Shown: piece after piece, positions 1 to 39,020 of the stretch
Layout of the letters: every line of letters begins with the position of its first letter
How positions within the stretch are numbered: the first letter of the stretch is position 1
Origin: Butyrivibrio sp.
GTDB lineage: Bacteria > Bacillota > Clostridia > Lachnospirales > Lachnospiraceae
Length of the DNA: 39,020 nt
Direction of reading: 5' to 3'
NCBI GenBank assembly: GCA_017470505.1
Contig: JAFUYO010000023.1
Coordinates: 1-39,020 of the forward strand
The notes under the pieces: generated by a model
Told to the model about the DNA's origin: nothing
The model's database searches: none
Seen by the model: only the letters and a program-made list of their open reading frames with translations
Translations under genes and position numbers: made by a program

Positions 1-306
1 GCTGTACTGACAGCAATCGCTATTCCGGTATTCACAACACAGCTGGAGAAGAGTCGTGAGGCAACAGATATTGCTAACGTTCGTTCTGCTTATGCGGAGG
101 TTGTGACTGAATATCTGACTGATTCAACTAACAGCCATTCTATGACTGTTGCAGCTCGTCAGACTCAGAAGAGTTGGCAGGGAGAAAAGGGCGTTATTGT
201 TACTCAGGTTAACGGCAAAGAAAGTAAGCTTTCATATAATGCTAGGACCACAGGGAGCAGTTATACTGTTAAGATTAATAATAGTGGCACAGTAACGGTT
301 AACTAA
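1..306 (+). CDS. Type IV pilin, 3' part (5' end outside window)
   Basis: The frame is open from the first base and ends in TAA at 304-306. The visible start reads AVLTAIAIPVFTTQLEKSRE, which is the second half of a type IV pilin N-terminal helix: a hydrophobic stretch, then a charged turn and ADIANVRSAY-like helix. The prepilin leader and FTLxE motif must lie just upstream of the window. The globular part is short (about 70 residues), rich in Thr, Ser and Asn, and ends in strand-like segments, as in ComGC/PilA-type pilins. It is followed directly by a strong terminator and is not continuous with the assembly genes. Its size and position suggest the major pilin (PilA), but that is inference. 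An internal ATG at 103 exists but would remove the conserved helix, so it is not the start. Confidence 0.85.
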   Translation, partial: AVLTAIAIPVFTTQLEKSREATDIANVRSAYAEVVTEYLTDSTNSHSMTVAARQTQKSWQGEKGVIVTQVNGKESKLSYNARTTGSSYTVKINNSGTVTVN

Positions 307-368
307 GAATTATGATAAGATGACTATGGAATTATTCAAGGAAACTCTGATAGACATAGCCCAAATAG

Positions 369-401
369 GCGCCGTCCCTTCATAAAGGATGGCGCTTTTT
401 T
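369..401 (+). terminator. Rho-independent terminator after the pilin gene
   Basis: A 9-bp stem (369-377 with 387-395, one G-U pair) closes a 9-nt loop and is followed by six T residues (396-401). It lies 63 nt past the pilin stop and separates the pilin from the LtaS-like gene. Confidence 0.9.
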
Positions 402-439
402 ATCAGGTTCAGTAAAAACGCCAATGAAAGGAATTCTGT

Positions 440-2773
440 ATGAGAGCCCCAATAAAAAAAGTGCTTTTGGCACTGTTGGTTACATTGCCGCTTGTTTTTA
501 TTCTCTTTTTCTTTGGCTATTTTCCACTACACTATGACATAGTGCTTGGGGTTAGGAATATTGACGGTGAAGGAATATGTCAATCTTATGGGTCTCAAGT
601 CGATGGACGAACTTATGTCAATGAGGTGACATTTTACTTTGGTAGTGAATTAGAGAAAGCAACGATTAAAGGTTTTTATTATGATGTCGATACGCTGTAT
701 CTGGTAACGTCAGATGTTTCGAAATTTGAGATTGTAAAGATTGACTCATACATAAAAGGGATACACTTGACGCATTTTGACGCGATGGATATTTTGCCAA
801 ATGGAGAAATAATAGAAGGCCAGAAAGCAACACTTTCTTCTCTAGATGGAGTCTTACGTGTTGATGTCAATGACCCGAATGAGGGTGCGATGGTCACAAT
901 CAGTAAGGCGTTTATTCCTATATGGTTCTTACTGATTTATTTTGCGGTAATAATTGTGTTTGCAATCCTGCTTGCATTTTTACTTGGGTATCTGTATGAA
1001 CACATGCCTACGATAATAGTACCGCTTACAGGTGCTGCCTGTATTGCTGTTACACTACTGGCTGGCGGTTTTTTTTGTGGAAGTCTTTCATATACTCGAT
1101 ATACAAATTTTTTATTAAATTGGCTATTGGTATTTGCGTTATCTCTTGCGTTAAATGCCTTTACACTGCCGTTCCTTGGTACGCTCTTCATGATGGCATT
1201 TATTACCATTTGGTATATTGCAAACTATTTTGTGATTGCTCTTCGTGGAAAGCCTATTATGCCTGCTGATTTAAAAGCAGCTGGTACAGCTGCGGAGGTT
1301 ATGGGGGGATATACATTTACTCCAAGCTGGAAAATGGTATTAGGCGTCTTTATTGTGGGTTTTTATGGAGTGTGTTTATATCAGTGTTGGAGAAAAAACA
1401 GATTCAAACAGAGAATCTCTATAAAAAGAAATATTCTACAGCGAGCTATATTGCTTTGCACGGCTATAGGACTTTTTGTTATAGGAACTAATACCCAAAC
1501 ATTTAAAAGATTAAATGATTTTGCATGGGACGCCACATTGATGAAAGATTTCCACGAGGAAGGAATGGTTTTGACATACTTTAAAAGTGTTTTAAACTCT
1601 AGCGTAAAAAAGCCTGATGGATATTCAAAAGAAGTTGTGGATGGTTATTTAAAAGAATACAACACTGAATCTGCAAGAGATTCAGATATAATTCAGCCCA
1701 CACGAATAATAATGGTGATGAACGAAGCATTTTCTGATTTACGTGGTGTGGGGCTTAATCCACAGATTGATGTTATGCCATTTATTGACAGCCTGGATGA
1801 AAATATAGTAGAAGGCAATCTGTATGTATCAGTTTACGGAGGGGGAACTTGCAATACCGAGTTTGAAGCGCTTACAGGAAATACGCTTGCGTTTCTTGGA
1901 ACTGGAGCATACCCGTATACAGAAAACGTGACTGAACCGTTGTTTTCTCTCGCTTCCTACTTTCAGAGTCTAAATTATACTGCTGATGCTTTTCATCCCA
2001 ATGAAGCGGATAACTGGAATAGAGACATGGTGTACCCAAATTTGGGATTTGAAGTATTTCATAGTATAGAAGATTTCCGAGATAATAATGAAGTTATATT
2101 TTTACATGATCAACCGGCTGATATTAATGACTATCAATATATAGAGGCTGTTGACAAAGAAAAGAGCGGGAGTCCTCGCTTTCTTTTTGATGTTACAATG
2201 CAAAACCATTCTCCGTATGAACGTTGGCTTGATGTTGAAAAAGCTGATTCTGTAGGAGAGAATGGAAGCGACTTATATGTAGATACTCAAGTGTACCTTT
2301 CTCTTGTTAAGGCATCAGATGATGAGATTCGTCAACTTGTAGAGACGTATCAAGATAGTGCTGAACCGACAATGATTATCTTTTTTGGAGATCATCAACC
2401 GGGACTGCCTGGTACTGCTGTAAATGAGATATATACAGATTTATATTCGAATTTAGATTTGTATAAATCAAAGTTTTTTATCTGGACAAACTACGATACC
2501 AAAGAATGGCATAACGCCGGTATCAGTGCTAATTATTTGCCGTGGCTGATACTTGATCGAGGAAGTTTTCCACTGCCACCGTATGTGCAGATGCTGAAGG
2601 AACTTTACGCTAAGTATCCCATTATCTCCGCACAGGGTGTGATGGACAATGAGGGTAACATTTATTCTGGGGTCGCCGAAGTAATGGATGACCCGCTGAT
2701 TAAAAAGTATCAGTACATTCAATATGCAAATCTTTTTGACGAAATCGACCCGGCGTGGTTTGAAGTAAATTGA
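440..2773 (+). CDS. LtaS-family membrane sulfatase (phosphoglycerol transferase-like)
   Basis: This 777-residue polytopic membrane protein has an extracellular alkaline-phosphatase/sulfatase domain, as in lipoteichoic acid synthases that move glycerol-phosphate from phosphatidylglycerol onto polymers or glycolipids outside the membrane. Seen in the sequence: one N-terminal membrane helix (about 7-28), a ~125-residue segment predicted outside, a bundle of five or so helices (about 158-350), then the catalytic domain (about 420-740). Expected active-site features are present: Glu429 in MNEAF, the nucleophile-type Thr470 in GGGTCNTEFEALTG, and Asp651-His652 in FFGDHQPG. Start ATG 440 has AAAGGA about 8 nt upstream. 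The outside segment between helices 1 and 2 is not part of the classic five-helix LtaS layout. The gene is AT-richer than the pilus genes and is bounded by terminators, so it is its own unit. The polymer made cannot be told from sequence. Confidence 0.85.
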   Translation: MRAPIKKVLLALLVTLPLVFILFFFGYFPLHYDIVLGVRNIDGEGICQSYGSQVDGRTYVNEVTFYFGSELEKATIKGFYYDVDTLYLVTSDVSKFEIVKIDSYIKGIHLTHFDAMDILPNGEIIEGQKATLSSLDGVLRVDVNDPNEGAMVTISKAFIPIWFLLIYFAVIIVFAILLAFLLGYLYEHMPTIIVPLTGAACIAVTLLAGGFFCGSLSYTRYTNFLLNWLLVFALSLALNAFTLPFLGTLFMMAFITIWYIANYFVIALRGKPIMPADLKAAGTAAEVMGGYTFTPSWKMVLGVFIVGFYGVCLYQCWRKNRFKQRISIKRNILQRAILLCTAIGLFVIGTNTQTFKRLNDFAWDATLMKDFHEEGMVLTYFKSVLNSSVKKPDGYSKEVVDGYLKEYNTESARDSDIIQPTRIIMVMNEAFSDLRGVGLNPQIDVMPFIDSLDENIVEGNLYVSVYGGGTCNTEFEALTGNTLAFLGTGAYPYTENVTEPLFSLASYFQSLNYTADAFHPNEADNWNRDMVYPNLGFEVFHSIEDFRDNNEVIFLHDQPADINDYQYIEAVDKEKSGSPRFLFDVTMQNHSPYERWLDVEKADSVGENGSDLYVDTQVYLSLVKASDDEIRQLVETYQDSAEPTMIIFFGDHQPGLPGTAVNEIYTDLYSNLDLYKSKFFIWTNYDTKEWHNAGISANYLPWLILDRGSFPLPPYVQMLKELYAKYPIISAQGVMDNEGNIYSGVAEVMDDPLIKKYQYIQYANLFDEIDPAWFEVN

Positions 2774-2883
2774 GTGGTATTTGATCAAAACAGTACGAAG
2801 TGCTTAGTATTCGCTTAGGTAAGTTGAAACAAGACGATTGAAATGTGCAAAATCGAGAGACAATGGCGGCAATTCGTTGTTTT

Positions 2884-2921
2884 ATAATCAAAAAAACGGA
2901 CGATTTGATTATACTTTTTTT
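2884..2921 (+). terminator. Probable terminator after the LtaS-like gene
   Basis: A perfect 9-bp AT-rich stem (2884-2892 with 2904-2912) is followed by a T-rich tract at 2915-2921. It lies 110 nt beyond the stop codon. The stem is weak in GC, hence the moderate confidence. Confidence 0.6.
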
Positions 2922-2965
2922 ATAAGGTACTGTAAAATTTAATAGTTTTTAATCTGGATATTGAC

Positions 2966-3008
2966 TATAATGAAAATATAAAAAGGGGCAAAATTTTTTT
3001 GACCCCTT
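2966..3008 (+). promoter_or_regulatory. Probable promoter and 5' hairpin of the pilus assembly operon
   Basis: A consensus -10 (TATAAT, 2966-2971) has no good -35 at 16-18 nt. Just downstream, AAGGGG (2983-2988) pairs with CCCCTT (3003-3008) around an A/T-rich loop, so it would sit near the start of the transcript. No T-run follows, so it does not look like a terminator. I looked for c-di-GMP-I/II riboswitch cores in 2922-3082 and did not see one. Confidence 0.4.
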
Positions 3009-3082
3009 AAGTCATGATTAATTGAGAATACTATCGAACGTCAGTAATACATAGCACACTACAACCGGCGAAGGGGGCTAAG

Positions 3083-4801
3083 ATGGCAAAGAGGAAAATT
3101 GGGGAGATGCTGATCGAGAGGGGACTGATCACGGACAATGAGCTGGACTTTGCGCTGGATATGCAGAAGTTCACCCATGAGAAGCTCGGAGAAGTCCTGA
3201 TTACCAACAAGATCACCACACCCGAGAGCGTGGCTCAGGTCCTGTCTAGTCAACTAGAGGTGGAGTATGTGGACCTCAACAAGAGGACCATTCCCGCGGA
3301 GCTGACGCGCATCGTCAAGAGGAATACCGCCAGACAGAACCATCTGGTTCCGGTGCAGAAGCAGGGAGATCAGCTGTTTGTGGCGATGGAGGATCCGCTC
3401 AATTACTTTGCCATGGACGAGGTGAGGAAGGCGACGAACCTCCGGGTAGTGCCGCTCATCGCGACCAAGGCGGCGGTCGAGCACGCGATCAACACCCTCT
3501 ACGGCAATGAAACTGCCAACAAGGCTATCGCCGATTTCAAAAAAGAGCAGGGACCCGAGGAAGAGGTTCCCGAGACCAATTTTACTAACTTCGACTTTAT
3601 CATCTCATCAACTGCGGCTGGTGGGGATGCTGAGAGCGCACCCACCATCCGACTGGTGAATTCAATTATAGAGCGTGCCGTTCAGGAGCACGCATCAGAT
3701 ATCCATTTGGAGCCAAGGGAAAACGACATGGACGTCCGTATGCGTATCGACGGCATTATGAGGGACATCATCAAGGTCCCCAAGAATATCACGGCTTCAG
3801 TAATAGCCAGGGTCAAGACGATGTCCGGAATGGACGTTGCGGAGAAGAGAGTCCCTCAGGACGGGCGTTTTGCTGCGAGCGTCCTCAACAAGAGCATCGA
3901 CATGCGTGTATCGACCCTTCCGATTGCCTGGGGCGAGAAGATTGTGTGTCGTCTTCTGGACAAATCCAATACCAATATTGATAAAGAGATGTTGGGTCTT
4001 AGGCCTGACGACATGGAAAAATATGAGAAGCTCATCCACTACAAGAACGGCGTGATGCTGCTGGTTGGTCCCACAGGTTCAGGTAAGACCACGACCATGT
4101 ACGCGATGTTAAATGAGCTGAACACGAGGGATGTAAACCTGATAACACTTGAGGATCCTATCGAGTACAACCTCGACGGACTCAACCAGGTTCAGATAAA
4201 TCCCAAGACCAACATGACTTTTGCTTCGGGCCTGAGGGCCATCCTTCGTCAGGACCCGGATATCGTCTCTGTCGGTGAGATCCGTGACGGTGAGACAGCA
4301 GAGATCTGTATGAGAGCTGCCCTCACCGGCAGATTTGTTATCAGCACCATCCACACCAACGACGCTGTCGGCGCTATTGACCGTCTCGTTGATATCGGAG
4401 TTGAGCCGTACCTTGTTTCTGCGACGCTCCGTGGTGTTATTTCACAGAGACTTATAAGGCGTATCTGCCCGTACTGCGGTGAGGAGTATGAACCTCAGAG
4501 GGATGAAGTCGAGAGGCTCAACCTCAAGGTGCAGCCCGGCTTGAAGTTCAGGTATGGAAGAGGCTGCCAGCACTGCTACAACACAGGATACTCAGGACGT
4601 ATAGCGGTGTTTGAGATCATGATGATAACACCTGAGATAAGAGACCTCATCTACAGACAGGTAGGCAGGAAGGCTATCGAGGAAGAGCTGCACAAGCCCG
4701 AGAACGGCTTTGTATCGCTGAAGGAAGCGGGGGCAAGACTCGTTCTTGAGGGAGTAACAACCGCATTCGAAGTCATGAGAATCACAAACGAGAGCGACTA
4801 A
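3083..4801 (+). CDS. pilB: PilB/GspE-type pilus extension ATPase
   Basis: This 572-residue hexameric ATPase powers pilus assembly at the cytoplasmic face of the membrane. Residues 1-140 form an MshEN-type N-terminal domain with two tandem motifs (KIGEMLIERGLITDNEL and KLGEVLITNKIT), the fold that binds c-di-GMP in MshE/PilB relatives. The catalytic core has Walker A GPTGSGKT (329-336, Lys335), the Asp box EDPIEYN, Walker B with Glu399 in VGEIRD, and the His box TIHTND. A tetracysteine zinc site is complete (Cys462/465 and Cys495/498), which separates extension ATPases from PilT. Length is usual. A GGCGAAGGGGG stretch lies about 8 nt before ATG 3083. It is the first gene of the assembly operon, 19 nt ahead of pilT. 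Both MshEN motifs begin with Lys instead of Arg, and the second lacks its Gly, so ligand binding is uncertain. Confidence 0.96.
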   Translation: MAKRKIGEMLIERGLITDNELDFALDMQKFTHEKLGEVLITNKITTPESVAQVLSSQLEVEYVDLNKRTIPAELTRIVKRNTARQNHLVPVQKQGDQLFVAMEDPLNYFAMDEVRKATNLRVVPLIATKAAVEHAINTLYGNETANKAIADFKKEQGPEEEVPETNFTNFDFIISSTAAGGDAESAPTIRLVNSIIERAVQEHASDIHLEPRENDMDVRMRIDGIMRDIIKVPKNITASVIARVKTMSGMDVAEKRVPQDGRFAASVLNKSIDMRVSTLPIAWGEKIVCRLLDKSNTNIDKEMLGLRPDDMEKYEKLIHYKNGVMLLVGPTGSGKTTTMYAMLNELNTRDVNLITLEDPIEYNLDGLNQVQINPKTNMTFASGLRAILRQDPDIVSVGEIRDGETAEICMRAALTGRFVISTIHTNDAVGAIDRLVDIGVEPYLVSATLRGVISQRLIRRICPYCGEEYEPQRDEVERLNLKVQPGLKFRYGRGCQHCYNTGYSGRIAVFEIMMITPEIRDLIYRQVGRKAIEEELHKPENGFVSLKEAGARLVLEGVTTAFEVMRITNESD

Positions 4802-4820
4802 TTTTACGGGGTACACATAC

Positions 4821-5876
4821 ATGATAAACATCGAAGAACTTGTAAGAAGAGCCAAGGAAGACGGGGCATCCGATATCCACATCATCTGCGGGCTACCGCC
4901 CAAGTACAGGAGAAGCGGCGACCTTGAGGATATGGAGAGTACAATCGTTACCAAAGAGGACTGCCTTGCGATGGCAAAGCAGCTCTCAAAAACGCAGGAA
5001 GCTTTTGACGAGCTCATGACGACAGGTGAGCTTGACGCGGCGGATTCTTTTGCGGATAACCGTTGCCGTATCCATCTGTTCAAGCAGCAGGGGGTTCCGA
5101 GCCTGGCACTCCGTATCCTCTCGGAGCACATACCGCAGCTGGAGACGCTGGGAGTTCCGCCTGCAGTTATGGACCTTCCCAAGCTCCACAAGGGTATTGT
5201 CCTCGTGACAGGAGAGACCGGATCAGGTAAGTCGACGACACTCGCCGCAATCCTTGACAATATCAACCACAACTACAAGCGCCACATCGTTACATTAGAG
5301 GATCCTGTGGAGTATGTATATAAACCAGATCTCTGCGCGATCAACCAGAGAGAGGTCGGCAAGGACACACAGAGCTTTGCGATGGGACTAAGGGCTTCAC
5401 TCCGTGAGGACCCCAACGTCATCCTCATCGGTGAGATGCGTGACAGGGATACGATAGAGACAGCAATCACGGCAGCTGAGACGGGTCACCTTGTGTTCGG
5501 AACACTGCACACAGGCTCCGCTTCAGATTCCATCGACCGTATGGTTCAGGTTTTCCCGGAGGCGGCGCAGCAGCAGATAAGGCTGCAGCTCTCAATGGTC
5601 TTGCAGGCTGTTCTGACACAGCAGCTTGTCCAGAAGAAGGGCGGGAACGGGAGAGTTCTGGCAGCCGAGTACATGATAGTTACCGACGCCATAAGGAACC
5701 TCATCCGTACAGGCGGAACGCCTCAGATAGCCAATGCGGTTGCAACCAGTGCCGACATAGGCGGTCAGACAATGGACCAGGCGCTTGTGATGCTCGTAAG
5801 GAGAGGCCTCATAACCAGAGAGAACGCGCTTCATTACTGTGTAAACAAGGACTACGTGACCAGGAACATGATGTGA
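4821..5876 (+). CDS. pilT: PilT-type pilus retraction ATPase
   Basis: This 351-residue ATPase disassembles pilin fibres and so drives pilus retraction and twitching. It has the PilT layout: a short N-terminal PAS-like domain (ASDIHIICGLPPKYRRSGDL), Walker A GETGSGKS (131-138, Lys137), the Asp box TLEDPVEYVY, Walker B LIGEMRD, the His box TLHTGSA, and the C-terminal AIRNLIR motif specific to the PilT group. It lacks the zinc tetracysteine of pilB. It starts 19 nt after pilB behind a weak GGGG ribosome site. Its presence means the system is a retractile pilus and not only a secretion or competence pseudopilus, which usually has a single ATPase. Confidence 0.96.
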   Translation: MINIEELVRRAKEDGASDIHIICGLPPKYRRSGDLEDMESTIVTKEDCLAMAKQLSKTQEAFDELMTTGELDAADSFADNRCRIHLFKQQGVPSLALRILSEHIPQLETLGVPPAVMDLPKLHKGIVLVTGETGSGKSTTLAAILDNINHNYKRHIVTLEDPVEYVYKPDLCAINQREVGKDTQSFAMGLRASLREDPNVILIGEMRDRDTIETAITAAETGHLVFGTLHTGSASDSIDRMVQVFPEAAQQQIRLQLSMVLQAVLTQQLVQKKGGNGRVLAAEYMIVTDAIRNLIRTGGTPQIANAVATSADIGGQTMDQALVMLVRRGLITRENALHYCVNKDYVTRNMM

Positions 5877-5893
5877 AAACGGGGGTAGCATAA

Positions 5894-7114
5894 GTGAACA
5901 GCTACAAATATACTGCGCTGACATCAACAGGTGAGAAAGTCACCGGCATGATTGAGGCTCTCAATCAGGTAGATGCGACATCCAGGATCAGACAGCAGTA
6001 TGACATGATCGTCAATATCAAGGAAATAAAGGGCGCAGGAGAGCTTCCCGGATTCCTCTCCATGGAGATCGGGAGCGGCAAGCTTAACAACAAGGAATTC
6101 ACCCTGATGTGCAGCCAGCTTGCGACCATCCTCTCGGCAGGAATCCCTATCTCAAGGGCCATCAGGCTGATTGGGGACAAGGTGTCCGACAAGACCCTCA
6201 AAAAGATCATGACTGCAGCCGGAGAGGATGTGGAGGCAGGGCGTCTGGTATCAGCATCCTTTGAGGAGCACGGCGCCAAGATATTCCCCATCACCTTCAT
6301 TGAGACTATCCGCGCAGGTGAGGCGGCAGGTGACCTTGCGGGTGCTTTCGACTCAATGGCACGCCACTTTGACAAGCAGTCCAAGATGGGTGCCAAGGTT
6401 AAGTCAGCCATGACCTACCCTCTGTTCGTTCTTTTTGTGGCTGTTGTAGTCGTGATGATACTGATGGTGAGGGTTGTTCCCACATTTACCGCGATTTTTT
6501 CAGACCTCGGTGCTGAGCTTCCGCTTATGACGAGGATCCTGATCGGAGTATCGGATTTTTTCAGAAATAATATCTTTATCATGCTGCTTGTAATAGCGGT
6601 TATAATAATCGCTTTTATCCTGTATAAGAGAACGCCCAAGGGCTCGATGAACCTGGCAAAATTGCAGCTCAAGCTCCCAATCCTCGGGAACATCGCAGAG
6701 CTCAATGCGGCGAGCCTGTTTGCGAACACGATGGCGACCATGATAGGCGCGGGTCTGCCGATGACCAAGGCTGTTCGTATAACAAGTCAGGTGATGACAA
6801 ACGAACTCTACAAGGAAAAGGTGGAGGAGATGGTCAACAGGATAGAGGAAGGCCGCACCGTGGTCGACTCAATGAGAGAGACCAGGATAATGCCGGATAT
6901 CCTGACGGACATGGTCGGTGTCGGTGAGGAGACCGGTGAGATGAAGCACACGCTCGACGTGACTGCGGCTTATTACGACAACGAGCTCGAGCAGGCGGTC
7001 CAGGCGGCGATTGCGATGCTGGAGCCCACGCTTCTCATATTTGTTGCTATCATTGCAGGATTTATCGTTATAGCCCTGTACGTGGCTATGTTCAGTATGT
7101 ACGGTGCGATGTAA
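5894..7114 (+). CDS. pilC: PilC/GspF inner-membrane platform protein
   Basis: This 406-residue polytopic protein is the platform on which the ATPases act. It opens with the family signature YKYTALTSTGEKVTGMIEA and holds two T2SSF repeats: about 70-195 (FTLMCSQLATILSAGIPISRAIRLI) and about 270-395 (FANTMATMIGAGLPMTKAVRIT). Membrane helices follow each repeat (about 170-195, 220-240 and 375-400). The start is GTG 5894, with a GGGGG run at 5881-5885. No in-frame ATG upstream would keep the conserved start. It lies 17 nt after pilT. Length and motif order are as expected for the family. Confidence 0.95.
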   Translation: MNSYKYTALTSTGEKVTGMIEALNQVDATSRIRQQYDMIVNIKEIKGAGELPGFLSMEIGSGKLNNKEFTLMCSQLATILSAGIPISRAIRLIGDKVSDKTLKKIMTAAGEDVEAGRLVSASFEEHGAKIFPITFIETIRAGEAAGDLAGAFDSMARHFDKQSKMGAKVKSAMTYPLFVLFVAVVVVMILMVRVVPTFTAIFSDLGAELPLMTRILIGVSDFFRNNIFIMLLVIAVIIIAFILYKRTPKGSMNLAKLQLKLPILGNIAELNAASLFANTMATMIGAGLPMTKAVRITSQVMTNELYKEKVEEMVNRIEEGRTVVDSMRETRIMPDILTDMVGVGEETGEMKHTLDVTAAYYDNELEQAVQAAIAMLEPTLLIFVAIIAGFIVIALYVAMFSMYGAM

Positions 7115-7180
7115 TGCGCATCCTGATGCATCCGAAATGTCCGGTAGCGGCAGGTACTGTTTGACTGGAGGAAAAGACAA

Positions 7181-7993
7181 TTGGTTATATATTACGGCGT
7201 GTGTACAGCCATACTGGGGCTGATCTTCGGGTCGTTCCTCAACTGCACGGCGATGCGCATCGTCAGGGGAGAGGACTTTGTAAAGGGCAGAAGCCACTGC
7301 ATGAGCTGCGGACACGAACTCGGAGCAGCCGACCTTGTACCTTTATTCAGCTACCTTGTACACAGGGGCAGATGCAGGTACTGCGGGGATAAAATATCTG
7401 TGAGATACCCGCTGACTGAGCTGACCTTTATGCTTCTGAGCCTCGGGCTGTACGTGGCGATCATAGGCTTTGGAGGGCTGACACTTCCGGCAATCCTTCT
7501 GTTCTTTAAATGCTGGTTTCTGACCGGGTGCCTCTTTGTTCTGTCGCTGACAGACCTTGAGATATTCGAGATACCCGACGGGACGCTGATAGCAGGAGCT
7601 ATCTCCTGGGTCATCTTTACGATATTGGAACTGATTTTGGGAATACACGGCATCATGTGGGTACTGCACCACGTCCTTGCGGGGCTTCTCGTCGGAGGAC
7701 TGATGCTCCTCATCAGCCTTATAATGGACAAAGTCCTCAAAAAGGACAGCCTCGGCGGCGGCGACATAAAGCTCTTTGCACTATTAGGGCTCTACCTCGG
7801 GTACGCGGGGAGCTACGAGCTGGTTTTGTTATCCTGCGTTATGGGACTTGTCTTTGCAGGGGCGCGGAAAGCTCTTTTTGCGGAGGCGTCAAGGGAATTT
7901 CCCTTTGGGCCGTCAATAGCACTTTCGGGTTACCTGCTGCTCATCTTTGGTGATATGATCACGGACTGGTATCTTGGTCTTTTTATGTATTAA
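7181..7993 (+). CDS. pilD: Prepilin peptidase / N-methylase
   Basis: This 270-residue A24-type aspartic membrane protease cleaves prepilins after the leader Gly and can methylate the new N-terminus. The start is TTG 7181 behind a good GGAGG (7167-7171). Visible marks: GSFLNC near the start, two CxxC pairs forming the cytoplasmic zinc domain (Cys40/43 and Cys65/68), and the two catalytic aspartates, Asp125 in LTDLEIFEIPDG and Asp195 in GGGDIKL. About seven or eight membrane helices are spread along the rest. Because the CxxC pairs are present it is probably bifunctional, as in PilD and unlike small TadV/FlaK enzymes. The gap to pilC is 66 nt, the largest in the early operon, with no terminator seen. 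Substrates are likely the partial pilin at 1-306 and the pilin-like products of 12633-22779. Confidence 0.95.
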   Translation: MVIYYGVCTAILGLIFGSFLNCTAMRIVRGEDFVKGRSHCMSCGHELGAADLVPLFSYLVHRGRCRYCGDKISVRYPLTELTFMLLSLGLYVAIIGFGGLTLPAILLFFKCWFLTGCLFVLSLTDLEIFEIPDGTLIAGAISWVIFTILELILGIHGIMWVLHHVLAGLLVGGLMLLISLIMDKVLKKDSLGGGDIKLFALLGLYLGYAGSYELVLLSCVMGLVFAGARKALFAEASREFPFGPSIALSGYLLLIFGDMITDWYLGLFMY

Positions 7994-8021
7994 AAAACAG
8001 TACATTGCAAGGGGACAACAA

Positions 8022-9845
8022 ATGGCAAAGAATGATGGAATTCTCGGAATTGACATACGGCACGGAAAGCTCTCCCTTTCAATCCTGAAGGGAGGCAAGG
8101 TCCAAAAATCAGTCTGGGCGGACATTCCGTCCAACATAGTGGACGACCACACGGTCCTGTCTGAAAAGCTCTTTTCCGAGTTCCTCAAGGAAAAGATGAA
8201 GGAGCACAAGATAAAGGCCAAGAAGGCCGCAGCTGTCATTGCGGACAGCGATCTTGTCATCAGAAGTCTTGAGATGCCGGAGATGGACGATGCGCAGCTG
8301 AAGCTCAACATACCGTTTGAGTTTGCGGATTACCTGCCCGAGGACATGAAGGACTACATCTTTGACTTTGTGAAAAGAGAAGATGAGCAGAAAAAAGCTC
8401 AGGGCAAGGTGGCTCTCATCGCCTATGCGGTCCCTATCGAGTATATCAGGAAGGTGGGGAACACCTTAAGACTTGCGGGGCTGAGGCTTGAGCGGGCGGT
8501 TCCTGAGACACTTGTGTATGAAGCTCTTTTGGCGCAGGCAGACAAGGGCGAGGACGGGCAAAAAGACATATGCCTTCTTGATATAGGCTCGAACCACATG
8601 AACATGCGTATGTTCAGGGACGGTGCGTACAGGCTCAGCCACATAATAGATGTCGGCGAGAACAGAATCATCCAGACGATAGCCGACGAGCTAAATGTTG
8701 ACGTCAATCTTGCCGAAACATATCTTAGAAGCAACTACCAGGAGTGCCAGAACAGCAGGGCAGCGTCGTCTGCCTACAAGGACATCTCCTTAGAAATCAT
8801 AAAGGGCCTCAATTACTACGATATGTCAGACATGACATCGCGCCTTAAGGACGTCGTGCTGTGCGGCCCGGGAGCTCTGACAGAGCCGCTCGTAATGCTC
8901 TTTCAGGAGAGAATTGACAAGTCGGTGTATACTGTACAGGAGCTCTTCAAAGAGTCAAACAGCGATCCTGCCATCAATGTGAGCTACGCGTCTGCTGCGG
9001 CCCTCATGTGCGTTGCAAACGGCGTTGGAATTGAGGAAAAGGCAGCCTACGCCGATGTGAAAAAGACCGACTGGAAGATCATCGCACTCGGAATAGTTGC
9101 AGCGATCGTTGCACTTGCATTTGGAATAAAAATCGGTATTATTGATAAGTATGACGCTCTGGCAAAGGCTCAGGCACGTGAAGCCGAGCTGCAGGAGAGG
9201 GTCACGGCGGACATGTTTTTCATACAGCAGGCGGACGAGCTCTCGCTCGAGTACTACCATTACACCTGGGATGACATGACCGAGGAGGAGAGAAGCAGAG
9301 TCAGCAGGGTTGAGGTTGCAAAGCTCGCTGACTTCATTGTGAGTCAGGGAGTGTCGGTGAGGTCTTTGAATCTCACAGATTCGACCCTCACTGTTGCGGT
9401 TACGGGAGACTCGCTCAACACCATGAGTAAGCTCTCGGCTGCGCTCACTGACCTTGATATAGTTGAGAGCTGCTCGCTGTCCACGGCGCAGAAAGAGAGC
9501 CCCGAGGATACACAGGTACAGGGCATTTCAGGAGTAGCTGCATCCGGCGGGGTGAGCTATTCGCAGGGCAGCACATCCGATGCGTCGGAGGATGGCAGTA
9601 CGGACAGGAGCGGAGATTTTAGTCGTGATAGTGAGTCCGGGGGCCGTAGCAGTTCCGGTCGGAACAATGATTCTGACAGCCGGGGCAATGCTTCAGAAGA
9701 CAACACAGATGCCGAAAATGGCGAAGAGGGCGAGGGAACCGAGGATGAGCTTGTACTTCCCGAGGTAGAGACCCATGACATAGTAAATGCTGAGATCAAA
9801 ATCTATCTTGCTGCGCGCAGTGCAGAGAATGGGGGAGGCGAGTAA
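8022..9845 (+). CDS. pilM: PilM-PilN fusion (actin-like cytoplasmic ring protein joined to membrane subunit)
   Basis: This 607-residue protein joins two pilus alignment proteins that are usually separate. Residues 1-345 are PilM-like: LGIDIRHGKLSLSIL at the start, a paired actin-fold layout, and CLLDIGSNHMNMRMF as the second phosphate-binding loop. A single membrane helix (about 352-372) is followed by a PilN-like periplasm-facing part (about 375-500) with a coiled-coil start. A Ser/Asp/Glu-rich disordered stretch (about 512-582) precedes a short end segment. I chose ATG 8022, which has AAGGGG 7 nt upstream and matches the PilM start; an in-frame ATG at 7974 would overlap pilD and add 16 unrelated residues. 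It overlaps pilO by one base. Family match for the PilM half is clear, while the PilN half rests on topology and position. Confidence 0.85.
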   Translation: MAKNDGILGIDIRHGKLSLSILKGGKVQKSVWADIPSNIVDDHTVLSEKLFSEFLKEKMKEHKIKAKKAAAVIADSDLVIRSLEMPEMDDAQLKLNIPFEFADYLPEDMKDYIFDFVKREDEQKKAQGKVALIAYAVPIEYIRKVGNTLRLAGLRLERAVPETLVYEALLAQADKGEDGQKDICLLDIGSNHMNMRMFRDGAYRLSHIIDVGENRIIQTIADELNVDVNLAETYLRSNYQECQNSRAASSAYKDISLEIIKGLNYYDMSDMTSRLKDVVLCGPGALTEPLVMLFQERIDKSVYTVQELFKESNSDPAINVSYASAAALMCVANGVGIEEKAAYADVKKTDWKIIALGIVAAIVALAFGIKIGIIDKYDALAKAQAREAELQERVTADMFFIQQADELSLEYYHYTWDDMTEEERSRVSRVEVAKLADFIVSQGVSVRSLNLTDSTLTVAVTGDSLNTMSKLSAALTDLDIVESCSLSTAQKESPEDTQVQGISGVAASGGVSYSQGSTSDASEDGSTDRSGDFSRDSESGGRSSSGRNNDSDSRGNASEDNTDAENGEEGEGTEDELVLPEVETHDIVNAEIKIYLAARSAENGGGE

Positions 9846-10504
9846 TGAACGTTTTTACCAGGGAATTTACTACAAGAGAGAAAGCCCTGCTCCTGGTTCT
9901 GGGAGTGATCGTTATTGCATCTCTCTATTACCTGTTTATCTTCCAGCCTGTAACTGACGGCATCAACAGAGCAGAGAGCAGCGCGACAGACCTCGAGTCA
10001 CAGCTGACGGTCCTCGATGCCAAGGTTGCGCAGATACAGAAGATGCAGAAGTCCATGGAGGAGTACGAGAACAGCGGACGAATTGAGAGCATCATGCCCA
10101 GCTACAGCGCGGGCAAGCAGGAACTGGTTTTCCTCAACAGCACGCTTGCATCCTCTGACGATTACTACGTTGGCTTTACCAACATCACAAGGGAAGGCAA
10201 CCAGATCAGGAGAGAGTTCTCCCTCCGCTTCACGGTAAAGACCTTCCAGGACGCCGAGGACATCATCAACATCTTAGAGCACAGCGACCTGCGGTGCCTC
10301 ATCAGCGACTTCAGCGTCAAGCCGATCGAGCAGAAGGAGTACGTTGAGACCGGCGCAATAGAAGCCAGCTGCGTTGCGACCTTCTACGAGACCATGTACG
10401 GCGGCGTGCCCGACGCGGAGCTCCCCGAGGACTCCAAGCAGCAGGATGAGGAAATCATCGGAACATATGAATATGAGTACGAGCCGGGGTCACTCTCGAA
10501 GTGA
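9845..10504 (+). CDS. pilO: PilO-like pilus alignment protein
   Basis: This 219-residue bitopic protein has a short cytoplasmic start, one membrane helix (about 14-34), a coiled coil (about 38-75, AESSATDLESQLTVLDAKVAQIQKMQ) and an alpha/beta domain (about 85-200), the standard PilO/GspM plan. PilO pairs with PilN through the coiled coil and links PilM to the rest of the machine. ATG 9845 overlaps the pilM-pilN stop (ATG within TAATG), so translation is probably coupled and the partners made in equal amounts. No PilP gene follows, as expected without an outer membrane. The acidic Glu/Tyr-rich tail (EEIIGTYEYEYEPG) is unusual. Confidence 0.85.
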   Translation: MNVFTREFTTREKALLLVLGVIVIASLYYLFIFQPVTDGINRAESSATDLESQLTVLDAKVAQIQKMQKSMEEYENSGRIESIMPSYSAGKQELVFLNSTLASSDDYYVGFTNITREGNQIRREFSLRFTVKTFQDAEDIINILEHSDLRCLISDFSVKPIEQKEYVETGAIEASCVATFYETMYGGVPDAELPEDSKQQDEEIIGTYEYEYEPGSLSK

Positions 10505-10557
10505 TCGCTTGCGGCTCAAAGGAGCATAAAACAGCAGTAGAAATGAGGAGTGGTACT

Positions 10558-12585
10558 ATGAAAAGAATACGCGGAGTGAGAGGACTTAGGATTGTTTCAA
10601 TGCTTGCTCTTGGAGGCCTGGTGGCGATGTGTTCACCCCGGGCTGTTTGCCATGTGAGAGCGTCGGAACCTGTGAAGTTCACCATATATCTTATGATTGA
10701 AGAGAACGGTTCTTTTGCGACCGACGATGATGGTGAATACATTCAGCTCTTTGACGAGAAAGGAAATCTGCTCGCCTATAACGACGATGTCAGGGCATAC
10801 CTTGAGTCACATTCTGATTCTCAGAGTAAAGCCAAGCTTGCGGCAAAGGAGCAGGAGTTCTACCTGATAGATGGGAAATTATACCTGGATGAGTCCGGAT
10901 CGATGGAGCTGAAAAATCTTTCACAGGTTATGCCTGTTTTATTCAAGTACGGCTCAATTGACTCAGGCTATACTCTTGAGGCGGACGACGGGACGGTGTA
11001 TATCAACCCCCTGGATGTCAATGGGGAGTCTGTTTATGTTGCGAGAGTTGGCGGAACCTATGAAAAGCTTCCTGCATTTACTATCGCTTCTGACGGTGAG
11101 ATAGGCTATCTCGAAAAGGGCTTTGTCGGAGAGGGAGACAACGAGGTTTCTTTCGTGTTTGACTCCAACTACTTCTACGATGAGTATTTGAATCAGCTCG
11201 AAAGCATCGATGGAGTCATACCTGATAATGACGATGAGAGCGCGCCTATGTTTACGGGATACTATGTATCAAACGGAGACGAGCGCAGGCAGTTTGTCGA
11301 CATTGACGGCTCTATTGTTCTCTCGGCTGAGGATTACAAGAATATAGCAGGCGCCGATGCAAGAGCGAAGGCTGAGTACTGCAACGTACTCACGCTTTCA
11401 GCAGAAGGTGCTGATTCACTGACCGTTTATTCAGATATCTACAACGGAAGTCTCTATGACGATTATCAGAGAACTTCTGATTTCGGATATATTGGAGGGG
11501 ATATTCTATCGCAGCTGTCGTATGACGAAGATGAAAACGCCGAGAGAGGTCATTTTGCGGGTTACTATCGCGACAACGACGAGGGCGAGGCAACCATACA
11601 GGTTGTTGATGGCTCCGGAAATGTGATTTCGGATAACATCGGAGTACTCGATGGAAATAAAGAGTACTTTGCGCGCTTTTACCATGTCCTGAGGGCTGAT
11701 GGAAACGATGAGGATACTGACATCTATTTTTCCGACGGAAAGGTATACAGCGATACTGAGCTTCAGAGCGAGATATCCAATATCAAAGATGTCATCGGAG
11801 ATCTTCCCGAAGATGAGGAAGAGGAAGTACATAGCGATGAGAAGGATATGGATGGCGTATCCAAGAAGTATTTCATAGGTTATTACTTCAGCTCTGACTT
11901 TGGCTCGGACAAAGACGGAGATTCTGAGGAAGAGGATGTGCTTCAGTCTGAGTATGACGAAGAAGAATTCGATCCCGCAGATGTAGAAATTGGAAAGGTT
12001 AAATTTGCAGACAGGGAAGGGAATATAGTATTCGACCCTGAGGATGCAGATATAGACGGAGATCACAGGATTTACCAGAACTTCTACACGGTAACAGTCT
12101 GGGATGACGGCGAAGTTGAGATAACAGAAGATGCCGATGAGGTCAAGGACGAGGTTAAGTTAGAAGAGCCTGAAGAGGTTGAGGAGATTATCGACGAAGT
12201 TGTTGAGGAAGAAGTCGTTGAGGAGATCACAGAGGAAGTTACTGATGAGACCACCGGCGGTGAAGGTGCGGCTGAGGGCGCCCAGGGCGAGGCAGACGGA
12301 ACTGAGGGAACAGATGTAACTGACGGTTCTGCTACTGACAAAACCACTGAGGAGTCTGATGAGTCTGAAGATAAGGAAAAAGGTGTAGAAGAGACAGCTA
12401 AGCCTACTGACAAGGATCAGACCGGTAACGAAGGCTCTGATTCCGGCGACGGCGGAAATGGTGACGGTGGAAACGGTGACGGCGGAAACAGTGATGGAGA
12501 AGGCGGCGTCACAGAAGACAGCGCGGCTGCAGCCACAACTGAGGCACCTGCGGAGATCCCGGCAGCGGAAAATGACGGAGAATAA
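10558..12585 (+). CDS. Large acidic secreted protein of the pilus operon, function unknown
   Basis: I do not recognise this 675-residue protein as a named family. I chose ATG 10558 (GAGGAG upstream, then MKRIRGVRG and a hydrophobic stretch ending near CHVRAS), which gives a Sec signal peptide; the longer GTG start at 10501 has no ribosome site and overlaps pilO. The body has three similar units beginning with an F/Y-x-GYY motif near residues 232, 332 and 438, spaced about 100 residues, each followed by a VDxDGSI-like strand pattern. These resemble the FxGWY repeats of Listeria-Bacteroides/InlB-B domains, also abundant in the next gene. The last ~170 residues are low complexity: Glu/Val/Asp, then GDGGN repeats, then Ala/Glu/Thr. 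No LPxTG or membrane anchor is visible. Its place between pilO and the giant pilin suggests a partner of the pilus, which is inference. Confidence 0.7.
   Translation: MKRIRGVRGLRIVSMLALGGLVAMCSPRAVCHVRASEPVKFTIYLMIEENGSFATDDDGEYIQLFDEKGNLLAYNDDVRAYLESHSDSQSKAKLAAKEQEFYLIDGKLYLDESGSMELKNLSQVMPVLFKYGSIDSGYTLEADDGTVYINPLDVNGESVYVARVGGTYEKLPAFTIASDGEIGYLEKGFVGEGDNEVSFVFDSNYFYDEYLNQLESIDGVIPDNDDESAPMFTGYYVSNGDERRQFVDIDGSIVLSAEDYKNIAGADARAKAEYCNVLTLSAEGADSLTVYSDIYNGSLYDDYQRTSDFGYIGGDILSQLSYDEDENAERGHFAGYYRDNDEGEATIQVVDGSGNVISDNIGVLDGNKEYFARFYHVLRADGNDEDTDIYFSDGKVYSDTELQSEISNIKDVIGDLPEDEEEEVHSDEKDMDGVSKKYFIGYYFSSDFGSDKDGDSEEEDVLQSEYDEEEFDPADVEIGKVKFADREGNIVFDPEDADIDGDHRIYQNFYTVTVWDDGEVEITEDADEVKDEVKLEEPEEVEEIIDEVVEEEVVEEITEEVTDETTGGEGAAEGAQGEADGTEGTDVTDGSATDKTTEESDESEDKEKGVEETAKPTDKDQTGNEGSDSGDGGNGDGGNGDGGNSDGEGGVTEDSAAAATTEAPAEIPAAENDGE
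12445..12504 (+). repeat. 15-bp in-gene tandem repeats (GDGGN units)
   Basis: About four imperfect copies of a 15-bp unit encode Gly-Asp-Gly-Gly-Asn, in frame near the end of the acidic protein. Copy number could vary without shifting the frame. Confidence 0.7.
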
Positions 12586-12632
12586 TTACTGAAAGAGAAT
12601 GCGGATATATATCTTTCAGAGGGAGAAATATT

Positions 12633-15600
12633 ATGAGTATTGTCAAATCTGTTTTTACCAGAAAAAAACGACATAGAAGAGGTTTCACGCTTGTTGAACT
12701 CTTGATGGTTGTTCTGATAATTGGTATCCTTTCCGGAATTACAGCGGTAGGGTCTGTTGTGATGTACAGAAATATGAAACAGACACAGCTGGATAAAACG
12801 GCGGAGACAATATTCCACGCAGCTCAGGACAGACTCAGTGAATTATATGCCTATGGCAAGGAGAGTGAGGTTGAGTTTGACGATGCCAGCCTGTCCATGT
12901 CGGTATCGACCGGTGAAGAAGGTAAGAGTGCGAAAGTCCTGTTTGTAACCCGCGATGTAATCGATAATTCAAGTTATAGTACTGAGGCTCGTAATGCTGC
13001 GCGCATCATTATGGGCGACGATACAGTAAATGCTGATGTTTTCAGTAATTCCTGGATTGTTGAATATCAGCCTGAGACCTGCCGTGTGCTCAACGTTATC
13101 TATACTGACAAGGAAGGCACCGGACTCGGAAGCTTTGGGAGAAACATCAATGCTCTCACACCGATGGCTGACCTGATAGAGGATCTTCAAGACCATGCTT
13201 TTTCATCCCGTAGGTATAAATATGGCTGGTATGGTGAAGGGACCCCTATTGTCACGGAAGTTAAGCAGATAGGTAACACCTCTGTAGATGTCGACATAAT
13301 CAATGAAGAGAATCTTTATGCTCACGTAAAGGTTTCCATCGGCTGGGAAGATGATCTGACATCAACTGAGATTTCGAAGTTCCTTGAGAACAAGTCATTA
13401 ACCCTGCGGATCCAGGACGCTGATGCGGCATCTTCATCTGCTGCATACAAGGATTTTGTGATACCTGCAAAAGGTCTTTTCCTGTCACATGATACAACGC
13501 TTACAAATGCCGGTGGTTATTACAATGCCAAGTCCGATGCTGATGCAGGGTCAGGTGTTAACTATGTTACGAATAAATATCTGACGGCATCGTTTGATAT
13601 GCTGCTGGACAGCTTGAGCGCAGGCGCATTTACAGGCAGTAACACACTAAAAACCTTTGATGGATATGGCACAGGTATCACTCCCGGTAGTAACTTCTAT
13701 CTGATAGCTACGGTGGCGAGCACTGATGGCTCCACACCAACTGTACAGGACTATGACGTTGATAACAGCCTGTTTGCAGGGTATGCGGCAGGTACCGCTA
13801 AAAAAGCATATATTGAGTACGGAAGACATCTTCAGAATGTCGCAAGAGCACAGATAACAGACTTTAATGCTATCCAGATTGCTGACCTTGACTTTGGTCT
13901 GGTTACTACAGTTGCAAGAGACACTAATCTCGATGAATTCAATAAATACTGGGCTTCTGTCTATCCGGATGTAGATGGATTTACAATTTATACACCCGAA
14001 AATTCAGATAAGCTTTTAACATATGATGGTCAGAACCATGTTATCAAGAATATCAAGATAAACAGGACGACTGCGGACGGAAAAAACTCCGGAATATTCG
14101 GAGATCTGTCTAAACTCAGCAGTGTCAGGAATGTAATTATTACCGGCGATAATGAGAACAGCACGAAGGTGAGCGCTGCCGCTACTGAGGCAGTAGGAAT
14201 GTTCGCTGCAAAGCTAACCGGAATATCAAATCTTGAGATCACAAAGTGCTACGTAAATAAGGTAAGCGTAGACGGTGCATCAACGACTTCTCTTGGAGGA
14301 TTTATCGGAGAAATTTCTGCATCGGTATCATCTGCAACGATTACAGACTGCGCAATGATGTCAGTAAGCGCAGGAGCAACTACGCGTGGAAAATATTCAG
14401 GCGCATTTGCAGGTAAGGTTGCAGGTAAGATTGACGGCACTTTTACCGGAACAAATCTCTATGCCTTTGGTGGAACGGTTAAGGCGTCCGAAGCTTCAGG
14501 CGGCCTTATCGGCTATTCGGATGCCGCACCTGTGTACTTTACTATCAGCGGATGTAAGGTATCCGGGACGGAGGTAACTGCATCATCAGGTAATGCAGGT
14601 GGTATTATCGGAAATGCCAACAATACAACAATCACGCTTAACGCTGATTGTGCTGCTGCGGGCTGCACGATCAGGTCGGCAGGTGGAAATGCAGGCGGAC
14701 TGGTTGGCGGCGCGTACGGCTTGCTCTATATTACTGATTCTGAGTGCTATATGCCCACTTTGTCAGACAGTGCGGTAGTTGCAGGAAAGGTCAGCCAGGA
14801 ATTTGCAAAAGCCATCGGACTTACGGAAGCGACCGGAGAGACAAACGTTACATATGATAATCTTCATACACTGAATGTATTTAAGTATGTCAGTGAATTG
14901 AAAACAGCAGCAGCGGTTTCGGAACTTAAATGGATCAGCGGCAGTCAAAATGCCGGTGGTCTGGTTGGTGTTTCTTCAAAGGATATTACTGTTAAGCATT
15001 CATTTGCATCCGGAGTGCTTTCATCATCTGCGAATGCAGGCGGAGCTGTAGGATCGACGAGTGGAAAACTTTCTGCAGTAGGTTCTTATGCAGATTTCTA
15101 TATTTCAGGGAAAAAAGTAGGTGGATTTGTGGCTGCCTGTGACGAGGCATCTACATTTGACACAAGCTATACGGCAGGTTTCCTTGTAGGAACTGCTGAC
15201 ACAGCAGGTGGTTTTGCGCCTGTACAGGTCGGAAATATCTCCAATTCCTACAGTGTGTTTAACTTTGATGATGTAAGTAATTCCACTCTGTTTGCTGGAA
15301 ATGCAGAAGAAGACGAAGAGCATACGCTCGATACAAATGGAACTGTAGCCAACTATCCTGACGTAGATGAGCATCATTATTATCCCGTAGCACTCAGCTC
15401 TTTAGGCAAGGCATACTATGTTTACTCTTCAACAGATTTTGATGTAGACAATGAAAATGCTGTGGTTATTACAGCAGCAGAGCTTGCAAATAATATGAAT
15501 GAGGACGGGGTAACACTCCTGTCGGCAAGCGGAACAGATAATGCACACTTTGTTAAAGGGCAGGGAACCGGAAATACAGCGCCATATTTGATGGCGTCAT

Positions 15601-18600
15601 TCCTTGGCGATAAGCTGCATAATTATCCTTTCCCGACTCTTACCTGTGATAAGTTTGTTGGCAGTACTGCATCTACCACTGTTCTGAAGCACTACAACGA
15701 CTGGCTCATAATTGATGACAGCAAATACAGTATAGAGCTGTGGTATATGGTGTACGATGAGAATCTTGGCGGCCTTAAGACTAATGTTACCGGTGTCGGA
15801 CCTACCGGCATGAAGTACATAAAGAGAGTAAAGGCTGTGCCTGTAACAATTAATGGTCAGACTGAGTATCAGATAAATGCCGGAACTCGAAACAGCTTCA
15901 GCGGATACAAGTTTGTTGGATACTTTGACCCTGTTACTGCGTCAAAGCCTCTGACTGCATCGAGTGCTTTTGACAGAACAAAGAAAATGGATTACCTGTA
16001 TTCAGGTATTTCAAATAAGATTACCAAGAAAATGAAGACCGGCGACATTATTCTGCAGACATCCATAACACGGAATAATACCTTCGGGGTTACGTGCGCA
16101 GATCACGCGAAGATCTTTGAGAAAGATAAGTCAAGCACTTATACATCCACCAGAAGATTATACGCTGTATACAGGTACAATAAGCCTTACACAGTGTCTC
16201 TTTCCTTTGTGGAATATGAACTTCCTGAAGCTGACGCCAAGACAGAGTCAAGGACACTTCAGCAGATTTATAATGGCTCAAAACTGGCTCCTGTTCAGAC
16301 CTTTGAGGTTATCTACAAAGAGCCTGGCAGGTCTAATTATCCAAACCTTGCTTCTGACGAGGAAGTGACGCAGGACTATATAGCTGAGAAGCAGCTTTTC
16401 GATCAGTACAAGGCCAGTGGGGATAAGACTGCCTACGAGAGTGCTTTGGCTGCGCTTGAGGCCCAGAGGTCAACTGCGAACCAGGTGATAACCAGGTCTG
16501 TGCCCAACTATACAGAGGCCGGATATGATCTGTTTGATATCGACAGATTGTATACAAACAAGTTGGTTACATCAGAATATCGCGATAACGTAAAGGCTAA
16601 GCCTGTATACACTATGGTCAGAATCAGCCCGGATACCAAAGACCCTGATGGTAATGATATTGAGTACAAGGACAGGTGCCTTAAGATTGAGGCTCGTGAT
16701 GACAATAAGATCAGTATGTCTACTAATAAGGCGTATCAGTATGTCGTTGTATACAATACAAATAGGGCAAGGCAGACCCTGAATCTGGTATTCAGAAATA
16801 CTGAGCCTGTTGAGGATGGAACGGTTCCGATTGTAAACAGTCATGATGATTTGAGTGCTGATCTTGCTGAAAGAGAGTTCATGATTGATTCGTCGAATAC
16901 GTACATGGTTAGAGTAAGTGGTAGGGGATTCACGGATAAAGGGTTATTCTTAGATGATTTGATGAAGAAGGAGAGCCATCCTAGTTTTACTGGTTTTGAG
17001 CTAAATACTGCTGATTCAACGTATGTTCATTCATCAGACGGAACCGAAACTGTTACGTTGTATTATGATCGGTCTAAGTATGTGCTTTCATTTAGATTGA
17101 ACGATTCCGGAGAGACTCCAAAGGAAAAATACTATGACAGTGAAGACAGACCTGAGGTAGTTGATCTGTATTATCGTCAGGAGTATCAAGGAAAGCTTTG
17201 GGAAATAGCATCAACGGATATTGAGGTGACTATATCCGGCAATAATACATCTGATTTGAGGAATTCTAATAATATTCAAATAGGGACTATAACAAGCTAT
17301 GGCGGGTATTATTATTGGAGAAGGGAACGAAGCTTTGGCAGCTATGAGGAATTGGAAGATTATATACGAACAGGATATGATGAGGATTCTGGCGTTTTTA
17401 CGCTGCTATTTTACTATGATGATGGTGATTATTATTGGGATGATTACAGCTGGTCTAAAACAGGAGGAGACTATACTTACGCATTTAACAGGAGCGGTTT
17501 TTTCCTTTCCGGTTTTAAGTATTATCATGAGGATAGTGATGGTTCTGAGCATTTTAACGGGAGATCTTATTCATATGCAGGTGAAGTGAAGACAGTTAAT
17601 GATATTCTGACTATGCCTGCCGGTAACGTTATGGTAGAGCCCATATGGACACAGGATCCGAAGCATCTAAGAGTTGAGATCTATTACCAGAGCGCATATG
17701 ATGACGTAAGTGCAGAGGATCCAAATAAAGAATATGAGTTCTACAATGCTATGACATACGATGTTACAAATGGCGTTGCGACCACAAGGAATAGAAATAA
17801 AATATCTATATCCGCATTGGTTGCGAGCGTAAATAAGAGCCTTGTAGACTATCTCGAGCCATATTTTGCTGCGGGAGATTTTTATAAGAGAACTGAGCAT
17901 AACCTTACAGGAACAGGGTTTAACCCGTATGTCTCAAACGAAGCAAATTCAGTGAGATATGGTTATCCACATGATAGCGGAAATGACACAATGGTGGTTG
18001 CGCTTTACTATGATCGTGCACCGGTTGAATATAGGTTCCACTTTACTACAAGCGATTATGGATTTAACTCCGATAATGTTAGATATAATATCCGTTCACA
18101 ATGGGGCGATTTTGTATCCCTTAGCGATCTTTATAATTATTCTGGCAATGATGCTGAACATTTGGCGTTGAAGAATGAATTAATTAACAAAACAGGCGAG
18201 TATGTTGCAGTTGGAAAACATGCGAAGGTAAAGGTTGTTAACGATAATCATTCAGTTGTGGCGAATACAACCATTGATTATGGCGGCGTTAATGGTACCA
18301 GATATCGTACAATATCAGTAAATAGTAATAATAGTAGTGTAAAATTTGGGACAACAATATATTATCAATCGCTTTACGGAGCACCTGCAGTATTTTCATC
18401 GGATAATTCCAGTTTGATTCCATATTGGTATTGCTATATGGGAAAGAGTGATCCTGAGATATTGCAAAGATATATAATTGGTGGTTCTACTGCCTATGGA
18501 GGCGCTACCTATTATAATGACTTTAGTTTACAGTATTTTGCTGATATTAGTACTGATACGGCGAGCCTGAGTAAGGATTTGTATCCTTATTACCCACCGG

Positions 18601-20876
18601 CCAATTCAGGAAGTACCATATTTTATTTGGAAGTGGCACCCAGTGATGAACCTAGCTGGACAAACCTAAGAACAGACGCGTCGCAAAATGTAACGAGAAA
18701 TATGTTTAAGAACGCTCCTGACATCAATTCTGTCGGAAAAGCTACTAATGGTGATGTTGTCTTTTGGAGAAATGGGGCGATTCGTGTATTTGTTGACGGG
18801 TACACTACTTATGCTTATGCATTAGACGATGGAACACTTAGGACTGATATACCTGATAGGGCCGGATCTAATTCACGAAATATAACCATATATCTGATGA
18901 GAAATACCTATACCATGAGCTTTGTTGATACGAGTCTTAGGGCAGGGACGAATTATCCTACATCATATCTGTATAAGCAGGAAATACCAAGGCTTCCAAG
19001 AGCTGATGAAATAGTCAGTCCGGGAGATGATTACATATTTGATGGGTGGTATACTTCCAGTGCATACGCTGTGAAGATTGCCGGTGCGGATGGTGTGATA
19101 GATGACGGATACAAGGCGTTGGAATCAACACTTTTGGACTCAAATGGCAATCTACTCATGAACTGTGAGAATATACAGGTATTTGCCAAGTGGGCACCAA
19201 AGCACTGCATCATTACATTTAATCCATTCTATCCTGATGCAAGGTTTTATGGAATAGACAACAGACTTACGGTATCGCCTAATCCGGTAGATTATGGAAG
19301 TACTATCGCAACTCTTCCGGATGTGCTGCCTCCACAGGGAACAATCTATGCTGATAGAGACATAATTGAAGAAGATGACGAGATATTCTATGTGCAAAAA
19401 AATGCAGCAGGAGCACCAATCCTAAAATATAAATTCCTGGGATGGTATAAGTACACTGGATTTGATACACCCAGCAGCATGGAGGATCTTGTGGTTCAAT
19501 TTGTTCCAGGGACAGATGCGAGTGCAGGTGCGACTCAGGTCACAGATCATACGGTACTCTATGCTAAGTGGCAGCAGGTACTCGGAGAAGCTATATATAC
19601 AATTGTCTGTCTTGATTATTCGAATGGTGGCGAAGAAATATTCAGTGTTCAGAGATCTGGAACAGCTGGTGAGACTGTTACTATAGCGCCTCCTGCGTTT
19701 GATGATCCTACTGATAAGGACGTGAAGATAACAAAAGGTAAATATGAGGATTTGAAAGAATATGAGGCTCTTTCAAATGCAATAACCAGAACGCTGACCA
19801 GTGGAATGACGTTCAAGTTTAGGTACAGAAAATCCATAGATTGGACGTATACCGTCAAGAATGTCTTGCATGTTGGTGAGAAGGGCGTCGGTAAAGGCAT
19901 TGATATACTGATAAATAGTACAGATTATAAGACTACATATAATCAGGTACAGTTTGCAGCATCTGATCTTGAAGGGTATTCAATTTACGAATATCAGATT
20001 GCTGAAGAGGATCCTATTGTAAAGACTGATACCAGTGGATACATACCGATTGAAAAGCCTGAGGATAGTGACGTTCTTGAAATAACCGTTCGCTACACTC
20101 TAGATGATGGAGTAGTTATTGCCAAGAACAAAACTACCGATTACTACCAGTATGATCCGGTTGATTTGGCAGATGTTCCTGAAGGAGTATTTGATTGGGC
20201 AGACACTGTATACAAGCCTGCAATTATTTACACCATAAACGGAAAAGAAACCTACGAGATCATTGAAAGAGCAGAGGAATCGGGAGATTCGACCGCTGTG
20301 ATAAAGACTATATCTGAGACTAATCCCGGATCTTATGAGGTAACAATGAAAATCGGTGCTGTCAGCTCAACTGAGCCTCTTACGTACCTTGCTCTTAGTG
20401 ATATTGGAAAGACAGATGTCTCGATTAAGAAGTCAGCGCATGCTTTGCGATTCACATTTGACGCAGAAGATCCTACATCAACAGCTCAGATTTACTATGC
20501 ATTTGCCGGTAGCCACGCAGGGTATTGGTATTGGGATAAGGAACTGAATTATCGTATCGGTGCAGACGGTGACAGTATAGTATCAGCTGACATAAGTGCT
20601 CTTACAGGGGATGTTCTTGCAAATGCACAAAAGATACTCGATGGAATTAATGCGACATATGATCAACAGACTAGTGAGTATAAGTCATTCTTCGTGATTG
20701 TAGGAACTGATGCATACACAGTAGTTGACCGACATGGAAACCTTAGAAACGGTGCAATGTTGAACAATGACTTGGTAGCCCATGTAGAAAGCAGTACGGA
20801 GACTGACAATGCGTATGAGATCAAATTGTACGATACTACAGGAGCAGTGATTGGAAGTGTAATTGTATATCTCTAA
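12633..20876 (+). CDS. Giant prepilin-like adhesin (2747 residues) with GLUG and InlB-type repeats
   Basis: The N-terminus is a complete type III prepilin signal: a basic leader (TRKKRHRR), Gly17-Phe18 as the cleavage site, then FTLVELLMVVLIIGIL with the conserved Glu at +5 (Glu22) and a long pilin helix to about residue 65. Everything after that is atypical. About residues 480-880 hold some ten GLUG-like repeats (GGFIGE, GGLIGY, GGIIGN, GGLVGG, GGLVGV, GGAVGS), a beta-helix type found in surface adhesins. About residues 1030-2320 hold repeated strand units of the InlB-B/Listeria-Bacteroides type (LYYDR, FDGWY, VFAKW, FLGWYKY, LYAKW). Residues 2320-2747 continue as beta-rich modules. Usual pilins have 120-250 residues. 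GGGAG-type ribosome site at 12619-12625 precedes ATG. The likely role is a pilus-borne adhesin held by its pilin helix at the fibre tip; this is inference from architecture and from the three minor pilin genes that follow. Confidence 0.88.
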   Translation: MSIVKSVFTRKKRHRRGFTLVELLMVVLIIGILSGITAVGSVVMYRNMKQTQLDKTAETIFHAAQDRLSELYAYGKESEVEFDDASLSMSVSTGEEGKSAKVLFVTRDVIDNSSYSTEARNAARIIMGDDTVNADVFSNSWIVEYQPETCRVLNVIYTDKEGTGLGSFGRNINALTPMADLIEDLQDHAFSSRRYKYGWYGEGTPIVTEVKQIGNTSVDVDIINEENLYAHVKVSIGWEDDLTSTEISKFLENKSLTLRIQDADAASSSAAYKDFVIPAKGLFLSHDTTLTNAGGYYNAKSDADAGSGVNYVTNKYLTASFDMLLDSLSAGAFTGSNTLKTFDGYGTGITPGSNFYLIATVASTDGSTPTVQDYDVDNSLFAGYAAGTAKKAYIEYGRHLQNVARAQITDFNAIQIADLDFGLVTTVARDTNLDEFNKYWASVYPDVDGFTIYTPENSDKLLTYDGQNHVIKNIKINRTTADGKNSGIFGDLSKLSSVRNVIITGDNENSTKVSAAATEAVGMFAAKLTGISNLEITKCYVNKVSVDGASTTSLGGFIGEISASVSSATITDCAMMSVSAGATTRGKYSGAFAGKVAGKIDGTFTGTNLYAFGGTVKASEASGGLIGYSDAAPVYFTISGCKVSGTEVTASSGNAGGIIGNANNTTITLNADCAAAGCTIRSAGGNAGGLVGGAYGLLYITDSECYMPTLSDSAVVAGKVSQEFAKAIGLTEATGETNVTYDNLHTLNVFKYVSELKTAAAVSELKWISGSQNAGGLVGVSSKDITVKHSFASGVLSSSANAGGAVGSTSGKLSAVGSYADFYISGKKVGGFVAACDEASTFDTSYTAGFLVGTADTAGGFAPVQVGNISNSYSVFNFDDVSNSTLFAGNAEEDEEHTLDTNGTVANYPDVDEHHYYPVALSSLGKAYYVYSSTDFDVDNENAVVITAAELANNMNEDGVTLLSASGTDNAHFVKGQGTGNTAPYLMASFLGDKLHNYPFPTLTCDKFVGSTASTTVLKHYNDWLIIDDSKYSIELWYMVYDENLGGLKTNVTGVGPTGMKYIKRVKAVPVTINGQTEYQINAGTRNSFSGYKFVGYFDPVTASKPLTASSAFDRTKKMDYLYSGISNKITKKMKTGDIILQTSITRNNTFGVTCADHAKIFEKDKSSTYTSTRRLYAVYRYNKPYTVSLSFVEYELPEADAKTESRTLQQIYNGSKLAPVQTFEVIYKEPGRSNYPNLASDEEVTQDYIAEKQLFDQYKASGDKTAYESALAALEAQRSTANQVITRSVPNYTEAGYDLFDIDRLYTNKLVTSEYRDNVKAKPVYTMVRISPDTKDPDGNDIEYKDRCLKIEARDDNKISMSTNKAYQYVVVYNTNRARQTLNLVFRNTEPVEDGTVPIVNSHDDLSADLAEREFMIDSSNTYMVRVSGRGFTDKGLFLDDLMKKESHPSFTGFELNTADSTYVHSSDGTETVTLYYDRSKYVLSFRLNDSGETPKEKYYDSEDRPEVVDLYYRQEYQGKLWEIASTDIEVTISGNNTSDLRNSNNIQIGTITSYGGYYYWRRERSFGSYEELEDYIRTGYDEDSGVFTLLFYYDDGDYYWDDYSWSKTGGDYTYAFNRSGFFLSGFKYYHEDSDGSEHFNGRSYSYAGEVKTVNDILTMPAGNVMVEPIWTQDPKHLRVEIYYQSAYDDVSAEDPNKEYEFYNAMTYDVTNGVATTRNRNKISISALVASVNKSLVDYLEPYFAAGDFYKRTEHNLTGTGFNPYVSNEANSVRYGYPHDSGNDTMVVALYYDRAPVEYRFHFTTSDYGFNSDNVRYNIRSQWGDFVSLSDLYNYSGNDAEHLALKNELINKTGEYVAVGKHAKVKVVNDNHSVVANTTIDYGGVNGTRYRTISVNSNNSSVKFGTTIYYQSLYGAPAVFSSDNSSLIPYWYCYMGKSDPEILQRYIIGGSTAYGGATYYNDFSLQYFADISTDTASLSKDLYPYYPPANSGSTIFYLEVAPSDEPSWTNLRTDASQNVTRNMFKNAPDINSVGKATNGDVVFWRNGAIRVFVDGYTTYAYALDDGTLRTDIPDRAGSNSRNITIYLMRNTYTMSFVDTSLRAGTNYPTSYLYKQEIPRLPRADEIVSPGDDYIFDGWYTSSAYAVKIAGADGVIDDGYKALESTLLDSNGNLLMNCENIQVFAKWAPKHCIITFNPFYPDARFYGIDNRLTVSPNPVDYGSTIATLPDVLPPQGTIYADRDIIEEDDEIFYVQKNAAGAPILKYKFLGWYKYTGFDTPSSMEDLVVQFVPGTDASAGATQVTDHTVLYAKWQQVLGEAIYTIVCLDYSNGGEEIFSVQRSGTAGETVTIAPPAFDDPTDKDVKITKGKYEDLKEYEALSNAITRTLTSGMTFKFRYRKSIDWTYTVKNVLHVGEKGVGKGIDILINSTDYKTTYNQVQFAASDLEGYSIYEYQIAEEDPIVKTDTSGYIPIEKPEDSDVLEITVRYTLDDGVVIAKNKTTDYYQYDPVDLADVPEGVFDWADTVYKPAIIYTINGKETYEIIERAEESGDSTAVIKTISETNPGSYEVTMKIGAVSSTEPLTYLALSDIGKTDVSIKKSAHALRFTFDAEDPTSTAQIYYAFAGSHAGYWYWDKELNYRIGADGDSIVSADISALTGDVLANAQKILDGINATYDQQTSEYKSFFVIVGTDAYTVVDRHGNLRNGAMLNNDLVAHVESSTETDNAYEIKLYDTTGAVIGSVIVYL

Positions 20877-20912
20877 TGGTTAGGTTACTTTTGAAATAAT
20901 GGAGATGCCAAA

Positions 20913-21848
20913 TTGAGAAAAGTTCTTTTTCACAAAAAAAGAATAATGCCTAAAAAGCTGAGATCTCAGAGAGGTGCTTCAGTGATCTTTGCCCTGGTGT
21001 CGTTTATGTTTGCAGCAATGATTTCCTTTGTGGTGGTCAATGCCGCATACAGCGCGGCAGCCAGGGTGAGGAATCTGAAGTATGATGAGCAGTCATTTCT
21101 GCTTGCTCAGTCTATGACAGGTATCATCACTGAGGCGCTTGCAGGGAGCGGAGCTGTGGCCCAGCTCCCTGACGGCAGCCAGCTCAATTCGCCATCTGGA
21201 ACCCTCAAGTATGACGCTTTGACAGTCAGTTATCAGTACATCGAGCAAAAAGAAACTTCACTTACAGGTACAACTTCTGTGAGATTCTACAATGCGTCTG
21301 AGAATGGTTCTTCATTTGTAAAAAGTACGACGAAAGGCGCGAGTAAAAAGACCTTTACTTATTTTAAGGGGAAGGCCTTAACCGCAGGTACTGCGGCAGC
21401 TTCTGTTCAGACCATGATTTTTGATATGGCTAAGAGAATCGATCAGGGACTGGCAGATGCTGATGGAAATGTTAAGGCTATGGAAACACTTAGGATAACC
21501 TATAAAAATCCTGATTCAGAAGATGAATACATGGTAACTACAGAGTTTACTATGGACAAGTCATATTCGATAAATGCGGTCACGACTGCAGTTGTTACGC
21601 CGAAATCCGGCGCCGGGAATTCAACATACATTGTGAGAATGGACGCGGGTGCAGCGGTGAGGACGGATAAACTGATATGTACGGGAACAAAGGATTCCAC
21701 AGGCAATACGATATCTGCTACGTTTTCAGACAAGATAGCTGATACTGCAGGAGAAGAGCTGGTAAAAGTGTCATGCTATTCTGTAACATGGCCACCCGAG
21801 CAGGTTAGAAGCGTTTATGTGACAGCACCTTCATCAGTTATACATTAA
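20913..21848 (+). CDS. PilX/GspK-like minor pilin
   Basis: This 311-residue protein has a long basic leader ending in KLRSQRG, then ASVIFALVSFMFAAMISFVVV, a hydrophobic pilin helix without Glu at +5, and an amphipathic continuation with AARVRNLKYDEQSFLLAQSMTG. That pattern matches PilX and GspK, the minor pilins that cap the pseudopilus tip and characteristically lack Glu5. The C-terminal 220 residues are a Ser/Thr-rich globular domain I cannot assign. The start is TTG 20913 with GGAG 9 nt upstream; the ATG at 20946 has no ribosome site and would shorten the leader. It lies 36 nt after the giant pilin. Confidence 0.75.
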   Translation: MRKVLFHKKRIMPKKLRSQRGASVIFALVSFMFAAMISFVVVNAAYSAAARVRNLKYDEQSFLLAQSMTGIITEALAGSGAVAQLPDGSQLNSPSGTLKYDALTVSYQYIEQKETSLTGTTSVRFYNASENGSSFVKSTTKGASKKTFTYFKGKALTAGTAAASVQTMIFDMAKRIDQGLADADGNVKAMETLRITYKNPDSEDEYMVTTEFTMDKSYSINAVTTAVVTPKSGAGNSTYIVRMDAGAAVRTDKLICTGTKDSTGNTISATFSDKIADTAGEELVKVSCYSVTWPPEQVRSVYVTAPSSVIH

Positions 21849-21869
21849 AATGTGGACTCGGAGTTTTTT

Positions 21870-22166
21870 ATGAGAATCATCAAAGGACTGAAGAAAAAGC
21901 TAACTTCAAAGCGAGGGGAAACGCTTACTGAGACAATTGTTTCCCTTCTTATAGTAGTTCCGGCCATGGTCATGCTGGCAGGGGCGATAGTTACTGCGGC
22001 CAGGATTAACAGCGAGGCGCGGAATTCTAAAGCTTCCAATTACCCTGATTTTACTACTGCGTCAGAGTCGTCAGGTAGTATTTCAGGAACAGGTGATGTC
22101 ACTTTTTCCGGTGGAAGCATAAAGTGGTGTCATGAGACGGATTCAATTTACTACTATTTTAGGTAA
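21870..22166 (+). CDS. Small minor pilin-like protein
   Basis: This 98-residue protein has a basic leader (MRIIKGLKKKLTSKRG), then ETLTETIVSLLIVVPAMVMLAGAIV. Gly at -1 and Glu at +5 of a prepilin signal are present, but +1 is Glu and not the usual Phe/Met. The helix continues to AARINSEARN and is followed by a short Ser/Gly-rich domain. I chose ATG 21870, which has CGGAG 7 nt upstream; a GTG at 21852 is in frame but has no ribosome site. It lies between the PilX-like and PilW-like genes, where a PilV/GspI-type minor pilin would be expected. The globular part is unusually small, so it could also be a linker pilin. Confidence 0.7.
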   Translation: MRIIKGLKKKLTSKRGETLTETIVSLLIVVPAMVMLAGAIVTAARINSEARNSKASNYPDFTTASESSGSISGTGDVTFSGGSIKWCHETDSIYYYFR

Positions 22167-22170
22167 GAAT

Positions 22171-22779
22171 ATGAAGAAAGCTGCAAAGAAACTCAAAACT
22201 AAATTATCAGGTAAAAAAGGCTTTACGCTGGTTGAGGTTCTTTTCTCCGTGATGATCCTGATGCTCTCGACGTCAATTATGATCCAGTGCTTTGCGCTCG
22301 GGATGGGTCACATAGTCAGGGAGACCAGGGCGTCGGAGGCGCAGCTTCTTTGCTCGTCACTTACATCATCGCTTCAGAACGAGCTGACTTATGCCCGCGA
22401 CATAAAGGTTACCGACGGAAAGCTGGATACTTATTTTAGCAGTTCAAGAGGTATGGGGGCGGGATGCAGCATAGTAATCGATAACGGCGAAGTTAAGATA
22501 ACAAATGCAACTACGGAGTATCCGCTCGTTTCAAGCGCAAACTACAAAGCAGCAAACCGTGTCGGTGTAAGCAGTGGAAACGAGTATTTCCTCCAGGCTT
22601 CTTTTAAAGATAATGCGATTACGTGGGATAGCACGAACGGAGTGTTTGTTGTGACGCTCTGGGTTGACGATGCTCTTCATCCTGTCGGCGCGGACGCTGC
22701 CAGGGACAAGGCTCTCGCCTACTCGAAGTTCAGCGTAAAGCCCCTCGCGGGAGTGAAGATGGCAGAAAGTGGAGGCTGA
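22171..22779 (+). CDS. PilW/GspJ-like minor pilin
   Basis: This 202-residue prepilin has a Lys-rich leader (KKAAKKLKTKLSGKKG) followed by FTLVEVLFSVMILMLSTSIMIQCF, a textbook type III signal with Glu at +5. The later part (about 65-200) has alternating strand patterns (YFLQASFKDNAITWDSTNGVFVVTLWVDD) like GspJ/PilW minor pilins. I chose ATG 22171, 4 nt after the preceding stop; the upstream in-frame ATG at 22132 lies inside the previous gene and would extend the leader unnaturally. It is the last gene of the operon, followed by a hairpin at 22853. With the two genes before it, it probably forms the tip-priming complex on which the giant pilin is mounted. Confidence 0.85.
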   Translation: MKKAAKKLKTKLSGKKGFTLVEVLFSVMILMLSTSIMIQCFALGMGHIVRETRASEAQLLCSSLTSSLQNELTYARDIKVTDGKLDTYFSSSRGMGAGCSIVIDNGEVKITNATTEYPLVSSANYKAANRVGVSSGNEYFLQASFKDNAITWDSTNGVFVVTLWVDDALHPVGADAARDKALAYSKFSVKPLAGVKMAESGG

Positions 22780-22852
22780 TTCTCTCAGAATAAACATAGC
22801 TTCTATCTGCATGATGAAAGTGCAGATGATCAAGGCTTAGATTTTAAAGAGG

Positions 22853-22873
22853 CCCGGGTGCATTGCATCCGGG
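22853..22873. terminator. GC-rich hairpin at the end of the pilus operon
   Basis: CCCGGGTG (22853-22860) pairs with CATCCGGG-type sequence ending at 22873, with one G-U pair and a 4-5 nt loop. There is no clear T-run on the plus strand and a short TCTTT on the minus strand, so it may end transcription from both sides. 22780-22935 contains nothing else I can name. Confidence 0.5.
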
Positions 22874-22935
22874 TCGCTTGATGTGCACAATCATTTATTT
22901 GATACAGAAGTGGAAAACATGAAGGCTGCACAGTA

Positions 22936-23430
22936 TTAGTTGCCGCTACCTTCATATTCTGAGAGCTTTTGCCTGAGTTTTGCTATTTCAGCATCTTTAT
23001 CAGCGATAGTTGCGTCCCTATCGGCGATAGTTGCGTCTTTATCGGCAATTGATGCCTTCATTTCGGCGTTTGCTGCTTTCATTTCAGCGCTTTCTGCTTT
23101 GAGAGCATCAACTTCCTGAGCGTACTCTTCAATCATCAGTTTTTCGGTATTTCTGTCAAGTATGGCGAGTTCTTCTGACCACATATTCATCACTCCTTCC
23201 ACATTAAGGCACATGTTATAGAGGTCTTCATACAATGCTTTAAAGTCTAGATAATGTTCTATCAGTTCAAAGGTCATTTCGGGATCATCGCAGCCGACAA
23301 ACGTAAGCCACGCGTCAAGCTTTGACTGTATACCTTCATTATGTAGCTTTTTGAGGAAGTTATCAACCGATATAAAAATAAAATTTTGCAGCAGATCAAG
23401 CTTTACGCCGGTATCTGAGAGCCCGTATTC
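22936..23430 (-). pseudogene. 5'-truncated PD-(D/E)XK (Rpn-type) transposase/nuclease, C-terminal remnant
   Basis: The minus-strand frame from 23430 down to 22936 is open but has no proper start at its upstream end, where a stop at 23431-23433 interrupts it. An internal ATG at 23277 allows a 113-residue product. The reading includes NFLKKLHNEGIQSKLDAWLTFVGCDDPEM, then IEHYLDFKALYEDLYNMCLNVEGVMNMWSEELAILDRNTEKLMI, which I recognise as the C-terminal half of Rpn-type recombination-promoting nucleases common in Lachnospiraceae. The nuclease core with its PD-(D/E)XK residues is absent, so the copy is dead as a nuclease. The end is a heptad coiled coil (DKDATIADRDATIADKDAEIA). The shorter product could still be made but has no known function alone. 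Confidence 0.75.
22991..23053 (-). repeat. Three 21-bp tandem repeats (heptads)
   Basis: Three near-identical 21-bp units (22991-23011, 23012-23032, 23033-23053) encode seven-residue coiled-coil heptads of the form D-x-D-A-x-I-A in the transposase remnant. Weaker 21-bp units continue to about 23100. Confidence 0.8.
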
Positions 23431-23485
23431 AGAACCAGTACATTAAACATCTGTCAAATGGTAGCAAAAAGGCGTAAATATAGTT

Positions 23486-23522
23486 TATAATTTTGGTAAT
23501 GATGAAGAAAGCGGGGAATTGA
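23486..23522 (+). promoter_or_regulatory. Possible -10 and shared 26-nt leader of the DUF4869 cassette
   Basis: A TATAAT at 23486-23491 has no convincing -35. The 26 nt at 23497-23522 match 24573-24598 at 24 of 26 positions, including the core GATGAAGAAAGCGGGGAATT and the ribosome site, so two genes in this accessory patch share a leader. Confidence 0.5.
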
Positions 23523-23529
23523 TCTATAT

Positions 23530-23982
23530 ATGCTTAGAGTATGGTTTGGCGATAAAGAAAATGCCATTTATAATACATCAGTATTCTTCAAGAACAGATA
23601 TAAAGATGAATGGATTGTTGATGATTTCGCCAAAAAAGTTATCGCTGATGTGGATCACTCAGAGGTGATAGATTCAAATAGCATAGAGAGCCCGGTTTTG
23701 GGGAATATATCACCACTTCAACTATCTGGCGGGGTCAAGGCGCTGATTCTTATGAAGCATTACCCGGGTAAGGTTTTTAACGCTTCCAATTGTGGAGATA
23801 ATTGTGCTAAGTGGATACTTGAACTTGGGGGAGAACAGGATTTTTCAATAAACCTCTTTCATGTTATGGATTTTGGAAATAGGAATTTCAATATAAGAAT
23901 ACTAAATGACAGAAAACTGGTTGTTCACAATATGCAGGAATTTCTGACAGCAGGTGCATTCTACCTCAGGGAGGATAAATAG
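23530..23982 (+). CDS. DUF4869 family protein
   Basis: This 150-residue protein has the features I associate with DUF4869: LRVWFGDKENAIYNTSVFFKNRY at the start, DEWIVDDFAKKVIADVDHSEVIDSN, then SPVLGNISPLQLSGGVKALILM and NCGDNCAKWILELG, ending in a MDFGN segment. The family has no established function that I know of. There is no signal peptide or membrane helix, so it is cytoplasmic. It is AT-richer than the pilus genes and sits in a patch bounded by a transposase remnant, which points to acquired DNA. The next gene begins 2 nt after its stop, so the two are surely one unit. The GGGGAATT leader provides its ribosome site about 10 nt before ATG 23530. Confidence 0.85.
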   Translation: MLRVWFGDKENAIYNTSVFFKNRYKDEWIVDDFAKKVIADVDHSEVIDSNSIESPVLGNISPLQLSGGVKALILMKHYPGKVFNASNCGDNCAKWILELGGEQDFSINLFHVMDFGNRNFNIRILNDRKLVVHNMQEFLTAGAFYLREDK

Positions 23983-23983
23983 T

Positions 23984-24469
23984 ATGCGCGGAGAATTTAA
24001 GGTAAAGGTAAGGAACAGCCGGAACAATTACACTTTTTCATTGAGAAGGAATACTACTGTTTTAAAGGGCGAAAGTGGAAGAGGAAAAACTACGCTGTTT
24101 GACATGATTCATGAACATAACCGCTTCGGAAAGGAAAGTGGGATAAGTATTTCCTGTGATAGAGAACTAATTGCCGTTATGGGAGATACCTGGGAAAATG
24201 AGATTGTAGGTAATCCGGGCAAAATCATTGTAATAGATGAGGACAGCCACTTTATCAGATCGAAAGATTTTGCAAGGGTTGTCAGGGGGAGTGATAATTA
24301 TTATCTCCTTATCACAAGAAACTATCTTGCGGAGCTTCCGATAAGTGTTGATGAGATTTATGAGTTGAAAGGGGCAAAAAACAAAAAGTTTAGCAGGGTA
24401 TATTCAGATGCTGATAGATATTACGAAGGACTCAAAATACAAGAAATACAACAAAGACAAGATTTCTGA
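23984..24469 (+). CDS. Small P-loop ATP-binding protein paired with DUF4869; C-terminus probably frameshifted
   Basis: The 161-residue product has Walker A GESGRGKTT (about residues 29-37) after an ABC-like strand start (FSLRRNTTVLKGESG) and a Walker B-like IIVIDEDSHF near residue 86. It lacks an ABC signature motif and is too short for a full transporter ATPase, so it is a minimal AAA/ABC-type NTPase of unknown role. I chose ATG 23984, with GGGAGG 10 nt upstream and 2 nt after the DUF4869 stop. After YEGLK the frame ends quickly in IQEIQQRQDF. In the +1 frame the text continues sensibly to TGA at 24534-24536. Removing one A from the AAAA run (about 24433-24436) would join the two, giving about 183 residues. 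Either this copy is slightly truncated or the slip is real in the genome or an error. Confidence 0.75.
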   Translation: MRGEFKVKVRNSRNNYTFSLRRNTTVLKGESGRGKTTLFDMIHEHNRFGKESGISISCDRELIAVMGDTWENEIVGNPGKIIVIDEDSHFIRSKDFARVVRGSDNYYLLITRNYLAELPISVDEIYELKGAKNKKFSRVYSDADRYYEGLKIQEIQQRQDF

Positions 24470-24536
24470 TTTCTATATGCAGGATAAAACCGAAAGTGCA
24501 ATCAGAAAATGCATAAAGGGAATTGATCTTGGCTGA
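24437..24536 (+). other. Out-of-frame continuation of the P-loop gene
   Basis: In the +1 frame relative to the P-loop gene, this stretch reads KYNKDKISDFYMQDKTESAIRKCIKG and then IDLG and stop. Its composition is that of a real charged C-terminus. It has no start or ribosome site of its own, so it is best read as the lost tail of the preceding gene. Confidence 0.65.
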
Positions 24537-24572
24537 GTATTGACTGTGTTGAGAATCCTTCGGATCTCACAT

Positions 24573-24598
24573 TAATAATGAAGAAAGCGAGGAATTGA
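24573..24598 (+). repeat. Second copy of the 26-nt leader
   Basis: This copy ends 3 nt before ATG 24602 and contains its GAGGAATT ribosome site. It differs from 23497-23522 at two positions only. Confidence 0.7.
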
Positions 24599-24601
24599 AT
24601 T

Positions 24602-24994
24602 ATGGAAAGTGTTGCTAAATTTCTTAAGGATGCGGGGACGTACTATCTGGCCACTGTTGAAGGAGACCAGCCGAGAGTAAGGCCGTTCGGCACGGCGCAT
24701 ATCTTTGAGGGGAAGCTCTATATCCAGACCGGCAAGGTAAAAGATGTCTCGAAGCAGATTCATAAAAATCCCAAGGTTGAGGTCTGTGCGTTCATGAACG
24801 GAGAATGGCTGAGAGTTTCCGGAGAGCTTGTAGAGGACGACCGCCTGGAGGCACGTCAGTCGATGCTTGACGCATATCCGTCTCTGCAGAACATGTACAA
24901 GGCGGACGACGGGAACACCGAGGTGTTCTATTTTAAGAACGCGACCGCAACCTTCAGCTCTTTTACCAGCGAGCCCAGAACAGTGAAGTTTTAA
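24602..24994 (+). CDS. Pyridoxamine 5'-phosphate oxidase-like (split-barrel FMN-binding) protein
   Basis: This 130-residue protein fits the small PNPOx-like split-barrel family: FLKDAGTYYLATVEGDQPRVRPFGTAHIFEGKLYIQTGKVKDVSKQIHKNPKVEVCAF, followed by GEWLRVSGELVEDDRLEARQSMLD. The TVEGDQPRVRPF segment and the K-x-x-Q-I-H-K-N-P-K-V motif are the usual flavin-binding edge and helix. Members bind FMN, F420 or haem and many have no known substrate, so true PNP oxidase activity should not be assumed. It is monocistronic, ending at a terminator (25042). It shares its leader with the DUF4869 cassette but its codon use is closer to the pilus genes. Confidence 0.9.
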   Translation: MESVAKFLKDAGTYYLATVEGDQPRVRPFGTAHIFEGKLYIQTGKVKDVSKQIHKNPKVEVCAFMNGEWLRVSGELVEDDRLEARQSMLDAYPSLQNMYKADDGNTEVFYFKNATATFSSFTSEPRTVKF

Positions 24995-25041
24995 GAGATT
25001 TGGGCGATTATAATAAAATGACGAGTGTTTTCACAAATATG

Positions 25042-25079
25042 AGGGGATGATCGCGGTCAGCTGTCATCCCCTGATTTTA
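25042..25079 (+). terminator. Terminator after the PNPOx-like gene
   Basis: AGGGGATGA (25042-25050) pairs perfectly with TCATCCCCT (25064-25072), loop 13 nt, followed by a short T-rich tail (25075-25079). Confidence 0.8.
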
Positions 25080-25163
25080 TGCAGACTTTGTAAAGACAGA
25101 GAAGAAAAATGCCGATAAATATAAAATGATAGTCTATATAGGTTATAAACTGACCTGTAACAA

Positions 25164-25172
25164 TGGTATAAT
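25164..25172 (+). promoter_or_regulatory. Extended -10 promoter of the first S8 protease gene
   Basis: TGGTATAAT is a consensus extended -10 (TGn-TATAAT) 50 nt before the start codon. No consensus -35 is present, as is common for extended -10 promoters. Unlike the other three family members there is no inverted repeat over the ribosome site. Confidence 0.6.
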
Positions 25173-25221
25173 ACTAGTCGAAAGAGATTTGTAAATTATT
25201 TAGTCATAGGGGGATTGGTTC

Positions 25222-28200
25222 TTGAAGAGATCGTTAGTTGCAATATTGTGTGCGTCGCTTGTGTTTTCGTCGGGCAGCTTTTCGCAGAGCATTCTGGCTG
25301 CGGAGATGACGCCGGCGGAAGAAAGTGGGAGCGGCGATAGTGGAAAAATAAGCGGATCCGGAAGTGGCTCGTCGACAGAAGACAAGGAAGATGGAGGCGC
25401 TTTTGGTGGTGACGCTGCTGATAGTATGAACGCGGCAGGAGAGAGCTCAGGCAGTTTCGGAGAAGGGAATGATAATGCTGACAAGGGTGGAGCTACCTCC
25501 GGTCTTGGTGGTGACGCTGCTGATAGCACAAGCGCGGCAGGAGAGAACGCATCAGGGGGTGCCACCTCTAATGATGCATTACCTGATGGGAGCGAATCCA
25601 CAGATGAAGCGCTTGATGGCGAGGAGCTTACAGAGGAGCTCACCGAAGAAGAGGTAACTGACCTTGAGACCGCAGAAGAGGCTGAAGCTGAGCTGATAGA
25701 AGAAAATGAAGACAAAGAAAAGAAGAGTGAGCTGCCGGAGGGACTGAACGGATTGCCCGAAGGTTATGAGCTCAGCAGTCTTCAGAAAGAGCTCAGGGCG
25801 AATGCGATTTCAAGTGACGCATTGGATAGCTTTGAAGATCTCACTGAGGGAGAGGACTACGCCAAAGACGAGCTGGTTGCTCTTACAAATAGCCGCGAGG
25901 AAGCTGAGAATATCGCCTATGCATATTCGGGCGAACTCCTTGACTATTCATACGGAGTTGCAACGATTTCGATATCTGGCAGCGAGCTCTCTGTCGGAGA
26001 TGCGTTTGAGTATTCACTAGACGAAAACCTTGAACTTCCTTATGTTGAGCCCAATTACTTCTATGAATTTGTAGATGAAGAAGGCAGCGTCGAGGAAGAG
26101 GAGACCTTCTCACTCTTTTCATCTGCTGCTGGTGAGGATGTGCCTGCGGATAACGGTTTTTCGGACAGATGGTGGATCGATAAGATTCAGGACCCTTACC
26201 TTAATCCAAGCAGTTCTATGTATCAGTGGCATCACGCTATGATAAACACTTATTCGGCTTGGGGAGTTACAACAGGAAATAAGAATATCGTCGTAGCAGT
26301 GCTTGATTCAGGTATAAATTCTGAGCATATTGAATTTGCCAATATTGATGCTTCTAATGCCTACGATTTTTACAGCAATGACAGTGATGTGACTGACGGC
26401 GCAGGACATGGAACCCACGTGGCAGGTCTCATCGCGGCACAGATAAACGGCGAGCTTGGAGCAGGCGTGGCGCCGGGGGTAACAATTCTGCCCATCAAGG
26501 TTACTACTGACGGCGGCTCTGTAGGAAAAAGTGATGTGATACTGAGCGCAATGCGTTATGTCTCAGGTTATATTTCTTCAAATAAATGGGGCGACAGGAA
26601 AGCTGATATTGTCAATCTGAGTATGGGAACCGCTACGCCTACGACCAATTTAGAGACTGCGATGAATGACGCTTACGACCACGGAGTGACAATTGTTGCA
26701 GCAATAGGCAACAGGAACGGCTCAAACCTTAAGAGTTTTCCGGCTGCATATGACCATGTAATCTCAGTAACCGCAGTGAATGAGAGCGGGGAGGCTGCAT
26801 ATTTTTCCGGCGTTGGAAGCTGGGCTGACATCGCGGCTCCCGGACTTCACATTTACTCCTGCAACTATTCGAATTCATCGGGCTACAAGTCGATGAACGG
26901 TACTTCGCAGGCAGCACCCCTTGTTTCGGGAGCCTGCGCCCTCTACATGAGTGAAGTGGGTCATGTGGAACCTGACGTAATGCTCAAAGTTTTAAAAAAG
27001 TCTGTGAGCGATTCTGCGGGAGCAGATACAGGAGCAGGAATCCTTGACCTTTCTAAACTCTTTGCAGGAGACACGACAGCACCAATTATCACATTAAAAG
27101 CCAATGATTCTGAGACGGATGCGACAAGGACTGTGATCGGAGAAGCTGAGAGCGGCAAGTCCAAGACCATCTCGGGAACAGTTTCACCCGACGCCCTTAT
27201 ATCTTTTACCCCTATGAATTATGGCGGCGGGGATACTGCAAATGAGAACACGGTGATTGTTTACACAACAGATGGAAGCTCACCTTCTGTCTTTAATGGA
27301 AATATCTTAAGCGGAGATAAGTACGACCCTGAGGTGGCACTGACAGCTTCAATGCTTGCAGGCGAGATCAAAGTTGATACAAAAGTGACAGTCAAGGCAG
27401 CAGCCGTCACCGGCATGGGAGTCATGGGCAAGGTAACAACGCTGATATTTACTGCTGCTCCGACGGGAACTTCCGAAGAGACCTCAGATGATGGAAAAAC
27501 AGTAACATCAATTAACATAACCGGGCAGAGATACATGACGCCCGGCAGCAACTACAAGTTCGCGGCATCTGTATCACCTTCGACAGCAATTAATAAGACT
27601 GTGGAGTGGAGTATAGCAAAGGCGGAAGACGGCAGCTATGTATCCGGAGTTTCAGTCGCTGAGACAACAGGAAAGGTTACTGTGGCAAATAGTGTGTCGG
27701 CCGGCACGATGTTTAACGTGGTCGCGACGGCAGCAGACTCGGGAGTGATTAGCCAGACATTTGAAGTTGAGGTTGTAAAAAAGGCTACGAAGGTAACACT
27801 TGCAGTAAATAATGGTGAGAGCAGCACAATCGCGACCGGTGCACAAGGAATCTACTCCAATGTCACTCATGTTGAAGCAATTGTTGACAATGGAACAGCC
27901 GTTACTTTTAAATCCAGCAACACCAAGGTTGCAACTGTATCCTGGGATGATGGCAGCAATGAGGCCACGGTCACTGCGGTCGGAAAGGGCACCTGCAACA
28001 TAACTGCAACAGCACAGGACGGATCCAAGAAGTCAGCTAGCATAAAGATAACAGTGCTTCAGCTCGCAGAAGAAATAACTGTCACGGGACAGGCCAACAT
28101 TGCCTATGGAAACAAGGCTACATTCAAGGCGGCGGTTACGCCATCCACTGCCAACAATAAAAAGGTTACCTGGAGTCTTGCTGAGGGCAGTCCTTCGGGA

Positions 28201-29562
28201 GTATTCATCAACGAAAAGACCGGTCAGGTCACGGCTAATTCTGGAGCAACTGGCACTGAAGTAACCGTTGTAGCAACTGCTGTTGACGGAAGCGGCGTCA
28301 AGGGCGAAACCACCTTTGTTTTGACAAACACCAAAGTCACAGGCGTCACCATAAAAGCCGATGAGAGCGCTGTATCGACCGATACAGCCAAAGATAAGTA
28401 TGAGAGCATATACACTCCTCTCCCTGCAAACACTTATACTGACAAGCTGACATCCCTGAGGGTTTATTCTGCAGATGTCTTAGGAAACGATGAAGTAGAA
28501 AATCAGGTTCTTTTAAAGAGTGAGATAAATAACAGCACTACAGTAGGAACGTCAGTCGGCGTTAAGTGGACGAGCAGCAATGTCAAGGTCGTTGCGGTCA
28601 CCAAAGAGAATGAGGACGGAAGCGCACTCATTACAGGGCTTAAGAAGGGAACTGCAACCATCACCTGCGCGGCACAGGACGGCTCCGGCAAAAAAGCCAC
28701 GGTCAAGGTGACAGTTATAAATCCGGCTTCGGCTCTTTACCTGAATTCCCCGGTAGGTGCTATCACGACTGGAGGATCACCGATACTTACTTACGGTTCA
28801 TCGACGAAGATTGGTGTTGGGCTTGGAGGCGCTTATGGTAAGGCTACGATCACCAAGGCCAGCTGGGACTATGAGGTTGGAGCGATGAAGCTTGGCGCCA
28901 GCTCGTATACAAAGATCAAGGCCAATAAGAGCGACTTTGATTATCAGCAGTATATAAAGGACAACAAGATGTTCTTTACACTCTCTGATGGAAAGCTTAC
29001 AGTTCAGAAAACGGCTCTTATAAGTGAGAACTTCTCAAAGCTGAAAGAGCTTGCAACTGATAAGGGAGATACATTTGATTACACAGACGGGTATGTCCCG
29101 GTTATAAAGGTTACAGCAACCACAACCGATGGAACCGGATTTTCTGACAGCATAACCTACCAGACTCTTCCGCCTGCAAGCAAGATCTATTTTGGCAAGC
29201 CGGATGACAATTATCAGACGTCCTACACAGAGACGCTTGATAGGAATACGAAGGGCGAAATTGTGCTGTGGACGAAGTACGAATACTATGCCGGCAAGGA
29301 GTATGCCGAGCTGGATGATCTGAAGGATGATGAATCAGCCTACAGTGCGGCACTGGTAAAATACAAGCCCTACTATTACACGGTCACAAGCTCCAATCCA
29401 AGCGTTGCAACGGCTTATGTAGATTCTTCCAGCGAGTACAGCTCCAAATACAATGCAATTCCAATCTACATCTACGCCTACAAGCCGGGAACCGTCAAGT
29501 TCACCGTTACAGCCTGTGACGGCTCAGGCAAGAAGCAGACGATTACAGTTAAGTTCAAGTAA
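25222..29562 (+). CDS. Secreted subtilisin-like (S8) serine protease with chitobiase-C-like and BIG2 domains
   Basis: This is a 1446-residue secreted protease. Order: signal peptide 1-27 (cut after ILAA); acidic Ser/Gly/Asp/Glu linker 28-170 with an internal duplication (GGDAADS...AAGE twice); propeptide about 171-300 ending LPYVEPNYFYEF, like I9-type inhibitory propeptides; S8 domain about 309-612 with Asp362 (AVLDSG), His396 (GHGTHVAG), Asn497 (IGNRNG) and Ser562 (GTSQAAP), so the triad and oxyanion Asn are intact; a chitobiase/hexosaminidase C-terminal-like domain about 640-746 (VYTTDGSSPS); four BIG2-like Ig domains about 760-1166; and a C-terminal region about 1170-1446. No sortase motif or membrane anchor is seen. 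The start is TTG 25222, with AGGGGG 8 nt upstream and directly followed by the conserved KRSLVAILC. It probably trims surface or host/plant proteins, but the substrate is unknown. It has its own promoter and terminator. Confidence 0.93.
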   Translation: MKRSLVAILCASLVFSSGSFSQSILAAEMTPAEESGSGDSGKISGSGSGSSTEDKEDGGAFGGDAADSMNAAGESSGSFGEGNDNADKGGATSGLGGDAADSTSAAGENASGGATSNDALPDGSESTDEALDGEELTEELTEEEVTDLETAEEAEAELIEENEDKEKKSELPEGLNGLPEGYELSSLQKELRANAISSDALDSFEDLTEGEDYAKDELVALTNSREEAENIAYAYSGELLDYSYGVATISISGSELSVGDAFEYSLDENLELPYVEPNYFYEFVDEEGSVEEEETFSLFSSAAGEDVPADNGFSDRWWIDKIQDPYLNPSSSMYQWHHAMINTYSAWGVTTGNKNIVVAVLDSGINSEHIEFANIDASNAYDFYSNDSDVTDGAGHGTHVAGLIAAQINGELGAGVAPGVTILPIKVTTDGGSVGKSDVILSAMRYVSGYISSNKWGDRKADIVNLSMGTATPTTNLETAMNDAYDHGVTIVAAIGNRNGSNLKSFPAAYDHVISVTAVNESGEAAYFSGVGSWADIAAPGLHIYSCNYSNSSGYKSMNGTSQAAPLVSGACALYMSEVGHVEPDVMLKVLKKSVSDSAGADTGAGILDLSKLFAGDTTAPIITLKANDSETDATRTVIGEAESGKSKTISGTVSPDALISFTPMNYGGGDTANENTVIVYTTDGSSPSVFNGNILSGDKYDPEVALTASMLAGEIKVDTKVTVKAAAVTGMGVMGKVTTLIFTAAPTGTSEETSDDGKTVTSINITGQRYMTPGSNYKFAASVSPSTAINKTVEWSIAKAEDGSYVSGVSVAETTGKVTVANSVSAGTMFNVVATAADSGVISQTFEVEVVKKATKVTLAVNNGESSTIATGAQGIYSNVTHVEAIVDNGTAVTFKSSNTKVATVSWDDGSNEATVTAVGKGTCNITATAQDGSKKSASIKITVLQLAEEITVTGQANIAYGNKATFKAAVTPSTANNKKVTWSLAEGSPSGVFINEKTGQVTANSGATGTEVTVVATAVDGSGVKGETTFVLTNTKVTGVTIKADESAVSTDTAKDKYESIYTPLPANTYTDKLTSLRVYSADVLGNDEVENQVLLKSEINNSTTVGTSVGVKWTSSNVKVVAVTKENEDGSALITGLKKGTATITCAAQDGSGKKATVKVTVINPASALYLNSPVGAITTGGSPILTYGSSTKIGVGLGGAYGKATITKASWDYEVGAMKLGASSYTKIKANKSDFDYQQYIKDNKMFFTLSDGKLTVQKTALISENFSKLKELATDKGDTFDYTDGYVPVIKVTATTTDGTGFSDSITYQTLPPASKIYFGKPDDNYQTSYTETLDRNTKGEIVLWTKYEYYAGKEYAELDDLKDDESAYSAALVKYKPYYYTVTSSNPSVATAYVDSSSEYSSKYNAIPIYIYAYKPGTVKFTVTACDGSGKKQTITVKFK

Positions 29563-29571
29563 GACTAATGG

Positions 29572-29597
29572 AAGGCACCCGGCATCGGGTGCCTTTT
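29572..29597 (+). terminator. Terminator after the first S8 protease gene
   Basis: A perfect 10-bp stem (29572-29581 with 29586-29595) closes a GCAT loop, and the T-run (TTTT, 29594-29597) continues out of the stem. Confidence 0.9.
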
Positions 29598-29605
29598 AAC
29601 GTTCT

Positions 29606-29995
29606 CTTATCTGTATATTCACAGGTTCAGCACATACAAGAACGGATAAAAAGCCAATTATGAGTTTTTTATCTGTGCAGGAACAAGCCTGAATCTCAGC
29701 AAGGACGGATAAAAAGCTGATTATGAGATCTTTATCCGTACAGGCACAAGCCATGAGGCAGAACAAATACGGATAAAAATGCCATTTCTATATTTTTTAT
29801 CTGTCTTAAGATAGCTCCGAGTTCACGCAAGAACAGATAAAAAAGGCAATCATGGGATTTTTATCTGTACTGGAACTGGTCTAGTTCCGTGCAATAACAG
29901 ATAAAAAGGGCAATTCTTGGATTTTTATCTGTACAGGAACAAGTTCAAGCCCACGCAAGAACGGATAAAACACCATTCTTAAGACTTTTATCGGT
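29606..29995. repeat. Array of six ~36-nt palindromes at a 63-64-nt period
   Basis: Six units start at 29642, 29705, 29769, 29833, 29897 and 29961. Each has a left arm ACrGATAAAA(A), a 12-15 nt centre and a right arm (T)TTTTATCyGT, ending at 29676, 29739, 29804, 29868, 29932 and 29995. A seventh right half-site lies at 29606-29614. The 28-29 nt between units is also related from copy to copy (ACAGGAACAAG ... CACGCAAGA), so this is a degenerate 64-bp tandem repeat. Compensating changes (C/T in the two arms) keep some stems paired. There is no open frame. It fills the gap between two secreted protease genes. I cannot match it to a named element. Confidence 0.85.
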
Positions 29996-30073
29996 CCGGC
30001 TATGAGATTGTTTCTCTATGATGTGACTGATTGTGGTTGGAGGAGTTTCATACGCCTTTGGGAAAGTCAAAAT

Positions 30074-30117
30074 GGATACCCTCTTGGCACAAATAGGATA
30101 CCCGCCTGGCACAAATA
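30074..30117. repeat. Two tandem 22-bp repeats
   Basis: Copies at 30074-30095 and 30096-30117 have the form GGATACCC-n-C-n-TGGCACAAATA and differ at two positions. They lie just upstream of the next promoter. They could be operator sites or the end of a lost insertion sequence; neither is shown. The 30000-30073 stretch holds nothing I recognise. Confidence 0.65.
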
Positions 30118-30123
30118 GTTTCC

Positions 30124-30152
30124 TTGTAAAAACCTCTCTTATAATGTAGAAT
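30124..30152 (+). promoter_or_regulatory. Promoter of the second S8 protease gene
   Basis: TTGTAA (30124-30129), a 17-nt spacer and TAGAAT (30147-30152). The same arrangement (TTGCAA/TTGCAC, 18 nt, TAGAAT) precedes 34066 and 38281, which supports it. An overlapping TATAAT at 30140 is an alternative -10. Confidence 0.65.
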
Positions 30153-30207
30153 AAGTATTCTGAGTTTATAATTTTTTTATACTTATTTTATATTTAGGGA
30201 GGTTTTT
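30128..30207 (+). promoter_or_regulatory. Inverted repeat spanning promoter spacer and ribosome site
   Basis: AAAAACCTCTCT (30128-30139) is complementary to AGGGAGGTTTTT (30196-30207) with one G-U pair; an inner ATAAGTAT/ATACTTAT pair extends it. The right arm contains the GGAGG that serves ATG 30211. Transcripts entering from upstream would hide this site and meet a T-run, whereas transcripts from the local promoter lack the left arm. Confidence 0.6.
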
Positions 30208-30210
30208 GTA

Positions 30211-33200
30211 ATGAAAAGAGCATTAGCGGCACTCCTAGGAGTGACAGTTGCCCTTTCTTCGGGCGGTTTCTCCAAATCTGCTATGGCGGCAGATCTGACT
30301 GCTCTTTCGGACGTATCAGAGGTAGCAGCTTCCGATACGGCCGAGGCAGAATCAGGAGAAAACAAAAAAGAAGAAGTATCATCCAGGAAAGCAGACAGAT
30401 TGTCAGAGACGGGGGAGCGTTCTGATGAAGCGGTCGGGGATAGCTTGGATGGCGGGTCCAAAGAAGACTTAACAAGGGCCGGAGAAAAGTCTGAGGACGG
30501 ATCAACGACAGGGGCAGAAGGAACAGGAAGATCAGAAGGAACAGGAAAATCTGAAGAAAAAGAAGAGGCTGAGGAAGCTAAGGAGCGCGAAGTAACAGAA
30601 GAAATCAGCGAAGAGACTGATAAAAAGGCTGAGGCAGAAGAAGCCGAGGATGCAGAACTTAGCTCCGAAGGCGAAAACAAGGAGCAGGAACTTCTGTCTG
30701 ACAAGGAGGCTGAGGCAGGTAAAGCATCTGACCTCCCTGATGGCATCAACAAAATGCCCGAGGGATACGAGCTCTCTGAAGAGCAGATTGAGATGAAGAA
30801 GGACGCTCTCTCGCACGACGCACTCTCTTCAATGGGAGATCTCACAGAAGGCACTGACTATGTTTCGGATGAAGTCATCTGCCTTGCTGACTCCAGGGAG
30901 GAGGCAGAAAAGGTAGCATACGCATACTCGGGAAAACTTATCGAGTATTCATACGGCGTTGCGACTATTTCCTTAAAGGACAGCGCTCTTTCGGTAGAGG
31001 ATGCATTTGAGTATGCCCTCGATGAAAATCTTGAGCTTCCAATGGTTGAGCCAAATTACATAAATGAGGTTGAAGAACCCTCTGAGAGCGAAGAAAACGC
31101 TGAGCTTTCCTCAACAGGAAGCGATGTTCCCGCTGGCAACGGCTTTTCTGACAGATGGTGGATCGATGGCTACACTGATCCTTACCTCAACCCAGAGAGC
31201 GATATGTTCCAGTGGCATCACTCGATGATAAACACTTACTCAGCCTGGGGCGTGACCAAAGGGTCAAAGAGCGTGACGGTCGCAGTTGTTGATACAGGTA
31301 TCAATGCGTCGCACACTGACCTTGACGGGAACATCTCGGTAAAGCCTGAAATGATCTCTGGCCAGGGATATGGCGACAAAGTGGGACACGGGACCCATGT
31401 TGCAGGAATTATAGCCGGCGAGCAGAACGGACAATTCGGCGCAGGTGTTGCACCCGGAGTAAGCATCATACCTCTTAAGGTGAAAAAGGACAGCGAGGAC
31501 ACTTTTGAGGATGCGGCAATCGTTAAGGCTCTGGATTATGCTGCCGGCGTGAGCAGTAATGGCTCAAATGGCGCCAGAAAAGCTGATATCGTCAACATGA
31601 GCCTCGGCACCAAAATGTACTCGGCAACTATTAAAGAGGCAGTGGACAGAGCCTATGAAGCCGGAGTTACAATAGTAGCTTCTATGGGAAATGACGTTTC
31701 CAACGCTGTCAACTACCCGGCTGCCCTTGATCATGTAATTGCCGTTGCTGCCGTAGACCACACGGGAAGCAGGGTTTTCTTTTCAAACTACGGCTCATGG
31801 GCTGATATCGCGGCTCCCGGCACGGGCATCTACTCGACATATATTGATGGAAATTCATCCTACTATGAGATGGACGGAACATCACAGGCATCTCCTATGG
31901 TTGCAGGCGCGTGCGCTCTCTACATGAGTGCTGTGGGGCACGTTGATCCCGACACTATGGAGAAGGTGCTGAAGAAATCCACAACAGGCTCTGCGGGTTC
32001 GGGCACAGGCGCAGGGATAATCGACCTTGCCAAGATGTTCGGCGGGGATACGACAGCTCCACTTATAACCTTAAAGGATGCAGCAGGAGCTGTGCTTGGA
32101 GAGGTTCAGGACGGAAAGAAAAAGTCGGTTTCAGAGAGCACATCGCTATCTTCAACACTCTCATTTACTGCCCTCAACTTTGACGGGGCGACAGAAGCCA
32201 ACAGGAATACAGCAATTGTCTACACAACAGACGGGTCGGCGCCTTCAGTTTACGACGGAAATATTGTAAACGGTGATAAATACGAGAAGGCGATAAAGGT
32301 AAGCGACATCGTCGGAAGCATAGAAACGAAGACCAAAGTCACTGTAAAGGCCGCAGCAGTGACAGGCATGGGAGTTATGGGCAAGGTTAGCACACTTGTA
32401 TTTACCGTAAGCCCTGATGCATCTGCTGCGGCAACAGACGCTGTCGGCAATGCAACCAAGACTTCAGCTGTTAAGCTCGTTGAATCAATATCAGTCAGCG
32501 GTCAGGTAAACGTTCCTGTGGGAAGCAAGGCTTCTTTCAAAGCGAGTGTCCTTCCTTCATCAGCCAAAAACAAGAAGGTTACCTGGAGCCTTGTAAACGG
32601 AAAAGAAGATGTGACAGAGCTTGACGGGGTTTCTATTGATAAATCCAAGGGACAGGTTACAGTTGATAAAACTGCCGCGCCGGGAAAGAAAGTAACCGTT
32701 AAAGCTACAGCAGCCGATGAGAGCGGCAGATACGGCACAGCGACCTTTACCATCACTTCTTCAAAGACAACAGGAGTTAATATAGCTGTTTCAGGAACTG
32801 CCATCGACAGGATAAATACTGTTACAACAAACAAGACAGGCGCGGTTACGGCCTTAAGGCTCTACAGCGTGAACATCCCTGATAGCAAGAACCTTACAGA
32901 GAACCAGATAAAGCTCTCGGGAAGTGCGGTGAGCGGTTCGGATGCTACAGACGCAGCCCTCGAATGGAGTAGCAGTAACGACAAGATCGCTGAGGTGATC
33001 TCAGTCAAAGGGTCAGTAGCAACAATCCAGGGAAACAAAGCAGGTACCGCTACAATTACATGCACCGCACAGGACGGCTCCAAGAAGAAGGCGAAAGTCA
33101 AGGTAACAGTTATCACTCCTGCCTCAGATATAACACTTGATATAGGAAAAGGGATGGGGGACCCGGCAGAGGGTGAGTTCTATGCTCTTGCCCTTGGAAA

Positions 33201-33894
33201 GAGCGCTTCAGTAAATGCCACTCTTGGAAATACCTATGGAAAAGCTACTGTGACCAAAAAAAGCTGGTATTACGAACTCGGTGTTATAGATACAAATAGT
33301 CAAAATGGCTACGCGTATCAGAGTCTGCCGGGTTCATGTCAGGAAGATGCCAAAAAGAACAAGATGTTCTATACTGTCTCAAACGGGAAAGTTAAAGCAA
33401 AGTCATATAAACAGATTGCGGGAGACCTCAACAAATTATACAAAGAGTACGGACTTAATTATTTTGACCATTACCTCCCTGCAATCAAGGTATGGGCAGG
33501 CACTGGTGACGGGACCGAGTATGAGTCGAATGAGATGATCTTTATGACGGCTCTCAATCCGACAACCTCGATCAAGGTTTATACCTGGGAGTACCTGAAA
33601 CAAAAGTATGTAGCATACGACAGGTATTATCTTTACCAGAATCAGACCGGAACGCTGGTAATAGGCAGCAACGGCTCTTTCCCGTATCTGTTCAGCGTTG
33701 AGAGCAGCAATCCCAATATTGTCTCGGCTGTAGCAGGCGGTTCCGGTGATGCTATAAGCCTTGGAGACAATAAATATGGCGTCCCCCTGTATATCTACCC
33801 CAATACGCAGGGCAAGAAGGGAACAGCCAGGATAACCATAACTGCTCTTGACGGTTCAAACAAAAAGACTTCGATAAGTATTCAGGTTAGATAG
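30211..33894 (+). CDS. Secreted subtilisin-like (S8) serine protease, second paralogue
   Basis: This 1227-residue protein is collinear with the first protease. Signal peptide 1-27 (MKRALAALLGVTVALSSGG); Glu/Lys/Ser/Ala-rich linker 28-172 with almost no sequence match to the first copy's linker; propeptide about 176-295 (LPDGINKMPEGYELS to LPMVEPNY); S8 domain about 305-610 with Asp361 (AVVDTG), His393 (GHGTHVAG), Asn494 (MGNDVS) and Ser558 (GTSQASP); chitobiase-C-like domain about 640-740; about three BIG2-like domains to about 970; and a C-terminal region with KNKMFYTVSNGKVKAKSYKQI. Because the triad is intact it is likely active. GGAGG lies 8 nt before ATG 30211. No terminator is obvious after its stop. 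No wall anchor is seen, so attachment, if any, would be through the Ig-like or C-terminal part. Confidence 0.93.
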   Translation: MKRALAALLGVTVALSSGGFSKSAMAADLTALSDVSEVAASDTAEAESGENKKEEVSSRKADRLSETGERSDEAVGDSLDGGSKEDLTRAGEKSEDGSTTGAEGTGRSEGTGKSEEKEEAEEAKEREVTEEISEETDKKAEAEEAEDAELSSEGENKEQELLSDKEAEAGKASDLPDGINKMPEGYELSEEQIEMKKDALSHDALSSMGDLTEGTDYVSDEVICLADSREEAEKVAYAYSGKLIEYSYGVATISLKDSALSVEDAFEYALDENLELPMVEPNYINEVEEPSESEENAELSSTGSDVPAGNGFSDRWWIDGYTDPYLNPESDMFQWHHSMINTYSAWGVTKGSKSVTVAVVDTGINASHTDLDGNISVKPEMISGQGYGDKVGHGTHVAGIIAGEQNGQFGAGVAPGVSIIPLKVKKDSEDTFEDAAIVKALDYAAGVSSNGSNGARKADIVNMSLGTKMYSATIKEAVDRAYEAGVTIVASMGNDVSNAVNYPAALDHVIAVAAVDHTGSRVFFSNYGSWADIAAPGTGIYSTYIDGNSSYYEMDGTSQASPMVAGACALYMSAVGHVDPDTMEKVLKKSTTGSAGSGTGAGIIDLAKMFGGDTTAPLITLKDAAGAVLGEVQDGKKKSVSESTSLSSTLSFTALNFDGATEANRNTAIVYTTDGSAPSVYDGNIVNGDKYEKAIKVSDIVGSIETKTKVTVKAAAVTGMGVMGKVSTLVFTVSPDASAAATDAVGNATKTSAVKLVESISVSGQVNVPVGSKASFKASVLPSSAKNKKVTWSLVNGKEDVTELDGVSIDKSKGQVTVDKTAAPGKKVTVKATAADESGRYGTATFTITSSKTTGVNIAVSGTAIDRINTVTTNKTGAVTALRLYSVNIPDSKNLTENQIKLSGSAVSGSDATDAALEWSSSNDKIAEVISVKGSVATIQGNKAGTATITCTAQDGSKKKAKVKVTVITPASDITLDIGKGMGDPAEGEFYALALGKSASVNATLGNTYGKATVTKKSWYYELGVIDTNSQNGYAYQSLPGSCQEDAKKNKMFYTVSNGKVKAKSYKQIAGDLNKLYKEYGLNYFDHYLPAIKVWAGTGDGTEYESNEMIFMTALNPTTSIKVYTWEYLKQKYVAYDRYYLYQNQTGTLVIGSNGSFPYLFSVESSNPNIVSAVAGGSGDAISLGDNKYGVPLYIYPNTQGKKGTARITITALDGSNKKTSISIQVR

Positions 33895-33934
33895 AGCAAC
33901 AAAAAATAAAGAAAATGACAGCCAGAAAGTGACA

Positions 33935-34070
33935 AGGGTGACTTTAAGGCCCATGTAGCGGGCATAAAGCAGGCATGAAGCAGAGATGCCGGGATAGATG
34001 TGTCCCTTGCAAATAACCTCCGGTGGGATGTAGAATGATTCTAACTACATCTTACCGAAGGTTTTGTGTT
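33935..34070 (+). repeat. 136-nt leader repeat, copy A
   Basis: About 124 of 136 positions match 38144-38279. It contains a short coding-like end (FKAHVAGIKQA then TGA), a small hairpin, a promoter and the inverted repeat that leads to a ribosome site. In this copy the site has decayed from GGAGG to GAAGG. Confidence 0.9.
34007..34063 (+). promoter_or_regulatory. Promoter and inverted repeat in leader copy A
   Basis: TTGCAA (34007-34012), an 18-nt spacer and TAGAAT (34031-34036). The left arm 34015-34032 pairs with 34046-34063 over 18 bp with one mismatch and two G-U pairs. It is the presumed promoter for the CAP-protein gene. Confidence 0.6.
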
Positions 34071-34194
34071 ATATGAACACAATAGGGATATCGTCGAGGG
34101 CGAGGAGTTGCTTTGCCTTGCAGACTCCAAGGAAGAGGCTGAGAGAATAGCAGAAATGTACGGGAATTATTTCAGGAGAAAAACAAGTTTATGA
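34066..34194 (+). pseudogene. Protease-propeptide fragment, now a 42-residue ORF overlapping the CAP gene start
   Basis: From GTG 34066 the frame reads EGEELLCLADSKEEAERIA, then EMYGNYF and a basic tail, ending at TGA 34192-34194. This matches the propeptide segments of the two proteases (DEVICLADSREEAEKVAYAYSG and DELVALTNSREEAENIAYAYSG). Signal peptide, linker and protease domain are gone, so it is a deletion remnant of a further family member still sitting behind that member's leader. Its stop overlaps the next start codon (ATGA), so if translated it would couple to the CAP gene. Translation is uncertain because the ribosome site is degraded. Confidence 0.75.
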
Positions 34195-37100
34195 AAAGAG
34201 TATTAGCATCAATTTTATGTGCAACCGTTGCGCTCTCATCACAGAGCTTTTCAGGGACTGCACTTGCTGCAGAGACGTCACAGATTGTACTTTCGGAAGA
34301 TGAAGAGGCTGCGTCTGAGAATTTAAGCGGGTCGGAACCTGATTCCGGGGAGCCTGTTACAGACGATGCCGGGGCATCCGGATCTTCGGATGCTGACGAA
34401 AATGATGGCACTGCCGATGAGAGCGAAAATGAGGAAACCGGGAACAGCTCCGAAGAGGCGCTGGAAGACGGCACCGAAATAGAGCCGGATGATGTGGCAG
34501 AGAGCGGAGAAGAGGATATGTCTGAAGCAGAGCTTTTATCTGCAGATGAATCAGCAGGAAGCACTGACGGAGACGCACTGTCAACATCATACAGCGTATC
34601 CTTCCCCGATGGATTTGAGGGCATGGTCGATGACGGCGCAGTAACATCAGAGTCCAGCAAATATCCTCAGGGGGCGCACTCCGGCGAAGAGGCGATTGAG
34701 CTGCTTAGCGGCGAGAGCGCAGCTGAAGGAGATGTGCTCCTGGATATAACAGGCACTTATCACACCCTTACGGCGGAGAAAATTCTGGATCAGGTCAACA
34801 AAATCAGGAAAGAAGCCTGTGAACAGGGCATCATCTATGATGGCAAGGCGCTTACGATGGCTGATTACGTTCCGCTCAAATGGTCTGCCAACCTCGAGGC
34901 TGCGACCAGGAAGAGAGCGATGGAGTCCGATCTTTACATAGGACACAGGACGCTCTCTGGCAGTCTCGATGTCGGGTCCTACATTGACAGGAGTACATTT
35001 GGGTGGGTAGGCGAGAACCTTGCATGGAACAATAATCATGACTCCTCTGGTATAACCTATGGAATAAACCAGTTTTACGGCGAGAAAGATGACTATATCA
35101 AATCCACAAAAGGAGAGAGCTACGAGGAACCGATAGGCCACTATAAGAATCTGATCAACCCGAATTTTGATTACGTCGGCGTTGCGGCATGCGTGATGAG
35201 CGGTGCGCCCAAAGGCTGGATCTGCGTTGCGATGCAGCTCGGCGGAAAGAGCTCCCACTTTGATGGTGAGGTTGATGAGACCAAGGACAGCTCATCAGGA
35301 AAGCTCACTCAGACTCTTAGCGTCAACAAAAACTATGTGAGCAGCATCGCTGTTTCAGGAAGCGACACCGTTCCCAAGGGAGGTACTGCAGAATACAGCT
35401 TATCAGGAAAAATATCACTTTCATCAGGCGGCTATGGAAATGTGTCTGCTGCATACACGCTTCCTTCGGGCACGGAGCGCGGAGTTATCTGGGAGTCGTC
35501 TGATGAGTCCGTTGCTACAGTGGACGGTGGCGTTGTCAGCGGAATAAGCGGCGGAACTGCGACAATTTCGGCGACAATGGGTGAAAAAACCGCAACCAAG
35601 GATATTGTAGTCACTACCCCGATAGAGAAGATATCTCTTTTCTCGGAAGAGCTCTCTGACGGAGCTCTGGACGGAAAAGAGTTTAATCTCGAAAAAGAAG
35701 CAGGCAAAGCCCCGGGGATTTCGGTAAAGTACTACCCGGAGGATGCTACTGACGAAAAGAAGGTCACTTTTTCCAGCAGCAACGACAATATAGCATCGGT
35801 GGAAGACGGCGAGCTTGTCGTTAAGAATGCCGGGACGGCCACGATAACGGCGACAGCAAAGACGTCCAATCCGAATATGCCCACAGTTTCAGCGGCATTT
35901 ACGGTTTCGGTGGCGTTCCACATTGACAAGGTGACGCTTGACAGGAACTCGCTTCAAGTGTACCGGGGCGAAATATACGAACTGATTGCTGAGGTCATCC
36001 CCGAAGATGATTCTGCAGAAGTTACATTCACATCCTCGGATGAGTCTGTCGTAAAGGTAGGTGAAAAGAGCGGAGTACTGACGGCCGTTTCGGTTGGCAG
36101 CGCGACGATAACTGCTTCCTGCGATGGGAAGAGCGCTGACTGCATCGTAAGAGTAATCGCCTCCGAGGTGCTTGACGGCGATGAGCCTATGGAAGGCGAG
36201 TCGAAGGACGGCATCTGGCTTGCGGCAAACAGCTTTAATGAGAGCATTATGTATACCGGAGCTGCGCTCACTCAGCCTGATCTCAGGTTCTACTACGGAC
36301 ACAAGCGCCTTGCCCAAAAGACGGACTACACTCTTTCCTACAAGAACAATACAAACGCAGCTACGGCTCTTTCTGCAAACGCGCCGCAGGTCACAGCCAC
36401 ATTCAAGGGGCAGTACCAGGGGACGCAGACCTACAAATACACAATAGAGCAGGTTGATATCTCAGAAGACGGCGGCCTTGTGACTGCAAAAGAGACGGCA
36501 CTTATATATAACGGCAAGGCTCAGAAGGCAGTTCCGGAGCTTTTTTACGGCAGCGCTAAGCTCAAGGCAAATACAGATTTTTCCTGTGAATACGAAGGCG
36601 GCGATGACTACACGTCTGTCGGGAAGCACAAAGTTCTTTTGACAGGAAAAGGAAACTACACCGGGGAGAGAGAGGTGTCGTTTACTATAACCGATGCCGG
36701 TAAGAGTCTTGCAAAGGCAACTGTCACCGTAAAGAGCGCAAATGCTGAGGACAAAAAGATCTACTTCAGGGACGGGCTGTCGGCAGACGACCTCTCAGCT
36801 ACCGTGAAAATCGGGAAGGATACAGTGCCTTCGGAGTACTATGATGTCACGGATCTTCCTGCGAAGGTTGGGGCTGGCACCATAACGGTTGTGAGCAGCA
36901 AAAAGGGAATGGAGGCAGGCTATTACGGTTATAAGACTGTAAAGATCACGTCCTACGCGGACAGAGAGATCAAAAATGCCAAGGTGACCGGGGTGCCTCT
37001 TTCCGTTATCTTTGATCCGGTTTCAAATGAGCAGGAGATCGCGGTGACGTATGACGAAGAGAAGCTCACGGAAGGCTCCGACTACAGAGTCTCCTACGCT

Positions 37101-38000
37101 TCAGCCAAAAAAGTTGGAACGGCAAAACTCACGGTTGAGGGACTTGGAAGATACAGCGGGAAAGCCACGTATAGATACAAGATTCTGCCAAAGACCACAG
37201 GGCTTGTAGTGAGCGTGCCCTCAGAAATGAACTATGTAAAGGGCGGAGTTACTCCGGCTGTAACCGTGAGGGACGAAGACGGAAACGAACTGAAATCCGG
37301 GACCGACTTCAGCATATCGGTCAAGAGTCGCAGTAATCTGAAGGTCGGGACGATGACGTTTACAGTGGTTGGGAAAGGCAACTACAAGGGCTATACCTCT
37401 GATGAGAAGAGCGTTGTGATAAAGAGCGGAAATCTATCCGACTGCAGTATGGTCCTTGCGGATAAAGCTTTTTCAGCGAAAGTCAACTCATGGAAATCTT
37501 CGGTAAAGATAACTGATGTAAACGGAAAAACGCTCTCTGCCGGAACTGATTACGACAAAAAGATAGCTTACGCCTATGACGGTATGGATCAGGAAAGCGT
37601 GCCCCAAGCGGGTACGACGGTCTATGTGACAGCTGTCGGAAAGGGCAATTACAAGGGAACAACCATCACAGGAAGCTACAGGATCTATAAAACGCCGGTT
37701 TCAAAGCTGACGGTTGTTGTCGACAGCATGGAATACACAGGTGGTGAAGTCCGGCCGCTTCGCAGCACAAAGGAAAATCCTGATCTGCAGATACACATCT
37801 ATCCTTCGGCGAAAGACGCAAAGGCGGGAACAAACGAGATACTCGTAAGTGAATCTGAGATTGATGATACCTACAGGATTGTCGGCTACTCATCCAATAT
37901 AAAGACCGGCACCGGAAAGGTGACGATCCGCGGAATGGGTGACTACGGCGGAACCAGGACGGTGAACTTCAAGATACTCAAAAAGAGCTACAGGAAATAA
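34191..38000 (+). CDS. Secreted CAP/SCP-domain protein with Ig-like repeats
   Basis: This 1269-residue secreted protein has the same signal-peptide type as the proteases (MKRVLASILCATVALSSQSFS, cut near ALAA), an acidic Ser/Glu/Asp linker about 28-125, and a CAP (CRISP/antigen 5/PR-1) domain about 185-353: ILDQVNKIRKEA, LKWSANLEAATRKRAMES, VGENLAWNNNHDS, GHYKNLINPNFDYVGVAACV. Three BIG2-like domains follow (about 375-660), then about seven repeats of 80-90 residues to the end, marked by Gly-rich G-x-G-x-Y-x-G motifs (GKGNYTGE, GLGRYSGK, GKGNYKGY, GMGDYGGT). Bacterial CAP proteins are secreted and mostly of unknown role. ATG 34191 has AGGAG 12 nt upstream, rather far, and overlaps a propeptide-fragment ORF. 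No anchor motif is visible; the repeats may span or bind the wall. Confidence 0.9.
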   Translation: MKRVLASILCATVALSSQSFSGTALAAETSQIVLSEDEEAASENLSGSEPDSGEPVTDDAGASGSSDADENDGTADESENEETGNSSEEALEDGTEIEPDDVAESGEEDMSEAELLSADESAGSTDGDALSTSYSVSFPDGFEGMVDDGAVTSESSKYPQGAHSGEEAIELLSGESAAEGDVLLDITGTYHTLTAEKILDQVNKIRKEACEQGIIYDGKALTMADYVPLKWSANLEAATRKRAMESDLYIGHRTLSGSLDVGSYIDRSTFGWVGENLAWNNNHDSSGITYGINQFYGEKDDYIKSTKGESYEEPIGHYKNLINPNFDYVGVAACVMSGAPKGWICVAMQLGGKSSHFDGEVDETKDSSSGKLTQTLSVNKNYVSSIAVSGSDTVPKGGTAEYSLSGKISLSSGGYGNVSAAYTLPSGTERGVIWESSDESVATVDGGVVSGISGGTATISATMGEKTATKDIVVTTPIEKISLFSEELSDGALDGKEFNLEKEAGKAPGISVKYYPEDATDEKKVTFSSSNDNIASVEDGELVVKNAGTATITATAKTSNPNMPTVSAAFTVSVAFHIDKVTLDRNSLQVYRGEIYELIAEVIPEDDSAEVTFTSSDESVVKVGEKSGVLTAVSVGSATITASCDGKSADCIVRVIASEVLDGDEPMEGESKDGIWLAANSFNESIMYTGAALTQPDLRFYYGHKRLAQKTDYTLSYKNNTNAATALSANAPQVTATFKGQYQGTQTYKYTIEQVDISEDGGLVTAKETALIYNGKAQKAVPELFYGSAKLKANTDFSCEYEGGDDYTSVGKHKVLLTGKGNYTGEREVSFTITDAGKSLAKATVTVKSANAEDKKIYFRDGLSADDLSATVKIGKDTVPSEYYDVTDLPAKVGAGTITVVSSKKGMEAGYYGYKTVKITSYADREIKNAKVTGVPLSVIFDPVSNEQEIAVTYDEEKLTEGSDYRVSYASAKKVGTAKLTVEGLGRYSGKATYRYKILPKTTGLVVSVPSEMNYVKGGVTPAVTVRDEDGNELKSGTDFSISVKSRSNLKVGTMTFTVVGKGNYKGYTSDEKSVVIKSGNLSDCSMVLADKAFSAKVNSWKSSVKITDVNGKTLSAGTDYDKKIAYAYDGMDQESVPQAGTTVYVTAVGKGNYKGTTITGSYRIYKTPVSKLTVVVDSMEYTGGEVRPLRSTKENPDLQIHIYPSAKDAKAGTNEILVSESEIDDTYRIVGYSSNIKTGTGKVTIRGMGDYGGTRTVNFKILKKSYRK

Positions 38001-38002
38001 GG

Positions 38003-38167
38003 ATAAAAGTAAGCGGTAAATCAACCTACGAGTACATGGCTTTCTCCGCTTCGGAACAGGAATACGCCAAAAAGAACAAGATGTTCTTTACACTTTCAAA
38101 CGGGAAAGTGAAGGCAAGGTCGTACAAACAGATTGGAAGCGATAGGGTGGCTTTAAGGCCAATGTAG
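38003..38167 (+). pseudogene. C-terminal remnant of another S8 protease copy
   Basis: Starting 3 nt after the CAP stop, an open frame without start reads KNKMFFTLSNGKVKARSYKQI and ends at TAG 38165-38167. It matches KNKMFYTVSNGKVKAKSYKQI in the second protease. It runs directly into leader copy B. It is the tail of a lost protease gene and cannot be translated alone. Confidence 0.85.
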
Positions 38168-38279
38168 CGGGCATAAAGCAGGCATGAAGCAGAGATGCCG
38201 GGATAGATGTGTCGCTTGCACAAAACCTCCGGTGAGGTGTAGAATTGTTTTAATTACATCTTACCGGAGGTTTTGTGTT
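38144..38279 (+). repeat. 136-nt leader repeat, copy B
   Basis: This is the partner of 33935-34070, with about twelve differences. Here the ribosome site is an intact GGAGG and the start codon ATG follows at 38281. Confidence 0.9.
38216..38274 (+). promoter_or_regulatory. Promoter and 20-bp inverted repeat in leader copy B
   Basis: TTGCAC (38216-38221), an 18-nt spacer and TAGAAT (38240-38245). Bases 38222-38241 pair with 38255-38274: the outer 12 bp are perfect and the inner 8 have G-U pairs and one weak position. The right arm holds GGAGG (38266-38270) and runs into TTTTGTGTTT, so a transcript arriving from upstream would form a terminator-like, site-hiding hairpin. Confidence 0.65.
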
Positions 38280-38280
38280 T

Positions 38281-38901
38281 ATGAAAAGAGCTTTAGCGGC
38301 GCTTCTATGCGCAACGGTTGCCTTCTCATCGGGCAGTTTTTCACAGATTGCACTTGCTGCAGAGAACTTACCCATCACGGATGTGGCGGATAGTTCTGAA
38401 GGAATTTCGCCTGACGCGGGTATGGCAGATGATTCTGCTGCGGGGGAGGAGAAGTTTATAGAGCAGAAATCATCTTCAAGTGAAAAGGGAGCTGATTCTG
38501 AGAACAGCTCATCAAAAAAAGATTTTACTTCGTATAAAACATATGAGGACTCATCTTATGATCCGTCTAAGATAGCGGGCAACTCTGAACAGGACAGAGA
38601 CGGAGAAACAAACGATGCCTCCGAAGAACAGGCAGAGGACGGCTCGGAAAAAGAGTCCGGTGAAGGAACAGGCGCTGAGAGCGCTGATCTGACGGAAGCT
38701 GAAAATGAGACTGAAGCAGAACTCGCATCTTTAGAAGACAGCGCTGATGGCGCCCTCGTTGCAGATACAGCTGACGCCGCAAAGTCCGGCACCTCAGACC
38801 TCCCTGAGGGCATAAACGCCATGCCGGATGGCTACAAGCTCTCATCTGACGATCTTGAAATGAAGAAGAACGCTCTTTCCAAAGCAATGTTAACAACTTA
38901 G
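38281..38901 (+). pseudogene. Truncated S8 protease paralogue (signal peptide, linker and propeptide start only)
   Basis: The 206-residue product has the family signal peptide (MKRALAALLCATVAFSSGSFS, cut near LAA), a Ser/Glu/Asp linker about 28-172, then LPEGINAMPDGYKLSSDDLEMKKNALSK, which matches the start of the protease propeptides (LPDGINKMPEGYELSEEQIEMKKDALSH). After that, near 38883, similarity stops and the frame ends in AMLTT. No protease domain follows within the window. The gene keeps an intact promoter, ribosome site and start codon and so may still secrete a short acidic protein. GTG 38275 is in frame but ATG 38281 fits the family and the site spacing. Joining sequence 38902-38983 is unrecognised. 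Confidence 0.85.
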
Positions 38902-38983
38902 AATAACTCGACCACAACATATTGCGGTTATGGCCTTAGAGTGTCGTTCATGTTATTCAAATTAAATCCACCGTATTTTCAAT

Positions 38984-39011
38984 GATCGCAGCAAGTCCTG
39001 CGGTCTTTTTT
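38984..39011 (+). terminator. Terminator near the window end
   Basis: An 8-bp stem (38984-38991 with 38998-39005, one G-U pair) with a 6-nt loop is followed by six T residues (39006-39011). It ends transcription of the truncated paralogue. Confidence 0.85.
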
Positions 39012-39020
39012 AATTTGTCA

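Follow-up and report, generated by a model that had tools for sequence, protein, structure and literature searches.

How does a protein of 2747 residues, over ten times the usual length of a pilin, come to sit in a type IV pilus operon behind a complete prepilin signal, and what would it do there? The question is raised by a contig of Butyrivibrio sp. (JAFUYO010000023.1), whose 39,020 nucleotides were analysed in full and are called the window below. A preliminary description of this DNA had placed a prepilin signal on a frame of this length among pilus genes, and both the coordinates and the matches to Pfam and NCBIfam agree: an ATG-started frame with zero internal stops covers positions 12633-20876 of the forward strand, and its product can be divided as follows.

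12633..20876, + strand: putative giant modular minor pilin, 2747 aa (open reading frame, N_methyl match, homologues)
12633..12683, + strand: leader peptide of the giant, residues 1-17 (sequence; PF07963)
12684..12851, + strand: pilin alpha-1 helix, residues 18-73, with Glu at +5 (helix 20-73 modelled at low pLDDT; A6 profile match)
12852..13832, + strand: conserved globular part, residues ~74-400, its C-terminal end being the RHLxN motif (alignments; model partly of low confidence)
13863..15272, + strand: GLUG beta-helix, residues ~411-880 (motif copies, model, structural alignment)
15273..15632, + strand: low-confidence linker, residues ~881-1000 (model; genomes G038 and G072 have the gene divided at the equivalent place)
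15633..20873, + strand: passenger specific to its class, residues ~1001-2747; some three InlB/Flg_new-like repeats (homology, pattern)

The cleavage site reported earlier between Gly17 and Phe18 is present, as is the glutamate at +5: the translation starts with MSIVKSVFTRKKRHRRG, a basic leader ending at the Gly-Phe site, and continues with FTLVELLMVV, in which Glu22 is position +5 of the mature chain. Residues 12-37 match N_methyl (PF07963) at 28.7 bits (cut-off 21.2), and the NCBIfam scan gave 27.0 bits for TIGR02532 (cut-off 16.3). The giant has the class III signal of a modular type IV pilin, made up of the terminal Gly, the hydrophobic tract and Glu at +5, and, with its GLUG-type beta-helix and passenger, also the extra module foreign to pilus biology. 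Against solved pilins, the match of the A6 profile is confined to the N-terminal helix region; the model of the head has a helix at residues 20-73 and strands at 140-158, with block pLDDT values of 31-59 for residues 1-210.

The genes upstream of the giant are largely those of the pilus machinery:

1..306, + strand: small major-type pilin, its 3' part of 101 codons, cut at the contig and window edge (similarity to the G032 major pilin)
3083..4801, + strand: PilB-type extension ATPase (TIGR02538, 558.6 bits, under the equivalog cut-off of 675.65)
4821..5876, + strand: PilT retraction ATPase (TIGR01420, 418.5 bits, cut-off 319.1)
5894..7114, + strand: PilC/GspF platform protein (TIGR02120, 302.9 bits, under the cut-off of 424)
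7181..7993, + strand: PilD-type prepilin peptidase (sequence; homologues at the same operon place in relatives)
7974..9845, + strand: PilM (PF11104, 60.7 bits, cut-off 27)
9845..10504, + strand: PilO/T2SSM-like protein (PF04612, 44.3 bits, cut-off 27.8)
10501..12585, + strand: protein of 694 aa immediately preceding the giant, its N-terminus signal-peptide-like by eye and its tail acidic

The product of 7181..7993, which we take from its motif to be of the PilD type, has no NCBIfam match over cut-off. The pilin fragment at the edge has a frame open from base 1, the window being the whole contig, and its bases 1-174 match residues 42-98 of the 146-aa major pilin of G032 with 53% identity (E 2.4e-12); in G013, G027, G032 and G022, the major pilin lies directly upstream of pilB. 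A search of the own genome with N_methyl, in which only the giant and a J-like protein exceeded the cut-off, had at first suggested that a major pilin was absent, and was overturned by the search with the G032 pilin. Since a separate small major pilin is encoded here alongside the pilus machinery, as is characteristic of the loci of modular pilins, the giant is to be counted as a minor pilin. The outer-membrane secretin that marks the systems of type II secretion pseudopilins was not found in the own genome, which is 83.9% complete: the best score for PF00263 was 13.8 bits against a cut-off of 27.5, with the control search positive in nine of 14 genomes.

Other genes of the window deserve a brief mention. 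A sulfatase/LTA-synthase-type gene (PF00884; 440-2773) separates pilB from what remains of the major pilin, and the GC content is lower, 36-39%, in the first 3 kb around it. No Pfam family was found for the 694-aa protein, in which three F-x-GYY repeats can be recognised by eye; genes resembling it lie ahead of the giants that share the window's class of passenger. Further downstream, secreted-type proteins with similar signal regions are encoded in tandem (25222-29562, 30211-33894, 34191-38000 and 38275-38901): two S8 subtilases with Big_2, one CAP/Big_2 protein and a fourth with a similar start.

Three further pilins follow the giant in the operon:

20913..21848, + strand: K-like minor pilin without Glu5, with Phe at +5 (alignment)
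21852..22166, + strand: short minor pilin with Glu5, I-like by position (sequence)
22132..22779, + strand: minor pilin with Glu5, J-like by position (PF07963, 21.8 bits, cut-off 21.2)

With the giant counted, the operon holds four minor pilins, one of them lacking Glu5, and, judged by these features, the giant and its three neighbours have the make-up of an HIJK tip set, although in the window none of the HIJK models of Pfam and NCBIfam scored over its cut-off. In such sets, according to the accessible parts of the published accounts, the subunit without Glu5 caps the complex (PMC10191384, PMC9934059). Glu5 is missing in all 15 aligned K-like proteins, and a pilin without it adjoins the giant in 13 of the 14 Butyrivibrio giant loci. 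K-, I- and J-like partners were all called automatically in eight of these 14, and a recount added the I-like gene of G013; as for other loci, the stretch from G022 is cut, the third gene of G015 and G076 is probably a prepilin frame of 74-75 codons, the third minor pilin of G035 has Ala in place of the Gly before the cleavage site, and no K, I or J neighbours were seen within the stretch read around the G018 giant. The gene order is giant-K-I-J in the window's class and K-I-J-giant in the second class of giants described below.

What follows the pilin part is only partly as first described. The estimate of about ten GLUG-type repeats finds support in a confident beta-helix model and in nine copies of the motif G-[GAMI]-x-x-[GA], at residues 522, 555, 590, 623, 656, 688, 775, 803 and 830 and spaced by 32-35 or 27-28 residues with a single gap of 87. 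Pfam's Glug family (PF07581) reaches 17.2 bits, under its gathering score of 20.5; despite this, the nine motifs and the modelled fold indicate that the giant is built like a GLUG-repeat protein. The model of residues ~450-880 is all-beta, its pLDDT lying mostly at 77-96, and the modelled beta-helix aligns to known beta-helix structures, most closely to a putative IgA1 protease and IgA1 proteases. As it also resembles lyases and tailspikes, the fold is no proof of adhesion. The "many" InlB-type repeats, on the other hand, dwindled to about three: beyond residue 1000, the InlB core pattern occurs at three places, 1624, 2136 and 2268, and the best piece for Flg_new (PF09479) reaches 25.1 bits, at one place, against a gathering score of 27. 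The AlphaFold model of residues 1560-2747 is mostly beta and unreliable (mean pLDDT 53.9, pTM 0.32). Arithmetic with typical repeat sizes gives, as a rough estimate, a beta-helix ~9 nm long, to which a passenger made up of small beta domains in a row would add some tens of nm.

A frame of this size in a fragmented assembly (56 contigs, 83.9% complete) calls for caution, and the preliminary description had itself named a sequencing error, fusing a short pilin to a separate surface protein, as one of the points on which its reading could fail; separate genes do occur in two genomes. A search of the genus with residues 1-450 gave matches in 27 of 79 Butyrivibrio genomes, and in 15 of the 79 the homologous frame is longer than 2400 codons: 14 are unbroken frames of 2736-3857 codons and the one in G063 is a piece of 2402 codons. 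Sources include the isolates FCS014, NC2007, INlla16, AC2005, XPD2002, LC3010 and VCD2006, the frame overrunning the fetched stretch in LC3010 and VCD2006. The window's giant aligns over its full length with five relatives at 38-53% identity. In comparison with G027, each of five segments has pN of 0.26-0.31 and pS of 0.71-0.80, with synonymous sites near saturation; as pN is well below pS in all five, the whole giant is under purifying selection. Because continuous frames are found in 14 Butyrivibrio genomes, five of them with full-length homology, and in 22 more long prepilin open reading frames across the family, an error of assembly or sequencing that fused a pilin gene with one for a surface protein has practically no chance of being the explanation, and we treat it as refuted.

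Comparison of the giants with each other reveals where they vary. Among the 14 Butyrivibrio giants, BLASTP links 86 of 91 pairs for residues 1-420 and 75 of 91 for residues 420-950; for the last 1200 residues, it links 36 of 91, and these links divide the giants exactly into three classes, with 6, 7 and 1 members. By these alignments, the N-terminal ~1000 residues are a constant mount, while the distal passenger is swapped among unrelated classes. Positions invariant across 15 giants (the window's and 14 from the family) include Gly17, Glu22, Glu144, Gly198, Arg398, Leu400 and Asn402 in window numbering, which argues for one homologous mount. At E <= 0.01, the domains in 11 Butyrivibrio giants were N_methyl (in nine), SpaA (four), Flg_new (three), Glug (two) and DUF285 (one), and those in the 15 giants of window and family N_methyl (13), Glug (eight), Flg_new (three) and fn3 (one). 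Single scans placed SpaA in two second-class giants, one of them also with Flg_new, gave 19.6 bits for N_methyl, just under cut-off, in one second-class giant, and found eight DUF285 stretches in the third-class giant.

The two parts also exist apart. G038 and G072 encode pilins of 755 and 779 residues that match giant residues ~20-950. A second gene of the operon, flanked by the pilO-type gene and K, encodes a separate secreted-type passenger, of 3716 residues in G038 and 4979 in G072. These passengers match positions ~970-3818 of the second-class giant of G014; homology was detected to second-class giants only, and none to the passenger of the window's class. In the window's giant, the low-confidence linker lies at the place equivalent to this split. 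Because G038 and G072 encode them separately, mount and passenger form a Rosetta-stone pair, which suggests that the two belong together functionally; a mount together with a homologous passenger was found in 16 Butyrivibrio genomes, fused in 14 and split in two. G003, G028 and G046 have a pilin of 670-675 residues followed by separate secreted-type genes, and the neighbour protein of G003 carries Flg_new repeats (47.2 bits) and has no detectable homology to the giants. Upstream of pilB, G028 and G046 (L033, L034) have arrays of small pilins, eight in the one and six in the other, whose N-terminal helices are nearly identical.

The preliminary description had proposed a search for other giant prepilin proteins, and such proteins are not rare. 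The Butyrivibrio profile, A1, matches 71 of 348 sampled genomes of the family Lachnospiraceae, with a matching open frame of at least 1000 codons in 39 (the own genome included; in G314, G100 and G331, the match itself crosses a stop) and of at least 2000 in 32. We read 20 stretches from 19 of the 39 genomes, holding 22 long frames, each with a prepilin-type start among its first 90 residues; the frame of G409 is cut by the contig end. Other pilus genes are present in the stretch for 11 of these 22 giants, of which the two of G417 rest on one weak PilO-type match, and 14 have a K-like neighbour without Glu5 as read by eye; three of 17 K-like neighbours called by script were rejected as not being pilins. 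The longest matching frame, of 7664 codons, belongs to G246: it is a single frame on contig C19 (L075 178-20000, L076 1-3166) that lies in a type IV pilus operon and has a prepilin start. Loci with two giant pilin genes were seen in G417, G192 and G251 (L066, L071 and L072), consecutively in the latter two. Beyond the family, the A6 profile found frames of more than 1000 codons in at least six genomes of five other families in a class sample of 293 (G686, G507, G560, G624 and G497, and G642 by the helix only), and in at least one genome of another class (G879) in a phylum sample of 249.

Within the genus, a PilB-type ATPase was read in at least 35 of the 79 genomes, the best 22 candidates or fewer being scored per genome, and all 15 genomes with a frame of more than 2400 codons are among the 35 (hypergeometric 6e-7, a value that ignores kinship). 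Compared with these 35, a PilT-family ATPase over cut-off is found in all 79, and PilT thus occurs without an obvious pilus. Another pilus type in Butyrivibrio has large proteins of its own, of 2735 (cut) and 2278 residues with signal-peptide-like starts (L100 1-8207 in G002, L103 5123-11959 in G021), which adjoin pilin-like proteins of 450-807 residues.

The signal, the operon and the domains support the earlier proposal of a pilin-mounted adhesin as far as a prepilin, encoded in a pilus operon, and a minor pilin with an adhesin-like multidomain passenger are concerned. We consider it probable that the giant is a modular minor pilin presenting, at the tip of the pilus, an adhesin-like passenger that can be exchanged; the tip position and the adhesion are what we infer. 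The prepilin signal would take the giant into the membrane, leaving the C-terminal part of 2.7 thousand residues outside, and PilD would, by analogy with the work on modular pilins (PMC8179133, PMC9934059), remove the leader. The mature helix may then join the pilus with the three neighbouring minor pilins, the one without Glu5 capping the complex. A head of this bulk leaves hardly any room for further subunits above it, so that the giant would be best placed at or next to the pilus tip; from there, extension driven by PilB would bring the passenger out beyond the wall, and retraction by PilT could draw it in again. The N-terminal ~1000 residues, with pilin, beta-sandwich and GLUG beta-helix, would serve as the standard mount, the passenger being either fused to it, as in the giants, or a separate secreted-type protein that may dock on it, as in G038 and G072. 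The 694-aa secreted-type protein encoded upstream is a possible partner of the giant. More tentatively, and with doubts about the whole of it, one could see here a display system of monoderm gut bacteria, in which a conserved tip pilin-GLUG mount carries giant passengers of several unrelated classes, fused in most lineages and docked non-covalently in others; this would be a functional counterpart of PilY1 and, with single pilin chains of up to ~7660 residues, comprise perhaps the largest pilins known.

The same sequence could be given other readings. A mature pilin helix could act as a transmembrane anchor, and a motif search of the giant found no LPxTG, as one might expect of a surface protein held in the membrane that uses the prepilin helix only for export and anchoring, outside any pilus. 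We find this unlikely: a minor pilin without Glu5 and the pilus machinery adjoin the giant, Glu at +5 is kept in 14 of 14 Butyrivibrio giants (A1) and in 20 of 20 rows of A6, and giants within the genus are confined to genomes with a PilB-type ATPase. Nor do we give much credit to the idea that the giant itself is what functions, as a single stalk raised through the wall by a short pseudopilus, with no long pilus being made. The passenger may be large enough to reach out alone, and a base consisting of the minor-pilin complex could be enough, but the small major pilin and the PilT of the window, as in dynamic type IVa pili, make this distinctly improbable.

The passenger itself might have a role other than adhesion to a substrate or host, such as holding cells together, binding phages or other microbes, or being processed by the secreted subtilases encoded nearby. 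The two S8 subtilases and the CAP/Big_2 protein encoded downstream would fit, as would the IgA1 proteases, putative and other, that are the closest matches of the beta-helix. Pfam scans of the window's giant found no catalytic or ligand-binding domain over cut-off, however, and the passengers of relatives carry Flg_new, SpaA, DUF285/LRR and Glug, domain types of surface binding proteins, and we judge the odds of such a role to be slim. A minor pilin with an adhesin-like passenger displayed at the tip is the reading that we retain.

Parts of this picture have precedents. In the accessible text on the modular pilins PilB and PilC of Streptococcus sanguinis (PMC8179133, PMC9934059), these are already set beside PilC/PilY1; an "alternative to PilY1" is thus a plausible idea, but no new one. 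Like the giant, the two have a prepilin signal and an adhesive module grafted on a pilin, belong to a monoderm and are minor pilins proposed for a tip complex; they are of 50.5 and 52.8 kDa, whereas the giant is of roughly 300 kDa, they carry one or two grafted modules in place of a conserved beta-sandwich and GLUG mount followed by at least 1700 residues, and the giant family differs further by its natural fused and split forms. CofB and CofJ of enterotoxigenic E. coli, where a large beta-rich minor pilin mounts a separate secreted adhesin (PMC8179133, as far as accessible), resemble G038 and G072, a likeness by description; in contrast to that pair, 14 of 16 Butyrivibrio genomes with mount and passenger fuse the two. 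ComZ of Thermus thermophilus is likewise described as a minor pilin with a beta-solenoid module, but its solenoid is inserted in the pilin sheet and thought to bind DNA, whereas that of the giant follows the pilin part (PMC8179133, same parts). The same text has PilY1/PilC of diderms as very large and tip-presented, with a constant mount and a variable module, as in the giant; PilY1 is, however, a non-pilin with a beta-propeller mount, and the giant a pilin without a matching propeller domain. The Pfam scan found no match to the C-terminal beta-propeller (PF05567/IPR008707) in the giant, and a search for PF05567 in the 79 Butyrivibrio genomes gave zero matches, as it did in 14 control genomes.

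We take IPR011493 to be the GLUG entry. Raynaud et al. (2021), in the accessible part, list an architecture of pilin plus IPR011493 and call it a predicted M26-family peptidase, so that the combination of pilin and GLUG as such has probably been listed already; in contrast to the giants here, it is given there without analysis of size, family, operon or passenger, and the most extreme multidomain modular pilin named has 860 residues. In the literature searched, as far as accessible, neither pilins as large as these nor the conserved mount, the exchange of passengers or the split forms were found described. As far as these sources go, modular pilins in general are thus known, and what is new is the giant size, the mount, the exchange of passengers and the split.

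In the family, single pilins of 2.7-7.7 thousand residues, with a common mount and a swapped passenger, are found in about one in nine of the sampled genomes. In Ruminococcus albus, like this Butyrivibrio a rumen bacterium and of the same class, type IV pili have been linked to adhesion to cellulose (PMC6916266, in its accessible part). The natural split of mount and passenger offers a direct and cheap test of how an adhesin may be presented at a pilus tip in cells without an outer membrane, and the giants raise the physical question of how a pilin-borne head of 300-800 kDa would pass through the cell wall.
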